This document shows, piece by piece, positions 1-64,000 of a DNA stretch of 64,000 nt. Location: the NCBI GenBank assembly GCA_947650285.1, contig CANTFL010001223.1:62001-126000 (forward strand), given 5' to 3'. Source of the DNA: Hyaloperonospora brassicae (Eukaryota > Oomycota > Peronosporomycetes > Peronosporales > Peronosporaceae). The first letter of the stretch is position 1. Each line of letters starts with the position of its first letter. A program made the translations under genes and the position numbers. The notes beneath the pieces were generated by a model that was not told the DNA's origin, ran no database searches, and worked only from the letters and a program-made list of their open reading frames with translations.

Positions 1-3000
1 CGTACCATCCCGTTTTGCTGCCTTAACGAGACGATTGTTTTGTGTGTGCGTTGAGCCTTTATGAAAACAAACTTAGATAACTACTGTACAAAAATCATGC
101 TGTATCAAGTCAACTAGAGCTTTTAGGTAATCATTCATTCGACTTATCAATGGAGTTACTAGCGGCGTTTATATTTATATGATGTTAAACAATATCCAAA
201 ATATAATCCGCAAGCCTCGACTGATGCCGTCTCATTTTCATCTAAATATTATTCTTGTTTATGAGTCAGGAGGAATTTTCAGCAGCCAGTCGGAAAATTG
301 ATCCTAGATCCATGGTCGACTAAAATGCTTTCAGTCAATGCGATGGATGACGGTTTAAGCAATTCACAACTTCATTAAATCCGTTCGCAATAAGCATAAT
401 CACTGAGACTGATCATACCAGCAGCATATATATAACAGGTTGTGCACACGTTACTGTATTGACGAAGCTATAAAATAATGTTTTTCCTATCGTTGGACAT
501 CATAAGAACATTTTAGGCCTATGTGGGATTTTCTGAGTTACTCACATCAAGAAACAGACATAAGCATAATTCATTGTATCTATCATCCAATTTCTAGTAT
601 TTTATTAGTGTAACAGGGTATAACTTAGACAATAGCCCCCAGGCCTAGTCATTATGATTACACAGACTTGAGTATGTATACACTCTACCCGATGTAGCGG
701 ACGCAAGGCGTTGTATTCTTGACTCACTGATGAGTATTTATAGTTTCATTATCATTCAGATGGATACGATTTATATTCATTTGGTTATTGTCCGACCGAA
801 CACCACCCATATATATATATAAACATTTTTGTCGAAACAACTATCATATATATATAAAGCAGAGATAAAAGTAACATTTATCAAGCGTTAAACAGACTTT
901 TGATCGCCTATCGATTCCTCATTAGATTTCCTGGTGCGTGGCAGGTAGCAAAGCGATCGATTCGTATCACATGGTATCACTTAGTCTTACTTCTGACTAA
1001 CAATATGCGCGCTCTTCCAATTCTGAGCTCCAAAGCAGTGATGCTTACATAAGATGAATACTGGTAATCAACCATGTTCACATGGATCCCCCTCTCTCCG
1101 CCGATTCGTATATGTGTCCAGAGTAAGTTCTTGAGAAATGCTTTCAAGACGGCCAAGATGTAGCATGTTGCTACAGAGTATAATTTTTAACCGTGAGCTC
1201 GCCACTTTGCGTCCGCAGGTCTTCAAGTGCACAGCTGTATCGAAGTCCGATTTCATCAAGTTTGACATCTTGATCAATCGCGTTGAGAACGCAAAACGTC
1301 CAGCGCATTGGCCATGCGATGAGGACATAGCTTTCCAAGCCTTACAGCTATTGCCATTATTTAACATGTACCCTTCCTTTCATGTTAATAAAGTGGCTAA
1401 GAGTATGAGTGTGTACAAGGCAAGAATGCCGCCAATCCGGTGGGGGTTTTAAAATGTAAGACCAATTTAAGCTCGACCGCTTCGCAACTTTATTATACGC
1501 CTCTGTATTAAAAAAGTTATCCACCACCTTCATGGTGCTAAATTAGGGATGGATTTCAATGTAAAGTGTCATTCGTTAAGCAAGATTTCTGATGATTCAT
1601 ACTGCTACTGATTCGAGAGACACGGATCCCCAGTTCAGAGTTCGTTTAATCGAGTAATGCTAGGTATCATTGCTTGAATTTGACGCAGACGTACCCGACG
1701 TCGTACGAGGCAGTGTTCGCAATCAATTAATTATAAACGTTTTAGTGTTATGGCTTCGTAAGTTTCTCGGTCGTCTTTTCGTTGCCTCTATAACATGCAT
1801 TGGACCATTAAACTCGATTTGACCAAGTGTACCAGTTTGACAAGGCGATTCTAAGGAAAAAGTCGACGAGATAAGCGTGCTAATACTACTTAGTTTTATT
1901 TTTCGTAACACATGACTGGTCTTATCAACTGGTTCAAGCGCTTATTCATCTAGTTGTACTACAACTTATTCTGACTCGTTCGCTGCAATTGAATGCAAAT
2001 GATAAGACAGGACGAGGGCGACAATTTTCTATGACAAATGCCGATCCGATCTGTCGAACACAATAATCGTTTGTTTATCGAAAATCAATTGTCAACTTAA
2101 CTACAGTCACTTGAATCATATATCCTTAGGAGTCAAAATATAGCTTTTCTCTGGTTTAGATCTTTAACTAATAGGTCTAATTGGACGCGATCCATTAAAT
2201 TTGTATGATAGGAAATGTTTAAAGCGGTCTTTAATTTTTTTACCATCCTGGTTGGCAATTTATTTTTGTAAAGCCACTATATGATTATTTGATTAATAAA
2301 GGTGGAGTGGTGAAGCATTTTGTTACGAACGGACCATCAGTGCACCCAGGTTACGGAAACCAGAGCCTGTCGAAGCTGCCAACCGTTTTCTTTGTCTAGT
2401 TTTGGATGTGCTCACATTTTGTCCTTTGCTTCAAGTAGAATGGCAATTCTCATTTAAAAATCGTAATGTTTATAGGACTGATGAACACATGTAATAAATA
2501 AAGCATATGCGATAAAATGGTTTCGAAAACCCTTGAGGCTACTGCCATTTGTTGTCAGCAGACCCATATCCCATCGACCCGCTTAGAGTTTCTCATTTGG
2601 TTGTGTCAACGAAATATTAGATTGACATATGCTCAAAAAGTCCCGCATAAGGTCAACAATCTTGTACATATGCATACTTGGTCACCGCACTTCTTTGAAG
2701 CCTAATACATTATTCATTTTGAACGGATCGACGACATTCGCCTACTTATAAAGCAGATGTGAAGACCGTCGATTTTTGCTTTCGAAGTACCTCTGTTCGT
2801 TGTTAACACCACGCTTACCGGCCGCTTAGATTTTTCACAGACGATCTGCGGCGTTCTTCGATCGGCATATCAGGTTGTAGACATCTACATCTACATCTTA
2901 AACAATCTACAAGTCTTCTTAATCGTATCTATCGTTATGAATTCGGGTACATTGCACAAATAAAGCTGATGTGACGCCGATGAAGAACTGCCTATCGTTC

Positions 3001-5067
3001 AAGGCACTCTATTGAAAGCTATAGAAATACGATCATCGGTCTAATCCGTCATACACGATCGCCGGTCTAGGCTAATCGTCAGCAGCGGTTGACAAATATA
3101 TTGGGGTAATTCATCGAGGTTGATGATGCCGACATGGAAACGTTGGAGTCGAGAAGAAAAGGACTTCAGAATTACGGTGCACCAGCACGGTATACCGGTT
3201 ATCATCGATGGTGGCGATTTCACTAAAGGCGGAAAAAGTATAGGAACGATCGATTGAAATCATCCGCTGGCGTGAGATAGTTTTCTGATTGGCCGATAAT
3301 TCCAAAAAAAAATGGTCGTAGGAGGCATCGACGAAGTCTAAACTTATATTTGATATACAAACCTCAATTTCATTGTAGCACACATTTAGCACGGACTGTA
3401 GATCAATATTAAACTGATCAATAGATTAAATATATTTGATCGGCATGGATAACGCTATTACCGGATCGATAGGGCTCAACGTACTATAACCGGCCAACTA
3501 TGGATCATGATAATATGTATTAATAAAAAGTGTGATGTCTAAAAGGCAATTGATGAGTTGTGAACGATTTTACTGATCACAACCGTATCCCGAGTCACCC
3601 GATCCTAATCTTGATATAGTGGTATCCGCTTGTCTCCCGCGAGCCGCTGATTTCCCGCGCGAGATTGCGATCAGAAGCGTCCAAAAGAGAACGCGATAAA
3701 GAATCAATTGATATAAAATATGATATGCAATATCGGTACTACATAGGAAAGATAAGGTCACTTGGACTTAAACGACAAGTGGCAGTATAACCGGGCATAT
3801 TATTTGGTGTATTAAAGATTTCCCCTTTTTTAAAATAATTAATTTAAATTTTACATATTTAAAACCGCACCAAGAGTGCTCTTCCGGTCAAGAATCTTTG
3901 ACCCTCATCGTTTAAACTCATTTTGCGATGCCGATCAAGCCATTTGTCTGGGGTATCGGACAGATTGGCAAGAAATGCATAACAAAACTAGCTCCCTCTG
4001 CGATCGAACGCCGTATAACAAAAAGAACTAGATGCATGATCGCAAGACATATCGAGTGTTCCAAAGATCACGGGTATTAAGAATCTACATATTAGACAAG
4101 GTGATCTCAATATCGATCAAGGATACGCAAATAGAGTATTTCCAACTTCTCTCCTTAATTGCGCAAAGATTTCCGCGAACCGACTCTTTCAAACGTAATC
4201 TTGATGCATTCTAGTTCGACATTGACTTAAGACCACCGGGATAGCGCACTTGATTTGCCTACGGGTACGAAAGGTGACGAAATTTTTATGCAATGAAAAA
4301 ATTACGTTCTTTGATAGTCGGTCATCCAAGTACCGGTTGGGAGTCAAAATCACATTATCAACTTAGTATCTCTTTTTTAGCACTTAAAAACCGTGGCATC
4401 TCATATCAGACATACACAATACACTTCAATTGTATGGCGGTCGTAATCTGTCCGTTTGACCGCTCAAATTTTCCTCCGTTCTCCCTATACTTTCATATTT
4501 CATACCCACGTGTTTCGATTCCTCTTTTTTCAAATACGCGTTGCAAAAGCATAACATGTGAAATTCTTTTTGATGCGTTCACAGTACAACTCTGTTGATG
4601 TTCACAATGCAGCATGCACTTGTTTCGAATGTAGATTGAAGTTTCTGTATCGTATCACCCACTAAACAATTGATGATAGCTAAACTGAAAGAAACTCAGC
4701 AGTCATTCAAGATATACAATTTTTTTATTAGCGGTAATGTGCATTCTCGTACGTGAATGACACAACATTTGAATGTCGATACTGTGGTGGAGTGGGGTCT
4801 CAAAACTGCGTGATGAGCCCTTATAGCACTCACTTTGCCGGACTGTCGACTTACGGGGGGTACCCTGATGCCGCGTAAGAACTTTGACTGACCTTGTGTA
4901 CCCTTCGGCTGGCGGGTTGAACTCTTCGGTAGACTCGGACAAGGCCTGAGTTATTTCAGCTTTGGCAAATGTAGACCTTGGGCCCCGAGTGGATATGATT
5001 CACTTGGCGGGCCAGTAGGTAGCCACTCGATCGACTCGATTGAGAGTGGACTTATGTACAAAATAAT
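1..5067. other. AT-rich gene-poor stretch
   Basis: No convincing gene is visible. The longest frames (for example 1138-1452 plus, 104 codons, and 4293-4598 plus, 101 codons) have no recognisable motif and look like chance frames. Short AT microsatellites lie near 810-860 and a short CATCTA repeat near 2880-2896. Old unrecognisable transposon debris is possible. Confidence 0.5.
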
Positions 5068-5115
5068 CTCCCGCCTACGAAGCGGGAGATGGCGGGTTTG
5101 AGTCCCGTCGGAGAC
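5068..5115 (+). pseudogene. tRNA-like fragment, Arg(ACG)-like 3' half
   Basis: A 5-bp anticodon-type stem (5070-5074 with 5082-5086) closes a 7-nt loop reading ACG at the anticodon positions. It is followed by a 5-nt variable stretch and a T-arm-like hairpin (5092-5096 with 5104-5108, loop TTTGAGT). No D arm or matching 5' acceptor strand is present upstream, so it is a remnant or the head of a tRNA-derived SINE rather than a working tRNA. Confidence 0.3.
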
Positions 5116-5756
5116 TGTCTTTGACTGGTCGCTCCTTTGCGATTGTTCTTGGACGACCAAAGACGATGGACAGCGTTTTGAACACTGGCCGTCCAAGAGG
5201 CGCACGGTATGTCTTCGGCCACTTCATTGGATTGCACACAGAGATCAACTCGATACAGTAGGAAATATGAAACAGTCGAACTGTATCTACACATCTCTCT
5301 GAGCTCCATTGCTATGCTGAAGAAGCAAGGAACTAAAGAGAGCATTCCTATTGTCTGCGGATGCGCTCCGGTTCATGTACAGAATCTCGTGTGCAGGGGT
5401 GTAGCACACACGGATGATCGAACGATCCCATGTAGTCCCACCGATCAAATTTGTGTCCGATATCAATACGTTGGTGAGGGCACACAGCACCTCTTGAATC
5501 CACAAACAAAGAAGAGAGACAATCCCGTGGTGCGTGTGTAAAACTGGCACTGAATGGTAAAAGTTTTTCGCGAGGAATTCAAATTACAACCTGTAGAGCT
5601 GTGGCTTCACATCAGGATTCTGGCACGCGATCCTCCCACTACCAGGAGCGAAGGTTTTTCCCTGCTCTGTTATCCAGTCTGGGGCGGTGCACCTTTCCTT
5701 AGTGACCTTGGTGTGAACCCTTACGAGCTCACCACAATGTCGACTCCTGATTTGAG

Positions 5757-5787
5757 ACGGGCGTGGGTTCGAATCCCACTCGTGTCA
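5757..5787 (+). pseudogene. tRNA-Leu-like T-arm and acceptor remnant
   Basis: Positions 5763-5779 form a perfect T arm (5-bp stem, loop TTCGAAT) containing a canonical B box. The sequence around it resembles the 3' half of a eukaryotic tRNA-Leu. The 5' half does not fold into D and anticodon arms that pair with the acceptor, so this is a truncated copy or SINE head. Confidence 0.35.
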
Positions 5788-6517
5788 GCTTTTGCCTCAT
5801 CCCTTCAATTTGGACGACCGCGCGCTTCTTGCCAGCCGACTTGTGGTAGAGACGCAACACAAGTCCGCCCTCACCACATGCTTACGAAGTCTGCAGAAAT
5901 GTTTATTTTGAGTGTCAGCTAGTACAGCTGACATTGTCGTCAAAGCTGAACGGTGAAGCTGACGTACTTCCCGATAAAAAAGCAGTGTTGCGTATGCGCA
6001 CCTGCAAATGATATCAACACTAACCAAACCTGCTACAAAGACGGAGACGTTCGGCACGCACGACCGGCCGTATGGACAGTACACATATTTAAGAGGTTGT
6101 CGTGTCGTCGATCGATGTGTCGTGAGAAATGAAATTGAAGTTCACTCTTCAGCTCGAGGCAGCATCCCGTATTGGTCAAGTGCTTGGTTTGCTGATTGCA
6201 GGTTGTCGACTTGACGCGACGATATTCGATACATGTGGGTGATTTACAGGTATACATGGTATCGACACATTCAAAATGATATAATGACAACATGACTCGA
6301 TTGACGACGATGTGATGAGATGTATGGCGTTTCGGTTGCAGACGTGTACCGTCGCAAACATCAGAAATCACGACGCGAAAGTCCTTCAATTGATGATCAT
6401 TCACTGTGCAATATCAGATTCAACGACTAGAGTGTAGAATAAAGACGTTGGTTGCCCGACGGATGTAGAAGAGTAGGAGCGTGCTCAATGCAGCTCGACG
6501 TCCGAGACACAAAGGTA

Positions 6518-6590
6518 TGTCAACGACCGGGTTCGAACCGGCGACCTTCTGCGTGTAAAGCAGACGTGATGATCACTACACTACGTCGAC
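6518..6590 (-). tRNA. tRNA-Val (UAC)
   Basis: Read on the minus strand, the 7-bp acceptor (GTCGACG with CGTTGAC, one G-U) encloses a D arm with the usual eukaryotic tRNA-Val pattern, an anticodon stem TCTGC/GCAGA with loop TTTACAC (anticodon UAC, valine), a 5-nt variable loop and a T arm with loop TTCGAAC. Discriminator base is A and CCA is not encoded. There is no intron. It is isolated from other genes. Confidence 0.92.
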
Positions 6591-7329
6591 TCTACTCGAC
6601 AAATCGACCGAAACTCTACATGACCATCAACCGTTCACATCCATCTACCGTGATCGACACAATCTCCTCGTTTTTTAATCACATACCGATAACTGCCGAC
6701 AAATAGCGACAGAAACCAATCACTCTTGCGATTGGCTCAGTTGCACCGTGACATTTTATAGGTCGGGTCAACACGGGATCTCAAGACGGTACCCTGGTCC
6801 TCGAACGACACAGATTCGTCCACCCACCCCATCGTCACAGACGCACTTGACAAACGTGATAAGTAATTTTTACAATTATAAAAATGAATTTGACTGGTCT
6901 TAAACTCTCGTGATAGTGTTGATATCGGCTTTTGAGGTAATGCGACATTCAGGTAGCTTGTCGCTCCTGGCCTTTCGTGTAGTCACAGGGGTGTTAGTCT
7001 CCATACCTTATCGTGCTCCCTTACCGCTAGATTAAGAAGCCGCTTACGATATCTAATAATGAGGAGAAAGTTTGCTACCCGACAAACCCACATGCCTATT
7101 ATTTACAGAGGTTATACTTGCACTTGGTTTCGCCACTCAACTATCTTCAAAGGGGAAAATGTGTACCCCATCCCCGGAACCGGCGGGCAGACTTAACAAG
7201 TTATTCCTTTAGCGCGACAACGACGTGCCACGTAGATCGCAATTGATTAGTGTTCAATATAGTCCAATCCTTAAACTTCTCTACTCTATCCTTGCCCGGT
7301 GCACTGAATCTTTTGTGACTGGTCAGGAG
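6591..7329. other. intergenic, nothing recognised
   Basis: Only short frames are present between the tRNA and the minisatellite; no gene or repeat is identified. Confidence 0.5.
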
Positions 7330-7655
7330 TAGCCGAATCATCAAGGACCAGGTCTACCAGTCCGATACCCATCAAAAACGATTAGGGACCGAGCCTGCCA
7401 ATGAGGTACCCAGGTCTACCGAGGAAGGACCAGGTCTACTAATGGTGGAACCGCTTCTATCGATGAGGGAACTAGTCTACCGGTGCGAGACCCAGGTATA
7501 CCGATGGGGGACCGGGTCTACCAATGAGGCACCTAGGGCCACTGATGAGGGATTGGGTGTATAATCAGGATCCCAGGGTCCATCGATACGGGGTCTGGTG
7601 TATCATGAGGTACCCGGTGTACCACGAGGGACTGGATCCACCGATGAGGGACCCC
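7330..7655 (+). repeat. degenerate minisatellite, about 24-bp unit
   Basis: About a dozen imperfect tandem units with the core GGTCTACCGATGAGGGACC recur roughly every 24 bases. The units vary by substitutions and small indels, indicating an old array. It overlaps the 3' part of the antisense frame at 7565-7924. Confidence 0.75.
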
Positions 7656-7924
7656 ACTCGTTCTATTATAGTACCGCTTGATTGGTACCTTGGTAGCGGT
7701 TTTATCCTTATTTGGTCCTGCGGGCCTGTATCCCATGAATATCCAACCACTTTGATGTCCCCTTCCATCTCGGCCATCCTTTCCTTGAGGGTAGCTACTT
7801 GTCCCTCCATCGTGATGAAACTTTCTAGCTCCCTCATTTCCCAAAAGCGCTTCACCACAATACCAAAGAGCACGGGAGATTCAAGGCCTCCGCGAAATTG
7901 AAAAATTACACTACCCGAGGCCAT
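7565..7924 (-). CDS. hypothetical protein with coiled-coil segment, possible transposon remnant
   Basis: A 119-codon frame beginning MASGSVIFQFRGG contains a heptad-like Glu/Lys-rich segment (about residues 30-60) that could be a coiled coil, as in gag-like proteins of some retroelements. Its C-terminal third is encoded by the minisatellite, so that part is probably not functional. No family was recognised. Confidence 0.25.
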   Translation of the reverse strand: MASGSVIFQFRGGLESPVLFGIVVKRFWEMRELESFITMEGQVATLKERMAEMEGDIKVVGYSWDTGPQDQIRIKPLPRYQSSGTIIERVGSLIGGSSPSWYTGYLMIHQTPYRWTLGS

Positions 7925-9550
7925 AGCTGTAATTTTAACGCAGATGTCTGCATTCTTCTATGTTCGTGTCTATGAATGCCGATGACTATGATTGTTACAT
8001 ATGCGCATCGAGTTGCATCGCATGTGCAATCACATGACCTCGATATAGAGTCAATTCAACAAAATTAAATAATATTGCTAAACTTTTTTCGTTGTTATCT
8101 TTTGCTTTTGTTCTTGTAATAACAAAAACCTTCTTTCTGCCCACAAGCTTGTTTAATTGAATCTAGTCGCTATTCTTGCATGCTTTAAGCAAGCAAATTG
8201 ATAGAGACGGCAACTTTCTACTAGTGAAAGTAACATGCCTTGCATCCTTCACTGAATATAATTGTTATTTTGTTCTTGGAAACAAGTATCGTTTGACACA
8301 TGCTAACACCGTATTTTGAGTGAGCCGGTTCAACAAATTGACAGCCAAGAAGTCGGCAGCTCGTAATCAGGAAAGAACATATCTCCTGTGTTATGTGACA
8401 CCCTCCACTAGTACTTACACAGTACAAGTTGCCTACACTAATCACAGTATAAGCGGGTGCCTTGATTCATGGCGTACATTGAAAGTGCTGAGAAAGGCTA
8501 AATTATCCAACGAAAACGATTCAGAAAAGGAAATGAAAAACTATTTGGCATTATCATGAAGATATCAAAAATCTGTTTCGATTTTAATTTAACTATTTAA
8601 GTACAAACGCCAAATGAAACTACTTGCTTACCACCCATTGTGCGCGTATAACAGCTTTTTGTGGTTTTGTAGGTTGATATAATGGCCGATTACATCGAAT
8701 ATATGGAGTGATGCTGAATATCACCTTCGGCAGTACTATGTCTTCAGTCTTAATTTGACAAGTAATTATTGTAATATACTATCAATTTAGATCATTTGAT
8801 CTTTGACCATAGTTGATGTCGATAACATGAATCACGCAGTAGTATTTACACTTCTTGAAGATAATAGGGGATCTCATATCAAGCAAACCTTCATACATTG
8901 CGTAATTGCTGTAAAGTTGCAGATATTAGAAGATATTTTTTTTGACAGGTCATGAAGATGTTCAGGTTTAAGTGCAAGACTGTCACAGGTGAGGTCGGAA
9001 CAACCCTGGTTGGCTCAGAAGTGACAACGTGAAGTACGAGGAGATGCGGTCGTCATGTCGGATAATGAGATACCGTGTCATGTGAGACGAGGTGGTACGG
9101 ATGCCGCGTAAGCCTAGCACATAATGATAGGTGGAGTGGACGTACGCTATGTTGACTTGATTTGTCTACTTTCAGTGCCGGTAAACGGTCTGTTATAGTG
9201 TTGACAGACGAGGTTAGTACGATATATTTTACTTTTTTCAGCTATTATATTTTACACAAGTGCAACTGTACCATCTTGAGTAGCAGCCGTGTTTCCTTTG
9301 TATCATTGTCGCCACATGTCGGCATCTTCACAAGTCATCTCGCGCAACATTACCATATAACATGACGATCTTCAGTGATGAGTAGCATCACAGTTACCAG
9401 TAGCAGCAGCAATCCATCATGGTTAATCGTAGCAGCAGCATAATATATAGCGCTTACATCACAGTATTCAAATCGATTAGAGGCTACAGTCTGTCATTAC
9501 GCCAGAGCCTGCAGAGACGTTTGGGAGAAACGAATCCGTCTAACTAGGTG
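7925..9550. other. AT-rich intergenic stretch left of element A
   Basis: Short frames only (8320-8559 plus and 9162-9365 plus are the longest), none recognised. The segment 9501-9555 is the left target flank of element A and is contiguous, across the insertion, with 20413 onward. Confidence 0.5.
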
Positions 9551-9555
9551 CCGTT
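9551..9555 (+). repeat. target-site duplication CCGTT, left copy
   Basis: CCGTT immediately precedes the TG of the left LTR and is repeated exactly at 20408-20412 after the CA of the right LTR. Five bases is the usual duplication made by Ty3/gypsy integrases. It shows that 9556-20407 sits in the host as one insertion unit. Confidence 0.88.
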
Positions 9556-10000
9556 TGTAATGGGGCACACCCCTTGCGTGAACTTTACGCAAGGGTGACG
9601 TGTGCCCCACAAGCGTACACAGGGCAACCGAGGAAGCGGTAGGTAAAACAGAACTCGAAAGCTCTGTCTTGATGGAAAAGTAGAACTATTTAGTTGATAT
9701 AGTTATTACGTTAATAAATCATCTTTGACTTACTCTGAATATATTAAACTATCTTCTCCTATGTGTGTCCCTTGCTCAACACCCATTGCGCGCGTCCAGC
9801 AGCGATTGGTGGTTGAGTTGATTGATGTACACCGTACATCAACCGAGAAGTGGACCCCTCCACAGACATTATCCTTAGCGATAATAATCCGACAATATCA
9901 CTCATTTCGAGTGATGTTGATTGAATATTATCAAAACAGATAATATTCAAAAATTGGTACTTTCGTACCAATTTTTATGTAACGGGATCATCCCGTTACA
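9556..10000 (-). repeat. outer 3' LTR of element A
   Basis: This 445-bp LTR begins TGTAAT and ends GTTACA. It is near-identical to 19963-20407. It contains several perfect hairpins, including a 23-nt palindrome-like terminus (9978-10000) and a GCAAGGG stem near 9571-9595. The adjoining polypurine tract on its right makes it the 3' LTR of a minus-strand element. Confidence 0.92.
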
Positions 10001-10015
10001 TCACCCCTCCCTTAA
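10001..10015 (-). promoter_or_regulatory. polypurine tract of the outer element
   Basis: On the minus strand the sequence directly before the 3' LTR reads GTTAAGGGAGGGGTGA, a typical plus-strand primer for reverse transcription. The same motif recurs at the middle LTR. Confidence 0.75.
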
Positions 10016-10133
10016 CCATCAGTCACTGAAGTGAATAATATGATTGGTTGTGACAGAGTGACTACCGTCGTGTCGCTCTGGGGACGGGGAGCACTTGTTG
10101 GTCTTTTCCTTTTTCATTTTCACTTCGCAGACT

Positions 10134-11873
10134 ATGACGATCAAGGCCGCGTCCGAAGCGGCTGCACAAATGCGTGCAGCCAGTGAACAAGACGAACAAG
10201 ATTCAGCAGCAGGTGGTTATCCGCATGCTGTTGCTGACAAAAAAGCCTGCAACTCTAGCAGTTGCAGGTTCACGTGGTCATCCACGTGCAGCTCCTTCAC
10301 CCGCAGGGTCTTCTGCGGGTGGTAGTCCGATGGACCATGGCCCCGACATAGACGTGGTCTATTCGAGCGAGTCGGACGCACCGTCCGACTAAAAATCGTC
10401 CGTTAATCTCTACCGGAAGTTCGCGGAAATGAATACTGCTGCGCCTCGCGGCAGTCTCGACAAAGAGCTGCAGTGCGATATCTTCGGTTCATCCGACGAG
10501 TTCAAGAACTCGTCACCGGGATCGAACTGATGGAGCTCGTATTTGGATGACGAAAGCGTGCAAAAAAAGGACTTAAGTCCTCATGTGGGTGTCGATGACT
10601 CTGTACGGAGTCATCGTAGCCATAGCCGTGATAGTGGTGCTGGTTACATTGGCACCACGCAAGAGGAGCAAGATTGTGATGCTTTCCGATCTGTTCCTGA
10701 GCGCAAGCCATGGTTGACAACTTTGAGAGAGCGGAGAGTGTCGTATGGTTATATCACTGGGGCTGTCAGATCCCAATCTTTAACTCATCAAAGTTCCATG
10801 GTCTTGATGTCAGTGCGAAGTATTATCTCACTAAGCATATTTTAAATCGATGTCTTTTTCAGACATCGATAGTTTCATTTCAACAAAAAGTAAGACCCTT
10901 ACTCGTTGGTGCAGGCGTGGAACGCATCCATCGCCAACATTTTGACTGCTGGTAGACAGTCTTGGCTGGGCAAACTTGGTGCTGCTCGCAGCAAGTTTGA
11001 ACAAATTCGCATGTCGGTGCACGGTATAAATTGCATCTATTGTCTCGAAAGGATGGTTTACCTTGCCTCTCGTGGATAGAGAAGTGTCTGAGTTGTGTAG
11101 ACAACTCAATTCGCGCCCCTAAGGAGGCGTACCTCCTTAATCAGCCCTACTGGAAGGCGCGCATCTCGTCTAAGATGCACGAAGGTATTGGGAATTTGCA
11201 ATCCCTTTACGACCGCGGTGATCGTTCGCACGACGATGGCCCTCCACCAACAAAGGGTGTGTCTCGTCGTACTGCTCAACGAAACCTGCCACATCCATCA
11301 TCAACTGGAATCGAGGCTCCCAGCTGTTCCAAGAGGGTGGATACCCCCGCCACTGGACGAGGTAACTCGTCCCTGATCCTTAATAGTCACGGTGGTTCAC
11401 GATACCCTCCACAAAGAAGCTTTGACCACCGCGTGAGTCCAATCAAGGATGTGGAGGAGGAGGAAAGATCTCCTCCAAGTCCTCATGCTCACCATTTCAA
11501 TCCTTACGAGATGGATCGCACTATTGTTGAATTGCGCGATGATTTGGAGCACGAGAGGGACAGGCGTTACGCTCTGACTGATTCTTTGCGGAAGCACCGC
11601 AAAGACCGCGAGACGTACCGTGCGAAGGACCGTGCTGAGTATGCGGTCGCGAAGCTGCAGACCGAGCGCGATGTCCGCTCCCTCGTGTATGAGCTGGCGA
11701 CAGCTCGCGGAGAGATCCTTGGTTTAAACGGAGAGATATCTGATGTTCGCGTCCAGGTTGAACGTCTGGAGCGCGAGTGCAAAAAACTGATGGAGGTGCT
11801 TGAACGTGGGGGCTATCTTCATCGGAAGAAGAGGGATCGTACCGGTAGTACGGAAAAAGATGCCCCACGATGA
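10134..11873 (+). pseudogene. decayed left copy of the element A antisense ORF
   Basis: This is the counterpart of the intact antisense frame at 12886-14604. An ATG at 10134 opens the N-terminal part; the frame then shifts and stops (for example 10390). The C-terminal part is open from 11031 to 11873 and has the same coiled-coil segment, rich in Arg/Glu/Asp and ending near an LERG motif. The acidic signature DxDVVYSxESD matches DPDVEVIYSGESD of the right copy. Several hairpin stems are kept by paired changes even though the reading frame is broken. Confidence 0.75.
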
Positions 11874-12030
11874 ACGTAGAATGCATGCGAATCCTTTGTG
11901 GCATCTCGATCGTGTATGCGTTGCACCATCAATTCAGCACACGAAAGGGACCGATATACTTGGGCAGTAGGTTACTTCTGCCCACGTTAGTCACTACGAG
12001 TCGAGATAGGTTTACCGTAAATAGTAAGAC

Positions 12031-12362
12031 TTAGTTGCCTACGACAAATGAATGTATATTTTCCCCTCCATTCTTGTCAGTGTTCCGTTTCTGACGGTCC
12101 ACCGCGTAAGCGATGGAATTCTGTACGAAACGGGTCGCTGCTTCGCGAGTCAGTAGAAATTTATCTGCTGACTCGGCGTTGTTTTGTTCAATTCTACTTG
12201 TGCGAATCGCAGAAAGAGTGCTTTTTTCTTTCTGTTCAGCAGCGAGGATGACACCATCCTCGCTGAGATAGTCGTTGACAATGCTGAATATACCAGCATC
12301 GTCATCATTATCTGAGTCAATAGTAGCGTTTTCACTATTATTGAGGTAATCTTCTTCGTCGA
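12031..12362 (-). pseudogene. integrase C-terminal fragment, left copy
   Basis: The minus-strand frame resembles the region just before the integrase C-terminal domain of the right copy (14374-14841), sharing FLLTREA and the VDRQKRN-D-KNG block. It is cut at 12362 by the middle LTR, whose insertion point lies in the acidic Asp-rich linker. The matching undisturbed sequence is at about 14870-14990. Confidence 0.7.
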
Positions 12363-12753
12363 TGTAACGGGGCACACCCTTGCGTAACTTAACGCAAGGG
12401 TTTTGAGTGCCCCGACAGACGTACACGTGGCAAGCGAGGAAGCGTAGGTAGGGTAAAAGTAGAACTGTTATATTAATAAATTAAGTCTTTAAACTACTGT
12501 CTCTTCGTTTGACTTAATTCAATTATACTAATATAATTGCATGTATGGTGACATCTCGTCACCACTCATTGCGCGCGTCTTGCGGCGATTGGTGGGTTGA
12601 TATCATCACGATATCAACCAATGAACAGACCCTTTGGTCGACCCTTCAATATCACCACTTTGGTGATATTGTTTTAAAGAATATCCATCTTTATATTCTT
12701 TATTGTCACTTTCCTTAAAGTGACAATTTCATGTAACGGGCTGCCCCGTTACA
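12363..12753 (-). repeat. middle LTR of element A, diverged subfamily
   Basis: This 391-bp sequence begins TGTAACGGGG and ends GTTACA and follows the same order of blocks as the outer LTRs, with many substitutions and gaps. A polypurine tract lies on its right (12754-12770), so it was the 3' LTR of a second minus-strand element. No partner 5' LTR of the same subfamily is present, which points to recombination between nested copies. Confidence 0.85.
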
Positions 12754-12770
12754 TCACCCCCCCCTTAACT
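12754..12770 (-). promoter_or_regulatory. polypurine tract of the inner element
   Basis: Minus-strand reading gives GTTAAGGGGGGGGGTGA directly before the middle LTR. It is like the tract at 10001-10015 but with an uninterrupted G run. Confidence 0.75.
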
Positions 12771-12850
12771 GATAGTCACCGTGTGACTATCGAAAACATG
12801 GAGTCCACCCGTTGGCCACCATTGGGACTGGGAGCACTTGTTCGGTCCGT

Positions 12851-12864
12851 TTCATTCACTTTCC
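12851..12864 (+). promoter_or_regulatory. oomycete initiator-like core before the antisense ORF
   Basis: TTCATTCACTTTCC resembles the oomycete initiator plus flanking core (TCATT followed by a C-A-(A/C/T)-TTT type stretch). It lies 21 bases before the ATG of the plus-strand antisense ORF, and a similar TTCATTTTCACTT precedes the left copy. This would let the frame be transcribed independently of the sense element. Inference only; no transcript is known to me. Confidence 0.4.
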
Positions 12865-12885
12865 GCTTGGCCTCGCATAGTTAAC

Positions 12886-14604
12886 ATGTCTATGCGAGGT
12901 GACTCAAGACCCACACAGCCTGGTGCTGTGCAAGCCTCTGCGGCAGACGCTTCGTCGTCTGCCGCCCCTTCTTCGCCTGCAGCAACAGGTGCTGCAGGTG
13001 CACGCGGTATCACACCGCGTGCGCACGATGACCCTGATGTAGAGGTCATCTACTCTGGCGAGTCAGACGTGTCTGACTCGGGCAATGCTCCAGAGGCGTC
13101 TCGCTTACCGGCGACGCCTCAGTATTCGCCAAGACCACTGCCGAACGAACGGACTCGTGATTTGCATCACAGTCTGTTCGGCAGTGATGATGATGATGAT
13201 CAGGGTGGTGAGTTCTATTCTTCACCACCGCCGGCTCGTGTGTCTTCGCACGAGCGTGATGACGATGGCGCGAGCCGTCGTCAATCTGGGAGCCGTGGTA
13301 CCGACAAGGGTACCACTGTGAAGCGTGATGAGTTGAAGCCGTGGCGTTTTCCCGAACAACTCATCAATAGCCTGTCTCACGAGACAGGCCAACACCATCC
13401 AATACCCTTATTCGATGCAACCGAGCTTCACGGCTTGAGTCCCAGCGCGAAGAACTTTCGCGCTGAAGAAGATTTTTATCTCGATGTCTTTCTTAGACAT
13501 CGATGGTACAACAGCAACCAAAAGCGTGACAAAACATCGCTTTTGGCTGCGTGGAACGCGTTCGTCCAAAACGTAAAGAATTTTGGACGAGAAGGGTGGC
13601 TCAAGAAACTTGAGGCAACACGCCTCAGGTTCGAACGGCGAACGCCAACCGGTGCTAGGTACCGGTTGCATTGTTTATCGAGTGAGGCAGGCATTCCTTG
13701 CCTCACATGGGGAGACCCTTGTGCGAGTTGTGTTGACAACTCGCAGCGTGCACATAGGGATGTGTACTCCCTAAATTCGCCCTGGGGAAGGGCACATCTC
13801 TCGGAGGAGATGCGTGACGCGATTGCAAACTTGCAATCCGTCTACAAGCGCCTAGGGCGCGTGTTTACCGATGGGCCACAGGACTCATCGGATGAGTCTC
13901 GTCATACTGGCGGACGAGACCTTCAACATCCATCAACAGCTGAGAGCGGGGCTCCCAGCTGTTCCAAGAGGGTGGATACCCCCGCCACTGGACGAGGTAG
14001 CTCGTTCTTGATCCTGAATCGTCACGGTGATTCAAGATACGCTCCACTAGAAAGCGTCGACCACCGTGCGAGTCCACCAAAGGATGTGGTGGAGGAGGAA
14101 AGACCTCCTCCAGATGATTCTGTTCACCATCTCGACCCTTACGAGATGGATCGCGCAATCGATGAATTGCGCGATGACTTGAAGCATAAGCGCGACCGGC
14201 GCTACGCTTTGACCGATACCGTGCGGAAGAACCGCAAGGGTCACGAGGCGGATCGGGCGAGGGATCGCGCCGATTATGCCACGGCGCAGCTTCAGGTCGA
14301 GCGGGATGTCCGCTCCCTATTCGGCGAGCTGGCGACAGCTCGCGGGGAGATATCTCGGTTGAATACCGAGGTATCATATCTGCGCGACCAGACGGATCGT
14401 CTGGAGCGCGAACGCAAGAACTTGATGGATGTTCTTGAACGTGGGGCTATCTTCATCGGAAGAAGAAGGCTCGTACTGACAGTACGACCTAAGCCTCCCC
14501 ACGTAAAACGTAGGATGCGTGCGCATCCTACGTGGCAATTCGAGTGTGTATGCATTGCCCTTGCGATGCAACACTCGAAATGGCCCAATGTATTTCGGCA
14601 GTAG
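12886..14604 (+). CDS. antisense ORF of element A: acidic, coiled-coil protein
   Basis: A 572-codon open frame on the strand opposite gag-pol, between the middle LTR and the integrase core. Starting at ATG 12886 it has an Ala/Ser-rich N terminus, an acidic stretch with DPDVEVIYSGESD (about residues 46-58), Asp-runs near residue 100, a central conserved-looking domain (about 160-320), and a long charged coiled coil (about 415-525) of Arg/Glu/Asp heptads. The sense strand over the same bases encodes the integrase tail and chromodomain in two different frames, whereas this frame is unbroken. The ORF begins next to the LTR, as antisense genes of some retroelements and retroviruses do. Function unknown; DNA- or RNA-associated coiled-coil protein is a guess. 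A start further upstream in the same frame lacks ATG. Confidence 0.55.
   Translation: MSMRGDSRPTQPGAVQASAADASSSAAPSSPAATGAAGARGITPRAHDDPDVEVIYSGESDVSDSGNAPEASRLPATPQYSPRPLPNERTRDLHHSLFGSDDDDDQGGEFYSSPPPARVSSHERDDDGASRRQSGSRGTDKGTTVKRDELKPWRFPEQLINSLSHETGQHHPIPLFDATELHGLSPSAKNFRAEEDFYLDVFLRHRWYNSNQKRDKTSLLAAWNAFVQNVKNFGREGWLKKLEATRLRFERRTPTGARYRLHCLSSEAGIPCLTWGDPCASCVDNSQRAHRDVYSLNSPWGRAHLSEEMRDAIANLQSVYKRLGRVFTDGPQDSSDESRHTGGRDLQHPSTAESGAPSCSKRVDTPATGRGSSFLILNRHGDSRYAPLESVDHRASPPKDVVEEERPPPDDSVHHLDPYEMDRAIDELRDDLKHKRDRRYALTDTVRKNRKGHEADRARDRADYATAQLQVERDVRSLFGELATARGEISRLNTEVSYLRDQTDRLERERKNLMDVLERGAIFIGRRRLVLTVRPKPPHVKRRMRAHPTWQFECVCIALAMQHSKWPNVFRQ
13865..14377 (-). pseudogene. chromodomain-bearing C terminus of element A pol
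   Basis: The minus-strand frame contains a recognisable chromodomain (FLVERILNHRDD, YLVQWRGYPPSWNSWEP) in its C-terminal half after a basic, proline-rich linker. Chromodomains of this type direct integration of chromoviruses to chromatin marks. It is in a different frame from the preceding integrase tail (frames overlap by four bases near 14374), so it needs a frameshift to be part of pol or has been separated by an indel. It lies wholly opposite the intact antisense ORF. Confidence 0.75.
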
Positions 14605-17600
14605 TTTGCTACTGCCGACACTAGTGACTGCATGTCCAGGTAAGTTTACCGTTGACAGTAGTACTAGGTCGTTAACCTTAAATAAAAGAATATTTGCTCT
14701 TCCATTCTTGTCTTCGTTCCGTTTCTGACGGTCCACCGCATTTGCGATGGAGTCCTGAACGAAAGGGACTACCGCTTCTCGAGTCAGCAGGAAGTTCTCT
14801 GCTGACTCTTTGTTTTGTCTGGCAGTGCGCTTCGTGCGCACTGCTAAGAGATTGCTCTCTTCTTCAGCGAGGTTGTCTTCTTCCTCGATGACATAATCGT
14901 TGGCGATGCTGAATATACCAGCATCGTCATCATCATCCGAATCAATAATAGCGTCTTCGCTATTATTGAGATGATCTTCTTCATCGATGTCGACTTGATC
15001 GACATCGGCATCATACGTGACGACGTTTGCGTCGACACGTGATGAGCAAGAGCCAAAACGGTTTTTGCTCGAGCGAGTCCCTCCCCCCTTATATAAGAGT
15101 TACACTCTATAAGGGTGGGCACTCGTGGATGGCGTAGGCCATTCACGTTAAACGGTGTGTGCTGTGTTGAAGCATGCACCGAATTATTGATGGCGAATTC
15201 CACCATGGGTAGGAATTCGCTCCAACTCGGAAACGAGTGGACATATCCTCGAAGAATCTCTTCGAGGACACGGTTCGCACGTTCCGTCTGACCATCTGTT
15301 TCTGGATGGTCAGAAGTGGACATCTTCAATCGTGTTCCGAGAGTACGGAACACGGTTTGCCAAAATTCCGCCGTGAACCGAGGGTCACGGTAGGATACGA
15401 GTTCACGGGGTAACCCGTGGAGTCTAAAGACCGTGTCTAGAAAGACACGAGCACAACCTTGAGCCTTGATTGACTCAGGGACAGCAGCAAGATGGACCAT
15501 CTTGCTGAATCGGTCTACAAACACAAGAATACCATTATTCTTGTGAGCGTCTTCGGGAAACCCGAAGACGAAGTCCATTGAAACGGACTGCCAGCACTCT
15601 GCCGGAACAGGCAGAGGCTGCAATGGCGCACGGGATGAAGGACTAGGCTTCACCCGTTGACAAACTTCGCAAGCACGTATATACTTGCGAACAAACTGAT
15701 ACTGGCGGGGCCAGTAAAAGTCACGACTTACCGTGAGGTAAGTCTTTTCCCTTCCACGATGGCCGCTTGTTGGGGCATCGTGACACTCGTACATGATGCG
15801 CAACCGCAAATCATGATGAGCGGGTACGACTACACGAGGCGTGTCGTCGGCAACGGCTGTATAGTACAGCAATCCGTTGCGCGTACTATACCGATCCGAT
15901 GAGGATCGGTACAAAGCCGGTAAATCCCTCATGGATTTACTGGATGGATTTACCAGATGATCCATCAATCGCAGAAGATCCTTATCTTCCGCGTATGCCT
16001 TTTGTACGTCGTCAAGTAAACTTGACGACGGGACACTGACTGACAGTGTCGCAACAGTGGGCTTATCCTCACTGTTGGATTGTGCGTCCGGCTCGAAATC
16101 GGGCCGGCGCGAAAGAGCATCCGCGACGACATTGAGTCGTCCCGGTTTATGCTCCACGGAGAAGTTATACTCCGCGAAGAAAGACAGCCACCTCGCCATT
16201 CTTTGCGAGAGGTGTGGGCTGTTTACGGCCGTGCGTAATGACGCATGGTCCGTGTAGACAACAAACGGTCTATCTCCCAAGAGATAGACGCGAAACTTAG
16301 CCAGTGCGTATTTCATGGCAAGGATTTCATTGTCATGCACTGGGTAATTACGCTCAGCTGCTTGCAGCTGACGCGACTGATAACAGATGACGCGCTCCGC
16401 GCCATCTGCATCGGACTGCATTAACGCACAGCCGATTGTAAAATCGCTGGCGTCACAGACCACATGAAATGGTATGTCCTGATCTGCAATCGCCAGGATC
16501 GGCGACTGCATCAAGCTTTTCTTGATACCTTCAAAGGAACGCTGGCACTCAGCGTTCCATGACCACTTGACATTTTTCTTGAGCTACCAAGAAAGATGTA
16601 CCGTCATCTCGGCGTAGTTGCACGAGTACTTGTGCAAGTACGCCGCAAGACCAAGGAACTTCCTTAGTCCCTCGACATCGACTGGCAATGACCAGTCGGT
16701 GATCGCCTTGATCTTTTCGGGATCCGGGCGTACGCCATGTTTACCCAAGATGCACCCAAGAAGTGGTATTTCGCTAGCCGCAAATATACACTTCTTGAGG
16801 TTGGCGTACAACTTATGCTTGCGCATAAGTTGAAGAACCTGACGAACGTGAGTTCTGTGAACTTCAACGTCCGTCTTTCCGTCCATAGCCCGGCTATGGA
16901 CGAACACATCGTCGAAATAACTCGGTGCGAAGTCTCGCACCGGTCTCAACAGATTTGTAACACATCTGTTGAATGTTGCAGGGGCATTACTCAGCCCCTG
17001 TGGCATCACTAGCCACTCCCACAGCATCCCGCTGGGGGTACTCACTGCCGTGAACGGGACGTCCCGTTCACGCATCGGGATCTGATAGAATCCATCCATC
17101 AGATCCATGGACGAAAAGATGGTACTCTTTGACATACCATCTATGATTACGTCCTTCCTCGGTATCGGCGTCTGAGCCGGTACCGTTGCAGCATTCAACT
17201 TGTTGAATGCGTGCACTATCCGCCACCCATCTGTGGCCTTTCGCACACAGAAGGTCGGAGAGCTGTGAGGGGATGTTGATTCCCTCACATGGCCCGCTGC
17301 TAAGCGATCGGCAAAGAACTTGTCGATCGCTAGTACTTGTTCACGAGGCAGTGGCCACTGCTTCATGACACAGTATTTCGAGCCCGGTTTGAGCTCGATC
17401 TCGTATCGAGTGCCTTTGTCCTTAGGCAACTCGCAAGGTACGAATTCAGGGAACACATCCCTGAATTCGATCAAATCCTTATACAAAGGATTTGCCTGAA
17501 GTGACTCCCAGGATTGAGACGTGTATCGCCCAATCCGAGTCTTCTCATCGAGGACACTTTCGTCCATCGATGAGCTGCTGAGAACCCGTTCGTTCTCAGC

Positions 17601-18824
17601 AAATACTGTTGCCGACCGAATGTCGGTCACATACTCGTCCTCTGTGACGAGTATGCAGATCTGCTTGACTTTGCCACTACGCAGATCACGCAAGAACCGT
17701 TTCGGTTCTAGCTTTGGCAACTGAGTTATCTCCGAAGTTAACTTCGGAGGCACAATCAGATCAAGCGTATAAGCGCCTACGCTTGATCCGTCATTAAGCA
17801 AGACGTTCAACGTCTCGGTTTCTTCCTGGGAGCTTGCTTCCACAGGTTGCTGAGGTCCTAATCCCTCAGCAAGCGACTCTTGAGGAATTCCTTCCTCAAG
17901 TACGTGGGGACTTATTCCCTCGACGTCTTCCGACTGTGGCTGTGCAACCACAGTCAGGAACCGATCCTCTACGGTCGACTCTCCAGTCGACCTAGGATTT
18001 TCATGTTGCCCCTTGGGGGCAACAGACTTCTTTCTTCTAAGATGCTGCCCGCTAGGCATGCATCCATGTCCCGGTCCACTCGACTTATTCGAGTAATGCA
18101 CCTTCGGTGCTGCCTGTACCTCTGTACAGCCGCCGGGAGCTTGCTTCACAGTGTAGTGATCATGTACACTATGATCTTGTGCAGTCGTGCTAACGACCGT
18201 ACCGCAAGTGCGGTCATCGCACTCACTCGCAGTACGTCCACACGCTTGTGGATTCTCCAAGATGTTCATCATTTGGCCATCTGATGAACAAGCAGCAGGC
18301 ATCTTCACGGATCGATGCTGCCAGCTCACTCTTGGCTCGTATTTTCTGAGCCAAGGCAATCCCAGGATGACATCAAATTTGTCATCCAGATCCAGTACGA
18401 TGAAGTCATCATCGTACTGTTCGCCCTCCAACGTGTAGTGAATTCCTACTACACGCTTCTCAACGGTAATCGATGCGCCTGTTGCAAGGCGCACCGTCAT
18501 CCTCGTGAGGGGAATGTCGCGCTCAACGAACTTGAGACTAAGACCCTCTAGTGACTGGCTTCGAACAAAGTTATTCGACCCCCCACAGTCTACTAGGGCA
18601 CGAAGCGACAAATCATTTGTCGCTTCCGACTTCAAGGTGATGAGCGAAACGTCATCACCAGGTGCAGCGACACACAATGATGGTGTGTCTGGAGCAACTT
18701 TCGTCAAGAGATTTGCAAATTCTCTTGAGGTTGCTGGATCAGTAGGGCGCTCCGCCCCTACTGATCCCGTCCATTTTTTGATGGTCCTCTCCGCTGTTGC
18801 CGTTTCGCAACAGCGCTGGACCAA
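14374..18824 (-). pseudogene. pol: element A pol: protease, RT, RNase H, integrase (broken)
   Basis: The protease region has D-C-G at residue 79 of the first frame instead of D-S/T-G. RT carries the YFDD catalytic box (about residue 636) and FYQIPM/LGLPWL-type motifs. An in-frame TAG at 16586-16584 separates RT from RNase H (DASDFTIG, DHASLRT) and integrase, which continue in the same frame. Integrase has the zinc-binding H...H and CEVC pairs and the first Asp (SMDFV). The second catalytic Asp is replaced by Tyr (S-Y-R-D, codon 15392-15390), which should abolish strand transfer. The C-terminal domain (14374-14841) is in a further frame. The sequence is packed with short inverted repeats. It is a dead copy that could move only in trans. 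Confidence 0.88.
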
Positions 18825-18832
18825 CGCCTATT

Positions 18833-19914
18833 TCAACTTTTGGCAAAAGGTCGTCCATTTCGCTCAATACTGTTTGGTACTGGGCGTGGAGCACTACACT
18901 CGTATGCGTAGTGTCTTAACTTCTGACAGCGATTGCACTTCTGCAATCGCTTGTTATTTGAAGAGTGATGTATCTCGCTCTCAACATAGCAGAGGTCCAT
19001 TGGGTCTGGACCTCCGGAATCTTGTCGTCTTGGCGGACGATATGAGTTTGAGCTAGCATGAGCCTGTCTCATGCTTAAGTCTTCCTCTTCCGCGGCTGAT
19101 ATCGCATCTTCCATCGTATTCAGCTCAAGGCGGAACAGGTGGCTCCTGACGGGCCCTTCTACGAGCCCTTGCATGAACACCGTAATAAACGTGTGTTCAT
19201 GGACTGGGTTAGCAGTTATACTACTCGCGATGAGTCTTATATGTTGGGAGTAAGTGTGAACATCACCCTTACCCTGCTTGAGTTTAAATACCTCTGAACG
19301 AGCTCTGAACTCTGCTCTTGGCGGCTCAAACCTACGTTTGAGCCGTGTTTTGAAGAATTTTGGAGACTCAAAAGTATATAAGTCGCTCATGTACAGCCCT
19401 AAGGCCCAAGTCTTGGCACGTCCCGCCAATTGGGATTGAGAAAATGTTAATTTCATTTGCTCATCGTCGACACGACGTGCCTTTATGAATCTGTCGATTT
19501 CGACGAACCATAACAACAGGGAGTCTTCCTCGACTCCTCTGTACTTGAAAATATCAACCTTCACGATTTCGGGACGACGCGCATGCGCGTCGTCCCGCCC
19601 ACAGCAGCATTAAGTAGCTGCTGTCTCAACAGCTCAGTCTGTTGAGCACCGTATTCTCTCAACTTCTCGGCCTGTTGAGAGCCTTGCTGGTAGAGCAAGG
19701 CTACTTTCTCCCGTTCGGTAGCAAGTTCATATTGAATGAACCTGACGATGGAGGCATGCTGTTGGTCTCTGTTAAAAGACTCCAACATATCGGTAATACC
19801 AATTTTGCTCACAAAAGAGCTTATTCGCCCTACCGCGACCCATTCGAGATCACTCAAATGAGCAAAGCCTTCACTCGTCGCGTGAAGCCTTTCTCCCTCA
19901 TCCATCATGTTCAT
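18833..19914 (-). pseudogene. gag: element A gag, frameshifted
   Basis: ATG at 19914 opens an N-terminal matrix/capsid-like segment that stops at 19561. The capsid (Retrotrans_gag-like WAL, FKxRLKRRF, VHTYSQ motifs) continues in a different frame to 18833 and has no ATG of its own, so a one-base frameshift near 19590 has split the gene. The C terminus has a zinc knuckle C-x2-C-x4-H-x4-C (CNRCQKLRHYAYEC), with Arg where Gly is usual. Pol follows in another frame nine bases downstream. Confidence 0.85.
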
Positions 19915-19940
19915 GATGAATGAGATTCTTCGTCGCTGGA

Positions 19941-19962
19941 AGGACTACAAAGTGCTATCAGG
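19941..19962 (-). promoter_or_regulatory. putative primer-binding region of element A
   Basis: Directly inside the 5' LTR the minus strand reads CCTGATAGCACTTTGTAG. It is not the common initiator-Met site (TGGTATCAGAGC). The corresponding place in element B reads CTTGGTAGCACTCG, which shares the GATAGCACT/GGTAGCACT core, so both families may use the same unidentified tRNA. Confidence 0.4.
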
Positions 19963-20407
19963 TGTAACAGGGCACACCCCTTGCGTGAAATTTACGCAAG
20001 GGTGACGTGTTCCCTACAAGCGTACACAGGGCAACCGAGGAAGCGGTAGGTAAAACAGAACTCGAAAGCTCTGTCTTGATGGAAAAGTAGAACTATTTAG
20101 TTGATATAGTTATTACGTTAATAAATCATCTTTGACTTACTCTGAATATATTAAACTATCTTCTCCTATGTGTGTCCCTTGCTCAACACCCATTGCGCGC
20201 GTCCAGCAGCGATTGGTGGTTGAGTTGATTGATGTACACCGTACATCAACCGAGAAGTGGACCCCTCCACAGACATTATCCTTAGCGATAATAATCCAAC
20301 AATATCACTCATTTCGAGTGATGTTGATTGAATATTATCAAAACAGATAATATTCAAAAATTGGTACTTTCGTACCAATTTTTATGTAACGGGCTCACCC
20401 CGTTACA
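19963..20407 (-). repeat. 5' LTR of element A
   Basis: 445 bp, TGTAAC to GTTACA, same length as 9556-10000 and about 98% identical by eye (differences cluster in the first 60 bases and the terminal palindrome). Perfect stems include the ATTGGTAC/GTACCAAT pair near 20358-20381 and the GAATATTATC pair near 20329-20354. Confidence 0.92.
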
Positions 20408-20412
20408 CCGTT
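20408..20412 (+). repeat. target-site duplication CCGTT, right copy
   Basis: Exact match to 9551-9555; marks the right junction of element A. Confidence 0.88.
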
Positions 20413-21065
20413 GGCATGTCTTTCGCGCCAGACGTACTTTGCTATCGAACGCGACCGCCATGAATGCTCGTCGAGAAGATGTTGCAGCGGGTATATCGAT
20501 TTCTGCAATCTGGTTATCAGCGTCTTGATACACGACTGCCTCCCTTAACGCATGTGTCATTGCAGATATGAGAAATGGGCGCGCAACGGCAATAGGTTTC
20601 CGAAGGCAAAAGATAACGGGTGTGGCTTTTGTGACTTCTGGTAGGAGTGAGTACTCATGGAAGGCTTAAATCTGAGTGGATAAGCTGTGGTCCAAAGTAG
20701 CACAAAGGAGGATTTATTGAATCACCAATCGGCAAACAACAGAGTAGCAACATGAACGGAATGCTTCGTCGTACGACTAGTACGTTAATGCTGTTGTTGG
20801 TGTTCGAAGAAGGTATCGAATTGAGTGGATTGTTGTCAGGTCTCTGGCCGTATCGGTACCAATTCCGTCTAAAAATGATGATTGAAGTCCAGCAGGCGAT
20901 AGAAGAAGCAGTACGGTGTGAAGCGAAGGAGATGTCAATCTCGAATGGTAGAACGATTGGCTACGAAGCAGGTTGTTTGTAGGTAAGACTATAATTTTGG
21001 TAATATACTCAATCTGCAACAACATTTCTTATCGACATTCCTACCCTGTTTAATTGGTTGGTATT
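20413..21065. other. 650-bp spacer between elements A and B
   Basis: Host or old repeat DNA continuing from 9550. A 76-codon plus-strand frame at 20752-20982 (ATG start, hydrophobic near the N terminus, AIEEAV and CEAKEMS stretch) might be an eroded gag fragment; no family was recognised. The last five bases, GTATT (21061-21065), are the likely left target duplication of element B. Confidence 0.4.
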
Positions 21066-21585
21066 TGTAACGGGCCACACGTCGGATGGTAGTCGACGGT
21101 AGTTGTGGTGCACACAAGAGAGGGGTACCCTATAAAGTAATTTTAGAACACAGTGAGTGTATCAATTGTTGAAGACTGATGTCTGTCATCAATTGATTAC
21201 GAGATCTTTTAAGAGGTTATTTAGGGCAGATTAAATACGTTGTTCTAAGGTGTTCTTTTAGGTTTAACAAAAAAAATTCAGTTCCCCTTTTGATCAATAA
21301 GAGACACGTGCCTTACGAGGCGTCTTCGATCGGGAGGACGAAAGCAACGCCTGTAAAGGTAGCTTGTCCTCGAGCACTCTGTGCTGTGATTCTTTTGAAT
21401 CGTCTGGTCCCTCAGGAACGAGGACCGTAAGCTCTCTGAGCTTGTTGACTCTCTGAGTCGGGTTCTCTGAACCAAACCTTAGCTCTCTGAGCTGTTGACT
21501 CTCTGAGTCGGGTTCGTAGAGCCAAATTTGCTCGTGAGAGCGTTAAGTCTTCCTCTGACTTAAGGAGCTGTGCAGCTCCGCTACA
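21066..21585 (+). repeat. 5' LTR of element B
   Basis: Begins TGTAACGGG and ends CGCTACA. It contains a CTATAAAG TATA-like sequence near 21131 and the micro-hairpin array at 21429-21523. Confidence 0.92.
21429..21523 (+). repeat. array of six tri-loop micro-hairpins in the element B LTR
   Basis: Six consecutive palindromes have 5-6-bp arms and a 3-nt loop: 21429-21443, 21447-21459, 21461-21473, 21481-21493, 21497-21509 and 21511-21523. The first five share the loop TCT (for example GACTC-TCT-GAGTC and GGTTC-TCT-GAACC); the sixth has loop GTA. The array is preserved in the 3' LTR at 28592-28685. It lies in the probable R/U5 part of the LTR and could fold in the RNA. Confidence 0.75.
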
Positions 21586-21605
21586 CTTGGTAGCACTCGT
21601 ACTCA
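21586..21605 (+). promoter_or_regulatory. putative primer-binding region of element B
   Basis: Immediately after the 5' LTR the sequence CTTGGTAGCACTCGTACTC resembles the equivalent site of element A. The priming tRNA was not identified. Confidence 0.4.
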
Positions 21606-21638
21606 ATCTTTATCTGAGTCGGTAACGACTGATCCTCT

Positions 21639-22678
21639 GTGAGGATGGAGCAATCCACACCCCTCTCGGATGCCCAAAAAGTCGCGCTTGATAAGCTAAA
21701 TGCGGCCGTAGGCCCAGAGTATGTGGCGTTTCTAGCTGCACAATGTCCCGATGTGCTCAATGCACGAGTCGAAATCTTCATGCAGTACGAAACGGCCCTG
21801 TTAGGGCTGTTTCGAAACCAAGTAGCGTCGGCTATGCCGACACGCTACGTGGCAATGCCACCAGAAGAGGCAAAGCCTCGTCCCCTTCGAGTGGACGTTA
21901 AACATTACTCCGGGAAGGAGGGTGAAACCTTACCCTCTGGATCCGTAAGATTGAGATGGCCATGAGCTCTGATCTTATCTCACTGGAGTACCGGCGGGTC
22001 TCGCTGGCTATCTCCAAGCTCGATGGAAGAGCTAGATAGTGGACCCTGACGTGCGGCACGCCGGTCGTCTTGGCGTTTCCCACATGGGATTCTATCAAGC
22101 TAGACCTATTGCGAGTTTTCTCGCCGCCCAACCAGGCATATCGCGTGCGCTCACGCTTCTTGTCTACCCGTCAGGGTAAGAACGAGTTAACGGGCTATGT
22201 TCAGGAGTTGAGAACTCTGATGGCTGCCATGCACTCCGACCCTCTCCCTGAGACTGTCTACGTGACAGTCTTCATGGAAGGTCTTCGCACTGGCGTTGCC
22301 AGGACCGAGGTCTTTCGAGTCCATCGCTCGACTTTTGAGGAAGCTGTGAGCATCGCTCAGAATGCTGAGCATAACTTTAAGTCAGCAAGACTTGGTTGGA
22401 ATGGGTACAACCCAAGCTATGCGAGGACAACCTCAGCAAATAGCCCAGATTACTGTAAGCCCGAACCGATGGATCTCAGCAATGCTGAAGATGAAGGTGA
22501 AGCGGAGCTTCATGTTGCCGAGCAACGACAGGAGGTGAGACGCTGTTACATGTGCGGAAGCACTAAACATTTGCGTCCCACTTGTCTTTTGTGTAAGCAA
22601 CGACCGACTCCTACGGGTCGAAACCTCAGCCTCAACCAGAGACCTGGAATAGCACGGGGAAACGTCGACACCCAGTAG
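21639..22678 (+). pseudogene. gag: element B gag, frameshift plus nonsense
   Basis: The N-terminal part starts near 21642 and runs in one frame to 21965. Homology to the capsid continues one frame over (LWIRKIEMAM-type stretch) from about 21940, so a single-base indel lies near 21935. A TAG at 22037-22039 then interrupts the second frame. After it, capsid (VFMEGLRTG) and a zinc knuckle CYMCGSTKHLRPTC (C-x2-C-x4-H-x4-C) are intact to the stop at 22678. Confidence 0.85.
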
Positions 22679-22764
22679 GCGCGGGGCGGCCTACTGGGGT
22701 AGAACATAGTTCTGTCACTTCTCTACGAGGTAGAGCAACACAGAGCTTAGCCTCACAGAGCTCC

Positions 22765-25700
22765 GTGCCAGCAAGCACAGAGCGTGGATACAAGCCAGGC
22801 TTGTTAGTCGCTGAGGCGATAGTTAAAGGCTTTGAGAAGCACTGGTCGATATTAATCGATTTTGGGGCGTCATGCAACTATGCTAGATGCCGTTCCCTTG
22901 AGGGGAGTCAGCAATATGCTGAGGTGCTCAAAGCGCACGACGGTGATTCCATCACTGTTCGGTTAGCGACGGGTAGTCGCGTTACTGTTCCTAGTGTTCC
23001 GTTGATCTTGGGCGTGAAGTTTTTGGACTTTGATAGCACAGAACACTGTCTCGTCCTTGACTTGGATTCGAGATACGATCTCATCCTAGGCATGGCATGG
23101 CTTGAACGCCATGAACCATGGATCGATTGGAAATCTAGGAACTTACGCGCCACGCGCAATGTTCCTAGAGAAGCTTTGGAGAGTCATGAACCCACCTTTG
23201 CTAGGCAACAAAAGCACTATTGGCGCGAGCCATTGACGGAAGATGTCAATGTGCTGGACATTGGTATGTCGGAGCTAACTAGCTCGAATGTCTATGACAT
23301 GAATATTCAGCGGAGCTCTTCTAATGTGTTTGAAGAGGGGTGTACTCCGTTGAGTGATATTCGTTGTGATAATGAGTCACTGCATGCGTCAAGCATGGTT
23401 GGCCTACGAGCGGGACATACAATAAGTAATTTCCATGATTTTATTGCGGTGGCACGTGAAATTACACAGAGTGAGGGCGGCCGTGATGGCACCTCACTGA
23501 ATGTCGATAATGACATTGTTGGCAAACAGCCAGAGCATTCAGGGCAAAGCCCACTTAATGCAAGTGAAGTGGTATGTGTTAATCCACTGGGTGAAGTGTT
23601 TGAGTTACATAACTCCCCACCAGATGTCGTTCAAGACATGAGCTCTTGTATAGAGCGTTCTAAGACAATTAGCAACTACAGGGACCCTACTGTCCCAAAT
23701 TTTGAGAAGCGTAATGGGTCTACGACCGGTCAGTTCCGACGCCCGGTGGCAGCTGATGAGCGCCCCACGTCAGACACGTCCCATAGTGATAAAAGCAACA
23801 ATATACTATACACACTTGTTAATTGAGTAACTGGTCATGTTGATGGTAATATCCGTCTTGCAACTCTTCCGTCTGTGGACGCTCTCTTCAAATTGGACGA
23901 AATGTCTGATGGCGACTTTAGCCAAGCCTTACAGGCCGGAGAATTATCCGATCTAGTGTTCATTCGACCCTATGCAGAGTTGAGTTCTTCCTCGTTATTG
24001 GACGAATCCGTCCTCGAGGACACAAAGGCGTCATTAAGTGCACGTAGTGGATCTGCGATCCTTAAAGATCCGCTGGATCCTTTTTATCCTTTGGTAAAAG
24101 AATTTCAAGACGTGGTGTGCCACGACCCGCCGTCTGCCTTACCTCCTGACAGAGGTGTGCGTCACGAAATTGACTTGATTTCTGGAACTAAATACTGCGT
24201 AACACGGCAGTGGCCTTTTCCAAAATAGCAGTGTGATGTCATAGACGACTTCTTTCGTGCAAAGCACGCAGCGGGCATGGTTCGTGAGAGCAAATCTCCT
24301 CATTTCACGCCCACATTTTGTGTCCGAAAACCCAATGGAAAGTGGCGCATTGTTCATGCTTACAATAAGCTTAATGCTGACACAATCCCGGCTCAGACGC
24401 CAATCCCTCGGAAAGATGTTCTTCAGATCAATATGGTGGGATGCTTAATGTACAGTGCACTCGATTTAGTCGATGGTTATTACCAATTACTCATGCGTGA
24501 GAAAGATATCCCGCTAACAGCGGTTAGTAATCCGAGCGGTATGCTCTGGGAGTGGCTAGTTATGCCACCGGGCTTGTCAAACGCGCCAGCTACGTTCAAT
24601 CGTCTTATGACGCAACTGTTTCGGCCTCACCGAGGTTATGCACAGACCTACTTTGATGACATCTTTGTCCATAGTCGTGCTATGAACGGCCGGTCTGATG
24701 TGGATAATCACATCGACCATTTAAGAGCAGTGCTCGAGTGCATGCGCACAAACAAGTTGTATGCCAACGCCTCTAAGTGCATCTTTGGTGCACAAGAGAT
24801 TCCCTTTTTAGGGTGCTTCATTGGGAAGCGTGGTCTTAGGGCGGATCCCGCTAAGATAAAAGCCATAGTTGATTGGCCGGTTCCTAAGAACCAAAAGGAC
24901 TTACGTAAGTGGCTTGGTCTTGCCAATTACTTACACAAGTAAAGTGCGAACTATGCGGACATGGCTCGGCCATTATCCAATCTCCTTAAAAAGGATGTGG
25001 AATGGTGTTGGACTAACACTGAGCATGAAGCCTTTACGGCTGTTAAAGAGAGTCTTCTTCATGCGCCAATCTTGGCTTTGCCCGATCCTGATCGATCTTT
25101 TAGTGTCGTCTGTGACGCATCTGACTTTGCCATCGGCAGTGCTCTGTTACAAACAGATAATGATGGACGGGAACGCGTCATTGCGTTTGAGTCCCGGCAG
25201 CTAAAAGCTGCGGAGAAGAACTATCCTGTTCATGACAAAGAGCTACTTGCAATGAAGTATGCTTTAGTTAAGTCCAGAGTTCATCTGCTTGGCTCTAAGC
25301 CTTTTGTTATCGATACAGATCATGCGTCACTACGCACTGCAACCCAGTCGCCACATCTCTCTCAGCGAATGGCTCGTTGGCTCTCATTCTTTGCGGAATA
25401 CAACATTAAGGTGAAGTATAAGCCCGGTAAGCAGAATGCTTTGGCTGATGCGTTGTCACGCAGGCCTGAATATGATCTTGGTCATGTTACGACTCTGTCG
25501 TCATCGGTCACAGACCTCATTCGTTCGGCATATGCCAAAGATGAACATTGTGTAGCTTTGCTACGTGCTCTGTGGAGCGAGGAGTTTAACGACTCAGACA
25601 TTAGATTGTCGGCACGTTTACGTGCGAGGCTACATCGATATTCCATCGATCAAGGCCTGTTGTGCTATAGCACAGATAAGGAGGATACTCCCCGTATCGT

Positions 25701-27310
25701 TGTCCCTCATGATGAGGAACTGAAGTATCGCATCCTCTATGAGGCGCGTGATCCTGCGGTGAGCAATCATCTCGGTCGAGAAAAGACATATAGCTCCGTG
25801 AGCCAATACGATTGGTGTCCTAAACTTTACGAATAGGTAAGCACATACGTGCGTACGTGCGAAACGTGTCAACGGTTAAAACCCTCAGCTCATGCGGCTG
25901 CGCCGCTCGCTAGTGTCCCTATACCCTCTGAGTGCTGGGAGTCCATCAGCATGGATTTCATGTTCGGTCTGCCGAAAGATGTGCAAGGCAATACGGGTAT
26001 TGTGGTCTTTGTTGACCGTTTGAGCAAGATGGCTCACTTGGCGGCTGCGCCAGATACTATTGATGTTGAAGGTACAGCTACGCTGTTTATTGATCGAGTG
26101 TTTCGACAACACCGCTTGCCTGTGGCAATTGTCTCTGACCGAGACCCTCGCTTCACTGGGAAGTTTTAAAAGTCCATCTTCAAGGTGCTCGGCACACGTT
26201 TGGACATGTCCACGGCGGATAATCCGCAGACAGATGGTCAAACCGAGCGAGTCAATCTCGTTATCGGTGACATATTACGCAATGTTTACGCTAATACATC
26301 AAAACGTTGGAGTTCGATGCTCCCTGTTGTTGATTTTGCGTTGAATAATGCTGTTCACGCCTCTACTGGCTTTACTCCGTTCTACGTGAACGGTCTCACA
26401 CACCCTCGCGTTCCGTTAACGCTACCACTGCGTGGTTCAGGGCTTGTCGGAGGAGAGATGGCCGATAGGCTTGCTGGTATCAGCCCTGCTACTGTTCAGA
26501 AACAGGTAAGCTAGTTTCTCGCAGCGCGCTTGAATGTGTTACGACACGTACGTGATGCACTGGCTGATAGCCAAGACAAACAAAAGGAACAAGCTGATGC
26601 TAAAGGCAGAGGTTGCATTGAAAGTTATAAGGTCGGAGGCCAAGTCCTACTCAATGCTAAAAACCTACCAACAAATGTAGTGTCTGCCGTCTTCAAGACA
26701 AAGTTGCGTCTGCGCTTCATTGGGCCATTCACGGTCATTGCTAAGAAGGGATTGGCGTACACGCTCAACCTTCCGCGCAAACTGCGCACGCACCCAGTGT
26801 TCTACGTTGGATTACTCAAGCCGTATCGGGACCCGTCCCATGTGAACTCGGAGGCGCTTGCGCCGGGTAATAGGGCCTTGCCTTCGGCTGTTGCATCCGA
26901 GCCAGGAGGTCAAGCTGACCATCCACACGGGCTAAGGCCAACTCCAATGCTTAAACACGGGCTTGCACCGCGTCGAGCGCACTCTGGGTCTTACCCAATG
27001 TCTCTTGGAGGCCACTTAGCTCACGGAGCACCTTCTCATGCTCTTCCTTCGGTACCCCGACCACCACCGACGCTGCTCGATGAGCAAGGTACCCACCAGT
27101 TCCATTTGGAGAAAATCCTTCAGCGACGTCGTCGTCGTGGCCAATACCAGTATCTGGTGAAGTGGCGAGGGTACCCGGAGTCGGAGAACTAGTGGGAGTA
27201 TGAGATACCCCTTCGGCAGGACTGCCCTTACGCCGTGGATGTTTTTGAACATCGTGGTCAGGGTCGCATTGCGAACGAGAACGCTTCTCACCAATAGTGG
27301 TGGGAGGTGG
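22765..27310 (+). pseudogene. pol: element B pol with seven in-frame stops
   Basis: One continuous frame carries protease (D-F-G-A-S at the active site, unusual for D-S/T-G), RT (LDLVDGYYQ, YFDD), RNase H (DASDFAIG, DHASLRT), integrase (CETCQRLK zinc pair, SMDF, an intact V-S-D-R-D, DGQTERVN), an SH3-like C-terminal domain and a chromodomain (YLVKWRGYPESEN). Stops lie at 23824, 24226, 24940, 25834, 26167, 26512 and 27190 (first bases). At most of them element A has Trp, Tyr, Glu, Ser or Leu, so they arose by substitution. No frameshift is visible over 4.4 kb. Confidence 0.9.
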
Positions 27311-28117
27311 CGTGTTGCTCCGCACCTAAGGGTCGTGACCCGTGATTGCCATTGTAGCCGGAGCATAACGAGTACGTGTACGCAACTGGCCCCTGGCCTT
27401 GAGCTTGGCATACTCGAACCGGAGCTTTCGTTCTAAAAGAACGTCAGCCACATCGGCGCTGGCCCGCAGCGTTGGCACACTGCTAAGGTGCCGCTTGCGG
27501 TACACCCAACGGATGAACTGATTGTCCTCCTCCTCGGGTAGTTCGCCAGCGAACAACAAGATGGGCACGCCCTTTATCGGTCGAACTGAAACTCCATGAG
27601 AGAGACTCTCAAGGTGTGCCAGGTACTGACCTTGCGTGGTAAAGAATGGTTCGAGATACCTCTCATGTAGAACCTTACGGAATGCAATTTCTTCCGGTGA
27701 CGTAGCCTCTGGTGCAATTGCCCATGTTGCGAGGCTACGGCCTTCCGTTTGACGGAGACGTTGCTCCACGTCAGGTGTTGCAAACACGTAACCACTCCGG
27801 TTCTGAACAACCGCCTGGGTATGAGTGCGATGTAGAGCACGCTCCTTACTCTGACGGATCAGCTGCTGTTGCTCGTCGAGCGGGTTCGTGATGATGTTCT
27901 CATCTGCATCTGTTGTATGATGCTGCGCCACTGGCGCGGTCGTATCACCACGTTCAACGAATGGATTCGATGCTGTAAGAGGACTAGCCTCAGGTACAGC
28001 GGAGTTGGACTATATCCCGTCATCTCCATGGACACTGGTATCACTACCATAGTCCATATCCTCATCGAAGCCGAGGTAAGAGGAAAGAGTCCGAGACTCG
28101 TTGGGTGGCAATGCCAT
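26951..28117 (-). pseudogene. antisense ORF of element B, two nonsense codons
   Basis: On the strand opposite pol, an ATG at 28117 (MALPPNESRTL) opens a 388-codon frame interrupted only by TAG at 28012-28010 and TAG at 27328-27326. It covers the region between the chromodomain and the 3' LTR and overlaps the chromodomain in antisense. The middle part has an ordered look (RSGYVFATPDVEQRLRQTEG, FIRWVYRKRHL). The C terminus is a heptad-type coiled coil (VPKEEHEKVLRELSGLQETL). It shows no clear sequence similarity to the element A antisense ORF but has the same position, strand and C-terminal coiled coil. Function unknown. Confidence 0.6.
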
Positions 28118-28210
28118 GGTGTTTCGTGTTTAGCAACCGTAAGGTTAAGCACACACACACACACCAACATCTTCGAGGAAAAAGCCGATTGACGTTTGTG
28201 GTAATGTCAG

Positions 28211-28225
28211 TCTGGAGGGGGAGGG
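28211..28225 (+). promoter_or_regulatory. polypurine tract of element B
   Basis: TCTGGAGGGGGAGGG directly precedes the 3' LTR, as expected for the plus-strand primer. Confidence 0.8.
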
Positions 28226-28748
28226 TGTAACGGGGGGTACACGTCGGCTGGTAGTCGACGGTAGGTGTGGTGCACACAAGAGAGGGGGTACCCTATAAAG
28301 TAATTTTAGAACACAGTGAGTGTATCAATAGTTGAAGACTGATGTCTGTCATCAATTGATTACGAGATCTTTTAAGAGGTTATTTAGGGCAGATTAAATA
28401 CGTTGTTCTAAGGTGTTCTTTTAGGTTTAACAAAAAAAATTCAGTTCCCCTTTTGATCAATAAGAGACACGTGCCTTACGAGGCGTCTTCGATCGGGAGG
28501 ACGAAAGCAACGCCTGTAAAGGTAGCTTGTCCTCGAGCACTCTGTGCTGTGATTCTTTTGAATCGTTTGGTCCCTCAGGAACGAGGACCGTAAGCTCTCT
28601 GAGCTTGTTGACTCTCTGAGTCGGGTTCTCTGAACCAAACCTTAGCTCTCTGAGCTGTTGACTCTCTGAGTCGGGTTCGTAGAACCAAAGTTGCTCGTGA
28701 GAGCGTTAAGTCTTCCTCTGACTTAAGGAGCTGTGTAGCTTCGCTACA
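28226..28748 (+). repeat. 3' LTR of element B
   Basis: 523 bp, TGTAACGGG to CGCTACA, with about a dozen differences from 21066-21585. The micro-hairpin array is kept, and its sixth stem is perfect here (GGTTC-GTA-GAACC) where the 5' copy has one mismatch. Confidence 0.92.
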
Positions 28749-28753
28749 GTATC

Positions 28754-29634
28754 ACACCTAGCAACGCACAATCCATTTTCTAGCGCCAATTGCATCCATC
28801 TGAATAGGTACGTGAAGGTTTGTAACATAATTCGATTCTTTGGTCTGGGTACTTACATAAATTGGCGAGCTCCACGTTTACCTCTCTACCTCTAGCATGA
28901 ATGTTGACTGGGTGCAATCAGCATGTGACAAACACTAGCTGCGCATATATTATCAGATAGGCAAACTTGTCTATTCATCCATTGTAAGTTGCAAGATGCC
29001 AGAAAGATCTTAAGCCTGGATGGCAACAACAATAGTCAAAAGAGTCCGGTCTTTGTACTGGGCTGGCCACTTACGGTGAAGCTCTCAAGATTTGTCGGAC
29101 TATGCTGCTGCGAGGGAGGGTTTTCCGCGATGAGTGGTGCTCGTGATGAGGAGCTGAGGCTTGTTTGGCGACAGCATGACCCGCGCACATAGGACAAATA
29201 TGCGCATAAAGTACGCATATTTAGTTCCTAGGATTGAGAAAGTTTCTCTGACGCGAAGAAGCGCCCAGGCCGACTGTGATAGTTACGTTATGACTGGTTT
29301 CCGCGCGTAAGCATGGTAAAGGGGCATCTGGGAAACACCGGACTCACTGGTTATTGCAGTGGTGTGTACAGTTTCCGCGATCAGCATTTCGGTCAATTGC
29401 AGGCCCAAGTTGTATTTGTCTTCCCTTCTAACTCATGCGTACATGAGTGCACAAGATTCCACGTCGACTTCAAGTCATTCAAGCATACGCTTTGGCGTTT
29501 CACCAGCCACAGCATTGTCATTGAGAACCTTTACTGGTTTATGGACAGAGCGCATGCCGTTTTCGTGTTCCGATCAACTGCTTACGTGCGAGCAGCAAAA
29601 GCTCTTGCAATCATCATTCAGCCATCTTTGGCTA
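28754..29634. other. intergenic, nothing recognised
   Basis: Right flank of element B. Overlapping plus-strand frames at 29313-29733 show no known domain. Confidence 0.45.
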
Positions 29635-31178
29635 TCATTCATTCTTAGGTCTTCGCACACCAGGCTCATACATCTTGCACATCGAGTGATGGCTCGCAAA
29701 TGCGCTAGATTTCGTCAGCCAAAACCTCCATGATGGCACGGGTGCAGCCAACCTGTCGGAAGTTTGTGTCGATTTCGTCAGCGGCTGGATAAAATGTCGC
29801 TCTTCAAGTGCTGCGTCGAAGAAAGCAGCACAACCACAAGTATCGACATGGCACCAAGCTTGCACAAATGTACTAAGTTGTGGAGGTGCAAATGAGCGGG
29901 GCCCCACCACAAAGCAAGTTTGTGTCGGTTGCTTGCGATGAGTACCAGCGGCACACTGGATTTGCTCGTCACTCTTCGCTCGTCTCGCTTTGCCTTTCCA
30001 TTGGTCTAGAGTTTGTGGCCACTCCACTTGCCATTGCAGAGGTACACTATGCAACAACAAAGCTGACCACGGCAGGACGTCGGACTTTGCAAAGAGCCCT
30101 TGCTTACGCTCGAATTCTTTTCGACACACGTAACGAAACTGCTAAACTCAAACAAACAGTTCACGCTTCATGACACTGAGAGTCTAACATGGACAACGAC
30201 TAGCTTGAGCGACCGAACCCTTAGATGTTACTGCCACGAGCTACTTAATGTCACTGTTTGACTTGTGAGGGATTGCGTGCAAACACGAAGTCCTGCTGAC
30301 GAAAATCGTCTCGAGATGGTTTTTCATTGCAAAAGAATCGTTGCTTACTCACCTCAGTCGTCTTGTGCTACAGTCTTGTAGCTGTTGGCACCAATAGATA
30401 CAGCAGCCGACAGATGACAGACTTGTCAGATTGCTGTGCTGTTACGCCCAAGGACTAAAGCAGCAATCATGATTTCTCACGTTCCTTTGGGCGGGCCTGC
30501 AATTCCAGGTAGCAATCACCTATTCAGGGCTATTTTTAGCAAAGTTCGCCTGCAATTATTATAGAACTGGTCGACCAAGTCGAACGCAGGTCCACCTCCC
30601 GTGTCCTTTCACGCAGCTTCTGCTTTATCTCCAACAGCGTGTGAAAATAACTCCAGACTCGACCACAACCAATTAGCGATGCACGCTAGACAAAAACGCA
30701 GTGTTGTGCCCTTTGTCCCATTTATTCGCCAACGTATCTCAAGCCTTTTCGCTCACTACACGGTGCGCCTAATTGTGATGGAGTCCATGTTTTTCCTCTC
30801 ACAGCTAACCCCACCGTCGTCATAGCCCATAGATCGCTCTTCATCGCCATTTGCTACATAGTCACTGGAAAGCTTCAGCGCATCGAGAGCCTGCACATCT
30901 TCCCGAAACGGAGTGTCCATAAGGCGCAATTGTCCACATCAGTTTCCTCGAGCACATGCTGCTTGCTTGGTCAATCCAATCTTAGCATACCACAGCAAAT
31001 CGTGCTGCGCGTTTCACCAATTGCGCAGATCAACCGTATCTGTGGCTACCTGGCGTCGAAAAAAAGCCTTGGTGATCCTGTGTTTTTCCTTCCATCGTCG
31101 TCGTGTGGTCATCGTGTCGCTTTCATCCACCAACTCGTACTTCTCCGCAACACCCACATTATTGTCCCTGTTCTTCAT
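29635..31178 (-). CDS. unresolved spliced gene candidate
   Basis: Several minus-strand segments look coding but the full splice pattern is unclear. An ATG at 31178 opens about 44 codons (MKNRDNNVGVAEKYELVD) to a good donor (CAG|GTAGCC near 31050). A plausible acceptor brings in HVLEETDVDNCALWTLRFGK. Another possible exon near 30680-30560 reads LLEIKQKLRERTREVDL. A long terminal frame spans 30129-29635 with Cys/His pairs (CHVDTCGCAAFF). No family was recognised, and the pieces may belong to more than one gene. Confidence 0.3.
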
Positions 31179-31622
31179 TTTTCGGAACTCTGCGGCTCCC
31201 TTCCTTATCACTCACACCGTCTCACTTTTCTTCTCCAACATCTTGCTTCCTCTCGCATGTTCCACCAACGTGATTGTGCGTCAATATTTAGTCCATTCAG
31301 TGCATCAACCAAGCAGCCCTTCTCTGCTCACTTTGTCGCTTTGCTCAATTCAATCTCCAGGTGGGTGCTGTTAGTTCTAACAGTTGAGCTTGCTCGTTAT
31401 GTCGCCTGTTGGATCGTCATTTGTGGCTACTGTCGTGCATCCCTTCGCATGTTCTCCGTCTTACCCTCTCGAAAATATCATTATCCTCGTACTGTGTTGC
31501 GCATCCATACAGACTTTTGAGGCGGTTCGTGATGCGATTCAGTGTTCTACGAGCACAAAACAACATGCCGATTTAGTCGGTGATTAAGTTGCAACTACGA
31601 TGAACTAAAGGCGACTTGCCAC

Positions 31623-33204
31623 TTACTCTGGCTTGATCGGCGGGTTGACAGCATCATGAATACCCTCTGGTCCGCCCATAAAACTCTCTACGCGCTCCAG
31701 GATGAACCTCCAGTTCGCAATTGGCTTTTTCTTCGTCGGAAGCGAAGACCTAGAAGCATTAAGAGGCAGCATGAGCAATTCTAGAACGGTCCTAAGTCGT
31801 CAACATATCTTCATACCAGCAGCGTCTGTCATGTGTGCTCCCGACTTCGCTGTCGATACCTTGGAGAGCTTTTCCATTTAAGCGAAGTAACGATCCGACA
31901 AAGTGGTCGCCAAACCGTTCCCCAGTTCGAGCGACACCCAGTAAAGCAGACGCTGAAAAAATAGAACCAGCCCTTCCATCCTTTTCAAAGATACTCCGCT
32001 TCCGCTTTTGCGACACTGTGCACAATGCGTTGGCTGCTAGTGCTACCATCGGGCGGGGTACCTGAGCAAAAGCGCTCTCCAAACGTACGCCTTTTTCTGT
32101 TTGCTTGAGCCGTGGTGAAGGTTCGGAGCCATCATTACCTGACTGCCAATCTTCTGTTGATAGCTCGAAATCCTCCATAATCTCGATTGGGTCCTGCGAA
32201 AAACTAACATTCGTGCTTAATTTCTTGTTCACAGCGTCATAAAAGCGCACAATGCAATCATACTTAGTGTTTCGAAGATTCCGCGCATGCTGGGGCCATC
32301 GAAATTTCCTACGAGTAGTAAAAAGCACGACGGTAAGTTGTTGCAATCTACCATTCAGACATTTCACTTACTGAGCAAACTCATCCGAGTGAGTCCTGGC
32401 AAATTCGAGCGGCGGCCCGACAAGTTTGACACTTCGACGGATCGCCGTCTCCTCGACAAGGGGGATACGTGACGTGATGTTTCGCATCACAAATTTTGCT
32501 TGGCTGATGTCACCAGGTGATACCACCTCGTAATCATCTTTATCCTCTGCTGACACGAGGTGCTCCCACTCCGTGTCACTGTCTGTGTCTGTACCACTTT
32601 TCGTTGCAAGATCATCGTCTTCCATCGCAATTGCAATGTTTCGCTCGTCTTCCGACACCTTCGTCTGCCAACCATCGCCATCAGTGTTTGTCACTATGTC
32701 GAACGAGGCAGGCGCGGACTCGTTGTCCCCGTTCTCGTTCGCCAACGAACCTATCGGTTCTTGTGGCGTCGATGCTTTTGCTTTGCTTTTCTCGTCACGT
32801 TGCACTTCCTTCTCTTCGACCTCAATGTCCACATCACGGCAACTATCGGACGTATTTGCCCGCTGTAAACGGCCCGATCCCCCTATTGTCGCCTCCTGAC
32901 ACACGCGTTCCTCCACCGCATATTGGCTTTCACTTTTTATGACATTAGAGCGTATTGGGTTTTTTACACTCATCGCTGGGCTTGGCTTCTCGCTGCGTGG
33001 CATTTCGACCACCGACTCACTGCTGTTGCTGGTACAAGTGACGTTTCTGGTACAGCGATTGTGGCCGCTAGCAAACCTGCTGTTCGACCCATTTGGAGTG
33101 CAGACGCTACGCTCATCTTGCTCCGACTCGCTCTCGCTCTCCGTCTCGTCGCCCTCTCGGAACGGCTTTTTCACCATCCACTCGACCGCTTTCTGCGTGA
33201 TCAT
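31623..33204 (-). CDS. conserved-looking protein of unknown function, 483 aa, three exons
   Basis: Exons 33204-32372, 32308-31817 and 31749-31623 join in frame across introns of 63 and 67 n (donors GTAAGT and GTATGA; acceptors GTAG and CTAG). The N-terminal 280 residues are acidic, serine-rich and probably disordered, with an EWEHLVS motif in an acidic context (a possible ATG8-interacting W-x-x-L, speculative). The C-terminal 200 residues are better ordered (KYDCIVRFYDAVNKKL; NWRFILERVESFMGGP). No domain was recognised. It is divergent from the AMP-binding gene, with 118 bp between the two starts. Confidence 0.6.
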
Positions 33205-33238
33205 AGACTGTCAAAGGACTTATGTCGGTTTCTGCACT

Positions 33239-33313
33239 ACAGTTAGCGAGCAGACGCGTCCCAACAGTTGGCGAGCAGAGACCGTCGAAACAGGTAGCGA
33301 GCAAACACGGCGT
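33239..33313 (+). repeat. three tandem 25-26-bp repeats in a divergent promoter
   Basis: Copies start at 33239, 33264 and 33290 with core ACAG(T/G)T(A/G)GCGAGCA(G/A)A. They fill the 118-bp gap between the unknown minus-strand gene and the AMP-binding gene, and may hold repeated factor sites for both. They are also open in the plus frame (repeated SEQTR), so an upstream start of the AMP-binding protein cannot be excluded. Confidence 0.5.
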
Positions 33314-33322
33314 CTGGGCCCA

Positions 33323-34807
33323 ATGGCGCATCTTGGCGTGAAGCAGGGCGAACTGGCCTTCTTCGACGCGGACGGCCGTCCAGCTCCTCCAGCGCCCGCC
33401 CGGGATACAGACGATCGTTTGCAAGTATTGCGAGGCGGTTTGCGCACGGCGCTGCTACCTCTGGGACTGCGCCTGCTGCAGACTGCCGATGTCAAGCGCG
33501 GCGACGCTTTTGTGTTGGTGCTCGACAACGACCGCACGAGCGTCGCCTGTGTGTCGGCGGCGATGCACTTGCAGTGCACATGCGTCTTAATGAGCGCAAG
33601 TCGCGTGGCCTTACTGCGCTACGTGACCGCCGAGACTGGGGTCACCACAGTCGTGACGGTGGACGATGCGACAGTGTCGGTGAGCGTCGCGCGGGGCCAC
33701 GCGGCACGAGACGCCGCGAGGGAATCCGCCGCAACTTTGTGGTACAACTCTCCTGCAGACGTTCTGCAGCGTGGAGGCGTGTGTTTGCTCACGTCAGGGA
33801 GTGTGGGCGAACCGAAAGTCGTGTTTTGCACGTGGAATCACATGCTGCTGCAAGGCGAGTCGACGCACCAGCAGCTTTTTCCGCAGGGACCAGCGCGTAT
33901 CATCTGCGCCACGTCCATTTCGCACGCGTTCTCGATCAACGCAGTCTTCGCGCTACTCACGTCTCCGCACGACGCGCAATCGGAACTGTGCTTTGCCCCG
34001 ACGTTTGCGGGGCTCTACTCGTTGCTTGCTCAGCGCAGTGCGCTCTTTACGGTGCTGTACGCGACACCTGGAACATACACCGCCTTTGCCACAATGCCAC
34101 CAACTGCTCTGCATGCCGACGTTTCGTATTGCGCAGGAGCGCATCTGTCAAGGTCATTGTTCCACAAAATGAGAGACAAGTATGGACTAGTGCTGATGCA
34201 GAACTACGGCTCGACAGAAACGGGCGATATTGCAGCTTGGCATCTGCGCGGTAAAAAGGTCGATGCAGAGGTAAATGAACTGGAAAGCAGTGCGATAGAG
34301 CGATACGTTGGCAGCGTGTGGCCTGGTGTGCAGGCCTATACTAATGACAACGGCGAGATCGCAGTAAAGACTCCGTGGCAGTCCGAAGGGTATGTAAAGG
34401 CACGCGTACTACACCGTGTTTCTGGTGTGCTGCTCACGTCCGACCTCGGCATTGTCGCACAAGATGACGGTAGAGTTGAGTGTATATGGCTACAGGGACG
34501 TCGTCGTCCCGAGGTTGAGACCAAATGGCAAGGACTGCGCACGACCTACTCACCGAATGAGATCGAAGCTGTGCTTATTGCACACCCAAGTGTATCGGAT
34601 GGTCTTGTGCTGATCCAGAATGAAGCGAACCGCGAGCAAGGTATCATTCGAGCTCGTATTGTTCTGCATGACGGTGCTGCAGTTGACGAAGTGGCCATCA
34701 AAGGCTGGTGCGTCCAGCATAACATGCCAGCACTAGAGGACGCGCTAGTTGTTGAAGTTGCTAGATTCTTACCATGCAGTCCGGCAGGAAAGCTGATGTA
34801 TGCCTAA
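33323..34807 (+). CDS. AMP-binding (ANL superfamily) acyl-CoA synthetase-like protein
   Basis: A 494-aa intronless frame. Motifs of the ANL adenylate-forming family appear in order: the P-loop-like TSGSVGEPK (about residue 157), NYGSTETGD (A5, about 294), TSDLGIV (A7, about 375), SPNEIEAVL (A8, about 414) and a C-terminal PAGK with the catalytic lysine close to the end. Such enzymes activate a carboxylate with ATP and usually pass it to CoA; substrate cannot be told. At 494 residues it fits single-domain members. The ATG chosen is the first one past the divergent-promoter repeats; the frame is open further upstream but overlaps the neighbouring gene's first exon. Confidence 0.85.
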   Translation: MAHLGVKQGELAFFDADGRPAPPAPARDTDDRLQVLRGGLRTALLPLGLRLLQTADVKRGDAFVLVLDNDRTSVACVSAAMHLQCTCVLMSASRVALLRYVTAETGVTTVVTVDDATVSVSVARGHAARDAARESAATLWYNSPADVLQRGGVCLLTSGSVGEPKVVFCTWNHMLLQGESTHQQLFPQGPARIICATSISHAFSINAVFALLTSPHDAQSELCFAPTFAGLYSLLAQRSALFTVLYATPGTYTAFATMPPTALHADVSYCAGAHLSRSLFHKMRDKYGLVLMQNYGSTETGDIAAWHLRGKKVDAEVNELESSAIERYVGSVWPGVQAYTNDNGEIAVKTPWQSEGYVKARVLHRVSGVLLTSDLGIVAQDDGRVECIWLQGRRRPEVETKWQGLRTTYSPNEIEAVLIAHPSVSDGLVLIQNEANREQGIIRARIVLHDGAAVDEVAIKGWCVQHNMPALEDALVVEVARFLPCSPAGKLMYA

Positions 34808-35940
34808 TACAAGAACGCCTTACCGATATGCCTAAGATGTCAAGCACTTGTCAGCTTTCTTGCTGGACGAATCCGATGGAGTCGTGATGAGCATTGTTTG
34901 CTCGCTACCTGCTGTTTGCAACAGTGTCGCATCTATGTCTTGTCAAAAATAAACAAAGCGAAGTGCTTGACAACAAGCAGTCTATTGACATCGTAAGCAG
35001 CCTAGCCCACCGCGCTATAATCGCGTTCGGATCTACTGATGGCCGCATGAGCATCTGCACTGCATTCGCTTGTGTCGATCTAGTGCAACAGTGACATAAC
35101 ATTACCGGACATTTAACAAGTGGGCCAAGCACAAACACGACAGAAGGTACAACAACTTTAGCAAGACGCGGTGTCACGTGCCTGTCGGTTGCGCAAACAA
35201 GATACGACGATCTGCGCAGCCGATCTCTCATCTTTGCCACAAAATTGCGTGATCAGTTTTCCAGGCGGTACATGTGGTAGTGTACGCGTCAGGTATTCTG
35301 ATAGCAATTTGCTATTACTTAACTCGGGTAAATGCTGGTGCCAGCGACTACAAGATAAATGTGGGTGTACCAACAAGTTCGATTTGCAAGAGCTTAGTGA
35401 GAGGAATGCCGAAGCAAAGCTTAGGTTGTTAACCGCTACCCCAAAAGTCGTCTGCGAACTCGTGCAGTCGTTGCCCCATCCTGATGCCTCGAAAACGGGA
35501 CCGCCACTTCATTGGCCCAATTCCGGTATTCCGGAAAGTGAAACTACGATAGTTGCAGTTGTAAGTAGCGTGTTTTGATGACGAGGGTACAAAAAATGTA
35601 CGAGGTAATTACGAGAATAAAACATGCCCTAAATTATCAAACGGTAAAAATACGCACACCAAAGATGGAGAAAATGAAAATAATGCACCAAATAGTCCAA
35701 AATGTACAATACGATACTAATTTACAAATTACAAATGCTGATCCATTTTATACGACCGCTTATGCATTTGCCTCGGATCGTTCGTATACATCTACGCATA
35801 TCCGCTTCCTTACCTCTCTGCACCACTGCGTTGCAGGATATCGGGATGCAGCGTAAACAGCAAGAAGGAGTGTTTTATTGGCTGGGAAATCTTGGTGTCA
35901 CGTGACGATAGCGGTGGTGTGTACTAAGAGGTTGGTCAAA
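34808..35940. other. intergenic, possible small ORF
   Basis: A 135-codon plus-strand frame at 35171-35578 (Cys-rich, GKCWCQRLQDKCGC) has no recognised family and no clear signal peptide. The stretch 35580-35720 is AT-rich. Otherwise this is the shared downstream region of two convergent genes. Confidence 0.35.
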
Positions 35941-37247
35941 CTACAGTTGAACGACGTGTAATGCTTTCTCGTCACACATCGCAATGGAGTTCGGTTCCGT
36001 GGGTGACCATCGGATCTGGTTGATGGGCTCGTCCGACTTCAACAGGGTGTAGCAGGAGTTCACATGTTCTTTCGACCCCGTCATCTGTGCACAGATATCG
36101 TACACAATTGCAGCACAGTCTTCGCCAGCACTACATAGGTCGTATCTTGAATGAGGCGACCACGACATCGAGTTGACACTCTCTGTGTGGTGATCCAGTA
36201 CGACCATCGGGTCAACGGGGCGACGGCGGTCGATTATCGAGATCTTGGCGCTATCGGCAGCAAAAGTCGCAATGAACCGATCATCCCGCTTGTTCCAAGC
36301 TAACCTGAGCAAAGCGGATTCGTCCGTCGTTCTGAATAGAATCGTACTTGAAGCCAAGGATCTGCAGCATTGCACGATATCAGTCACCTATTCCAAAGCT
36401 TTCGTGCCAAGAAGACAGGAAACCTCAAATCGAATAAACGCAGTGATCCATCACCGCCCACAGAAGCGAACTTGTCAGGATCGCTACTTGAAAACGCGAT
36501 GTCGTACACCTCCGTGTCATGGGCAACAATCTGGTGCTTCGGAGACGTCGGTTGCTGCGGCAAATGACTTTGTTTACCCGATATATGCACCGATGCGATT
36601 GTAAGGAAGCGGGTAGAGACGTACATTGATGTCCCAGATGGTGCAGGTATTTCCTGTGCTAGCAGTGCCGATAACGTTAGGGTCCACTTCATTCCAATCG
36701 AAGCTGGTGAGCGGTGCACAAGCATCATTGATGTTTTTGCGCTGCAACAAATATAGCATCGCAGTCAATCATGCATCGTCATGACTCCACACTGTGTCAA
36801 CGCTACGGACCTCGGTGAATCTTGATTGCAGCTCAATGGACGAGTCTGATATCCTCCAGAGTCGCAAGAAGTCGGCAGTTGTCGCTAGCAGCTCCACGTG
36901 CGCCCCAAGCGAAGCCGGGGACCACATAATTTTGGACGGCGGATACGGGTGATCGATCTCCAATGCGGAAACTACCTCTGTTTTGTTGGCCGTGGGGTGG
37001 AAGATCTAGTTCATGCAATGACGCCGAAAACGTGAAGCAAAGAAAGCATTTGCGCCATGAGAACGCGGGTGAAAGAAACGGTCGTCACCTCAATCTTGTT
37101 GGCGTATTCGCCGGGGATGAAGGTGGAGGCTGCGATCCGCAAAGAAACAGCGTCCGGTCGCCAGCACAGACCATACAGCCGGTCCTTTGTCGGGTACGTG
37201 ATGAAGGACCGGTTGCACTGAACCGAGCGCTGGGACGTCGTCACCAT
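35941..37247 (-). CDS. DCAF7: WD40 protein DCAF7/WDR68 (TTG1-like)
   Basis: Five exons (37247-37089, 37005-36811, 36741-36625, 36554-36424, 36361-35941) give 340 aa; the animal protein has 342. Hallmark segments match the family in order: [66 protein letters not shown] and a C-terminal INQIRW. DCAF7 is a seven-blade scaffold that brings DYRK kinases and CUL4-DDB1 substrates together. Introns are 62-83 n; the second uses a non-consensus donor GTCCGT. The ATG at 37247 is the first in frame. Confidence 0.92.
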
Positions 37248-38122
37248 CTCCCCTGCCAAACTGTTCGTGCAGATAACGCAGGACTACTGTCGAGCTTCAA
37301 ATTGAGTCGTGTTCGTTAGTCTCCTCACTATATTTCCAGCAAATCGGATTTGTTTCTGCACTCGATCTACTTTTCCGATCGCGCGGGTTACCGTCTCGCT
37401 TGATGGGATGACAATAGCAGAGAGTTATGACTATACGACGCATACAACGACTGCTTGTTGGACTTAGCTAATATGAATTGTATGTCATCATGCATCGAGC
37501 CGGATCTACCGTCAGGTCAAGTACTTGCTCGCCGGCAAAAGTCTTACGACATACAGCGTCTCGTCAATGCGCCGCTTGGTGGTCGCGTCTTGGAACACCA
37601 GCAGTCTCCACTATCCCTCTCGTAAAACACGCGCTTGGTGTTCAATTGCGGGCTCTTTTCTAGTACTAGACAATCGGATCCTTGTCACGATGCGGGGACG
37701 GCACAGCGCAAACGTACCGCCGATAACGGGACATGTAATCTTTATCCAGGCACGTCAAACCGCAACGCGTGAACTCTACGAAATAGACTCAGCCGGTGTC
37801 ACTACACCTGTCGTGGCCCGACTGACATGCAATATACTGAGTAGCGAGAGCTACCCTCGCTACTCAATGATGAAGCGCCTATCAAATCTAACAGCGCATC
37901 TGCGTCCAGTATGCACATCTCATAATAGACGGCCCATGCGGTGCAAACTTTTGTCCCACCCGAGTTCCGCAAAAGCGCACCCGGCATCAATTTGGCGGCT
38001 TGCGCGGTACTGCCAATTGTCAGTCATTCCTGCGTCGGTGACTTTGTCAGCATAAGTCGGAAAACCGACCCACTTCTGGGTGTGTACCATCATCCAAGGA
38101 TTTCACATCATTCCAACGTGAC
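37248..38122. other. intergenic with unresolved plus-strand ORFs
   Basis: Upstream of DCAF7 and downstream of Fab1. A plus-strand frame at 37525-38055 and an ATG at 37473 suggest a small spliced gene, but no joined frame matched a family I recognise. The 3' part of Fab1 ends at 38123. Confidence 0.35.
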
Positions 38123-41100
38123 CTAGCAGCAGTCTTTGATATCATCGTTCGCGCCGGATGATATTGGGGATATGGGCATAAAGTACCGGCGTATGGCGGC
38201 TTGAAATCGATGCCCATACAGACACGGCTCAATGATTGTCGGAGAAGATTGTCCAGCAATCATACCGACAGATTTTCCAACACTCTCCACACGCTTGATC
38301 AGGTCAAATTGACGAAAGTAGTCGATGATACCGATAGTCATTCCAGATAGAGTTTCCTCCTCGCCAGTGTCGTTGTATCGGTGTGTAAGGCCCACAACCA
38401 TTGAGTAGTCCACGATCTTGATGGAGTTGAGAAAAGCAGTATCATTCTGCACTGCTTCTAAAATGTACCGATGATCCTCGGCGAGTACAGCCATTGAACG
38501 ACCTCTTGTAACTTCCAAGAAGTTGCCGTCAAGGAGGACACGATTACCATTGTGGAAAGCCTCTGGAGTGTGTCGTGGCTTAGCCATTCGGTTTCGAGCG
38601 CTCCCTTTGAGATCAAAAGTCTGCGTAAGCTGCTTTTGGTAAAAGACGTTTTCCATAACGCAGATATAGTAGACCATTTTCTCCCCGGTATCTCTGCGGG
38701 ACACGGTCGTCTGGTAGAGTCCGACGGTCTTTGACAACAAACTCGCTCGACCGTCGTAGTAAATGCTTGCCACGTACGTGAAGTATGCAGGCAGACAGCC
38801 CAGAAAACTCTATCACATTCACCACAAAGTCATGAGTTTGGTGAGTGTTGAGGTCGAGACCACCGTGAATGACAGTGCGCACACATACCTGCATTTCAAT
38901 CAACGAGATGTGCTTGACAATAAAGCGTCCATCCAACGTTCGATAGAACGAAGCACCGGATTTGCCGCCATTTGTATTCCAGCTTTCCACGTGCGCAATC
39001 GAGAATACATAGCTTGGGTCACTACCGTAAAATAACTCTCGAAGAACCTCAAACTAGGTATCCAGTGAACATAGCCACATTAGTACATTCGACCTCATCA
39101 AATTGACACAGCATCATGGACTCACTTGTAGTGGGTAGTGCACAATCGTTGAAAATTCCCAGCATGTGCTTGATGATGTCGACGCCGTTTCGCGGGAGGA
39201 GAGCGACAAGTGTAGTGGCATATCTTCTGTTTCAAACTTGAACGGCGCGTTCAAAGACGTTTCGAGCGCCGCGCGAGACACGTTCATAGATGTCGCGTTC
39301 GCAACATGTGCTTCTTGTTTGTTTTGCACAGCAACTGGCCCAACTGCTTCACTGTGCATGCGAATGTTCCACCCGTCCAGCTCCTCTTCATAGGAAGCTG
39401 TTGATAAAGCATACGCGACGTTCGTTATGGGTTTTGCTTCATCAACGAGGACCACTCGAGACTTTGACTGATGGGGGAGGCTCGGGTGGCCAGCAGTGAG
39501 CGCGTCAGGAAAGTCAATACTACATTCACTTGCTGGTTCAGACTGGCCAAGAATGTGGCAGAGGTCCCACAGAGCTTTTTTCCATCCACCCTGAAACAAT
39601 AATACAACGTCAATCGTTTGAGGAACTTTGGAGTAACGTTGGCTATCCACTACGTACGCACCTCTTTTCCATCTTCCTCAGCACTAGAAGCATCGGGGAA
39701 CGGCATCGTTGCTCTCTCCGATGAGTCGAATTCTTCAAGAGTTGGTGAAGACGATAGCATCACTGCGTCATCTGTGACCGGTTGCGAAGTATGTATGTGA
39801 CCTAAAGCATCAGTACGCCTTCCACCGGCCAGCGGGTCAGTGCCTTTACCACCATTCGACTCAGTGTCTGTGGTACAAGACGGCAGGAATGACTCTTCCA
39901 CCACATTCGGTAATTCAGTTGTTGACCGATAGGTAGGGGGAAGAAGCGCATTCCCTCCAAGCGTAAACGACCTACTGTGTGACGCTACTGGGGCCACCTC
40001 CGTCGCAAGATGTTTCATAATCGATTCGCGAAGGCGTAGCATGCAGGCAATCCATTTGCACGCCACCAAATACAGTGCCCGCTGAAAAGTGTCGCAAGCA
40101 CTCAAAACTTCGGCAAGGTCTCCATCAATTAGCGCCAATTTATGTGTGAACACTGCGTCACCGCTTCGTACGATTTTGGAAATGCACACAGCTTCAAGAA
40201 TCATTCGGGTGTAGTGACCCGAGATTGTGTTCTCAAATGCTTTCACCGCTTGGTTGATCTTTCGAATCTTCTCTCCAAATGTACTGATGAGCAATCCTAA
40301 AAGCTCCTTTAGTGTTTCAATACGAGTCGTGACTTCCTTCTTCGCAAACGCCCGCTCGGTTTCAGCAAACGATGCCTTGGTCTGAAGAGTATCATTACTG
40401 TGTTTGAACTCCGTGCGGTCCAGACGAAGCGATACTTGCCTCGAGAAGTCAAAGCGTGCCACAGACTCGCCGATGTTAAAAAAAAGCACTCGCGACTCCT
40501 TCGAGGTGTGTGTACACGTGCTTGATGGCTTCGGTAGAACGAATCGTTCCGCCTCGGAGAACAATACTTCCAAGAGTCTTGCAAACGAGTACTTGTACAC
40601 GTACTTCGCCAGCGGTACAAAAGGTGTAACCACAGCATTGCACACACGACACCATCGCGAAAAAGCCAATGTCGGATACCCGATTCCCACCTTTGTTTCG
40701 GGCTCACCATCGCTTCTGGGTGTATGAATAGTGGAACGTGGAGTCATCAACAGCGGCAGATTGATGGAGTCCATCGTGCGCGATAGCTCACTAAATGAGT
40801 CAAAAGTTTTGTCGGTCGCCTCACTGAAGCTTACGTGGCTCATTTTTGACAAAGAGAATGGTGGTTTGCTTTTGTCTGGCAACTTTTCGAACGAAATCGT
40901 TATGGTTCCTGTCCGACAGCTGAACGCGTGAACGTGATCTGCCATTAAATGATTGCACTTGACATTCTATGATGACGCGTGAACAAAGTATGTCAGACTT
41001 CAGTTCCCCAAGGCATACACATACGCATATGACTACGGACCTGACATTTTAGGGAGAGCGCTGCCAGTTCTTGGTACAAAAAATTGCCGAACGATATATC

Positions 41101-43146
41101 GTCATTCGAGCGAGCTGTAATGCGAAGATGTTTGGCTTCAGCGCATTGACGGTAACGAGGATTCGGAGATCCAGGGTCACGAACACGTAGTGTCGACGTC
41201 GTACACCAGGTAGCACACTGTTCGTCAACAAGTCCTGCACTTCCTTTTGACGACACCAGCGTGTTCTTGCCTAAGTCTAGATCGGATAGCACATGCGCCT
41301 CCAAAAGCAGGTGATACGTCATAGACAGCACATCACGAGTAAGACGCTTCAGTAGGCGCAATGTCTGCTTTGATGGCCCAGTTATCAGCACGGTACAACC
41401 GTTAAGTGGATCACACCCTTCAAGGTACAGGTAAGTGTCCGTCCGCATACGGCCCGGCGCCGCAGGTGTCTTCGCGAACGCACCTACGAGGGTCTCCAAC
41501 GGCTTTTTTGCTCGTCTCTCATCCAGGACTACAGGGCTTGACTTCACAGTAAATGACCGGCAGCTGCCGATAACTTTTTCTGGATTGGCCTTATCCACAT
41601 GGTCTACAGAAGTCAGAACCTCGGCTCCAGTATGGCGAGCAATTCGGTGCAGTATTTCTTCCTTGACATTGAGAACAATCGATATGCGGCGTTCATATAA
41701 GAGCTCTTGGGCATGTCTGGAGACAGCTTTTTCCACAAATATCACATCCGGCTCCAACACCGATATCTTTTCCACCAAAATGGCCATGTAGCGTTTCTCT
41801 TGCTCCAGCAGCGTATCCAAGGAGCTCATACGTCCAGCGCTATTCGGCCGGCCGTAGGTTATCCCACAGGCAAATAATAAGATACGAGGGTTTGTGACCT
41901 CACGCGCCATTTGCTTGTGGCTCAGGTGCTTGTGACACACGGTTCCAGCCAGCCATTTGAAACCGTAGCCTCGATTTATCTCTGTCGGCACTCTCGCAGT
42001 CTTCGCGATGCTTTTCACTTTTACAAGGTTTGCGTAGTTGAATCCACGTATCGAGCGGAAATTCATGCTATACAGCAAATGGCCCGTCACAACAAAAGCC
42101 ACGTCTTTCAAGGTCTCAACCAAATGATCCATATCAATCGAATCGTGCTCGGACAAATTGTTCCATATTGAAGAAGTTGAATGCCCAATGCCATCGCGAA
42201 TCTGGTCGTACGCTTTTTGCTACATTTCAAATACCACAATATCAGTGAGTGTCAATGGCCACATCTACCGACAGACATTCCTCTTACCATGTTTGCATCC
42301 AAAAGAAGGTCCCGATGTGGAGAGAGGTTGGTGGTATTTAGTGCGCCAAGTTCCCGCTGTATCTCTTTCGGAAGCGTTGAGCCGTCTTGTTTAGAAACCA
42401 ACTTGTATGGCCACTTGTGATTCGGCACTTTAGCATCGGGTCCTCCACTTTCAATTGTGATCAGCAGTTCCGCGCTTGATCGCCTCGTTCTACTTTGTGT
42501 CCGTATATACGACCGCTCGTGACTGTCTATGGCACCAAATTCTTCAAACAGGTAGCTGTATTCTGCTGTAAGGCGCGTCGAGTCTGTTGGCTGCTCGAGC
42601 CTTGCTTTACTATCACTTGAGTTTGAGTTGACAGGTGACATCAATGACAGTCGTACCTTGTTCAGCTCAACGGGCGGGCCAAACACGAAGGGCGATGGCT
42701 TGGCACATCCGTAATCACCGCTCAGTTGGCAGGGTGAGCTATCAAAATGACTAAGAATGAACTTCCTCGATCTCTCGAGTTCGTCCGGACCATCAGCTAA
42801 GCGACCGCTTTCCTTCTTCGTTGTCTCATCACTAGCACCATCGTTGAGTCGGACACAAAATTTACACACTCGAATGGCACCTGGAAAGCCGTGACATGTA
42901 CCGTCTATAAAGCAGTTGCTGCACTCGTAGCAGAAAATTTGCCCGCATAGTCGGCAATGGTGACGCCGCCGCCATAGTGAAAACGCAGCTGAACAGTCGT
43001 AACACACCTGTTTCGAAAGCAAGCTAGATCCGTTACCATGTCCAAAAGGCCAAAAACGATTGCAACATCGATGGCATATCCTGATGTAACGCCCGCCTCA
43101 CCTTACAGAGGTGGTCTGGCATCCAGTACTGGTTGCTCACCGACAT
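38123..43146 (-). CDS. FAB1: 1-phosphatidylinositol-3-phosphate 5-kinase, Fab1/PIKfyve type
   Basis: Seven exons (43146-43102, 43007-42288, 42219-41041, 40966-39662, 39590-39126, 39053-38889, 38809-38123) read in one frame for 1521 aa. N terminus: a FYVE finger beginning WMPD, with [10 protein letters not shown] and eight Cys/His ligands (binds PtdIns3P on endosomes). Middle: a CCT/TCP1-like domain ([17 protein letters not shown]) and a Cys-rich Fab1 segment. C terminus: the PIP kinase domain with [21 protein letters not shown] and [10 protein letters not shown]. It makes PtdIns(3,5)P2 and controls endolysosome size. The first intron (94 n) splits the FYVE Cys pair, so the upstream exon is required; an in-frame ATG at 43290 would add 48 residues. 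Intron 3 has the GTCCGT donor also seen in DCAF7. Confidence 0.93.
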
Positions 43147-43759
43147 AGGCAACGCGCGTATCTCGACCGGCGACGCTATCCAGATCCAAACCAGTGCACA
43201 AATAAATCGTACAGAATCCAAATCAATCAAACTGGATGTATGCAACCATACCCTCAACAGACTCCAGCACGCTTCTGCCCACTGCAACATCGCCCGGCGC
43301 CTAGTTGTCCCTCACCACGTAGAGTTTAGTCCCTTTGTAGCATCGGCATCGCCGTGTTTACTGCTATACCATTGAACAGCCTACTTGCATCTCACCTGGC
43401 ACGTAGAAGCTAAGAAACCAGGCACTGGAAACGTCGTCAAGCTGGAGAAAGGAAAAAACAGGGAACAGATGTCCCACGTTGACACGTTAGTTTCGCTGAT
43501 TCGTTCACTTCGAGCCGAAGATGCTCTGCCACGCGCACCGCGACGGGTCCTGGTCAAGACGCTGGTGTGGCGTGGGCAAAACGCGCCGATCCGCATCTGT
43601 CCTTTCCATAGCGACGAGAGGGAGAGAGTCGCCACGACGCGATCAGAGCTTCGAGTCGCTTTCGATCCGCCTCTTCGTTCGAGTTAAGTCCCTCTATTCC
43701 TACGTTTGGGTACCCCTCGAACTTTATTTTGGGCACCACAACACACGCACACACACGCC
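43147..43759. other. divergent intergenic region between FAB1 and COG2
   Basis: Contains the possible longer FAB1 start (43290) and a CA-rich stretch just before the COG2 ATG (43738-43757). Unassigned short plus-strand frames at 43385-43687 show no known domain. Confidence 0.45.
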
Positions 43760-46536
43760 ATGGTACCTGGTCGCTTCTGCTTCGACGAGGAGGTCTTTTC
43801 GGCGGAACCCTTTGACGCGGCGGCGTTCCTCGAGGACTGCCGGGCACGATGGCCCATGGGAACGATCGACGAGGACCTGCGGCAATTCCAAAAGGCGCTC
43901 GAGAACCAGCTCGTGGCCATTATCAACGAAGACTACACCGAGTTCTTGCAGCTCTCGTCCAAGCTCAAGGGCGTGGACGAGGCCGTCTCGAGCGTGCGTG
44001 CCCCAATCCTGGCAGTGGTTGAGCGCGTCGAACAAGTACAGAAAGCTATGGTGCGTTGTTGATGGTGCAGATCCGACGAAGCGCAGCGTGGTGTGGTCTG
44101 ACCTGTGTGCGTGGTGGTCTTATGTTGTGTGCTGCAGAGCGCCTTGCAGAGCAAGATCCAGACGCAGTTGCAAACTGCAGATGACCTGCGTCAACAGGAG
44201 ATTGACCTGAAGCTGAGTATCAACGTCCTGGATAAAGTGCTACTGCTGGAAGACTTACTGGAGATAGGATCGCCAGATGACAGCGACGACGACAAGCAGG
44301 AGTCGATCTTGGACGGAGGCAAAGGCACTGATATCGACGACGACTCTGACGATGATTTTGAGAACTTTGACCGGGTAAAAAAACGGCTGCATGCACATAG
44401 TGTTGCGGAAGGCTGCGCGAAGTTAGAGCGTGCGGCGCAGCTTTTTGTGCAGCTGGACCTGGAGTTTATGAACGGCACACACCTCACCACGATTCAGGTA
44501 GGTGACGAGATCAGAGTGATGTGTTGTTTTGCGGTGTTTCTCATGTTTAACGTGCATGCTGCAGAGAGTCGAGAAGCGTCTTGCAGTTGTTGAAGAGACG
44601 CTTCTTCGTCGCCTTGAAACGGAGTTTGCGACCGAAATTTTCCCCGATACTTTTTACAACCGTGACCATACCATCAGCGAACTAGCATTGGGCTATTTGT
44701 TGAGAGCGTATGTTTTGCTGAAGAAAAGCGACATTCCTGAAGAAATGATCGGGCGTCTGCTTGTCAAGCCGTTTGCGGAAGAAAATCTCACACGAGGAAA
44801 ATTAGACGGTAGAGTTCGTGGGTCCTGTGGAGGCCTGCCGCGAGTTTTCGAGTGCATCTTGGATTTCATTACCAGCAAGTTTGCGGGCACGCTCGCCCTG
44901 TCCGTTTGCCAGGGTGAGGCCAAGTGTTCAGTTGACATACTAGGAAACGCGATCTGGAAGCCTTTGCAGGACATTCTGTCGACGAAATACAGCGTCATTT
45001 TTCAGGCAGCTGATCCCGACCGCTTCCACAAAAACTACACGACCAGCATGCGCTTTTTGGCGGATCTCGAAGAGCGTTTCTGCAAGAGTGAGACAATGAG
45101 AAGCCGATTTAGGTCCCACGAAAGTGTTGTAGAGTTCAAGGAAAAGTGGAACCTCGACGTGTACTTTCAGCTTCGGGCAACGCAACTTGCTTCGGGTCTT
45201 GAGACTGCTTTTGGTGAAAAAAAGCGCGACAAACCAGCCGTATCGGATGTAGACGTCCGCGCCATGTCTGCCACCGCTAGCGAGTCGGCACTGGTTTACG
45301 AAAACTCAAGATACTTATGGAAAGCAGTCCAGGACTGCTGGAGTGAACGTGTCTTCCTGCCACCACTACTTCCCAACTTTTGCAAGCTTTGCTTACAGCT
45401 TCTCGCGTATTACATTGGAATATGGAAGGAGCCATTATTGAACGCAGTCGAGGTGCTGAACAGTAAGACGAAGGTAGATTTTGGCGCCGTGCCGCTTCAG
45501 TTACTGACCACGGAAGAAGACTTGCTGTTTGCTGGAAGCGACTTCCACGTGCTCCACAAGAAGGTCAGTTGGACCGTACACTGAGGCAAATCGTGGAAAC
45601 ATGACTAACGTTTCGTTGCTCGTGTGTGACGCATAGATCTCTCGGGACCTCCTTGTGATTGTGACGAATTACGTGGATACCTTCACAGACGACGGTCAGG
45701 CCTGCGTCGCAACGCTTTTCCACGAGGTAGAAGCTCTTGCCACATTTCGTCGTGCTAGTCCTCACTCAGACTGAATACCTTCTTTCGTTACTGTAGCCAC
45801 TTGCATCGCTTGCGTCGCTTGAAATGAGTTGCTGGTCTACTGCTGTAACAACAGTATCGGCAGAATGCAAGAAGGTGCTCCCAGCGATCCGGTACGCATG
45901 TGAGCTTATTCACGATGAATAATGGAGCAAACACTAAGCTATTGCATGTACGACAGCACCGTGAAAGGCCAGTATCAGATGACAAACAAGCCTTCACCTA
46001 CGATCCCGTCAACATACGTGCCTAACATCATTCGGTACAACTATTCTTTCGTGTCAGAGTGTCACTTATGATGACAGCAAGCGCTCACTCGTGCATTATG
46101 GATGTGTCTGCAGACCGATACAAGAATTTATTGCGAAGTGGGGTGCTTACTTTGATGAGGCTAAACGCCAACAACTGCTGGAGGCCATTGTGGAGGAACT
46201 TGTAGCTGTGTACTCGACCTTGTCGTCGGAGCTGCTGCGATCAGCGCTGGAACTTGAAGAATCGCTCAAGAATCGAAAACTGCAGCGATATTCTGGGTCC
46301 AGCTCGGCGGGAGCCGATAATGCCGTTGCTGACACGCAGAAAATGCGCATGCAGCTGCTGCTTGATCTCGATGAGGTTCAGCGGTAAGTGCTTGAAGCTG
46401 CTATAGGCTGGGTTTGGGCGAGATGAACGATTGCCACTGACGCACGTTATTTGCCAACAGAGAGGTCGCGGTGCTCGGGCTGGACGTGACACACTGCAAA
46501 GGACTGCAGGCAGCTATCACCAAGCTCAGCAGCTGA
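43760..46536 (+). CDS. COG2: conserved oligomeric Golgi complex subunit 2
   Basis: Eight exons (43760-44050, 44138-44497, 44565-45563, 45637-45726, 45797-45891, 45957-46034, 46114-46383, 46461-46536) join to 752 aa, close to the usual 740. The N-terminal COG2 domain is clear (RFCFDEEVF, EDYTEFLQLSSKLKGVDEA), followed by heptad segments and an acidic linker (about residues 145-180). Near the C terminus QYQMTNKPSPTIPSTY and PIQEF match the family. COG2 is in lobe A of the tether for retrograde intra-Golgi vesicles. Introns are 65-93 n. Exon 6 is only 78 n. Confidence 0.93.
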
Positions 46537-46946
46537 AGTCAAGAATGCTGGCAAGTTCGATGCAAATTGTAAGTCAAATACAAGCGTGTGATACCACGTT
46601 TGCTGTGATGGTTCGCATGAGCTTTTCCAGACCTCGTAGTCTCTTCCAGGACCGGAGAAGCGGTAACCTGTGAAACTAAACAACGACATTCAAACAGGGC
46701 GGAATGTGTGCTATTGTTACCGATGGTGAGACGATGGACGTTGTGAGTCCTGTTTGGTTGCAGTCGGATGCAGTTTGTCTGAAATGGATGCCTCATACTC
46801 ATTTTGTCTTGACCATTGAAACAACAGAGCTTCGTGACCGAGCAAACATCGCAACGGGACTCGCAAGGCAGCAGATGGAGATTGTGGCAGTTTGATTGGA
46901 CAATAATTGGTGGTGAGTGTCGACTGCGTCACAACAGAACCGTCGC
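46537..46946. other. intergenic between COG2 and the cysteine synthase-like gene
   Basis: COG2 terminator region and promoter of the next gene, both on the plus strand. No further feature is seen. Confidence 0.5.
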
Positions 46947-48608
46947 ATGGAAAGTGGAGCAGCGTGGAGTGCGTCACTTTGGCGATGGGGTCTCTGTATC
47001 ACCGTGACGTCGTTGTCTCTGTGGAAAGTCCTGGAGCTAGCAGTGGTCAGTGGTGGATATTGGGAGCAGCTTTGTCGCGCGAAACCCAAGAAGAACCAGT
47101 TCCCGGCTGGGTTTCCAGGACTCGTGGGCAACACGCCTCTTGTGGAACTGACCAGTTTGTCAAAGGCTACAGGCTGCACAATACTCGTGCGAATTTTTGT
47201 GTCAGATGATGATGAAGCGCTGATGCTGAAAAGGTTGCTGGTCGTGTGATTGTTGTTGTGCTTGGTTCTTCTCTTGGTGTCACTAGGCGAAGGCTGAATT
47301 CTTGAATCCAGGTGGAAGTTCGAAAGACCGCGTTGCAAAGGGCATTGTAGAGGACGCTGAGCGTCGAGGCCTTCTCAAAGAAGGAGGAACGATCGTGGAA
47401 GGAACTACGGGCAGCACGGGCATTAGTCTATCGCTGATGGCACGAGGTTGGCTTTGCGACTATTCGAAGTGGTCGATGATTGTGTTGTTGTTTGCGTTGA
47501 CACACGATGTTTGCGCTGTCAGCGCGTGGCTATCGATGTGTTATCGTGATGCCTGATGACCAAGCGAAGGAGAAGGGCCAGCTTCTGACGCAATTTGGTG
47601 CTGAGGTTGTGCTGGTCAAGCCGGCGTCTATAGTGAATGCGAAACATTATGTCAACGAAGCCAAGCGTTTGGCACATAGAACTCAAGGTGGGCAAACTAG
47701 ATAACGTCTAGCGCATACATGTAGTGCGCTTAAGTGTGTGAGTTGTTGATAACGTTCCAGGAGGATACTTCGCCGACCAGTTCGAGAACACCGCAAACTT
47801 CGATAGTCACTATTCCACAACCGGCCCCGAAATTTGGCGTCAGACGAACGGGACTGTTGATGCCTTTGTGATGGCTGCAGGTGAGTGTCACCGATTGATA
47901 ACGTCTGGGACCGCCCTGGATCATTTTGCATGCGTCTCGTGTTTTGCTTGAAGGTACGGGGGGCACTATCGCAGGGACATCAACCTACTTGAAAGAGCAG
48001 AATCCGGACGTGCAGGTGTATCTTGCCGATCCGCCGGGCTCCAGTCTATACAATAAGGTAGCTCTCTTGCAATCATGCAGCGATCTACCGACCTGTCTAA
48101 TTTACTGTGGTCGCCTCAGGTTCGGAGCAACGTGTGCTTTGCTTCTCAACAGGCTGAGGCCAAAGTGCGTCGCCACAGGTACGAGCATGAGCTTACAGTT
48201 GACGACCCTTTGCAGCATACAGACTTGTTCCGGATCTTTTCTCGTATTCGCTGCAGATACGACACCATCGCGGAAGGTGTGGGCATTGATCGCTTGACGA
48301 AGAACTTCATACTCGCCAAGATCGACGACGCCTTCATGGTGACAGACCAAGAGATGGTCGAGATGTCTCGCTTCCTGTTGCGGGAAGAAGGCATCTTTGT
48401 CGGCAGCTCCAGCAGTCTTAACTGCGTGGCAGCTGTGCGCGCCGCCCGCAAACTCGGACCGGGTCACACGATCGTCACAGTTTTGTGTGACTCGGGCCAG
48501 CGTCACCTCACCAAGTTCTGGGACGAGGAGCACATTGGCAAAGAATGGCAACTCGAGCCCAAGGCTGCGCACCTTGAGTTTCTGGACGGCTCTACAGGTC
48601 AGCCGTAA
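46947..48608 (+). CDS. membrane-anchored cysteine synthase-like PLP enzyme
   Basis: Six exons (46947-47186, 47287-47446, 47523-47687, 47761-47880, 47954-48057, 48120-48608) give 425 aa. The fold-type II PLP motifs are in order: [25 protein letters not shown] with the PLP lysine (about residue 93), [29 protein letters not shown], and [10 protein letters not shown] near the C terminus. This matches the O-acetylserine sulfhydrylase/cystathionine-synthase family, closest in pattern to the fungal YGR012W type. The first 45 residues hold a hydrophobic segment (about 8-28) that could anchor it in a membrane, probably the mitochondrial outer membrane by analogy. Introns are 62-100 n. Confidence 0.88.
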
Positions 48609-49499
48609 GTTCGACTTTCGTAGCTGACGATTGCACACATCGTCGCAGCTGGTTTGTGCATGGGCCAATGCATATGGTGAAAGCGATGCTGTGGTCGAGA
48701 GGATCAAAGTGAGGCGAGTGAGACTTCCAGACACGTTTTCTGAAAGGCTCAAATACAAGTTGTGACGATCTTTGGAGCAAAGCTGGCGCCAACGTACGTC
48801 TGCGTGGGTGTGGCATCTTGAAGTGCAAAGCTCTGGATCTGATTTCTGCATATGATGTGACTTTTACTGTATATTTGGTCTGCGAACAAGGAATGAATGC
48901 TGTCGGATGCTCTGATTGATAAGTCAAGGAAAAGTGCAACCTGCTATGAAGCAAGTGGCCTGCCACAAAACGCCGACTTGCTACATTCGCAGTAAACCCA
49001 AGGAATGAATGTGGCATCGAGCCTGCTGCATGCATGTGCAACGGCGGGCATGTCAGCGCACGCTCTGGTGCTGGAGACTCAAGGTTGTTGTGGTTCGGAT
49101 GTTCATAAAGTGGAGAAGGGCTCATGGTGGATATACAGCAGGAGAGCACGGGAAAAGCTACGCGATAGAGATAAAGGCCACGCCGGAATCAGAGCTCGAG
49201 TAGTGATGTGCTTCCAGAGAAGCGACCGTAGCGATGTGTTCCAGGGAAGCTATCCCAAGTTCTCGTCAAGGAGCCTTTTGCAGCAAAGATGGTAGAGTAT
49301 GCATAGAGCGGAAGGAGTGTAGACATCCATGTGATACGTACGGTGCCGGATGGTTGTTCGGATACCAAGCTCGCGAGCACGTTCTTACATTCATTCCGTC
49401 TCGAAACAAACGCTCAGGTGTCTGCAAAGTCAACAGTCTGGCCGTCTGCGTCTCTTATCATCCGGTTACTATCTATAGTGAGCAGCTCATCATTGAGGG
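48609..49499. other. intergenic, convergent gene ends
   Basis: Lies between the ends of the cysteine synthase-like gene and the glutamyl-tRNA synthetase gene. Only unrecognised frames are present (48592-49149 minus, 49234-49611 plus). Confidence 0.45.
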
Positions 49500-52842
<3,343 letters not shown>

Positions 52843-53923
52843 CTACTCTTGATGCTGGAACCGATGAAGCAACGAGGCCAGCACCGTTTCGACAGACTCT
52901 TCTTGTCGGCGATCTGAGTCGTTGTCGTACGAGTGCTTGACTATCGCGAGATAGTCTTTCCTGCGCCGGTTCAGCTGGCTTGCAAATTGCGACTTTGACG
53001 TCCCTGGCGGTAATGTCGTCCCGTCCTGAAGCTGAGCTGATATCCACTGACGCAGCCGCAAGTCAACAAGATGAAGCACATTTTGCTGCGTTGAAAGGCG
53101 ATCGCAATGCTACAGACGTTGGACGACAGGTCAGTCGATTGATCAGCACGAGTGCTAGCAACAGACCCACCTGCTGAGTTGCGTCCTCTTGCACCCGAAC
53201 CTGCAGCAGACGGCGTCTGTGAAGTTCGAGATTCGCCCGCTGAATCAGGGCGTTCATGACATCGTCAACGTCATAGCCGTCGCCCGTTTCTTTCACCTCA
53301 CTCGTGATCACTTCCCATGCATTCTGACGGCCATTTGGTGCCTCGAAACGTGTCACCATGCGCTCGAATACCTCATCAGCAATTCGCGTACCGGCGTTAC
53401 GGTCCTTCCCCCGGTTAGCATTCCGCTCACGACATGTTGCCACCGCGACGTTCATGTACAACACACCAAAGCCGCAGTTCACTAGAGATCACCAGTGACA
53501 TATCAACAACAGTCATAGCCACAGAAATATGCAGTGGACAGGGAATGCCATACAGTCCGTGGCGAGATGGAAATAGCGCTTGCGCTGGCTCCGGTACGGA
53601 AAGTTGTCGTCAACGAGCAGCACGAGCCGACGCTTCGACTCGTCTGTCTTGGTAGACGCGTGCTCTTGCAACCGTTCGCTTGCTCGCCGCACCATTTCTT
53701 GCTGACTTGTTTTCCATGCTCCAGCGTCAAATTCACTCGGCTGGCTGCTGATCCCGATCTCGCTCACCTGGTGCTCGTAGAGGTCGTCGAAGGACATTCG
53801 CTCGTAGATTAGTGATGGCCAAGTGGTGCGCGTGGCAACCAGCTGCTTCACGAGCGTCGTTTTCCCCGCAGCCGGTAGTCCACACACTAGCACAAGAACT
53901 GCATTGCTCGAACTGCCGCACAT
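52843..53923 (-). CDS. PSTK: L-seryl-tRNA(Sec) kinase
   Basis: Three exons (53923-53554, 53481-53171, 53085-52843) give 307 aa. The P-loop CGLPAAGKTTL lies at about residues 14-24. The PSTK-specific block LLVDDNFPYRSQR (about 100) is followed across intron 1 by YMNVAVATCRERN and then NAWE. The C-terminal helical part resembles PSTK tails. The enzyme phosphorylates Ser on tRNA(Sec), the step before SepSecS makes selenocysteine, so the organism very likely encodes selenoproteins. Introns are 72 and 85 n. The ATG is the first codon before the P-loop strand. Confidence 0.88.
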
Positions 53924-54255
53924 GTGTCCTCAGGAAGTCGACTTTGCAACTGAAAACAAAGTCGAAACGCAGCAGAGTGCGCTGCTGACAGGACGCAGTG
54001 TTTCTTGTGCCCCAATTGCCCCTTCACGTCCACACGTGCGTGTCAATACACTAGCACCAAATTCACACAAACCTCGCGCCTCACTCGTCCACTGTCAATT
54101 GAGTGCATCCATGAGAGCCGATGACGCATTGTCAAAGACCGCACAATGAATGGCATCTGCGTGGCAGTTGTCTCCTTCCTGACGCTATCGCCGTCACAAG
54201 TGCTCACGTCGGTCCAACCACACACCCGCCAGAGTCGCTGCTTTTCTGGTGTCGG
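53924..54255. other. intergenic
   Basis: Upstream of PSTK and downstream of the small membrane-protein gene; no feature recognised. Confidence 0.45.
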
Positions 54256-54611
54256 CTAAGCCGCCTGCCTCCTCTTCGCGCTCGGAGCTCGCAAGCGCCG
54301 CCGAGTCTCTCGTCCCTCCTCCTGCACAGCATTGCTCAAGGAATGAACCCCACCCACCACCGACGCAGCCAAAGCGACTGCAGTGCACTCACCATTCGTT
54401 TCTTGGACGCCAAAGCGTCGACGCGAGACTGGAGACGCTGCAGCTCACGCTGTTGAGCGCGATGCAGCAGCCACTTTCGCCACTGCTGGGGCACATCCAC
54501 CAGCAACGAGCGTACGAGGACACCCGAGAGCGGCAGCAGGACGTTGAACAAAGCGCACAGAAAGCCAAAGAGCGCCACGGCCTCCAGCGTCAGCATAGCC
54601 AGCAGCGCCAT
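54256..54611 (-). CDS. small membrane protein with basic coiled-coil tail
   Basis: Exons 54611-54393 and 54321-54256 (intron 71 n, donor GTGAGT) give 94 aa. The first 40 residues are strongly hydrophobic (one or two membrane segments), followed by a basic helical tail with WRKWLLHR and heptad-spaced Leu. No family was recognised. An in-frame extension upstream has no ATG. Confidence 0.5.
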
Positions 54612-54798
54612 CTCGTGCGCATCAACGAGAGCAGTTTCGGCCAATCGCAATGGTACAAGATTCGGATTAAAGCCCACTCGGCTGTTATCTCATCGGCCTC
54701 GTCGATCGTTCGGATTGCTTCTCTAGGAGATTGCTATAATATGAGCACGAACTCTCGTGTCGCAAAATTACACAACAGGCGTCTCGGTCGACACGGCC

Positions 54799-57700
54799 TC
54801 ACAACACCTTCGGGTTCACCGCAACCCCAGCCTGGTGGTAGCCACCCTGGAAAGTTGGCGGAAGATCGATGCTGGCGCCTAGGTCCAGCAACATTTGCTC
54901 CAGTCGAGCCACGATCACGTCGAACGAGGGGCGCTCAGCTGCGTCCGACTTCCAGCATTCAGTGATGAGATCGATGTACTCGCTGTCCATGCCCTCGGGG
55001 ATCGGAGGTCGAATGCCGGCGTTGATGGTCTTGTTGTAAAACTTGATCGGGGCCATTCCTATGAACGGGTTTTGCAGTCCACCGGCGATCATTTCCCACA
55101 TCACAATGGCAAGACTGCACACAATCATTCGTTGATAAGCACTTGCATCACTCGTTCGATCACACGTGTAAAGAGCGTCAGCATACCTCCAATTGTCGGC
55201 CTTGAACGTGTACCCCAAATCTTCGTCCAGCAAAACTTCAGGGGCAACCCTGGTCAACAAAAACAAACACCAACGTCAGTTCCTTCCACCAAACAGGCAT
55301 CCCCACCCAACTTGTAGGCTCGGGCAAGCACCTTACCATCCAGTTGTGCCGCACTGCGTGAACGCAGTGTCGGTATCGAGCACCTTGCTGATGCCAAAAT
55401 CGGCCACTTTGACTCGCCAGTCGTCGTCCACCAAAAAGTTGTGGGACTGCATTGTGTACGTACGTCAGCGCACAAATGCAGTACAATAGCAGCAACATAC
55501 TCTCCTCACCTTGATGTCACGATGGATAATACGCATGGAGTGGAGGTATTGTATACCTCGTGCTGCATCAAGCATCATCCGTACTTTGAACTGTGCAAGC
55601 AGAAAAGCGAGACCCGTTAGGAATCTTGCAGATCAAACTATCGAGAAGTACATACCTTCCAAGGAATCGTCTCGAAGTTGTTGCTGTGAATCACTTCAAA
55701 CAAGCTGGACAAAACAAGCATACGTTGCACGCTTCAGCATGTGCGCAAGTACAACCCATTGTCAACCGCAACAACATGTGTACCTTTTGCGAGAGCAATA
55801 CTCCGTCAAAATCATCAGCTTTGGGTCCGTGCATGCTCCGATAAATAAAACAATATTTGGGTGCTTCAGTTTTCGGAGCAACGCCACTTCTCGTCTGTAA
55901 TCGCCGAGGATCTTGTCAGTCAACCGGGCGTAGCGAAAGGACTTCACCGCCACTTCGGCAGCACTATTCTGATTCATCCAGAGCCCGCGGTACACAGTAG
56001 CTGCCTTCCCGCAGCCCAACTCGTTCTCCTTGCCGCTGAGTATGTGAATGCTTTCATACGGAATCTCCAAATACTGGTTCTGCGACTCAAGAACTCGCGC
56101 CTGCTCCTGCAATGTTGACACATCTTCTTTTGCTAGCTTCTCTGAAATGGATCCTGTTAAGGAGGTAGACGAATTCGCGCGACGGACGGTCTGGCGCTGA
56201 CTTGTTGGAGACGAAGAATCAGATTCCTCCCTATCGTGGGCAGTACTGTCGTCGACAGCACCTGGCTTGGATTCGACATGCTTGAGGTTCTCACCAGCCT
56301 TCCGTCGAATTAAATAATGAGTGACGGACAGTATCTTCCTCAGCTCTGCTTCTCGAGCTTCAACGCCTCGCTGGACCTCGTGTCGCCGTTCAGCTGACAG
56401 ACTTACTGCTGCAGCACCAGAATTGATCTACGGTCGCACAGATAAGCAGGTTTAGGACATAATCAACGAAACAATCAGCTGCTCGAAGCCATACCGTACC
56501 TGCTCAAACAGCTTTGCTAAAACAGAGTTTTCACCATTGTCCTTGTCATCAACGTGGATCTTGTCGCCATGGGCAAGTCCAATGTCGTTTCGAATACTGG
56601 CAGTGTCGTCCTCCAACATTAGTGCGGTAGACAGTTGTGAGTCTGTACAAACACGTGTTAGCTCTCAATTGTGAAAAGCAAACGACCAGCTATCATGTTG
56701 TTTGTTCGCACAAACCTTTCGCGAGATCCTCCGTCTGCCGAATCCAAACAATGCGCTGACGATCCTTTGGGATACCAATGTGCAAAGCAATCTCTTGTCG
56801 AAGCACGCCTACTGAAGCACCGAATGGTATTTCCAAGCATACAGGAGCTTGTGTATCGCCAGTCGCTTGTATACATACCTAGGCGGCAAAAAATGAGGAA
56901 AACTGCAACCACTGGACAAAACTTCAGCGCTAAGGAAGCACACGTACCACTCGAAGCAGCATGCAATCGTTATCCACCGCGCGCCTGATTCGCTCCCGAA
57001 TAGCTTCTTCTGACATCTCCGACAAGGTACTCGCAAAGAAATGTATCTACAAGCATCACAACACTCCGTGAGCTTCGCATCACGTTCCAATGCATCGTAA
57101 GCAGCAACGCACATGGTGGGGAAACACACGATAGATGTCACTACCGTGGACATGAGCAGTAACAGCGCGCTGAAGCTTGGAGTTAGATGCAAATGAATCT
57201 CGGCGCTGAGGCGATCGCTCTCCATTCGAGCCGGGACCAAACCACATCTCAGCTTCGTCATCCGAAGTCCCTCCGCTCCAACCGCTATCGACGCCTTGCC
57301 ACGTGACTAGCACGTATTTCGACACAATCCGCTCAGTTCCGCGGTGCAGTGGAACATCCACTCGCAAGTAAATGTACATCGTGCTTCCTTCCTCAAGCAC
57401 TGAAGTAATTCCGCCAATTCCCTTCAGCGCATACAACCCATTCTGTTGCACCATGAAGCCAAAAGCCAATTCGATGAGCACTATGGTTGACGTAGCCATT
57501 ACAAATGCCAAACGTACCATTCCCCTTTCAACTACAATCATTCGCTGGGTTGAGCTTTCGACGTCCGAGGTATCATAACCACATACAGCCCAATTAAACG
57601 GCGAGGCATCCGATCGAATATCCTGCACAGTGTCCGTTACTTCAGGAGTAAACTCGATATCGTTCGTGACAAAACGTCTCGACGAACTCCGTGGCCGACG

Positions 57701-58690
57701 TCGCGGGGTCTGCATAAACACCGTTCCATCCCTGGGCAAAACAAAAGCAGTTTCACGGTAGGTTCGAGCAAGTTCAAGTACACGAGCATTCGATGAAAAG
57801 ATTCGTACATAAGCTCTTCTGGGTTGTGCAACGTAACGTGTGCAACTGCACCCAGGTGTTTCTGCCACCAAAATTGTACAAGTCAGCATCCATCCTTCAT
57901 GCGACTCTGCAAATACTGATCCAAGTACCCGCTCACCCGAATGACATAGTTGAACTCGGCATACTTGGTTCGGAGATAGATCGGCAGATCTCTTCCTTTC
58001 CAACAGAAGGACAGCACATTGGTCGGTGCCGAGTTCTCGTCATAGCAATCAACGCTCGTCAGTCCGTAGCACAGCGACTTAGGCGAGAACAGCTCTGGAG
58101 GCCACTTGGACGAATCGGAGATGGTCCCTTGCCCCGACGCAAGCACTCGGAGTGTGTTTCGCTTCTCCCGCTGGTCCTACCATACAACCGTCAACAAAAG
58201 GCGGCAGACGTGTCAGAAACCACATGGAGCAACGACAGCCAACAAGTAGCACCGGCAGCAACCAACCGCAAAGGTGAAGATGACCCACGTGGGTGAGTTT
58301 TTGCTCTTAATGTCGCGCAACACGCTGTCTACGGGCCCAAAACGCAAGTCTTGCGCCTTGACAGTGCGCACAAACGTGTGCGGCACCTCCATACCCTTGC
58401 GCTTCGTGTGAGAGAAGCACAGCATCGTGGCGCTCTTGTGCGTGCAATCTGCAGCAGCTCACGGGCTTCTTGTACGTGGCGCGGGCACTCTCTTCGTGCC
58501 GGAGCCTGCGAGATCTGCCACAGCAACGAAAGCGAACACACGAGTGAGTCATTGCAGCCGCATCGGGTGTCGAATGGTATGTTGGGCCTGTAGGTACCTA
58601 GGAGTGCGTCGAGCGTCTTGCGGTACCACGGCCAGAGAGAGAAGGCGAGAGCGCTGGCGGCATGCGCTGCCTGCCCTGTATACAACTACT
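54799..58690 (-). CDS. TKL protein kinase with membrane segment and ubiquitin-like-looking region
   Basis: The minus-strand exons are clear from about 56835 to 54799 and tentative upstream, and the start codon was not fixed. From the N side: an ectodomain-like part (57640-58150), a hydrophobic helix (ALLLLMSTVVTSIVCF, near 57150), a stretch LRQEIALHIGIPKDRQRIVW followed by GLAHGDKIHVDD that resembles a beta-grasp/ubiquitin-like fold, a charged helical linker, then a TKL kinase domain: GCGKAATV loop, VAVK, HRDIKSHN, DFG, and APEVLL, with C-lobe MWEM and RPSF. All catalytic residues are present. The stop is at 54799. It is likely a surface-signal kinase, of the kind expanded in oomycetes. Exon borders before 56835 are uncertain. 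Confidence 0.75.
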
Positions 58691-59142
58691 GACTGTACTA
58701 CGTCCTGTTGCGACGTGCAGATTGTAGAGTCGCTCTGGTCGAGCTCTCATTGGTTCAATTTGCAACGTACAGTCCCTCATTGGACAAAACGTCGCTACAG
58801 TCATTGGGTTTCTTTAGTTATAGAAATTGCGGGCAAGTGACTTGCTACAGTTGCACAAGTCGGTCGTCGACATCGCCGCTTAGAAAGTAATTTGCCGGCA
58901 CAAACATTAGGAGGAGGAGGAGATGTCACAGACATTGCGGACCAAGTCAAACAAATGGAGTCAGTAGATCGTACTCTGCAAAATCGACTTGGACTTAAGT
59001 ATATTGAGACGGCGGCGCGCATACCGTCGTCGTCGACTTAAAGGAGGAACGCGTAGCACTCACTACCGGCCGCTACGGCTACGCGTTCCTCGTTTCGCAG
59101 TCTCACAAAGGTGTCCCTACCGCCACAGCCAGTCGTAGTCGC

Positions 59143-59364
59143 TCACGTATAGTAGAGCTCGAGCCCCATGCCGTCGTGGATTTCGTAGTCCCCGAGCGTG
59201 ATGTGGTCCTTGTAGATGGTGTACCACTTCTGGATACGAATCTTCTCCGGGCGCGTGCCAATCTGCGCCGCCACGAGCTTCTTGAGGTCCCCCACCGTGT
59301 CGTCCTCGTTGCACTTGACGCGGATCTTCTTGCCCAGGCGGTCGTTCAGGATCACTTCGATCAT
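59143..59364 (-). CDS. UBL5: ubiquitin-like protein 5 / Hub1
   Basis: Exactly 73 aa, the standard length, without intron. It carries the Hub1 signature [26 protein letters not shown] and DYEIHDGM, ending in the double tyrosine (LYYT) instead of a di-glycine. Hub1 is not conjugated; it binds spliceosomal proteins such as Snu66 and affects 5' splice-site use. The upstream in-frame extension is ignored because the conserved protein starts at this ATG (MIEV). Confidence 0.95.
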
Positions 59365-59464
59365 CGTCTCGCAGGTCAGCGCTAGTGCCGCGGATTGGTG
59401 CAAAACGAGCGGGAGGCCATTGTGTCGGAATTTCCTCCAATCACATGGACCGCCACTTTCCATC
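59365..59464. promoter_or_regulatory. 100-bp divergent promoter UBL5-SGF11
   Basis: The two start codons are 100 bases apart on opposite strands. A CCAAT box lies in each orientation (ATTGG at 59394-59398, CCAAT at 59437-59441). Confidence 0.5.
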
Positions 59465-60036
59465 ATGGAGCAGCAGATCTACCGTCACCTGCTCGACGAT
59501 GTTGCGCTGGACCTGTGCTTTGAGGTGCTGTACCCGTCGATCGAGTAGCGACAAAATGTTGCAGGTACCGAAACTAACGCCATTACGGCTCCCCTACGTG
59601 CCATCAGATGCATCGTCAAATCTCAGTGGACGGACTCAGTCTGGAAGAGATCTACGACGTAAAGCCCATTGAACGACCACTTGAATCGTCCGTCGTAGAC
59701 GAGTGCAGCGTGTTTGTGAGCTGTCCTTACTGCAAACGACAGGTGATGCGCCCATCAGATCGTGTGGTTGGAGTTGAGGAGAGAAGAGGAGGGGCGGGGA
59801 CCTCGTGCTGATGTGTGTGTTTCTTTGGTGTGCAGGTGCATGCGTCACGTTACACAAACCACTTGGAAAAGTGTTTGACAGGCTCAAGACGGATGGTCAC
59901 ACCCAAGCAACGACAAGACGCAGCAAGAGAGACAGAGCGCAAACAGTTGCAGATACTGAGCAAGCCTCAGCTTTACGGAGCTTACGATGCAATGACCGGG
60001 TCCAGGAAAGGTGCGAACAGCTCGCTTGATTTGTGA
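59465..60036 (+). CDS. SGF11: SAGA-associated factor 11 homologue
   Basis: Exons 59465-59524, 59608-59742 and 59836-60036 give 131 aa. The N-terminal helix ([12 protein letters not shown]) and the zinc finger [20 protein letters not shown] (C-x2-C...H-x3-C) match Sgf11/ATXN7L3, which activates the Ubp8 deubiquitinase module of SAGA for histone H2B. Introns are 83 and 93 n. An alternative donor at AAAG|GTGCGA (near 60013) could splice to an exon near 60170 reading SAYDGPAVATGHRKHKP, giving a longer tail. Confidence 0.85.
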
Positions 60037-62398
60037 TTTTGGACAACAAAACCACTGTCATCACACACAAACTTGGACCATTGCTTTTCCGTGACGACCT
60101 GTTGTCTCCTTATCTACATGTTGACTCAGCTATAGCCTCATTAGACCGCTGACCTTTGTCACGAGCAGCCTCTGCATACGATGGACCGGCGGTAGCGACG
60201 GGGCACCGCAAGCATAAGCCCATGTCAGCTGACGTCTTGCTGTATGTCGAATTGATTGGTGGAAGTTTACTTGAGACTCTAGTACATCTCTTGGACGGAT
60301 TGATTTTGCTAGACTTTGCTCGCTCGGATGACTACACTCATTTGTTTGTCGGAATTGTCAAAGGCTAGTCCAGTTGACCATCGCCTTCTACCTTCTCGTT
60401 CGATCAAGAAGGCAGCAATGGATCAATGCAAAAAGGATTGATCTTTGATGGGTTTGACGCGGGCAGATAGACTGTCTTTCTTACGAAGCAAAGTGCACTT
60501 CAGGTCCACCTTTCTACACTACTGCACTAGCTTAGTGAGTTGGACTTTCCAAATCTACCTTTCTCTCTCGCATCAAATCCATCGTCCAGCTATCCCTCGA
60601 TCGTGTCGTATCGTCGTGACCTGCGGTCTGTTGGGACGAGTTGGAGTTATCTCGCGCACCGCCTCTCGCATGACTTGCGACAGGAATCATGACGCGTTGT
60701 CAAGAAACTCTTGGCAGAGATCGGCGTTGCTCTCTTTGTCGCAGCTGTATATACCTCTTCGTGGGATTGATGGAGTGATCGCAGCGCATACAGCACGTCA
60801 ATGCACGTACAGCTGCTCTTCGCTTCCGACAAGCATCTGACCCGACAACCGTGTTGCCAAGTAAGTCGAAGTGATCACGTGTCCGAATCGCAGTGAATGC
60901 AGGGAGACACGTTGATGAAGCTCGCTGGATGCAATTTTTGCGCCTGAACGAGAGCCCATCCGTTTGTCGAATTCCAGTGCATCGCGACTCAAGTCTTGAG
61001 AGACTTTGTTGCACTTGCAAACTGGTATTCGGCTAGAGTTTACACTCGAAGACGCATGAATGCGGTGACTCGATTCAGGGATATGGTTGCTGCAATGCTG
61101 TACTTGCACACTGGCACGGTGGTCGATAGATGCTACGTCTTCATCGATTTCGGTAGAACTTGCGTACTAGCTTTCCCGGAAGGCCACGTTGCAACCTGGC
61201 ATGACGACGGCGGACGTCTCAACAGATGCGTACTAGGCATTATTCAGCCTTCCCCAAATCATGGGTTGTTGTTGTGTGGGCAGAATGGTACCACAAAGCG
61301 CCGGATCGCTATCCTTCAATTGGATGTGATAAGTACCTGGAAAGGATCAAACACGACTCTGTCGAGACAGCTCGCAAGAAGTTCTCACCATTGTTGAAAG
61401 ACACGCCCGCCAAGCATCCCTCTACGTTCGACCTTCACGTAGTATCATGGATTGCTCACACGCACACCGGACCGAAGGAATGCACGACGGGAAATGGCAA
61501 GCAAGGCGCAGTATGTGCAAATCAAGTTACACGGCTTCGAGACTACCAATAGGTTGCCAGTCAAACTTGTGCACCAGCACGCACGTAACGATCGCCGAAA
61601 AAAGATGCCAGCATGGTTTGTGTAATGGGCGAAACGCTGCACGAGATGCTCACTGGACTGTCCACTCCGCAAATAACAACTCCGGCAGATCGCACTGTGC
61701 TGTCATCGACAAGCCATAGTGGACTTGATTCACAGCAAAACCCTTCCAGATTTAATATCACGCGCGTGTCGATACAGGTAAACGGAATTCTGTAAGGACA
61801 AGTTGTAGCGTCTTTCCTGTACCTCGCTACAACAGCGTAAATTCGCTCTCCACGACCTCCTTGACGGGTCAGCCACCATGCTTGTACAGTACACATTTGA
61901 GAGCCCCGCGACCGCGCTGCACCGCTACCATCGCCAGGCATATAGCAGCCCCTAGGATGTAAATTCGGTAGCAGCAACACGTCTGAGCTCAGCCTCGCGA
62001 AAACATGAATCGGCGAAGCAGTAGCGGGAAAAGCACACGATATGAGCGATAGATACGCAGTGCAAGAAGAGGGAGCGAGGTGGCGAAGGCAGTAGGTGCG
62101 CCTCAGATTTTCGGTGATCGGCGCCGCTACTGCCTCGAAACTGCTGACCTGAAAGATCGATCACATCCACCGGACGCAACTTTCGTCTGGACCGTCAAGT
62201 GCAACTCGCGAAAGAGAGACGTCTCAACAATTCATCTCATCAGTTATCTGTGTAATAATGTCAGGCAGTGGTCGCTTGTGTCACGTATGACAAGGCTTCC
62301 GTTTTACATGAGACGTCATGCATGCGCGAAATATTCGCACCATCGACTGAAATGGCTACCTTTTTTGGTGGTGCGCGCATCTTCAAGCGTTCGTTCTG
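60037..62398. other. region with an unresolved plus-strand gene candidate
   Basis: Frames at 60156-60368 (possibly the SGF11 tail), 60996-61397, 61226-61552 (WVVVVWAEWYHKAPDRYPS) and 61613-61795 look partly coding, but I could not join them or recognise a family. No other feature is seen up to the TTC repeat. Confidence 0.35.
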
Positions 62399-62422
62399 TT
62401 CTTCTTCTTCTTCTTCTTCTTC
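62399..62422 (+). repeat. TTC microsatellite, eight units
   Basis: A perfect (TTC)8. On the minus strand it would encode a Glu run in the frame 62467-62261, which is probably not a real gene. Confidence 0.85.
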
Positions 62423-63079
62423 GGACCATCTGTGCTCGTCACCCGTAAACACTATGGAAAAGTTCAAAATTCAAGTTTGCGCATCCCACGCACGCACTTG
62501 GTCTGAGAAGCAGCCATCACTGTCGCTGCGTCCTGACATGAACTGCAGCTCAAACTCGCTCGTGTTGGGTGCTCTGCGTCGAAATGGAAAACCATAGCCG
62601 AGAAAGAACCCGTCTCGACGCGAAGCTGTTGGTGTGACAGGGCGGACTGCGTTCTCCTCGCCGTCGTTTGCGCCCAACAGCACTGCTTTGTTGTACCTGC
62701 CCAGCCGGTTTTATATGAGAAACGCACGAGGCAGAAACCAGATGCCACTAATGACTCAGCGTCCGACGCGTCCGTTCCCTTTTTTCGCATCGACTGGGCC
62801 AGCCGTCCCGAGCGGTGCGAAAGGCACGACCGCAATCGTGTGCAAAACTCACGCCGAGCGTCGACGAAGCATTGAAGGCAGCAAAAGGGCTCTCAAAATA
62901 TAAAAACACACACACGTGTGCGACGGAACGGGCAGGAGGAGTGTCTAGACCGCAAAGGGCTCCGTGTCCCACCGCTGCGGACACTGTGCCCACACTGCAA
63001 ATCGACACCTCGTCGGCAAGTTGCACCCACCCCCGCGAGAAAAGGCGGTCAAGCAATTGAGTCTCGACCGACATCACCA
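62423..63079. other. intergenic, possible minus-strand spliced gene end
   Basis: A minus-strand frame near 62683-62471 (FELQFMSGRSDSDG) could be a terminal exon, with a plausible intron just upstream. No family was recognised. Confidence 0.3.
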
Positions 63080-63190
63080 CCAGCAACAACAACAACAGAC
63101 AGCAGACAACAGCAACAAAAGACAATAGACAGCAGACAACAGCAACAGACAGCAGACAACAGACAACAACAACAGACAGCAGACAACACG
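63080..63190 (+). repeat. imperfect CAA/CAG-rich repeat
   Basis: Recurring units of the type ACAGACAGCAGACAACAGCA, about 20 bases with variable ends, upstream of the RING gene. Probably a 5' non-coding low-complexity tract. Confidence 0.65.
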
Positions 63191-63447
63191 TCTGTCGATC
63201 GTCACCACCGCCTCGAAAACAACGTTCGAGAAAGGCCGCACATCCACATCCACACGCGGGTTTCTGACTCGCCTGTTGCGTGACGCCCACATCCGCATCC
63301 GACACAAACGCACGACACGCGTCGCTGCCATTGCACTGCGTGAAGGGCAAAAAGACGTCGCAATCCTCTCGAGCTCATCATTTCCAGCCGTCGTCATCAC
63401 CGCCTGCGACCGCGCGAAAAGGGTCAGTTGCTACTGCTAGTGCCGAT

Positions 63448-64000
63448 ATGGACCTCGCGATCCGCGTCAACGTGCGCTACGCGGCCCCCGTCGACTCGCA
63501 ACTCAAAGACGCACTGCGCCTCTTCAAGAGCGCGCGGTGGGTCCACTCCATCATCCGGTACATCGTCCCGCAGCTCAACAGTGTGTCCCCCGCGGCGCTG
63601 CACGTGCTCCAGACGCTCAAGCGCAGTCCCGCCGTCGTGCGCCCGCCACCCGACGGCAGCGCCGCCGTCTGCGTCGTCTGCATGGAAACCCTCACGTCGC
63701 CCTGTGCGGAGCTGCCGCTGTGCCGCCACCAGTTCCACGCGCGCTGCATCGCGCCGTGGCTCAAGACCCACAGCTCGTGCCCCACGTGCCGCCAGCAGCT
63801 GCCCACGGACGCCTATGCGAGCTACAGCGTCTACGCGATCAACACGACTGTCGTTCTGCAGCAGTCGCAGTCGGCCCTGTCGCCCGCCGATCTGCTCGAG
63901 CTCTCGGCCAGCAATCAGGTGATTCGAGCCATTGTGAACGCGCGCGTGCGGCGCAATCCCATCGCCACGACGCGATCGGCGGCGGGAAGCAGTGTACCCA
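63448..64000 (+). CDS. RING-H2 finger protein, probable E3 ubiquitin ligase (cut by window end)
   Basis: The frame from ATG 63448 (MDLAIRVNVRYAAP) stays open to the end of the window, 184 codons. A RING-H2 finger spans about residues 75-115: C-x2-C (CVVC), C-x-H-x2-H-x2-C (CRHQFHARC), then PWLKTHSSCPTCR, so all eight zinc ligands are present. Such proteins recruit an E2 enzyme. N-terminal part: a helical 70-residue domain of unknown kind. High GC compared with the left half of the window. The C terminus is missing. Confidence 0.85.
   Translation, partial: MDLAIRVNVRYAAPVDSQLKDALRLFKSARWVHSIIRYIVPQLNSVSPAALHVLQTLKRSPAVVRPPPDGSAAVCVVCMETLTSPCAELPLCRHQFHARCIAPWLKTHSSCPTCRQQLPTDAYASYSVYAINTTVVLQQSQSALSPADLLELSASNQVIRAIVNARVRRNPIATTRSAAGSSVP

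What the first reader, a model, noticed from the sequence alone, without database searches (positions are those of the whole stretch)
9556..20407. Element A is almost entirely a chain of short perfect inverted repeats
Reading the element base by base, a perfect hairpin-forming palindrome occurs about every 20-40 bases in LTRs, gag, pol and the antisense ORF. In 13327-13920 I count 14 perfect stems, 12 of them with arms of 8-10 bp and loops of 1-21 n (e.g. 13370-13378/13381-13389, 13562-13571/13581-13590, 13723-13731/13736-13744); uniform random sequence predicts about 0.2 of that class. Pol examples: 17759-17769/17778-17788 (11 bp) and 18394-18403/18409-18418 (10 bp). Flanking host DNA and element B pol do not show this density by eye. 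One possible cause is quasi-palindrome correction: reverse transcriptase or polymerase switching template within a strand and converting near-palindromes to perfect ones. Another is selection for RNA structure.
Basis: partly seen in the sequence, partly recalled or inferred. Interest (0 to 1): 0.92.

Follow-up and report, generated by a model that had tools for sequence, protein, structure and literature searches.

The report
Retrotransposon built of conserved tiny hairpins
A jumping gene in this genome is, along almost its whole length, a string of short self-complementary hairpins kept by evolution, so that both of its strands are predicted to fold unusually tightly, which may help it hide from its host.

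Summary
Element A (9556-20407, a chromodomain-bearing Ty3/gypsy retrotransposon, sense strand minus) has 131 perfect stems (arm >=8, loop 1-25) against 3.7 in dinucleotide shuffles, in all 12 parts tested; synonymous shuffles of one copy's pol piece give 1.2 against 39. Related families C and D are enriched too, and element B is a chain of 5-bp stems with mostly 3-nt loops. Folding energy exceeds shuffles by 40-50% on both strands of A and its sister A', against 23-31% in three RNA phages and a 15% genome mean published for SARS-CoV-2.

A', 18% diverged, keeps the hairpins: arms differ 8%, loops 27%, the rest 22%, with pair-restoring double changes (7 against 0-1 in slid controls). Arms are conserved outside the known ORFs too. 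Neutral quasi-palindrome correction predicts arms as divergent as flanks, by double change. Best reading: selected genome-scale ordered structure on both strands, perhaps shielding transcripts from duplex formation. Conservation is shown; molecule and purpose are inferred. The searches that ran (6 of 12) showed no report of such chains in retrotransposons.

The parts
9556..20407 (-). Element A: LTR retrotransposon (Ty3/gypsy, chromodomain-bearing); hairpin chain of mostly 8-10 bp stems over its length
   Evidence: 131 stems against 3.7 expected; domains; LTR pair
19963..20407 (-). 5' LTR (sense orientation), 5 stems of arm >=8
   Evidence: 98.2% identical to 9556-10000; densities
9556..10000 (-). 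3' LTR, 5 stems of arm >=8
18833..19564 (-). gag (Retrotrans_gag, one zinc knuckle motif), 5 stems
   Evidence: PF03732; CCHC pattern (recalled motif) found
16584..18824 (-). protease and reverse transcriptase part of pol, 33 stems
   Evidence: PF00078, PF08284
14844..16514 (-). RNase H and integrase part of pol, 22 stems
   Evidence: PF17917, PF17921 and, slightly below its cut-off, PF00665
13865..14841 (-). integrase C-terminal SH3-like domain and chromodomain
   Evidence: PF24626, PF00385
12838..14604 (+). Antisense ORF; protein-level purifying selection tested in 12838-13860; the open frame of other A copies read begins a little downstream of 12838
   Evidence: pN/pS 0.39 A against A', no stops in A', other frames 0.46-1.44; copies
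13327..13920 (.).
12448..12837 (.). Stretch outside pol and antisense ORF where arms are conserved (10/136 against 64/249 changed)
11234..12365 (.). Diverged duplicate (76%) of 13869-14990, with partly different hairpins (5 of arm >=8)
17759..17788 (.). example pol stem, 11 bp, loop 8
18394..18418 (.). example pol stem, 10 bp, loop 5
20408..29000 (+). Element B: chromodomain-bearing Ty3/gypsy element with a chain of 5-bp stems and mostly 3- to 5-nt loops

Best explanation
Element A and its relatives carry a genome-scale ordered structure: selection keeps nearly the whole element folded into consecutive short hairpins. SHOWN: the hairpins exceed chance at given protein sequence and codon use; they are local (125 of 131 loops at most 15 nt) and lie in coding and other parts; they are conserved, with compensatory changes, between subfamilies A and A'; positions are not shared between A and C or D, so pairing itself rather than a given site seems selected; stem length and loop are typical of each family (A 8-10 bp, C 7-9, B 5 bp with mostly a 3-nt loop); both strands are predicted to fold about equally well. 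INFERRED: the folding molecules are the genomic RNA and its complement (antisense transcript or cDNA). Perfect Watson-Crick stems serve both strands at once, while G-U serves one. Because A, B and C each have an antisense reading frame between pol and the 3' end, sense and antisense RNA probably coexist; self-folding would slow their annealing into long double-stranded RNA and cover targets of small RNAs, while arms of at most 13 bp stay short. Confidence: about 0.85 that selected local structure is the cause, about 0.35 that the both-strand shield is its purpose.
For: Excess over dinucleotide and synonymous shuffles. A against A' (82% identical): 14 of 30 stems perfect in both, arms 43/538 changed against loops 49/183 and other 198/893; by my own arithmetic about 3 of 30 would survive if ancestral stems simply decayed. 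Double WC-WC changes 7 against 1.1 expected from arm rates (P 2e-4), reverse 5 against 1.0 (P 0.004); slid controls 0-1. Conservation outside known ORFs, at synonymous sites in pol copies and in the antisense ORF (pS 0.197 in arms, 0.350 outside). Element B: arms 5.4-6.1%, loops 14-16%, other 10.5-11.5% diverged in 6 ordered comparisons. Excess folding energy (MFED) A 44-50%, A' 40-48%, C 16%, D 8-9%, B 10-16%, host about -1%. Antisense ORFs: A under selection, B kept open in many copies, C open for at least 347 aa, selection not tested.
Against: No transcript, small-RNA or probing data. Arms in A sit more often in poorly conserved protein regions (mean identity to relatives 0.56 against 0.66 in RT, 0.44 against 0.63 in integrase), which a mutational process would also give. 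Against a null built from non-stem pairs the double changes are not in excess (7 and 5 against 6.4 and 6.7 expected). One of 6 young-copy comparisons (L008) shows no arm conservation overall and a higher nonsynonymous rate in arms. Strand symmetry says little about the molecule: RNA phages MS2, Qbeta and PP7 show no significant G-U preference in the same test. Conservation is conditioned on stems perfect in the reference; either reference gives the same result, but the noncoding stretch alone is only moderately below a rate halved for that bias (10 of 136 against about 17, my arithmetic). On the young C branch the net gain of stems is weak (130 of 400 random placements reach the arm >=7 count, 19 of 400 the arm >=8 count). 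An antisense ORF goes with very different hairpin strength in A and B, and D was not examined for one.
Confidence: 0.5

Rival explanations
1. Quasi-palindrome correction: the element's reverse transcriptase folds back on its own product and turns near-palindromes into perfect ones; hairpins are a mutational by-product without function.
For: Perfect stems, short loops, strand symmetry; family-specific geometry could mirror each enzyme; stem-perfecting substitutions (3 of 3 in arms on the young C branch, all in the 3' arm; 11 single A-specific changes from imperfect pairs); some stems rebuilt by clustered changes.
Against: Unbiased neutral correction leaves the arm substitution rate unchanged and gives almost only double changes. 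Observed in 12448-12837: 1 double and 8 single of 68 pairs, arms 7.4% against 25.7% elsewhere; over the whole compared piece 7 double WC, 2 double non-WC, 24 single of 268 pairs. A-specific changes are rarer in arms (18/291) than elsewhere (loops 10/94, other 85/734). Which arm is perfected shows no stable bias over.
Confidence: 0.15
2. Dispersed packaging or assembly signals: Gag of each family binds hairpins of a given geometry spread along its RNA.
For: Each family has its own stem length, loop and closing-pair bias: B CG 76 against GC 27, C GC 24 against CG 7.
Against: No shared loop motif seen: A loops run from 1 to 23 nt with varied sequences; symmetry between strands is not needed; Gag has an ordinary zinc knuckle motif.
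Confidence: 0.2
3. Hairpins act in the single-stranded cDNA during reverse transcription, or in DNA, rather than in RNA.
For: Strand symmetry and Watson-Crick perfection; stems continue through LTR and both coding strands.
Against: No sequence feature found here points to the DNA stage; loops are A-rich on the sense strand of A, if anything an RNA-like sign.
Confidence: 0.12
4. Chance, base composition, codon bias or assembly artefact.
For: None found.
Against: Two kinds of shuffle. 40 scored places in 35 contigs, the window's own included, match a 201-nt query at 97-100%. Of 7 other places read (L002-L008), 5 compared stem by stem keep 33-43 of 49 stems perfect, L007 has 47 stems of arm >=8, and L004 is A only in its last two thirds, where the stems are.
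Confidence: 0.01

Closest known systems
Genome-scale ordered RNA structure (GORS) of positive-strand RNA viruses (coronaviruses, HCV, pegivirus)
   Same: Raised folding energy along the genome; hundreds of unbranched consecutive stem-loops; paired sites less diverse; pairings rarely shared between relatives; paired runs above 14 bp avoided (PMC7642675, abstract and passages).
   Different: An LTR retrotransposon inside a host genome; mean MFED 40-50% here against genome means of 15% for SARS-CoV-2 and 23.4%, given there as the highest recorded, though single SARS-CoV-2 windows peak above 50%; arm lengths peak at 8-10 bp with perfect pairing; many pairings conserved between subfamilies A and A'.
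Both-strand structure of single-stranded RNA phages (MS2, Qbeta, PP7)
   Same: Both strands fold: MFED 26-31% sense, 23-29% antisense. MS2 strands that anneal become a dead end for replication (PMC6847885 and PMC8956599, passages).
   Different: Excess over shuffles in phage arms falls off steadily from 4 bp; A has a separate mode at 8-10 bp and B at 5.
Quasipalindrome-associated template-switch mutation
   Same: Makes near-palindromes perfect or more perfect (PMC7202029, abstract and passages).
   Different: A local mutational event; does not by itself give low arm divergence.
LTR retrotransposons with antisense ORFs between pol and 3' LTR (Retand, Grande, RIRE2)
   Same: Position and orientation of an antisense ORF (PMC11963269, abstract and passages).
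   Different: A term search of that paper for 'hairpin' found none; no Pfam domain in A's antisense ORF at E <= 0.001.
Chronos, chromodomain-bearing LTR retrotransposons of oomycetes
   Same: Chromodomain after integrase (PMC5348765, abstract and passages).
   Different: Chronos has a second, plant-like RNase H domain; no such domain was reported in A. RT phylogeny not tested. A term search of that paper for 'hairpin' and 'antisense' found none.

Membership tests
GORS | Folding energy raised over dinucleotide-preserving shuffles along the genome (MFED above 3%, threshold from passages of PMC3950689) | tested here: met
   A 44-50%, A' 40-48%, B 10-16%, C 16%, D 8-9%, means over 350-nt windows
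GORS | Consecutive local stem-loops with duplexes of limited length | tested here: met
   131 stems, longest arm 13 bp, 125 loops at most 15 nt
GORS | Paired sites less variable | tested here: met
   (5 of 6 comparisons)
GORS | Pairings rarely shared between relatives | tested here: inconclusive
   A shares 0 pairs with C or D, C and D (70% identical) share 34 pairs, but A and A' (82%) share many: 235 of 268 pairs unchanged
GORS | Carrier is a positive-strand RNA virus | tested here: not met
   Element is an integrated LTR retrotransposon
GORS | Structure shields RNA from host sensors | not testable with these tools
   needs experiments
Ty3/gypsy element with chromodomain | LTRs, gag, PR, RT, RNase H, integrase, chromodomain in this order | tested here: met
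   integrase core PF00665 slightly below its cut-off
Chromovirus clade | RT groups with chromoviruses in a tree | not tested
   no tree built
Neutral quasi-palindrome correction | Arms evolve as fast as flanks and by paired changes | tested here: not met
Neutral quasi-palindrome correction | Perfecting of one fixed arm (strand bias) | tested here: inconclusive
   All 3 in the 3' arm on the C branch, mixed
Strand-specific RNA folding | G-U pairs favoured over A-C in the folding strand | tested here: inconclusive
   A 29 against 30; B 97 against 67 (expected 59 and 48, P 0.35); single B copies L034 P 0.004 and L041 P 0.03; RNA phages not significant

The most novel reading that the evidence does not exclude
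Chromodomain-bearing Ty3/gypsy families of this genome each carry a hairpin code of their own (A 8-10 bp stems, C 7-9, B 5 bp with a 3-nt loop), written over protein genes on both strands, which keeps sense and antisense RNA folded apart and so protects an element with overlapping opposite genes from double-stranded RNA and silencing; the stem length would be set by what each family must evade or bind.
Probability: 0.3. Interest if true: 0.93.

Novelty: new variant of a known kind. Interest (0 to 1): 0.83.

Why it matters
It puts genome-scale ordered structure, known to me from RNA viruses, into an integrated retrotransposon, at a mean strength above the three RNA phages computed here and the published virus means that I saw, with a family-specific stem length. 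It makes testable whether transposons use folding to avoid double-stranded RNA and silencing, and offers a natural set (A, A', B, C, D in one genome) in which protein, strand and geometry vary. It also shows that a third layer of information can run through overlapping genes on both strands.

Tried and rejected
Absence of G-U preference was first read as proof against RNA folding; dropped after the same test on three RNA phages also gave no significant preference. A G-U excess at the flanks of B stems (outer 45 against 23) shrank to P 0.27 with a shuffle control. Frame-wise counts that seemed to show strand preference in A', C, D and B shrank when each dyad centre was counted once (A' any-mismatch P 0.009 from 7 centres; B copies L034 and L041 P 0.004 and 0.03, whole window B 0.35), so I draw nothing from them. 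Loop inversion, a possible sign of template switching: 1 of 28 loops. Even spacing of hairpins: not more regular than random placement. Antisense ORF as sufficient cause: B has one but only 5-bp hairpins. Host rows printed 0.00 on both strands, looked odd, and were recomputed. Pfam at E <= 0.001 and a PDB search of the antisense ORF gave nothing useful; a laxer Pfam search did not run. Other transposon kinds as controls were not found among 10 ORFs tested, of at least 60 listed, from the host samples. No close relative in viral contigs. Identity of the host was not established; a WRKY19-type zinc finger in L014 hints at an oomycete, from recall only.

Literature: searches that ran were made; searches that failed or timed out were 19, 24, 31, 33, 34, 47. 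The listings that came back named no paper on hairpin chains in retrotransposons, judged by titles and the starts of abstracts. Of PMC3950689, PMC7642675, PMC11963269, PMC6847885, PMC8956599, PMC7202029 and PMC5348765 I saw abstract starts in listings and passages found by term, none in full.
Full report
WHAT IS THERE. Element A is a Ty3/gypsy LTR retrotransposon on the minus strand: LTRs 19963-20407 and 9556-10000 (98.2% identical), gag, protease-RT, RNase H-integrase, SH3-like and chromodomain, and a 3' part of about 4 kb with a plus-strand ORF from 12838 and a 76% identical duplicate of the pol end. The window lies in an unnamed 100.56 Mb genome; a 201-nt query found 40 scored places at 97-100%, the window's own included, and the first 341 codons of the antisense ORF 118 scored matches, both lower bounds.

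131 perfect stems (arm >=8, loop 1-25) against 3.7 +- 1.9; 43 against 0.12 for arm >=10; element B and host near chance in this class. The excess fades beyond loops of about 25. Shuffling synonymous codons gives 1.23 stems against 39 in an intact pol piece (L006), 0.70 against 22 in RNase H-integrase, 0.70 against 12 in family C and 0.78 against 8 in family D; two B pieces have none. In 20 host stretches of 10 kb, kb bins with 5 or more stems occur in 6; five of these overlap A-family DNA and one (L019) does not and was not followed.

IT IS A FAMILY OF PHENOMENA. Among 20 integrase loci that I chose from a 150-row list, 1 is A-like (25 stems >=8 in 2.2 kb), 2 are family C (12 each), 3 are family D (8, 8, 6) and 14 are family B (13 with none, one with 1). 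A shares no base pair with C or D; C and D, 70% identical, share 34 pairs. Arm lengths show a ruler: in A (12001-20407, loops 2-13) 7 bp 22, 8 bp 34, 9 bp 30, 10 bp 23, with expectations of 3.7, 1.0, 0.3 and 0.0. Element B has 153 five-bp stems against 56, 36 six-bp against 15, and no clear excess from 7 bp up (4 against 3.9; 8 bp 1, 10 bp 1); its commonest loop is 3 nt (61 against 5.9; 4 nt 25, 5 nt 22). Five of the 14 B copies were tested and show the same (45-51 five-bp stems against 13-14 in 2.2 kb). Closing pairs differ: B C-G 76 against G-C 27; C G-C 24 against C-G 7; A no strong bias.

THE HAIRPINS ARE KEPT BY SELECTION. Between young A copies the pol arms differ less than loops or the rest in 5 of 6 comparisons with L006 and equally in one (L008); synonymous divergence is lower in arms in all 6 (0.005-0.044 against 0.017-0.091), nonsynonymous divergence in 5 of 6. 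The best contrast is A against the sister subfamily A' (L060-L062): 18% divergence, 30 and 31 stems, 14 and 16 of them perfect in both; arms 43/538, loops 49/183, other 198/893. Doubly changed pairs that stay Watson-Crick: 7 against 1.13 expected from arm rates (P 2e-4), reverse 5 against 1.03 (P 0.004); partners slid by 1-3 columns give 0 or 1. Against a null from non-stem pairs the doubles are not in excess (6.4 and 6.7 expected), because non-stem sites diverge faster; what sets stems apart there is the lack of single changes (24 against 89). In 12448-12837, outside pol and antisense ORF, arms 10/136 and the rest 64/249 (P 6e-6; reverse 12/135 and 62/250, P 1e-4). Element B: arms about 6%, loops 14-16%, rest 10.5-11.5% in 6 ordered comparisons. 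Ascertainment (stems perfect in the reference) can halve arm divergence; it does not explain 14 of 30 stems perfect in both lineages.

WHY NOT NEUTRAL CORRECTION. If template switching merely copied one arm to the other, each mutation would be reverted or doubled, so arms would diverge like flanks, by doubles. Roughly a quarter of the 68 pairs in 12448-12837 should then have changed on both sides; 1 did, and in the reverse direction 3 of 69, one of them Watson-Crick. Events of that kind may still feed the process: stems rebuilt in place with indels (at 966, at 850), and 3 of 3 arm substitutions on the young C branch making pairs (46 differences fixed between 3 young and 5 older copies; 6.7 in arms expected; a further copy, c788, left out as too decayed). 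Against this, 3 of the same 46 fall in arms of the older copy c817 and 1 in arms of c188, and the net stem gain is weak.

WHICH MOLECULE. Predicted folding is similar on both strands: MFED sense/antisense 48/44% (window A), 48/50% (L006), 40/48% (A'), 16/16% (C), 9/8% (D), 10/16% (B), host -0.6/-1.6%. Three RNA phages give 26-31% sense and 23-29% antisense. One-mismatch centres do not favour G-U in A (29 against 30); since RNA phages also do not significantly, this does not exclude RNA. A is, however, more strictly perfect: excess of perfect centres about 109 and of G-U centres about 26 at 8 pairs, against 26 and 20 at 7 pairs in the phages.

ANTISENSE GENE. In 12838-13860 the plus-strand frame has pN/pS 0.39 between A and A' without stops in A', the other frames 0.46-1.44. 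In the A copies read, the open frame begins slightly downstream of 12838, and 116 of 118 matches carry a stop in the aligned stretch, so the window's frame is longer at its start. B has an antisense ORF without significant similarity to it (best E 0.23), with an open frame of 437-442 aa in many of the 150 scored copies. C has one open for at least 347 aa, selection not tested.

MECHANISM. I read the chain as genome-scale ordered structure in a retrotransposon. Its most likely use is keeping sense and antisense RNA folded, so that they neither anneal nor offer targets; MS2 papers report that annealed strands are a dead end for replication (passages). This last step is inference. Packaging signals and a role in cDNA remain open.

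KNOWN AND NEW. The GORS paper seen here reports genome means up to 23.4% MFED, single windows above 50%, and consecutive stem-loops that avoid paired runs above 14 bp (passages). The searches that ran named no such structure in LTR retrotransposons, but 6 of 12 literature searches failed (listed in Tried and rejected), so novelty is provisional.

Noticed in passing
20408-29000 and L031, L034, L037, L041, L045: Element B is a chain of 5-bp stems with mostly 3-nt loops, conserved between the copies compared, with C-G closing pairs preferred.
   Followed up: yes
12838-14604 (+): Antisense ORF of element A is under purifying selection (tested in 12838-13860) and has no Pfam match at E <= 0.001 and no convincing PDB match.
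   Followed up: partly
27326-27931 (-): Element B has its own antisense ORF, part of an open frame of about 440 aa in many copies.
   Followed up: partly
11234-12365: Duplicate of the pol end (13869-14990) at 76% identity with partly different hairpins, apparently from a relative rather than a recent copy.
   Followed up: partly
L019:1001-2000: Seven stems of arm >=8 in one kb of AT-rich DNA without match to A or B.
   Followed up: no
12001-20407, sense strand: Hairpin loops of A are A-rich and C-poor on the sense strand (0.32 A, 0.19 C against 0.26 and 0.24 overall).
   Followed up: no
5624-5765 (-) and 6518-6590 (-): Signal recognition particle RNA and a tRNA gene to the left of element A.
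   Followed up: no
L006, L008: Gag and pol open frames overlap in different frames on the sense strand, suggesting frameshifting.
   Followed up: no
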